IMG/VR virus record: IMGVR_UViG_3300025674_009473
Span: 1-23,527 of that record
Origin: a virus
Strand: one strand, 5' to 3'
Length of the DNA stretch: 23,527 nucleotides
Part shown: positions 1 to 23,527 of the stretch, piece after piece
Position numbering within the stretch: the stretch's first letter is position 1
Layout of the letters: every line of letters starts with the position of its first letter
Made by a program: the position numbers and the translations under genes
The notes under the pieces: generated by a model
Told to the model about the DNA's origin: nothing
The model's database searches: none
The model's input: only the letters and a program-made list of their open reading frames with translations

Positions 1-1
1 A

Positions 2-3000
2 CTTCAAGTAATAAATACTTTAGATGCTAATCCAAGCCTAAGGGGTCAAGGATACGGACGAGAACTTTATGAATATATGGCAGGATATGCCAAAAAGAAA
101 GGTTATGCTGCTTTATATGGAGATGCTGGAACTTCTCCATCCGCTATGAGAGTCGTTGATAGTATAGCTAAAAAAGGAAGCTTTAAGGTAGAGAAAAATA
201 GCGACTTAAAATTCTTTAAAGACGATTTTGATACCACAGGAATGTATGCGAGTGATAGCTGGACATATAGAATGTCTAATAAAGGCTTTGTTCCAAATTA
301 TGCATTATTTTCTCCAGGAGCAAAAAATGTATTATCTACAAATCCTCAATATGCTGGAGCTGTTGCTAGTGCGGTTTCGAGAGAGGCTGCTTTTGGATTT
401 ACACCAAAAGTTGTAAGTGCTCCGTCTTTGAGAAGTAGAAGTAACCCAGGTCTTGCGGTTGTAAATCAAGAGCAAGAGGGAGGAAAGCTTTCAAATGCAA
501 GAAGGTTACATGGGGGATTAAATCCTAAACAAGGAGCAAGTGGAGGTTTTGTTCCTAATTACGCGCCAATAGACCCTGTTACTTTTGCTGCAATAACAAA
601 TTTAGCACAACAAGAAACATCTAGACAAGGTCTTGATGCAACAAAAAGAACAAGAGATGCAGCTAGAGCATCTATAAGTCTAGCTGGAGCAGTTCAACCT
701 TTATCGCAAGAAATGCTTCGTGCTAGAGAAGCATTTGGTCAAACAGCGGTTGCTGCGAGAGAAGCTGCTGTAAGAACTAAAGCATTAAGAGGAAACTTAG
801 TAAATCTTGCTGATAAAAACTTTGCAAGAGAATTATTCAGAAGCGAGTCTGCTAGAAGTTTAAGGAGTGACCCTGTATTAGGGGGTCTTGCTTCATCTTT
901 AATTGGCAAAGGCGGAAAGCTCGATGAAAATGCTCTTAGACAAAGAATGGTTGTAGCTCAAGCAACTGGAGACAAACAAACATTAAACCAGCTTAAAAAT
1001 TTAAATAAAATTATTGAAAAAGATGCTCAGTCTAGATTAAATACTCCAAAAACTCTAGGCACAACAGTAGCAAAAGAATTTAATAAATCTCTGAAAGCAG
1101 ATGCTATGAGAGATAGATTTGCTGCCACAAAAGGATTTTCTAAATCAGAATTAAGAAGAGAGCTTTCAGGAGCATTTTTAGCAAGTAGAGGAGCTTCAAC
1201 CGAGGGAATGACAAAAGGCGAAACTAATAAAGCTCTTTCGGCATTTTTGAAAAGTGGAGGCTCTGAAGCTCAAAAAGCATTTTCTAGGTTCGCACAAGAG
1301 ACTGGAGCAAGATCATCGGTTTCATCGCTTGCAAAAGGTGGTTTGATGAGCGGAGAGTTGAGAGGTCTAACTGGAGCAAGGAGTGCTACAGGCTTTATAG
1401 GGGCAATGAATTCCCTTGAAAAAACTTTAAAGTCTGGAGGATCTGCAAAAGATATAAGGGCTGCCCAAAGATTGGCAATTTCAGAAGCTGCAAAAGCAGC
1501 AGATCCAAGAAATGTTCAAGCATTTCCTGCTCTTGCGGGTGCGGTTAATAATTTAGTAGATGAGCAAAAAAGACAAAACAGAGAAAAGGGTAAAGACGAC
1601 AGGCAGCAAAGAAGATTACAAGCTTCGCAAAGACTTGCAGCTAGAGGTGGAAGATTTAATTTATTCAGAAGTCAATTTGAGGCTGGAAGAGCTGGGCAAG
1701 GATCTGGATTAGGGGGTCTTTTAGGAAGATCCGCTTCTGGCGCATCTGCTGGCTTAAAACAGTTTGCTGGAAGTCTCAGGGGTTTCGGTGGTAATGTAGG
1801 ATTAACGGCATCCTTTGCACTACCTATGCTTGCTGGATTTGTAGGCTCAAAGAGACCAAGAGAAGACAGGGCAAGTTTTGAAGGTGGTCAATTCAGAATA
1901 ACAGAAGGGGCCGCAGGAGAAAGAGCATCGAGTACCCTTATGGGAGCTGGTATTGGAGCATTATTTGGTTTGCCTGGAATGTTAATAGGGGCCGCAGCTG
2001 GATTCGCTACCTCTGCGAGCAAGATGACTTTAAGTATAGAGGAAATAGTAAAGCTGAGAGAAAAAGAAATTGTCGCACTTAATACAAATATTCAAGCAAC
2101 AACTTCATTAGCAAGATTGAACCAGGATAGGGCGAAAGCTTTTGGTTCAGGAAATCTAGCAGCCGTAGGTCAAATTGATGCCGCTATAAATCAAGCGATA
2201 GCTCAAATTACAGATCCAGATATACTTGGAGATGTTTTAGCCGCAAGTGGAAGTCCAGAAGGATTGAATAAAATTCAAACTTCATTACAGAGTAGACTTT
2301 CCCAAGGTGTATCTACTCAAAATTTTGCATTAGCTATTGACAGAAAAAATTCAAGAAACGCTGCAACTTCTTTAGCTAATTTAATTGATCAAAGATTAAG
2401 ATCTGGACAGATAGAGGGAGGAAGAGAAACTGTAGAAAGAACTCTAACTGAAATAAAAGATAATTTAATAAGAACAAGGTCTGCAGGCACCGCAATTGGA
2501 GAAGATGAACTTTTAAGAATCAGAGCAGCTGCAAATGGACGACAAGGAATAACTGGAACACAGGTTGCCGCAGGAGGTGGCACTGCGGCAGGCATATTAG
2601 CCCTGGCTCAATTAATTCCTCAAATAAGAGCCGTATCTATCGGACAAAAATTGCTTGGTGCCGCCGTTGGAGGAACTGTTGTCGGCGGGCAGGTAAAAGA
2701 AGCAGAAACAGAAAGAGCAAAACAACAATTGGCAAATCTAGGAGAAGATCCAACAACAGGAGTTAATGCTCTAGCAGAACTAAGAGATGCAACTATCATT
2801 ACACAGGGTCAATTTGAAGCTTTAAGTGCATCATTTAATGCAGGAATAATAACTTTTGAACAATTAGGAAAAGAACTAGAAAAACAAATTGATAATTTTG
2901 ACAAAGTAAGTAAAGCAAATGCAATACTCGGACAGCAGACTTTTAATTTAGAAAAAGCTTTTAAGCAAACTATTGCGGGATTAAGAAAAGATTCTGAAAT

Positions 3001-6000
3001 ACAAAAAATAAGAGGAGCTTCTCGTCTTTCTACCACAGGATCCATTTTAGATTTTTCTTCAAGGTTTTCTAATAATACTCCGTCATCAAGATTAAATACA
3101 GCTAGAAGTAGAATAGATTTATTTAATCAGGGGCTAGGTTTTAGGACTAGAAGTTTTGAAGCAAACGAATCAGCTCAATTACTGACATCCACAAAAATGG
3201 CAGGAAAAACATTAAGCTTTACTCCTAATATGACATTAGGATTAATCGAATCTGTTGCTGAAGGAGGAGCTGAAGCGCTACAGTCACAAATAGATAGAAG
3301 AAAAATATCTGGTTCAATGAATGTTTTTGGAGGTCTAGAATTTGACCAAAGGAAAGATAATTTAGAAAGGTTTGAAAAATTATTAGAAAAAAATACTGCC
3401 CAAAGCAGAGCTGAAATTGAAGGTCTTTTAGGAACCAACGACCCTGCCGCTTTAGCTCAACTAGAACGATTAATAAAAACTGATAGAGCTGGCATTTTAT
3501 CAGGACAAAATTTGGGGCGAATTGATTTCGAAAAAGAAATATCAGAGGAAGGAAGAGAAGTTCTTCAGGATATTTTAGATAAATCTCAAGATAGAAGAGA
3601 TATTTTAATTGAACAAATAAATGCTGACAGACAAGCATTAAAGCTTCAAGAGGCTCAAACTGCTATACAGGGAAAAATTAATGACTTACTTGGTAAAACC
3701 GCTTCAGCTTCCGCATTAGAAAGTCAAAGAGATAATACTAGACTTGCTGGAAGACTAGCCGCCTCACAAAGAAGAATTTCTGGAATTTCTTTTGAATCTA
3801 GTGATACATTTAGGGGATCTAGGACTGATAAAGAAGAGCGATCAAGGCAGATAAAGTTACAGGAAGATCTTTTTCAAGAAGAATTAAAAGCGAGAAAAGA
3901 TGAAGCAATTACAAGATTAAAGGCAGATGCTAGAAGACTTTTAAGCGAACAGAAATTAATATTTGCATTGAATAATCTTGCGGGTCAAACAAAAGAAATG
4001 CAAGATGCAATGATGGGAACGGGCCAAACGAGCAATACTACAGTCTCAGTTCCTGGATCTTCGGGCGGAGCAGGAGCAGGAGGCCCCGTAACTGTAGCCA
4101 AAGGATTAGCTCGACCATCACAGATGCTTGTAGATAGCTTGAATAAAGGAATTAAAACCGACAGGGGTAGAGTAGCAGCGCTAGAAAGTGAAATTTCCAC
4201 AATCAATAGTAATATAGAATTAGCTAACATAGGAAATCGCCTTAAGAACTCCTCAATATTAAATCGAGTAGAAAATACACTAAAGCCAGCTGACTTAGAG
4301 GCAATGGGAGAAGGATCTGTTCCGTACAAAAAGAAAAGTTCTAGAGTTGAATCTGATAAGGAATATTTGGATAGATTAGTATCGGGAATTTCAGCCAGCA
4401 TTATTCCTACAATGGATTTCGCAACTGGAGAAGAAAATTATTCAAGTGCCCAAGAACAAATCCAAGAAACCCTAAAGAAAGTAACAGGGACAGATAAAGA
4501 GCAAATAGAAGCGCTGCAAAAATTCGTTCAAAAAACGATAGACATGAGCTCTGCTAATGTTGAAAAATACAAAACAGACTTAGATGTAAAAAATCAAGAG
4601 ATTGAAAATTTGACTAAAAGTATAGAAGGGAAAATATCTAAAATAGAAGATATTAGAGGGAATGCTGTAAAAGTAACCGCTTCAACCCCCGATCTTCTAG
4701 AAAAATTAGAAGGTTTGGGTGATATTACTATAACAACAACCGAACAAGCTCTAAAGGCAATAAATGAATTAGGCTTTAGCGTTAGTGATATAGAAAAACT
4801 AAGAACAAGAATATCAGATCTTAAAAATACAGATGGTATAAGTGATGAAACAGTTAATACTTTAGATAGCTTACTTGAAACAATAACTGCTAGTGGTCAA
4901 GAATTGTTAAATTTTGCCGAAAGTCAAAGACTTAAACAATTTCAAGATAAATTTGTAGAATTTACTAAAACATTACAATTCATGGATGAATCCATGGGAA
5001 CATTTAGAGGATTAAGAGAGCTGAATAGCTTGGATATTAGACAAAGGGCTGCAAGTAATACTCTTAGTAATGTATTAGAGCAAGATAGTAGAGAAGTAAA
5101 ATTCCAGACCTTAATGCAAGATCCAACTGCAACAAATGCACAGAGAGCTGCGGCAAAAGTAGCTGCTAGAAGTGAAACGATTGGAACACAAACACAAAGA
5201 GATCAGCTCGTGGAATTTCAAAAACAAGCGGATGCTGCAAGGCAAGAAGTTGCGAGAATTGGAAGAGACACGAATATAACTGATGAAGAGAGAAATAGAT
5301 TAACCAGAATTCAAACAGACAAACTTTCAACTTTAAATAGATCTATGGTAGATTTAACTCTTCAAATGCAAAGAACTACCGCAAGAGATGGTGGAGTGAC
5401 TCAAGAAATACCAACAAATTTAGGGTTAGGACTTGAGCAAGGGTTCGCTGATCTGGAAGCTGAATCCGAACAAATATATACAAGATTAGGAAGAGATTTA
5501 CCTTTTGCATTTAGGGATGGAATGGTTGATGCGATGCAAGCCGCGCTTAATGGAGCAGATAATCTTAGGGACAGATTGAAAGATATAGGTGTTTCATTCT
5601 TACAAATGATACAAAAAGCATTTCTTCAAAGTGCCGCTAATAGAATAACGGGCTCTCTTGGTGGACTTTTTGATCTTGAATTAAATTCAGGAGGAATGGT
5701 AAGGGGTGGTAGCGGAGTGAGAGATGATGTCCCCGCATTGTTGACTGGCGGAGAATATGTAATAAGAAAAAGTGCTGTACAAAAATACGGAACAGGGATG
5801 CTTAGCAGGATCAACCAAGGAGCAATGCCCGCTTTTGCGAAAGGCGGAGCAGTGGATATGAATATAGCAGCTCCAAAGGCAGCTGAAAGAGAAGCTTATT
5901 ACGACAAAAATGAATATGGAAATGTAAAAAGATATAAAACTTTATCTAAAGAAATTGGAATTGATTCAAGATTAACTGGATTTGCGAGAGCAAACGATAG

Positions 6001-6751
6001 AAAAATTTTAGAATTTTTCGGAGAACAACAAAAACAATTCAGAGAAGATTTAGCAACAAAAGAGCAAGAAAAAGCCAGAAAAGAAGCTAAAGCAGAAGCT
6101 AAAAAAGCTCGAAGAAATGCAATACTTGGGGCTGTTGCAGGTATAGCTGGCGGAGTTCTTATCGGAAAAGCAATGGATTGGTATAAAGGTACTGATTTTG
6201 CGAAAAATAGAGCTGCAAAAAAAGAAGCTAAAGCTTTTAATAAAAAATTAGAAAAGTCTGGAAAATATGATTACACTAAAGGTAGGGCCTCATACCAACA
6301 AAGCGGAGCTGAAAGAGCTGGAATAAGGAGGGATATAGATTATTTCCAAGGACAAGGATGGCAAGCTAATGAAATGAGTCAGTACTTAAGGACTCAAGAT
6401 GTTCAGCATAGAATAACAGGAAATCAAACAGATTATAAAGTATCTTTTAATAAGGGTGGACAAGTTCCAGCAATGCTGACTGGAGGAGAATATGTGATGA
6501 GTCCAGAAGCAGTAAAAACTTATGGCTCTCAAATGATGGGAAGCATAAATAATGGAACATTTTCTGGTGGCAATCAAGCTTCAGGAGGGTCGGTTAGTAA
6601 TAATGTAAAAATTAGCATAAATGTAGATAATCAAGGCGGGGTAAGCCAAACATCATCAAACTTAGATACAAAAGAATTTGCATCAAAAGTAAAAGCTGCA
6701 GTTATGGATGTTATACAAAAGGAAAAGAGAGTCGGTGGATCTCTTAGGTAA
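2..6751 (+). CDS. Tail tape measure protein with N-terminal GNAT-like segment (5' partial)
   Basis: The frame is open from the window edge, so the protein is at least 2249 aa and its true start lies upstream; the ATG at 77 falls inside a domain and is not the start. The first ~65 visible residues look like a GNAT acetyltransferase motif A/B (RGQGYG at nt 41-58, then a helix, a beta strand and SPSAMRVVDSIAKKG). Two GFVPNYA motifs follow (nt 284-304 and 545-565). Numbering from the ATG at 77, the rest is Ala/Gln/Arg-rich helix and coiled coil. Hydrophobic Gly/Ala segments lie near residues 572-592, 617-650, 828-871 and 2016-2033. The C-terminus has two copies of the familiar tape-measure signature (DDVPALLTGGEYV near 1882 and VPAMLTGGEYV near 2131). 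Family role: the scaffold that sets tail length, later ejected into the host envelope. The stop TAA overlaps the next ATG by one base. The tape measure call is firm; the GNAT call is by motif only. Confidence 0.94.
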   Translation, partial: LQVINTLDANPSLRGQGYGRELYEYMAGYAKKKGYAALYGDAGTSPSAMRVVDSIAKKGSFKVEKNSDLKFFKDDFDTTGMYASDSWTYRMSNKGFVPNYALFSPGAKNVLSTNPQYAGAVASAVSREAAFGFTPKVVSAPSLRSRSNPGLAVVNQEQEGGKLSNARRLHGGLNPKQGASGGFVPNYAPIDPVTFAAITNLAQQETSRQGLDATKRTRDAARASISLAGAVQPLSQEMLRAREAFGQTAVAAREAAVRTKALRGNLVNLADKNFARELFRSESARSLRSDPVLGGLASSLIGKGGKLDENALRQRMVVAQATGDKQTLNQLKNLNKIIEKDAQSRLNTPKTLGTTVAKEFNKSLKADAMRDRFAATKGFSKSELRRELSGAFLASRGASTEGMTKGETNKALSAFLKSGGSEAQKAFSRFAQETGARSSVSSLAKGGLMSGELRGLTGARSATGFIGAMNSLEKTLKSGGSAKDIRAAQRLAISEAAKAADPRNVQAFPALAGAVNNLVDEQKRQNREKGKDDRQQRRLQASQRLAARGGRFNLFRSQFEAGRAGQGSGLGGLLGRSASGASAGLKQFAGSLRGFGGNVGLTASFALPMLAGFVGSKRPREDRASFEGGQFRITEGAAGERASSTLMGAGIGALFGLPGMLIGAAAGFATSASKMTLSIEEIVKLREKEIVALNTNIQATTSLARLNQDRAKAFGSGNLAAVGQIDAAINQAIAQITDPDILGDVLAASGSPEGLNKIQTSLQSRLSQGVSTQNFALAIDRKNSRNAATSLANLIDQRLRSGQIEGGRETVERTLTEIKDNLIRTRSAGTAIGEDELLRIRAAANGRQGITGTQVAAGGGTAAGILALAQLIPQIRAVSIGQKLLGAAVGGTVVGGQVKEAETERAKQQLANLGEDPTTGVNALAELRDATIITQGQFEALSASFNAGIITFEQLGKELEKQIDNFDKVSKANAILGQQTFNLEKAFKQTIAGLRKDSEIQKIRGASRLSTTGSILDFSSRFSNNTPSSRLNTARSRIDLFNQGLGFRTRSFEANESAQLLTSTKMAGKTLSFTPNMTLGLIESVAEGGAEALQSQIDRRKISGSMNVFGGLEFDQRKDNLERFEKLLEKNTAQSRAEIEGLLGTNDPAALAQLERLIKTDRAGILSGQNLGRIDFEKEISEEGREVLQDILDKSQDRRDILIEQINADRQALKLQEAQTAIQGKINDLLGKTASASALESQRDNTRLAGRLAASQRRISGISFESSDTFRGSRTDKEERSRQIKLQEDLFQEELKARKDEAITRLKADARRLLSEQKLIFALNNLAGQTKEMQDAMMGTGQTSNTTVSVPGSSGGAGAGGPVTVAKGLARPSQMLVDSLNKGIKTDRGRVAALESEISTINSNIELANIGNRLKNSSILNRVENTLKPADLEAMGEGSVPYKKKSSRVESDKEYLDRLVSGISASIIPTMDFATGEENYSSAQEQIQETLKKVTGTDKEQIEALQKFVQKTIDMSSANVEKYKTDLDVKNQEIENLTKSIEGKISKIEDIRGNAVKVTASTPDLLEKLEGLGDITITTTEQALKAINELGFSVSDIEKLRTRISDLKNTDGISDETVNTLDSLLETITASGQELLNFAESQRLKQFQDKFVEFTKTLQFMDESMGTFRGLRELNSLDIRQRAASNTLSNVLEQDSREVKFQTLMQDPTATNAQRAAAKVAARSETIGTQTQRDQLVEFQKQADAARQEVARIGRDTNITDEERNRLTRIQTDKLSTLNRSMVDLTLQMQRTTARDGGVTQEIPTNLGLGLEQGFADLEAESEQIYTRLGRDLPFAFRDGMVDAMQAALNGADNLRDRLKDIGVSFLQMIQKAFLQSAANRITGSLGGLFDLELNSGGMVRGGSGVRDDVPALLTGGEYVIRKSAVQKYGTGMLSRINQGAMPAFAKGGAVDMNIAAPKAAEREAYYDKNEYGNVKRYKTLSKEIGIDSRLTGFARANDRKILEFFGEQQKQFREDLATKEQEKARKEAKAEAKKARRNAILGAVAGIAGGVLIGKAMDWYKGTDFAKNRAAKKEAKAFNKKLEKSGKYDYTKGRASYQQSGAERAGIRRDIDYFQGQGWQANEMSQYLRTQDVQHRITGNQTDYKVSFNKGGQVPAMLTGGEYVMSPEAVKTYGSQMMGSINNGTFSGGNQASGGSVSNNVKISINVDNQGGVSQTSSNLDTKEFASKVKAAVMDVIQKEKRVGGSLR

Positions 6752-7587
6752 TGAAAGATTTATTATATAGTGAAGATCATAACTTTTATATAGATGGAAT
6801 TCAAATGTCAGGAGTTTCGTCTATAGACGGAAGTTATAGTATCCAATATCAAGAAAATACATTTCTAGGATATGCAGGAGATCCAGATTTAATACAGAAT
6901 GCCCCTGGCTCGGCGACATTTAATATAAATCGAGCAATGGTAACAAGCGATGAGCCGATTACAAATTTAATCGCAGACACTGGATTTAATGGTGGCATAG
7001 AATATAATGGAAAATTTTTAAACTTTGAAAGTGGTTATTTAAATTCTTATTCTGTTAGTTTTGGAGTCAATCAAATTCCACAAACAAGTATTGACATTTC
7101 TGTATATGGAGAGATCGGACCAAGTGCAATAAGATCTACAAGCGAAGGAAGTCAAACGGGAATGTTTATACCATCAACAAGTGGAATATCATTGAATTGT
7201 GATGGAAGAGAAACAAATCGAGTTTTAAGTTTTTCTTTTTCAATTTCTCCTAAAAGACAGCCTATATATAAAATAGGATCTATATATCCTTGTGAGGTTT
7301 CATATATTCAACCGATTAGTAATTCTTTTTCAGTAGAAATGGATGTTGATGATTATGAAACAAAAAACATATATGATTATATTAAAACAGGAATACATCA
7401 AAGAAATATAACTGTTTCTGTAAAAGATGCTTGTGATACTGGAAAATATATAGAATATGATTTTAAAAAATTCCATTTAGTGGGTGAAAGTTTTTCCGCA
7501 GATACCGAAAATAACACAAGAGTAAGGTTGGAATATGCAATGAGTTCTAACAACTCACCTTTAATAACTTATAAAAAGCTAAGTTGA
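6751..7587 (+). CDS. Beta-rich minor tail protein, paralogue of the next gene
   Basis: This 278-aa protein has no signal peptide or membrane segment and alternates short polar/hydrophobic strands, as in a beta-sandwich tail protein. I do not recognise the family. It resembles its downstream neighbour: SGYLNSYSVS (residues 94-103) matches SGAYLTNYSINI there, both followed by a Pro and a strand ending in IxVYG or NIYSG. A later pair, PIYKIGSIYP and PNYVIGEEFP, also matches. Its place directly after the tape measure and before the gpM-like gene suggests a part of the distal tail or tail-tip adaptor. Its ATG shares a base with the tape-measure stop (TAATG) and has no good Shine-Dalgarno, so translational coupling is likely. 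Confidence 0.8.
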   Translation: MKDLLYSEDHNFYIDGIQMSGVSSIDGSYSIQYQENTFLGYAGDPDLIQNAPGSATFNINRAMVTSDEPITNLIADTGFNGGIEYNGKFLNFESGYLNSYSVSFGVNQIPQTSIDISVYGEIGPSAIRSTSEGSQTGMFIPSTSGISLNCDGRETNRVLSFSFSISPKRQPIYKIGSIYPCEVSYIQPISNSFSVEMDVDDYETKNIYDYIKTGIHQRNITVSVKDACDTGKYIEYDFKKFHLVGESFSADTENNTRVRLEYAMSSNNSPLITYKKLS

Positions 7588-7588
7588 T

Positions 7589-8353
7589 ATGGCGAAATAT
7601 GTAAAATATAATGAATGCATTGTCTCTATAAATGAAGAGAAAATATTTGCATTAAATGCATCGTTATCATCTAATTCATCAACAAAAGCTAATGTTGTCT
7701 ATGGAGGCGATGTAGAAACATATCAGGCTCCATCCGAATTGTCCGCTTCAGTTTCTTTCGAATATTATGTAACTGGAGAAAGTGATGTAATATCAAATCT
7801 TACTGGAGACATTTCTTGCACTGGATCTTTTGGGGGAATAAATTTCTCAGGAGCATATCTCACAAATTATAGCATAAACATAGAGCCGTATATGCCAGTA
7901 ACATTTAAAGCTGATTTTAATATTTATAGCGGGTATCAAGATTTATTATCAACAGGTCAATTTGGATCAGGAAAATTAAATCTTGCAAATGGAGCTCATA
8001 CATCGCTTACTAATATAAATTATACAAATCTAGGAATGGATAATCCCCAAAGAATAGATTATACTGTAACCTCTGAACGTTTTCCAAACTATGTCATAGG
8101 AGAGGAATTTCCTCAGGATGTTAGGCTTGGTAGTGTTGTAAAAGAAATATCCATGAATGGAGAAGATATTGGTAAAGTAATAAATTTCTCAGGGCAAGAT
8201 TTTGCTCAAATAGAAATACAGCCAGAAACAAATAATAATTTATCTAGAGGTCAACTGATAACATGTAATGGAATTATTAAAAACCAAAATTTATCAGTAT
8301 CAAAAGGTGGATTAGTTAATGGAAATATAGAAATTTTTGAGGTTATAAGATGA
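7589..8353 (+). CDS. Beta-rich minor tail protein, second paralogue
   Basis: This 254-aa protein is predicted all-beta and soluble. It aligns along most of its length with the preceding 278-aa protein, which points to an old tandem duplication. The clearest shared parts are the Gly-rich turn followed by an SGAYLTNYS-type strand (residues 87-95) and the PNYVIGEEFPQ segment. It lacks part of its sibling's C-terminal region, including the acidic MDVDDYE stretch. It starts 1 nt after the upstream TGA and has no convincing ribosome binding site. The ATGA overlap with the next gene supports co-translation. The function is inferred from position only: a structural protein between tape measure and gpM-like protein, possibly forming a ring at the tail end. 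Confidence 0.8.
   Translation: MAKYVKYNECIVSINEEKIFALNASLSSNSSTKANVVYGGDVETYQAPSELSASVSFEYYVTGESDVISNLTGDISCTGSFGGINFSGAYLTNYSINIEPYMPVTFKADFNIYSGYQDLLSTGQFGSGKLNLANGAHTSLTNINYTNLGMDNPQRIDYTVTSERFPNYVIGEEFPQDVRLGSVVKEISMNGEDIGKVINFSGQDFAQIEIQPETNNNLSRGQLITCNGIIKNQNLSVSKGGLVNGNIEIFEVIR
8339..8343 (+). promoter_or_regulatory. Ribosome binding site GAGGT for the gpM-like gene
   Basis: GAGGT lies 6 nt before the ATG at 8350, inside the end of the preceding gene. It is one of the few clear Shine-Dalgarno sequences here and supports this start. Confidence 0.6.
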
Positions 8354-9324
8354 CATTTAATTCTGGAAATTTTTGGAATCTTGAAAAAGATTATTATAGC
8401 GAAGCTACGAATGCTGGAGTAGGAAAATATAATACATATCAAGATTTTATTTCAGGCTCAAAAGTTAATAGTAATCTACTAAACTTTGAGTTTGAAGATC
8501 CTTTTAATTTTATTCCGTCTTATGGCTCTTCTGTTGATTTTGTTTTTGAAGGTATGAATTCTGATTATGGAAACGGCTATTTATATGTTCATCCTTCAGC
8601 CATGAATAATATTATCGCATCTTTTAATTTAAATTTTCAATACAGAAGCGACTCTGAGGCACAAAGGATAATTCAATACTTAAGAGATCGAGATGGGTAT
8701 AAGCAATTTCCATTTCAAACAAAAGAAAGATCTGGCTTATCATCAGCAAATGCATACCAATCACTTTATTCAATAAGCCCTTATTTCATACAAGACTTTT
8801 CTTGTTTTAGTTTTAGTAATGAAAATGAATATGAAGGATCAACATCAATAGCTGCTCAGTTTGTAAATCAGGATTTTTCTATATTAAATATTAAAAATAT
8901 ACTAAAAGTAGAATCGATGCCTCAAGCCAAAAAAGACATAATTGAAGAATATAGGAAAAAATATGTTTTGGATATAATGCCTTCTTATTCAATTTCAAGG
9001 GACATAGAAACTAGAAACTTAAATTTTCAAGACCCAAGAATAAGATTTCAAAGAGGGAATGATGGAATAAATTCTCAGAAAGATTTAACATCTCTAAATT
9101 TTGAAAATATAGATGACGAAAAATTATTGAAAATATTAGCCTTTTTTCTTTTTAAAATGGGACAAGAGTCATTTTCTTTTACATATAAAAATCCAGATCC
9201 TAAGACCGCAGAATTTATATGTGATAGAATTAGCCACACTTATTTATACAAAGGGTCTCATTCTGTTACGGTTACTATACAGGAATCTCCGATAAGAAGA
9301 AGGCTGGAAAAAGGTAACTGCTAA
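8350..9324 (+). CDS. Minor tail protein with two lambda gpM-like domains
   Basis: At 324 aa it is about three times the length of lambda gpM (109 aa) and appears to hold two copies of the fold. Copy 1 (about 90-175) has a strand, then a helix with SEAQRIIQYLRDRDGYKQF, then a strand pair ending in TSIAAQFVNQ. Copy 2 (about 211-313) has RIRFQRGNDGIN followed by SLNFENIDDEKLLKILAFF, then ESFSFTYKNP and a final SVTVTIQES strand. The pattern of helix, Gly/aromatic loop, Phe-rich strand, 'Cys' strand and closing strand fits the phage minor tail protein M family. Known role of gpM: connects tail tube to tail tip complex. The neighbours are gpL- and gpK-like genes in lambda order. The N-terminal ~85 residues are unassigned. 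Confidence 0.8.
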   Translation: MTFNSGNFWNLEKDYYSEATNAGVGKYNTYQDFISGSKVNSNLLNFEFEDPFNFIPSYGSSVDFVFEGMNSDYGNGYLYVHPSAMNNIIASFNLNFQYRSDSEAQRIIQYLRDRDGYKQFPFQTKERSGLSSANAYQSLYSISPYFIQDFSCFSFSNENEYEGSTSIAAQFVNQDFSILNIKNILKVESMPQAKKDIIEEYRKKYVLDIMPSYSISRDIETRNLNFQDPRIRFQRGNDGINSQKDLTSLNFENIDDEKLLKILAFFLFKMGQESFSFTYKNPDPKTAEFICDRISHTYLYKGSHSVTVTIQESPIRRRLEKGNC

Positions 9325-9337
9325 TTTATCATATATA

Positions 9338-10255
9338 ATGGGAGCTCACGATTACAATAAAACGGAATGTATAAATAGAGAAATTTTTTCTCAAAACCCT
9401 TCCGCTGAAATAGTATTTTTTGAAATATATGATATTGCAAATACTAGTGATGTAATTAGATTTCATGGAGGAGTAAATAACTATACAAGATCTTTATTCT
9501 TTGATGCTAAAGAGTATTTTTATGTTCCATTTCTCGAAGAAGACTTTGGGGTAAGATCTGATGGGAAGATGTCTAGGCCATCTCTTTCATTAATTAATTT
9601 TCAAGGATTTTTCTCTAGATATATAAAAGATAAAGACGATTTACTTGGAGCAAAAGTAAGGAGAATTAAAACCTTTATAAGGTTTATTGACGAAGTTAAC
9701 TTCTTAAATTATTCAGGGGATCAAGATTACTGGAGGAGTATGGGAATAAACCCTGACCCTTTGTCAAAATTAAGAGACGAAGAGTGGGTAATAAACCAAA
9801 AGGTTACAGAAAATAAAAATTTAATAAAATATGAATTATCAAGCCCTTTGGATCTAGAAAATGCCGTAATTCCAAATAGGCAAATTATAAACAATTATTG
9901 CGTCTGGAAGTATAGAGGTAATGGCTGTAAGTACTCTGGAGTTCCTTGTGCAGACTCAAATGATGTAAAGTTTACTGGAGCACTTAATAATAGAGGCGTA
10001 TGGGCAGAAGGAGTAGCATATGCAAAGAATGATTTTGTATCTATTTCCGTAAGAGAGGGTAATTCATCTAGAAATGTCGTTTTTGTTTGCATATCAAATC
10101 ATACATCATCCGAAGATAAAAAACCCAGTATAAATAGTTCTCTTTGGGCTCAAGATTCTTGTTCTAAATCTTTAAGAGGTTGCAAGTTGAGATTTACTGG
10201 AGAAGAAGATGACCATCTTCCATTCGGCGGATTTCCTGGTAGTAGACTTTTTTGA
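9338..10255 (+). CDS. Lambda gpL-like minor tail protein with 4Fe-4S cysteines and inserted CBM-like module
   Basis: This 305-aa protein matches lambda gpL in layout. The N-terminal beta domain runs to about residue 180. The C-terminal Cys domain has NNYCVWKYRGNGCKYSG (C188, C197) and C275/C282 before RFTGEEDDHLPFGGFPG. In lambda gpL four Cys ligate a 4Fe-4S cluster, and C188, C197, C275 and C282 are the expected ligands; C204 is extra. Between the two Cys pairs sits a ~55-residue insert (about 217-272) with GVWAEGVAYAKNDFV, then VVFVCISNH and a closing SLWAQ. This resembles the small aromatic carbohydrate-binding (CBM5/12-like) modules seen in phage tail proteins. No Shine-Dalgarno is seen before the ATG; the stop overlaps the next start. 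Tail-tip role is firm; sugar binding is inference. Confidence 0.92.
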   Translation: MGAHDYNKTECINREIFSQNPSAEIVFFEIYDIANTSDVIRFHGGVNNYTRSLFFDAKEYFYVPFLEEDFGVRSDGKMSRPSLSLINFQGFFSRYIKDKDDLLGAKVRRIKTFIRFIDEVNFLNYSGDQDYWRSMGINPDPLSKLRDEEWVINQKVTENKNLIKYELSSPLDLENAVIPNRQIINNYCVWKYRGNGCKYSGVPCADSNDVKFTGALNNRGVWAEGVAYAKNDFVSISVREGNSSRNVVFVCISNHTSSEDKKPSINSSLWAQDSCSKSLRGCKLRFTGEEDDHLPFGGFPGSRLF

Positions 10256-10629
10256 TGAATAAAAATATTGAAAATTTAATAAAAGAAATTTGTCAAAAGA
10301 ATAAACGAATAGAATCTTGTGGCGTCATACTAAAGCATAAAAGTGGAGATAGGGTGATTGAATGCGAAAATGCATCAACTAATCCAGAAAAAAATTTTGA
10401 AATAAAATTAAGCGATCAAGTTAATCTAATAAAAAACGGAAAGATATTGGCTGTTTTCCATTCTCATATAGATCAGGACGAAAAATTTTCAGATACAGAT
10501 ATAAAACATTCCGAAGAATTAATTGCTCCATATATTGTTTATAGTTTGAAAACAAAAAAATTTAATACATATATACCAAATTTTGCAAAAAGAGATAAAG
10601 ATATTAAAAACTTTTTCAAAATAGTGTAA
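10255..10629 (+). CDS. JAMM/MPN+ peptidase, lambda gpK N-domain-like
   Basis: This 124-aa protein is a compact JAB/MPN metalloprotease domain. The zinc motif is complete: E20 (RIESCGVIL), H69 and H71 (VFHSHID), then S79 and D82 (SDTD), fitting HxH-x7-SxxD. The strand with ENASTNPEKNFEI is typical of the family. Lambda gpK has this domain followed by an NlpC/P60 peptidoglycan hydrolase; here the NlpC/P60 half is absent. Known role: tail-tip assembly factor that probably processes a tail component. I chose the ATG at 10255, which overlaps the upstream TGA (TGATG), over the in-frame TTG one codon earlier. It is followed by the gpI-like gene, as in lambda. Confidence 0.9.
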   Translation: MNKNIENLIKEICQKNKRIESCGVILKHKSGDRVIECENASTNPEKNFEIKLSDQVNLIKNGKILAVFHSHIDQDEKFSDTDIKHSEELIAPYIVYSLKTKKFNTYIPNFAKRDKDIKNFFKIV

Positions 10630-10636
10630 TATTTAC

Positions 10637-10643
10637 AAGGGGA
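10637..10643 (+). promoter_or_regulatory. Ribosome binding site AAGGGGA for the gpI-like gene
   Basis: AAGGGGA ends 5 nt before the ATG at 10649. It lies in the 19-nt gap after the gpK-like gene, one of the few real gaps in the operon, so this gene is likely initiated independently. Confidence 0.65.
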
Positions 10644-10648
10644 TATAA

Positions 10649-11380
10649 ATGATCGAGGTATTTTTAGTAGGAAATTTAGGTAAGAAATTCGGAAAGAAGT
10701 GGCAATTTGATGCAGATACCCCCATGGATGTTTTTAAAGCATTAGATGCAAATAACGATGGGTTTATAAAATATTTAGCAGAAAAAGAAAGAGAGAATAT
10801 TAAATATAGAATATGGGTCGATAAAAAACCTGTTAGTTCAAAGGAGTTAGATATCGAAATAAATTCTAAAAAGAAAATGCTTGTAATGCCAGTAATGGCT
10901 GGTTCTGGCCTGACACTCGCTCAAGAAATGATGGCTTATGGAGGAGCTGGATTGATAACTGGATGGGGGCTTAGTTGGTTAGGAAATAATTTGTTTGAAG
11001 GTACTGTGTGGGGGAATATGTTAGGGTTTGTGGGCGATGTTCTTTTTGAGGTCGGGGCGGCTTTATTAATTCAAGGCGTTATATCCTCACTAATGGATGA
11101 GCCCGAAAATCCAACCCCCCAGCAAGAGGATTCACTAAAATCGTCATCATCTTTTATATTCTCAAACCCAACCAATAATGTAATTCAAGGAGCAAGGGTT
11201 CCAGTAGGATACGGTAGATTAAGAATAGGAAGTCATGTTGTGTCATCGTCAGTTCTTAATTGTAGGATGGTTAATTACGAGCAAGTGAGTTTTGAAACAA
11301 ACACAGATTCTGATGCTGGAAGTAAAGGGCCAAAAGAAGTTGCAACTACAGTGGTAGGAGCAGAAAGGGTTATTTCATAA
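10649..11380 (+). CDS. Lambda gpI-like tail-tip assembly protein
   Basis: This 243-aa protein has the three-part gpI layout. Residues 1-80 form a ubiquitin-like (beta-grasp) domain ending in KKMLVMPVMAG. Residues about 95-148 are Gly-rich and hydrophobic with two membrane-like stretches. Residues 167-198 carry SSSFIFSNPTNNVIQGARV followed by PVGYGRLRIGS, a signature of the family. In lambda, gpI acts with L, K and J to start tail-tip assembly and is not clearly kept in the virion. The last ~45 residues (from about 199) look unstructured and Ser/Thr/acidic. The stop TAA overlaps the gpJ-like ATG by one base, fitting coupled production with its partner. Confidence 0.93.
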   Translation: MIEVFLVGNLGKKFGKKWQFDADTPMDVFKALDANNDGFIKYLAEKERENIKYRIWVDKKPVSSKELDIEINSKKKMLVMPVMAGSGLTLAQEMMAYGGAGLITGWGLSWLGNNLFEGTVWGNMLGFVGDVLFEVGAALLIQGVISSLMDEPENPTPQQEDSLKSSSSFIFSNPTNNVIQGARVPVGYGRLRIGSHVVSSSVLNCRMVNYEQVSFETNTDSDAGSKGPKEVATTVVGAERVIS

Positions 11381-14300
11381 TGGCGATAAATATATTTTCA
11401 CCAGCAAAGAATTCTAAACCTAAGATATTTCTTAGAGAAATTACTGGTGCATTTAATGTATCTGATAGAGATAGAGAATTACTGCAGTCGAATTCTTTTT
11501 TTAAAGCTGTTGATTTAGTTTCTGAAGGACCAATTGAGGGTTTCGTTGATTACACAGGAAAACTTGTTTCTGGAGCTGAAATTCTAAAAGGAATATATAT
11601 AAATGATGTTCCTGTAATGACTACAGACATAGGGTCTAATGATGGGCAGCTTAATTATAGAAATATATCTGTAGCTTATAAAAATGGAGAAGTTGGTCAA
11701 TCTGGATTTTTTACTGGACAAGGAACATCTAGTAAAGTAGCAGATGATAATTTTTACTGGCTGGAAGATTTTTCTTACACATCAAAAACATTAAACAAAG
11801 GAACAGCTTTATATAATTCAAAAAAATTAGGAGCCACTACAGTTAATAAATTTTATATTGGATCTCATTCGGTTCAAGATGAAGATGTTGACTGGATAGG
11901 TCTAACTATCGCGATAAATCAATGTTATTTAATAAATTCCGACGGAGAACAAACTGCAAATGTGGGTACATTTCATATATGGGGAGATATCACAGGAGTT
12001 CATCACAGGACAATGCCTGGAAGAGTTGTAAGCGGAATAAATGATGATGGAATTAATAGCCATAATGTATTCTTAAAAGTATCTGGCATCGCTTCTTCTC
12101 CTTATAGAGAAGATATATTTTTTAAGTTAAAAGATTTAAACGGAAAAAGACCTAGAAAAATATACATAGAAAATTTAACTCCTGAAAGAGAAAACTTTAA
12201 ACAAAATTTTTCTGCAGATTTTGCTAGTGTTACTGAGATAACAACTTCAAATCTATCTTATCCACATTCAGCATATGTAGGTACAATTTTTACCGCAGAT
12301 AATTTAGGCAACATACCGACGAGAACATTTGATTTAAAATTAAAAAAAGTAAGGGTTCCTAGTAACTACGAAGATTTAGGTGAGGGTGTTGATGGGCCAG
12401 TTAGAGAAGATAGGCATGTTGGAAATTGGAACGGATCTTTTAAACACGAACTAGAATGGACTGATAATCCTGCTTGGATATTTTACGACTTAATAACGAA
12501 TGATATTTACGGAGTAGGCGAATATGTAAAAGATGTAAAAATCGATAAATGGCAATTATATAAAATTGCAAAATACTGCGATCAACTTGTAGAAACTTCA
12601 AAAGCAGGTAAAACTCAAAAATTTGTAAAAGAAAGAAGATTTACATGTAATATATATTTCCAAAATGCAATGGAAGCCATAAAGGCTTTAAACGAAATAG
12701 CTTCCATATTTCGAGGAATCGCATACTTTAATGCAAATGAAATATTTGTATCAATGAATTCTCCAAAGGAATCATTATTCAAATTTAATAATGACAATGT
12801 AAAAGATGGAATATTTAATTATGTAGGAGCCGCAAAACAAGCTAGGTTTACCGCTATAAAAGTTGCATACAAAGACAAAGATGATTCTTTCTTGCCTAAA
12901 TATGAATATGTAGAAGATGCAGAGGGCATAATAAGGTATGGACTAATATTAAAAGAAATAAGTGCCGTTGGTTGCACTTCTAGAGATCAAGCTTTAAGAC
13001 TTGGTAGATGGATATTATTAACATCAACTTTAGAAGAAGAAACGGTTTCTTTTGTTACAGATAAAAGTGCGCACTATTTGCAGCCTGGAGATGTATTTTC
13101 TATATCAGATCAATTAAGAAACGGAATAAAGTCTGGAGGAAGAGTAAAGGAAGTAGTTGGGGACAACAATACAGTAAGCGACAATTATATTTTATTAGAC
13201 CAAAATCTAGACACGGGTAATTATAATTTTTCAAGCATAAGTTTTCTTATTCCTGGTAGAGATTTTGATGAAGACACTCAGCAATTTAAAGAATTTGTAC
13301 ATAGAAATGGATTAAATATTGGTTCTGCTGACGATGGAACTAGAGGAAGTTTGGTTGAGATACCATTAGATTCTTCGTCATCAAGCAACACAAACTTAAA
13401 TAATTATATAGAAAATACTCCTTCTGGAGCCAAAATTCTAACACATGAATTAGAAGATCTAATATTAAAAGAAACTGTCACAGGCTCAAAAATAAGTGCG
13501 GCGGGAGGTTTTAAAACTTTAAATGACTATTTCTTAAATAGCGGCATTTTAAATAATTTAAGAAATGGGGCTGAAAGAAAAAATGTAACAGATAAAATTT
13601 TAGATGGTTCAATTTATATATTGCATGGGTCAGGTGATGGACACCAAAGCGGCGAGTTCACAGAAAAAGATTATTCTTTATTAAAAAAACAGGAGCTTGA
13701 TGATGGAATGTTTTCCGTTATTGGTGTTGAATATAATTCTGGAAAATTTGATAGAACCGACTTACCGTCAACTGTATATACAGATCCAACTTTTCCAAGT
13801 GAACCAATAAGAGAGCCTAGAGATCCAGTTGATGATCCCGTAACTTTTGACCCATTACCTGAAGGCGAGATAATACCACAGCTTCCTGTTTTTGGTTATC
13901 CAGAAGAAAATACTGTAGATTTAATAATTAAACCGTCTGGTTTTGTTAATACAGAAGGTCAATTAAGATCAAGAGTTTCCTATTATTTTCATAATACAGC
14001 AGAAAATCAAAAATATTATTCTAACGGAGATGCTGTTGATGGCAGATATGAAATAAGAGTTCGTGAAGTTGATTCAGTTTACTATGCAAATTTACTGTCA
14101 ACTATAGATAATGGAGAAAATATACTACAAAACGGTCAGTTTTTAATATCAGGATCTCAAGAATGCGGGGATTATAAAGTTTTATATGATAACCCTCAAG
14201 GAATTTCTATAGATAATAAAGCTACTATTGGGGGAGAACAAAATAAAGGATTGTCTCTTACTAATTATCAAGAAGGAGAATTTAGAGACGAAGTAAATTT

Positions 14301-17300
14301 CAAAAGATCCAGAATAATGCTGGATGCGGCTGATCTAAAAATATCTGGATGTGATGTTTTTGGAAATCCGTATGGCGATCTTAATAATGATAACTGCTTG
14401 ATTACGGGAGGGGTTTTATCTGGAGAGTTTGAGCTACCTAACCCTTCTGCCTTTTATGAATTAAGATGGTGTGAAGCAAATAGTTTTGGAAGGAGTCCTG
14501 AAAAAATTATGTTCTTTCAGGCTGAAAGCGACACAACTCCTCCTGGGCCGTGCTCTAATTTTACAGTTCAGAAAATTTTTGATAACATTCATTTTAATTG
14601 GGTTAATCCATCAGATAAAGATTTAAACCACTTAAGGATATATACAGGAAGTAAAGACAGCACACCCTTACCTTTAGATTCCGACTTTCTAATAAAAACA
14701 GATACAAACTTCGCTGTTTATCCAGTAAATCAATACGGAGGAAGATCATACCCTGCAACACTTTCGAGAGACGGAGAATTTCATATTAGAGCTGTTGATC
14801 ATGCTGGAAATATAGGTGATGCAATAGATGTAAATAATCCTTTATCAATATCTGATACAATTAATGCTCCAGAATTATTTTTAAGCGGAGATGTAAAAAC
14901 TAACCCAGACGGAGTACAAAACTCCTATATGGCAATATTTTATTCTGGGGACTTTAATTTTGATGATGATTTTAAAGAATATAAAGTTGAAATTAGAAAC
15001 TCTGCAAATTCATTTGTTGAAACAATATCATTACCAAGGGTAGATAATTGTGGTGTTGTTAAACCTCAGTGCTCTGGAAGGTATGACTATCTTGGGGTTG
15101 GGGGAAGAGAATATAATGTAGGAATAAGAGTTTCTGATTTACAGGGTAATTTAGGTCCACAAACCCAAAGAAACTTTACAGTGCCTTTTGATGATGTTCC
15201 GCCTGGTAGACCTACTTGGGTAGAGAGTGTAAAAAATGGAAATAACTTATTTTTATCTTGGGAGAATCCTCCTGATGCAGATTTAAGTAGAATACTTCTT
15301 TACACTGGGCATCAAAATTTTACTGGAACGGCAGACGGAACTTTTGTGCATCAAGAGGCTAGATTTAATTCTGAAGTAATTCCATTGAGAGATTTCGGCG
15401 GAAGGCAAAATCAAGATTTATATTTTTGGCTTAGAGCTGTAGATACATCTAATAATACAGGAGACTTTAGTATAGGTAATACATCAAGCCCCGCTAATCA
15501 TAATACAGGACAGCAAGTTTTTATTTCACCACCTTCAAATCCAAGCCCTGCTGATATAACTTTTTCAAGCGGAATATTTAATGATGAAAATGGAGATGGC
15601 TCATCTTATGCTTTTATTAATTATAAAATAGAACAGCCTGTCGATTACAATCAATCGAGTTATAAAGTCCAATTATCAAGAACTTCTGATTTTTCAACTT
15701 TAGTTGGTACGGATACATCTTTCATTGAGTACGGAGCAGTCAATATGACTGGAAGCGGAATATTTAATAATTTATTAGCTAATTCTGATTATTTCGCAAG
15801 ATTTAGAGTAAACTCAAAAGACGGAAGTTATAGTCAGTATATCTTGCCATTAAATAAATTTAGACCAATCAGAACTCCGAAGGATGATACATTACCAACT
15901 AATCCAAATTCTTTTTTTATAACATCTGGGCCAAAGCAAAACTATTTAGAATGGGAATGGGGTAATGGAGTTTCTTCCGATTCAGCTCAAATACTAGTAT
16001 ACAAAACAGGTATTCCCACAGGAAGACTTAACGAAAATTCAAGTCAGAATAAGTATTGCTGGAAGACAGAAGATATCAGTGGGTATTTCCTAGCTAATGA
16101 AAGTGAATATGCATATTCATTAAATCCTGGAACAGCATTTATAGATTCCGATGTTGAAAGCGGAATTTTTAGTGGATATGGAGTTGATTCTGAAAATAAA
16201 AATCAAGAGCCAAAACAAGAAGTTCTGTATCATTATTTCTTAAGAACAGTAGATAGATCAAACAATACAGGAGTAGGATTTGTTTCTGGAATATCTACAA
16301 CAAACCATACGGATAATACTTCCGCTAAATATACAAATACTCCACATACCTTGGGTTATGTTACTGGTGGAGCAATAGGCGATTCATATATTGAGAGTGT
16401 AAGAGCTGGAAAAATATTAACAGACAGAATTACTTCAAATACTTTTATTTTAGCAAGGCCCAGTGGGAGAATATTGAGTGATGATTCTTATGTAAAAGGA
16501 ATACCAAGCGAAGGAAAATTCTCTTATGCAAATGGAAGTGGAGTTTATATAGATCACTTAATGTTCAGGATTGGAGATCCTAGCCCTGGGGGGCAAGGTC
16601 TTTTTTGGACAGGAGAAAGATTAGCAGATGAAACTTTTAAACAACCCACATTCAGGGACAAAATAGGCCACGATATAGTTCCAAACACTCTTGAAATAAG
16701 AGGGAATATGACTGCTGGAACCATTGAAATAGGAGCTGACCCAAAGAGTCAATTTAGAGTTGATGAGGAAGGCCAACTAAGTATAGGTGATCAAAGCTTA
16801 AATATATCAGGATTCTTTACTGGAAACATGGGTCATTCTGGAGATGCATTACCAGTAAAATTTCAATTAAATGTAGAAGACTATACCAATGATCCTTCTT
16901 TAGATAATACTGCATATACTGATTTATTAAATAGATTAGATAATGCAGCTGATGGAGGAGGTTTTATTGAAATAAATTATTGGGTTGGTGATGATGGCGG
17001 AAGACCCATATACCAACAAGAAGTAAGAGGATTAACTCAAGGAAATTTTCCAACTGTATCTAGAGGATCTGAAGATTATAATAATAATTTCGGTACGGTT
17101 TTTGCCAATAGTCCAGTGATAGGTCCTCCTAGAAAAAAGTTTGACGGAAGTGCAATTCCAAACCCTAATAGGAACGGTGTTTATACACATGACTCGCAAC
17201 TAAATGGCGCAAGAAGAGATTGGTGGAGAGTTATAGATGTTAAGTTTTTAGTAACAAATGACGGTAGGCTATATGCTCAAGATGCATCAATAAATGGAAC

Positions 17301-18312
17301 TATAACAGCAAATAGTTTTGAGCCGAGACAAACTATTATTCTTGGGGATGAAATTAATCCAGGGGATTCTGTAATAAAAAGTTTTTTATTTAACAATGTA
17401 AATTGTGGTGCATCAACTAACCCATCTGGTTTTGAAATAAGGGGAGATGGTCGAGCAACATTTAATGATTTAGTTGTAAATTCTGGGAGTATAAGTGGGG
17501 CGACTATAGCAGTTGGCGCTTGTGACTCAGAAAATCATTTCAGAGTTGATTCATTAGGAAATATAAGTATTGGTCCAGCATTACAATTTGATAGTGACAG
17601 AAATGATTTCCATGTAAGCAATGAAGGTAAACTTTATGCAGTTGATGGAGTATTTAGTGGTACTATAAGCGGAAGTGCTGGAAGAATAGGTGGTCTTGAG
17701 ATAAACCAAAACTTTATAGGTACTGTTGGCAGAACTAGTTTAAATGATTCTGATGTGGGTTTATTTCTGAACAAAGATGGTGAATTTTCAATAGCTAATA
17801 GTGTTGGTAATATTATTAAATATGATAATACTAATGATTTTATAACAATAACTGGATTAAGAAGCACTTCTTTTAATACATCAGAAGGCTCAGATGGAAA
17901 AGGTTTGGGTTTTTATATTAGAGGAAACCAAACAGCAGAAACATCATATATATCAAATTTCTTAACTGATGGTTGGAGTTCCACAGGAATTGCAAAAAAT
18001 ATAGACACTCAATTATGTGGAGAAATTAAATTTCCAATAGCAGGAGAAAGATATTTTATAGTAAGCGGAAGTAGGGTGGAATATTTAGTTACAGACATTG
18101 ATTATGATGCAGATGTTGAATTTACAACTAATGACGCAAATAATCAGCCTGTATTTACCGCAAGCGAGGGAAGTGCTGGAGGAACTATCCACTCATCAAA
18201 CGGAACAATTACTCCCGCAACACTATCTCAAAACGGAGATTTGTATGTAACAATTCCAGCCGCATCAACCGCAACTGTTATGAGATTTAATGTTGGATTT
18301 AGAAGATCTTAA
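11380..18312 (+). CDS. Lambda gpJ-like tail-tip host-specificity protein, giant form
   Basis: At 2310 aa this is about twice the length of lambda gpJ (1132 aa). The N-terminal hub resembles gpJ: FFKAVDLVSEGPIEGFVD near 45, WIFYDLITNDIYGVGEY near 366, and a GRWILLTSTLEEETVSF/QPGDVF core near 542-575. A Pro/acidic linker lies near 805-835. From about 1052 to 1640 there are alternating fibronectin-III/Ig-like units: three with W-x-[NG]-P-type cores and AVDxxxNxGD ends (nt about 14533, 15195, 15885), separated by two of a second type (about 14860, 15535). The C-terminal third has at least six F-x-V-x-x-x-G-x-L strands (nt 16753, 17245, 17431, 17539, 17608, 17764), typical of the gpJ central fibre. 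Family role: tail hub, central fibre and receptor contact. The final ~80 residues form a separate Ser/Thr-rich domain, probably the tip. Confidence 0.94.
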   Translation: MAINIFSPAKNSKPKIFLREITGAFNVSDRDRELLQSNSFFKAVDLVSEGPIEGFVDYTGKLVSGAEILKGIYINDVPVMTTDIGSNDGQLNYRNISVAYKNGEVGQSGFFTGQGTSSKVADDNFYWLEDFSYTSKTLNKGTALYNSKKLGATTVNKFYIGSHSVQDEDVDWIGLTIAINQCYLINSDGEQTANVGTFHIWGDITGVHHRTMPGRVVSGINDDGINSHNVFLKVSGIASSPYREDIFFKLKDLNGKRPRKIYIENLTPERENFKQNFSADFASVTEITTSNLSYPHSAYVGTIFTADNLGNIPTRTFDLKLKKVRVPSNYEDLGEGVDGPVREDRHVGNWNGSFKHELEWTDNPAWIFYDLITNDIYGVGEYVKDVKIDKWQLYKIAKYCDQLVETSKAGKTQKFVKERRFTCNIYFQNAMEAIKALNEIASIFRGIAYFNANEIFVSMNSPKESLFKFNNDNVKDGIFNYVGAAKQARFTAIKVAYKDKDDSFLPKYEYVEDAEGIIRYGLILKEISAVGCTSRDQALRLGRWILLTSTLEEETVSFVTDKSAHYLQPGDVFSISDQLRNGIKSGGRVKEVVGDNNTVSDNYILLDQNLDTGNYNFSSISFLIPGRDFDEDTQQFKEFVHRNGLNIGSADDGTRGSLVEIPLDSSSSSNTNLNNYIENTPSGAKILTHELEDLILKETVTGSKISAAGGFKTLNDYFLNSGILNNLRNGAERKNVTDKILDGSIYILHGSGDGHQSGEFTEKDYSLLKKQELDDGMFSVIGVEYNSGKFDRTDLPSTVYTDPTFPSEPIREPRDPVDDPVTFDPLPEGEIIPQLPVFGYPEENTVDLIIKPSGFVNTEGQLRSRVSYYFHNTAENQKYYSNGDAVDGRYEIRVREVDSVYYANLLSTIDNGENILQNGQFLISGSQECGDYKVLYDNPQGISIDNKATIGGEQNKGLSLTNYQEGEFRDEVNFKRSRIMLDAADLKISGCDVFGNPYGDLNNDNCLITGGVLSGEFELPNPSAFYELRWCEANSFGRSPEKIMFFQAESDTTPPGPCSNFTVQKIFDNIHFNWVNPSDKDLNHLRIYTGSKDSTPLPLDSDFLIKTDTNFAVYPVNQYGGRSYPATLSRDGEFHIRAVDHAGNIGDAIDVNNPLSISDTINAPELFLSGDVKTNPDGVQNSYMAIFYSGDFNFDDDFKEYKVEIRNSANSFVETISLPRVDNCGVVKPQCSGRYDYLGVGGREYNVGIRVSDLQGNLGPQTQRNFTVPFDDVPPGRPTWVESVKNGNNLFLSWENPPDADLSRILLYTGHQNFTGTADGTFVHQEARFNSEVIPLRDFGGRQNQDLYFWLRAVDTSNNTGDFSIGNTSSPANHNTGQQVFISPPSNPSPADITFSSGIFNDENGDGSSYAFINYKIEQPVDYNQSSYKVQLSRTSDFSTLVGTDTSFIEYGAVNMTGSGIFNNLLANSDYFARFRVNSKDGSYSQYILPLNKFRPIRTPKDDTLPTNPNSFFITSGPKQNYLEWEWGNGVSSDSAQILVYKTGIPTGRLNENSSQNKYCWKTEDISGYFLANESEYAYSLNPGTAFIDSDVESGIFSGYGVDSENKNQEPKQEVLYHYFLRTVDRSNNTGVGFVSGISTTNHTDNTSAKYTNTPHTLGYVTGGAIGDSYIESVRAGKILTDRITSNTFILARPSGRILSDDSYVKGIPSEGKFSYANGSGVYIDHLMFRIGDPSPGGQGLFWTGERLADETFKQPTFRDKIGHDIVPNTLEIRGNMTAGTIEIGADPKSQFRVDEEGQLSIGDQSLNISGFFTGNMGHSGDALPVKFQLNVEDYTNDPSLDNTAYTDLLNRLDNAADGGGFIEINYWVGDDGGRPIYQQEVRGLTQGNFPTVSRGSEDYNNNFGTVFANSPVIGPPRKKFDGSAIPNPNRNGVYTHDSQLNGARRDWWRVIDVKFLVTNDGRLYAQDASINGTITANSFEPRQTIILGDEINPGDSVIKSFLFNNVNCGASTNPSGFEIRGDGRATFNDLVVNSGSISGATIAVGACDSENHFRVDSLGNISIGPALQFDSDRNDFHVSNEGKLYAVDGVFSGTISGSAGRIGGLEINQNFIGTVGRTSLNDSDVGLFLNKDGEFSIANSVGNIIKYDNTNDFITITGLRSTSFNTSEGSDGKGLGFYIRGNQTAETSYISNFLTDGWSSTGIAKNIDTQLCGEIKFPIAGERYFIVSGSRVEYLVTDIDYDADVEFTTNDANNQPVFTASEGSAGGTIHSSNGTITPATLSQNGDLYVTIPAASTATVMRFNVGFRRS

Positions 18313-18326
18313 TTTAATATAATATT

Positions 18327-18482
18327 ATGGATATTAAGAAAATTTCAGTCGTGGAAATAAAAGCATTATTATACGATCTTTTATCGGAAAAAGAAAAAAT
18401 TGAACATAATATAAATATTTTAAAAAAAGAGCTTCAGGAAAGATCAATTAAAAAAGAAGAAGAAAAAAAAGAGGCTGAGTAA
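18327..18482 (+). CDS. Small coiled-coil protein, 51 aa
   Basis: A short complete frame encodes 51 residues beginning MDIKKISVVEIKALLYDLLS and ending in a Lys/Glu-rich tail. Leu/Ile spacing in the middle fits an amphipathic helix or coiled coil. It lies 14 nt after the gpJ-like stop, and its TAA overlaps the next ATG (TAATG). It also carries that gene's Shine-Dalgarno. This tight fit and the organised helix argue that it is real despite its size. No clear ribosome binding site precedes it. The function is unknown; similar small helical proteins near phage fibre genes can be assembly factors, which is only a suggestion here. Confidence 0.72.
   Translation: MDIKKISVVEIKALLYDLLSEKEKIEHNINILKKELQERSIKKEEEKKEAE
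18471..18474 (+). promoter_or_regulatory. Ribosome binding site GAGG for the 619-aa fibre-like gene
   Basis: GAGG lies 7 nt before the ATG at 18482, within the last codons of the 51-aa protein. It fixes the start of the downstream gene and supports coupling of the two. Confidence 0.55.
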
Positions 18483-20341
18483 TGCCATTCGATAATATAT
18501 ATTGGAATGGAGGAATTTCATTTAAGGACACTGGAGAATTCGAAGAATCTGGGCCAAAAGAATCTAGAATTGGTATTACTGCAAATGGAAACCCTCACTC
18601 AACTTTTAGTTTTGTAGGAAATAGGCGAACTCAAATTAGGGCCATATCCACAATAGCAAACCCTCAAAATGTTAATGCTCATTCATACTTAACATTTACC
18701 ACTCAAGGTATCGCTGAACCGTATGCTGGCGGTCTCGTAAATAATATGACAGCGGCAGATATTCCAGCTGGTTCGCCTGCAGGAACAACATTGTTTGACA
18801 TTCAAAATCGTGAATCGGCGCACCATTTATCTCATCCTATTCATATACAAAATGCCACTAATTTTTTTATGGGCATTCATTTCGATGATATGTTGAGCAT
18901 TACAACGACAGGTAAGCCATATAAAGGATGTTATTTAATATTAAAAAGAAAAACATTTTTTTACAACGAGTGGAACATGACCACAAATTCAACCACCTTC
19001 GTTAATCAGATAAATTTTGGTGGAGTAAATGTTAATGTAACCGACGCTGTTATTCGCCCAGACATTGTGCCAAAAGAAGATTATTTTACTGGGCATGCGA
19101 CTTTTAAAGGAATTTCCATCTTTCAAAACGGAACATTGTTAAGACCAAGTGGTTTTGTGGAAGTTCCAAGTACCACAATTCTTGATTATTCCACGGGAGG
19201 AAATCCAGCAATAACATGCACAGTGGTCGGAAACACAGTAAGCTTCAACAACATGTTTCAGAATAATAATGAAGCGAGAAGATATTTTACCACAGATTTT
19301 CAAATAAAAATTGGAGGAACTGATTTTGCCATAACATCAGTTAATGCGGGCGGAACATTAACCCTAGCTCAAGCTCCTGGAAATCAGACTAATATTCCAT
19401 TTTCAATTATGATTCCCGCAGGAGCACCAGATGTCGCAAATGCAGGACATGTTGGTGATTCAGGAAGAAATACTGCGGTTGCCAATACTGCAGGATGGGA
19501 AGGTTTTACATGGGGCGGAATTCCAAGTAAATGGCTTGGAATAAATGCCTTGTTCGAAAATCAGGATAACTATGGAAGTAATACTCCAAATGTTGGAGGC
19601 CCAGCAACAAGGTCTCCTTATTGGAGTAATAAAGATGCCGAAGAATTTATTATTGAACCTTTAAAAAACAATGGAACACAACTTTTCTTTCCAAGAGATA
19701 ATTTTAGTTGGATTCAAGATCCAGCTAATAACTTCACAGACACAAGTGCAACAGTTCATAACCTTCCAAGACCTTCCGAGATAAGTAGAGCGGGGTGGCC
19801 TAATTATAATAATAATTTAAATACAGCAGACTTCCCTGCTACAGTAAATAATACTAGGGTTGCTCAAGTTCAGGCGTGGGAGACTGCGGCAGGAAGAGAT
19901 GCGGCTTATTGGGACGGTCCCTTATGGGCATCAAGAACTCATGGGGTTGGCAACTTTGGATCTACTGCACCAGCAGACCCTTCTTCTACTGTAGCAAATA
20001 TACAAGCTGCACAAAGAAATTCTCACTGCTATCCTTACTGCCTAGCTGCATATGGATGGGACTCAGCTAATTTTAATAGAGCTGGTGGTCCAATTGTAGC
20101 ACAAAACTTAGGGAATGAGCATTGCTTTGTAATTTTAGATACTAACCAAGTGATTCCCCCAAATACAACTTTTCAAGTAGCTATTCAAAATGGCATTGAC
20201 ATAAATGCTCATTCACCAGCAATTAATCCAATTCGCATAGGCCAAGCAATGGCAGGGGGGGCTGTAGGTTTTGATGACTTTAATTACACTAGATTGAATG
20301 CTATACTTCCTGAGTATGAATTAATTATTGTGGCAAAATAA
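18482..20341 (+). CDS. Putative tail fibre / receptor-binding protein, 619 aa
   Basis: I do not recognise a family. The protein is rich in Asn, Gly, Thr, Ala and aromatic residues, has few Lys/Glu and very few Cys, and has no signal peptide or membrane segment; this is typical of beta-rich fibre or receptor-binding proteins. It opens with MPFDNIYWNGGISFKD. The C-terminal part (about 430-560) is Trp/Asn/Ala-rich, with a C-Y-P-Y-C pair near residue 520. It is the last gene of the + strand tail operon, right after the gpJ-like gene and the small helical protein, where host-range genes usually sit. Its codons look somewhat less AT-biased than those upstream, which could mean separate acquisition. 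Alternative: a decoration or baseplate-like protein. Confidence 0.65.
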   Translation: MPFDNIYWNGGISFKDTGEFEESGPKESRIGITANGNPHSTFSFVGNRRTQIRAISTIANPQNVNAHSYLTFTTQGIAEPYAGGLVNNMTAADIPAGSPAGTTLFDIQNRESAHHLSHPIHIQNATNFFMGIHFDDMLSITTTGKPYKGCYLILKRKTFFYNEWNMTTNSTTFVNQINFGGVNVNVTDAVIRPDIVPKEDYFTGHATFKGISIFQNGTLLRPSGFVEVPSTTILDYSTGGNPAITCTVVGNTVSFNNMFQNNNEARRYFTTDFQIKIGGTDFAITSVNAGGTLTLAQAPGNQTNIPFSIMIPAGAPDVANAGHVGDSGRNTAVANTAGWEGFTWGGIPSKWLGINALFENQDNYGSNTPNVGGPATRSPYWSNKDAEEFIIEPLKNNGTQLFFPRDNFSWIQDPANNFTDTSATVHNLPRPSEISRAGWPNYNNNLNTADFPATVNNTRVAQVQAWETAAGRDAAYWDGPLWASRTHGVGNFGSTAPADPSSTVANIQAAQRNSHCYPYCLAAYGWDSANFNRAGGPIVAQNLGNEHCFVILDTNQVIPPNTTFQVAIQNGIDINAHSPAINPIRIGQAMAGGAVGFDDFNYTRLNAILPEYELIIVAK

Positions 20342-20342
20342 A

Positions 20343-21362
20343 CTAGAACGAATAGTTAGTTTCGATTATAAGCAAAAATTGTTTGTTATTGTTAACTCTG
20401 TAATCCCCTTCTCTTTCAATCGGAATTGATGGTATAAAATACTGACCATAAATAGTTAAAGGGTAGGAAGTATATGGAATTTTAGTGTTTACGGTAAGTT
20501 TTGGATTCAATGATACCCCGAACTCACTTCCAGAATTCGAATATGGATCCCAATTAAAGTCATCCGCATTATAAGTTGTAGAAGAACTAGTTTCTTTTTC
20601 TCCTGTACCTCCTCTTTCTATGGCTTTACCACCGCTACCAGCATTTGTTTGTGTTACGTTCATTGTTACTGTTCCGCCCTGCTCCACTCCCAAGGTTGTA
20701 TAAGTACCGACACCTAAATCAACTGCTATTCCGAAATCGTCGGTGATCTCGACATTGACAAGGGGAATTTCTGTTAAATCTTCGCTAAACTGCGTTTGTT
20801 CTTTACGGGTTATATTTTCAGCCGCCTCTAATAGCTCTTCCATTTGTTCATCCGTTAAACCCTCTGGTGTTATTGAACTTAGATCTGCACCAAGATCCTG
20901 CAGGGCATTTTTAACATCTTCCATATTTGATGAAGTTGAAAGCTCGTTACCCTGCTCATCAGTTATTGTGATAGTTGTTGAATTTGGATTGTGACTGCTT
21001 GTTGTTACTGGAGACGAATTCATAATTTCAGTTTGCAGTTCATCCATTGATGCATTATGACCTATGGTAGTTAAAAGGTAAGAATTGGCAAGATCTATCC
21101 CCGACTCAACATATGGATCATCCGTTCCACCGCTATTTTCAGTTATTGGCGATTCTTCATCATCGCTATCGTAGGGATCTTCCTCTGGAATTGAGTCCAC
21201 AGCCATTGAAGTTGGAGCTCCTGGACTGTGAAAACCTGGAATAGGCCGAGAGGGGACAAAAGGAAGAACGTAATTTGGATTAACACATGGATTTGGATTT
21301 TTCCTCCTTGTATCTATAACTCTTCTTGTATCTAATTCTGGTAAATGATCTTCGTATCCCAT
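20343..21362 (-). CDS. Acidic protein of unknown function, 339 aa, in the reverse block
   Basis: No family is recognised. Residues 1-50 are Pro/Arg-rich and include PNPCVNPNYVLPFVPSRP. Residues 57-90 are strongly acidic (EEDPYDSDDEESP). Residues about 150-190 look helical (EDVKNALQDLGADLSS, DEQMEELLEAAENIT). The rest is Thr/Ser/Gly-rich beta sequence ending in QFLLIIETNYSF, the kind of aromatic-ended C-terminus seen in structural beta proteins. It starts 1 nt after the stop of the Thr/Pro-rich gene (TAAAATG on its strand) with no Shine-Dalgarno, so it is probably translated by re-initiation. Its stop is 1 nt from that of the convergent fibre-like gene. It is probably a virion-associated partner of its neighbour, by context only. 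Confidence 0.75.
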   Translation of the reverse strand: MGYEDHLPELDTRRVIDTRRKNPNPCVNPNYVLPFVPSRPIPGFHSPGAPTSMAVDSIPEEDPYDSDDEESPITENSGGTDDPYVESGIDLANSYLLTTIGHNASMDELQTEIMNSSPVTTSSHNPNSTTITITDEQGNELSTSSNMEDVKNALQDLGADLSSITPEGLTDEQMEELLEAAENITRKEQTQFSEDLTEIPLVNVEITDDFGIAVDLGVGTYTTLGVEQGGTVTMNVTQTNAGSGGKAIERGGTGEKETSSSTTYNADDFNWDPYSNSGSEFGVSLNPKLTVNTKIPYTSYPLTIYGQYFIPSIPIEREGDYRVNNNKQFLLIIETNYSF

Positions 21363-21363
21363 T

Positions 21364-23527
21364 TTATGTTGCGGTTGGTGTTGGTGTTAGTGTCGGGACT
21401 ATAGTTCTAGTCCTAGTGGGTGTTGGAGTATAAGTAATCCACCCATGAGTTGAAGCATTTTCCGTTACTGTAATAGTAAATGCTGTAGGTGTTATATCTG
21501 GGTCGCTAACATTAATTATTTCATTATCATTAAACCCTAAATAAAAATAATCTGTAAAATATACAGTAACTCCACTTGAGGTTGTAGTTGTTACTGTTTT
21601 TAAATAATTAAATAAGCCAACTATAAATTCTTCTTTTGTTGCTGCTGAAGGATTTGAATAAGCGATGTCAAAAGTAGCAGAAGCATTAAAATAATTTCCT
21701 TCATAATATTTAATATCTCCAAGAGCAGGGATTGAAGTGCTGGGAGTTGGGGTCGAAGTATTGGGAGCTACCTTTATATTATTTGAATATTCAAAAACTT
21801 TTATTTTAGTTCTAAATTCTCTCTGGTTATCATCGAAAGAAATTTGAGCAGTATCTAATGGGAGAGAGTTATCTATTCTACTAATTGATGTTGCAGTTGG
21901 AGTTGGAGTTACTCCTAATGAAGAGAAAGATCTCTTGATCCCAGCCAAAGTAGAAGTGGGTGTTGGAGTATAAGTAATCCACCCATCAGATTGAGCATTT
22001 GGAGTAAATTGTATGTTTTCTATCGGCTGACCATTCTTAGCATTTTCTTCTTCTCCCCAAATAATAGGATGATTCCCTCCGTCCCAAGCATGTTTTTTAA
22101 GACTTGGAATTCCCCATTTTAATGTTTTGTTTATATCATCAGGACAAGGTTTAGCTTCATCTCCATAACCATCGCCCTCTTGGTTTTGTAATTCTCCTAC
22201 TACACATTCCTTGCAGGTAGTCGCTGTTACTGTTACTGTTACTGTTATTGTAGGTGTTATTGTTGGTGTTATAGTAATAGTTTTAGTTACTGTCGGAGTA
22301 ACTGTTATAGGTGTTGGAGTGGGGGTTGGAGTAGCTTGACATATAGCTGAAGAACAGCCACCCTCCACTGTACTATAACGATCAGCAGTAAGCTCAAAAT
22401 TAGCTTGACTACCTCCTAATTCTTCATTTATAACTAATTTAAAACATTGCCCATCGAAATTTATAACACTTCCCTTAGTACCTCCTAAAACTTTAACTCC
22501 AAATTGATCGCGAGAATAAGATTCATTTGCCCCACAACTAATCATATCAAAAACAGGTTCTGAAAATGAGCATGCAAGGCAGCTATCAAATGTTTCTCCT
22601 TGAATATTTAATTCCGTAACAGCATCCGTACATGATGCTTCTCCAAACGAAACAACTTGGACACATTCTTCACCTCTAAATTTATAAATTTTTCCAACAT
22701 TACTTGCGTCTGTTTTAAGTATTCCAGAAACATACTCTTCTCTATCTACCCCTGGAGTTGCAATTGGTGTTATTGGGGTTGGAGTATCCGCCGAAAAATC
22801 TATACTTGTATTGCACAATTTTAATCTTACCTTCGCCATAGGCTCTGGATCGCAAACTGGCTCATAAGAAGAAAATGCCTCAAGTGACAATGAAGAATTG
22901 TCGCATTCTGGAGCATAACATGTTTTTGTAGGGCTTAAAGTCGGTGTGTTGGTTGAAGTAACTGTAACAGTTGGGGTAACTGTAACAGTTGGAGTAACTG
23001 TAACAGTTGGGGTAACTCTAACAGTTGGAGTTACAGCTGGAGTGATTGCAACAGTTGGGGCAATTGCAACAGTTGGAGTTACAGCTGGAGTAGTAGGTGT
23101 AGGTACAACTGGAGGAGTAGGTGTAGGTGCAACTGGAAGCGATTGAGTAGTCGGAGTATAAGTTGGTGTGTGGGTATAAGTCGGAGTATAAGTTGGTGTG
23201 TGAGTATAAGTCGGAGTATGAGTAGGTGTGTGGGTATAAGTCGGAATATGAGTAGGTGTAGGTGCAACTGGAAGCGGTTGAGTGGTCGGAGTATAAGTTG
23301 GTGTGTGGGTATAAGTCGGAGTATGAGTAGGTGTGTGGGTATAAGTCGGAGTATGAGTAGGTGTGTGGGTATAAGTCGGAGTATGAGTAGGTGTGTGGGT
23401 TGGTGTGTGGGTGTAAGTCGGAGTAGGAGTTACTGATGCAGTTTTTGAAGGTGTTGGAGTTACTGTTGTTGGAGTTACATTTACTACCGTCCTAGGTGTT
23501 AGAGTCCTTGGTGTAGGTGTATCTTCT
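21364..23527 (-). CDS. Thr/Pro-repeat fibrous protein with Cys modules (5' partial)
   Basis: The frame has no stop from 21364 to the window edge: at least 720 aa, with the start outside. The first start-like codon in the window, TTG at 22888-22890, sits inside Cys-containing sequence that continues upstream, so it is not the real start. From the N-terminal side: about 200 residues of [10 protein letters not shown]- and TPTVTV-type repeats (23527 to about 22930); two related Cys modules (about 22740-22570 and 22539-22339) with a G-x-[IV]-x-x-F-x-G-x-C core and a C-x2-C or C-x4-C end; a Thr/Pro/Ile/Val linker (about 22330-22215); then beta-rich segments separated by further TPTPT linkers. The element GWITYTPTP occurs twice, once near the C-terminus. 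Such Thr/Pro linkers are usually stiff and exposed, which suggests an extracellular virion fibre or adhesin. No enzyme motif is seen. Confidence 0.82.
21415..21446. repeat. 32-bp exact direct repeat, copy 1
   Basis: Identical to 21955-21986, exactly 540 nt away and in the same frame. On the - strand it encodes [10 protein letters not shown] near the C-terminus of the Thr/Pro-rich protein. It could support in-frame deletion of the 180 codons between the copies. Confidence 0.9.
21955..21986. repeat. 32-bp exact direct repeat, copy 2
   Basis: Second copy of the repeat at 21415-21446. Identity covers all codon positions, so it reflects recent duplication or conversion and not only protein-level constraint. 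Confidence 0.9.
22960..23031. repeat. 18-bp tandem repeat, four units
   Basis: Units at 22960, 22978, 22996 and 23014 follow AACTGTAACAGTTGGRGT, with one further mismatch in the last. Read on the - strand they encode a TPTVTV hexapeptide. Each unit contains the palindrome AACTGTAACAGTT. More degenerate copies follow to about 23100. Confidence 0.92.
23116..23324. repeat. 135-bp higher-order repeat (two 74-nt cores)
   Basis: 23116-23189 and 23251-23324 match at 72 of 74 positions with an offset of 135 nt (45 codons). The core encodes a TPTPAVPL-containing segment plus the beginning of the THTY array on the - strand, so a whole block of the array was duplicated. Confidence 0.85.
23176..23400. 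repeat. 30-bp minisatellite encoding [10 protein letters not shown]
   Basis: Three perfect tandem 30-bp units occupy 23311-23340, 23341-23370 and 23371-23400. A fourth identical unit is at 23206-23235, and divergent units start at 23176 and 23236. The period is ten codons, so gain or loss of units keeps the frame. The DNA is strand-asymmetric, with the + strand rich in G and T and poor in C. Confidence 0.93.

Follow-up and report, generated by a model that had tools for sequence, protein, structure and literature searches.

A GNAT-fold module among motif-bordered, exchangeable cassettes in the tape measure proteins of uncultured lambda-like siphophages

The window analysed here is the entire IMG/VR record IMGVR_UViG_3300025674_009473 (23,527 bases), with no upstream DNA of its own. 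It begins inside a tape measure gene, whose frame (2..6751, +) is open over 2249 aa from the window edge, and this gene lies upstream of the tail-tip genes phrog_14, phrog_18, phrog_30, phrog_32 and phrog_31 (J), in that order (Table 1). The window genes tested match lambda-like tail families and not the gene cluster of a contractile injection system, with its sheath and DUF4157 partner. The JAB protein (10252-10629) contains TYIPNFAK near its C-terminus, which was considered as a cargo motif and dropped, its relatives being without it; this occurrence is probably due to chance. At the other end of the window, a long frame on the minus strand (21364-23526), open at the window 3' end, has Thr-Pro-rich repeats, and its product is probably a fibre or surface protein. 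Another contig, L006 (IMGVR_UViG_3300010297_000319, 12.3 kb), has 100% protein identity to window 5000-6748; it begins inside the tape measure and stops short of the GNAT.

Table 1. Features of the window, module orders of related tape measures, and loci of the commonest cargo module.
Feature	Location or order	Strand	Basis
GNAT module, C-terminal ~94 residues only	2..283	+	PF00583 above gathering score; 84-86% identity to complete L002:9827-10282 module; AlphaFold2 and Foldseek on complete module
Module-border motif GFVPNY, residues 95-100	284..301	+	Motif scan
Last cargo module, label B, ~87 aa, REAAFGFTPKVV...NPGLAVVNQEQE...HGGLNP	284..544	+	Relatives; GNAT-B junction as in L099
Second module-border motif GFVPNY, residues 182-187	545..562	+	Motif scan
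Conserved C-terminal tape measure part, ~2060 aa, including two LTGGEYV repeats	563..6751	+	35% identity over 2297 columns to L004 (PF10145 N-core)
Minor tail protein (phrog_14), tail-tip gene cluster	8350..9324	+	E=4e-15
Minor tail protein (phrog_18), lambda gpL-like position	9338..10255	+	E=2e-59
Minor tail protein (phrog_30), lambda gpK-like position, JAB-like HSH...S..D signature	10252..10629	+	E=3.5e-23
Tail assembly protein (phrog_32), lambda gpI-like position	10649..11380	+	E=4e-35
Central tail fibre J (phrog_31)	11380..18312	+	E=8e-120
Module order, L004 and L106	C-E-A-D-I-B		
Module order, L013	C-F-A-D-E-B		
Module order, L017	C-A-D-E-B		
Module order, L099	C-A-G-H-A-D-E-B		
Module order, L019 (cut)	C-A-F-D-A-E-H-G-F-D-A		
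Commonest cargo module	L008:6560-7363, L086:10247-11014, 21 further loci		

The first 103 residues of the tape measure frame match Pfam Acetyltransf_1 (PF00583) with E=1.9e-4 and 22.1 bits, against a gathering cut-off of 20.7, and the match spans residues 7-39, which is the motif-A region. The part of the GNAT module found in the window includes motif A (R-G-Q-G-Y-G), a helix, a strand, the S-P-S-A-M-R-V-V-D-S-I helix and the terminal strands, and corresponds to the C-terminal ~94 of ~150 residues, with the N-terminal ~58 residues falling off the window. Both the loop and the S-P-S-A-M-R-V-V-D-S-I helix are nearly invariant across 9 homologous modules. The same part also aligns with positions 1013-1095 of phrog_37402, a 2639-position phage family without known function, and here again the GNAT-like part lies mid-way in a very long protein.

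The window is without the tape measure N-core and the N-terminal third of the GNAT, and this missing upstream part was taken from relatives. The closest relative, L002, was found by a viral-contig scan with the window GNAT part, to which it is about 83-84% identical; its frame opens with the tape measure core and has the complete GNAT module at residues ~1414-1565. The whole GNAT and the tape measure N-core (PF10145 or close homologues) lie in a single open frame in L002, L004, L013, L017, L019, L020, L099 and L106. Wider scans found the GNAT module in L004, L013, L016, L017, L019, L020, L099, L101 and L106, plus duplicate contigs, and in each of these the module is part of a tape measure, either complete or truncated by the contig end. 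The PhageMin_Tail domain or tape measure N-core is present in L002, L004 and L007; PF10145 matches relatives with E=1.9e-25 and 2.1e-26 (the latter in L002), PHROG tape measure families match to E=5.5e-54 (to E=2.1e-50 in L002), and the N-core is homologous to SPbeta YomI-type tape measures of cultured phages (E about 1e-24). L099 encodes a complete tape measure of 4140 residues, in which the module immediately after the GNAT is the same last module that the window has. The stand-alone 179-aa GNAT frame of L104:9695-10231 and L105:9695-10231, with 38-39% identity to the cargo GNAT over the core, is a possible source of the cassette.

The preliminary description had placed a GNAT-like motif A and a motif-B-like helix at 2-200, in one frame with a tape measure and with no stop between the two. 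Both elements are present and Pfam supports the motif-A region above its cut-off, with the end of the domain at about nucleotide 283 instead of 200. The fusion is confirmed by the relatives, in which one continuous frame, free of frameshifts, runs into the PF10145 core, and at least eight other tape measures carry the GNAT. In the relatives, the domain sits mid-protein and not at the N-terminus. The GNAT fold itself was also recovered when structure prediction was applied to the complete module. Based on alignment A5 (10 sequences), the AlphaFold2 model has a pLDDT of 86.6 and a pTM of 0.82, with the element order strands, a helix after the R-G-K-G-Y-G loop, strand, helix and strands. Foldseek against the PDB gave 38 matches at E<=1e-3 and probability 1.00, almost all of them GNAT proteins; the best is RimI 5isv (E=1.3e-4, probability 1.00, TM 0.53), and others at probability 1.00 are Naa50, GCN5 and AAC enzymes, with TM-scores to solved GNATs that are moderate (0.39-0.56 by query length). 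In the Foldseek viral library an unnamed 895-residue protein came first (E=2.8e-9), followed mostly by acetyltransferases. A PDB sequence search with the GNAT profile gave weak matches (best E=0.19), three of the four being named acetyltransferases. By its predicted structure, the domain is a real GNAT-fold module.

The acetyl-CoA loop, R-G-[KQR]-G-Y-G, is at the same place in every aligned GNAT module, and the strictest conservation covers L59-I62, R72-G77, L96-D99 and S105-K115, which comprise the CoA loop together with neighbouring strands and helices. Between the window and L002, the GNAT part has dN 0.086, dS 1.67 and dN/dS 0.05, with dS near saturation; across module pairs with computable dS, dN/dS is 0.05-0.39. 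The GNAT module is under strong purifying selection. In RimI, the general acid is a Tyr in the motif-B helix. This Tyr is not evident in the motif-B helix of the cargo GNAT, where it seems to be replaced by Val, so catalysis is not assured. By eye, the invariant Asp99 of the cargo GNAT lies near the position of RimI Glu103.

Between the constant N-core and the conserved C-terminal part, the tape measures contain a cargo region of variable length, the modules of which were labelled with C for the first module, E for the GNAT and B for the last (Table 1). The position of the GNAT differs between tape measures, modules A, D and F are repeated within L019, and module B is the last one in L004, L012, L013, L017, L018, L020, L099, L101 and L106. 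The N-cores of L019 and L020 are 90% identical and their GNATs 49%, whereas L019 and L099 have 73% identical N-cores and 88% identical GNATs, and L013 and L017 have 78% and 95%, respectively; identities discordant in both directions indicate that the GNAT cassette moves between tape measures. On comparison of the sequences, the modules are thus shown to be reordered, duplicated and exchanged between phages. In the six complete members of the window clade, the N-core has 543 +/- 3 aa, the C-part 2176 +/- 53 aa and the cargo 756-1331 aa: the cargo length is free, and the N-core and C-part lengths are constrained.

The cargo modules open with the motif G-[FLYH]-[IV]-P-N-[FY], often as A-S-x-G-F-I-P-N-F-A. 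In 78 non-redundant tape measures it was counted 377 times, vs 0.7 in shuffled sequence; outside tape measures, it was found 4 times in 276,236 aa of neighbouring frames, all in one gene family. What had first been described as a lone enzyme domain fused to a tape measure is a true fusion, and also one of many interchangeable modules with G-x-[IV]-P-N-[FY] borders, a feature that had been overlooked. The motif probably serves as a structural linker, an anchor or a release site, letting independent folding units share one tape measure. Codons at the motifs vary, and no clear DNA-level repeat that could act as a recombination point was seen there by eye. Such tape measures were identified on about 200 contigs from uncultured phages: the profile of the first module (A2) found 197 relatives in viral contigs, of which 80 were kept, as well as four contigs of metagenome-assembled genomes (MAGs) labelled Neomarinimicrobiota, Flavobacteriales, Flavobacteriaceae and uncultured. 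In most members, the first and last modules are accompanied by a single cargo module of ~250-310 residues, and those of the window clade have about 4-11 modules per tape measure. In INPHARED, no homologue of the first module was found, and searches with the start of the window tape measure, and with the GNAT module at E<=10, gave no cultured relative of the cargo region. The human faecal phage H41 had a GNAT-module match at E=0.01 in INPHARED, and it probably shares only the GNAT core.

The cargo inventory extends beyond the GNAT. An SNase domain (PF00565) was found above the Pfam cut-off in L070:10001-13141 (residues 116-210 of the stretch), as was HIGH_NTase1_ass in L068:10001-15283 (residues 790-830 of the stretch), both in tape measures without a GNAT; L002, L004, L019 and others have the GNAT plus many distinct modules in one polypeptide. 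L045 carries a module homologous to the SNase module of L070, and the cargo module of L068 has P-loop-like and cytidyltransferase-like stretches. In a scan of 21 cargo regions, most modules had no recognisable family, and none of these regions matched a peptidase family. Invariant F-E, F-D and D-x-K characterise the commonest single cargo module (cluster 3, alignment A4, ~250-310 aa). By this motif pattern it resembles PD-(D/E)XK nucleases and is a candidate for that class, with an AlphaFold2 model at pLDDT 68.6 that gave no significant Foldseek match; clusters 5 and 15 have a similar pattern, F-E ... D ... E-x-K. Other stretches were noted by eye, with no profile above cut-off: kinase-like in L048 (tape measure residues 1484-1746), ADP-ribosyltransferase-like in L038 (1241-1496), metallopeptidase-like in L070 (1075-1302) and ParB-like in L071 (887-997; PF02195, E=0.03). 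Residues ~2144-2244 of the L002 tape measure resemble PGDYG (PF14083) at E=0.0014, also below cut-off. Module G has glycine-rich hydrophobic stretches.

Here it is proposed that the GNAT, one of several interchangeable cargo modules located mid-way along the tape measure, is most probably a virion-borne effector cassette in an uncultured lineage of lambda-like siphophages. Its delivery, catalysis and target we infer. As part of the tape measure, the cargo would pass along the tail lumen and be ejected together with the DNA or ahead of it. It would fold inside or at the host cell; there the GNAT may acetylate a host component, or block one by binding, ahead of any phage gene expression. The need for acetyl-CoA would place the action of the GNAT in the cytoplasm. 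Different cassettes could suit different hosts or defences, which would explain their fast exchange. Delivery is suggested because tape measures are expelled and make contact with the inner membrane, as that of lambda does with ManYZ during injection (PMC13190303), and because contractile systems eject tape measure-related effectors with exchangeable domains (PMC13277306). More broadly, the chances appear about even that the tape measure is a modular effector magazine in a large aquatic siphophage lineage, with motif-bordered enzyme cassettes that are recombined and delivered by the tail before expression, and with the motif as a dedicated plug-and-play element (linker, lumen anchor or release site).

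The GNAT could instead be a decayed or structural domain, its fold kept for tail assembly as a spacer or lumen-filling bead with no enzymatic role. The lack of an obvious catalytic Tyr in motif B would agree with this, as would other modules that are hydrophobic or helical without an enzyme signature, such as module G; however, conservation is strictest at the acetyl-CoA loop and its surrounding strands and helices, dN/dS is low, and cargo sets that vary freely between an N-core and a C-part of fixed lengths fit a required spacer poorly, which makes this alternative unlikely. Still more doubtful is that the tape measure is a polyprotein with G-x-[IV]-P-N-[FY] as the protease site, the modules of which would be cut out before assembly and act late in the producing cell or enter the head. 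A motif repeated at module borders does look like polyprotein sites, and a JAB-type protein is encoded downstream, though such proteins are common in lambda-like tails; yet the modules are flanked by two tape measure parts that would have to function jointly after cutting, no phage protease was identified, and no sign of cleavage was seen. An artificial joining of the GNAT to the tape measure by chimeric assembly, or a chance motif-A look-alike, is improbable in the extreme, for although the window fragment begins at the end of a contig and its own junction is not covered exactly by another contig, the junction of the GNAT with the next module is repeated in L099 and is thus no assembly error, the fusion is found again in many contigs, which come from different samples, and Pfam, AlphaFold2 and Foldseek agree on a GNAT.

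If the cassettes reach the host, the phages would have a changeable set of enzymes at entry, before transcription, when DNA-targeting defences act, and the tape measure would turn from a ruler into a carrier. The border motif might provide a natural tag for the delivery of tail-loaded proteins, and effector domains of unknown family could be found as whatever sits between two motifs. This raises the question of how a folded domain of 150 residues would fit, or unfold, within the tail tube.

Searches of open-access papers, a scope that makes this weak evidence, found no description of GNAT-bearing tape measures or of tape measures with motif-bordered exchangeable cassettes. To our knowledge, the enzyme-bearing tape measures known so far have one or two fixed domains and no exchangeable cassettes. 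Tape measures with enzymatic motifs have mainly peptidoglycan hydrolases, as in mycobacteriophage TM4 (PMC1796659). As in TM4 and the SPbeta YomI-type transglycosylase tape measures, where the domain acts at infection, the enzymatic domain here is inside the tape measure; unlike theirs, a GNAT cannot attack peptidoglycan, which implies a cytoplasmic acetyl-CoA-dependent target. The virion RNA polymerase of N4 has a single dedicated function and is no tape measure. It is a very large virion-packaged enzyme transferred with the DNA (PMC5512222), and the proteins described here resemble it in size and proposed virion carriage and differ in being tape measures.

The polyvalent proteins of phages and conjugative elements (Iyer et al. 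2017, PMC5512222) contain many unrelated, often enzymatic domains, including GNAT, and are predicted to be injected with the DNA. Like them, the tape measures described here are large polypeptides in a late or structural gene context, with many distinct modules and, in some, a GNAT; most modules here are without an assigned activity. Unlike them, the carrier is a tape measure, a term that PMC5512222 never uses, the phage proteins in that account being likely packaged in the capsid, and the modules are bordered by the repeated G-x-[IV]-P-N-[FY], with no peptidase domain confirmed here, a processing peptidase being a frequent though not universal part of polyvalent proteins. Acetylation of a host target also has a precedent in phiKMV Rac, an acetyltransferase that acts on host RNA polymerase, as cited in PMC7824862. 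By analogy, Rac is the nearest functional precedent for the cargo GNAT. phiKMV Rac and T4 Alt modify host proteins covalently early in infection, and unlike the cargo GNAT, each is a protein of its own, either made early or carried in the head, outside the tape measure. The Sle1/Tme effectors of contractile injection systems (PMC13277306) are alike in having a tape measure-related carrier with interchangeable domains, theirs being coiled-coil and ejected from the tail tube. Those systems are nanomachines of bacteria that have a sheath and a DUF4157 partner, with a single C-terminal domain, whereas the tape measures described here belong to phages with lambda-like tail-tip genes and have up to 11 motif-bordered internal modules.
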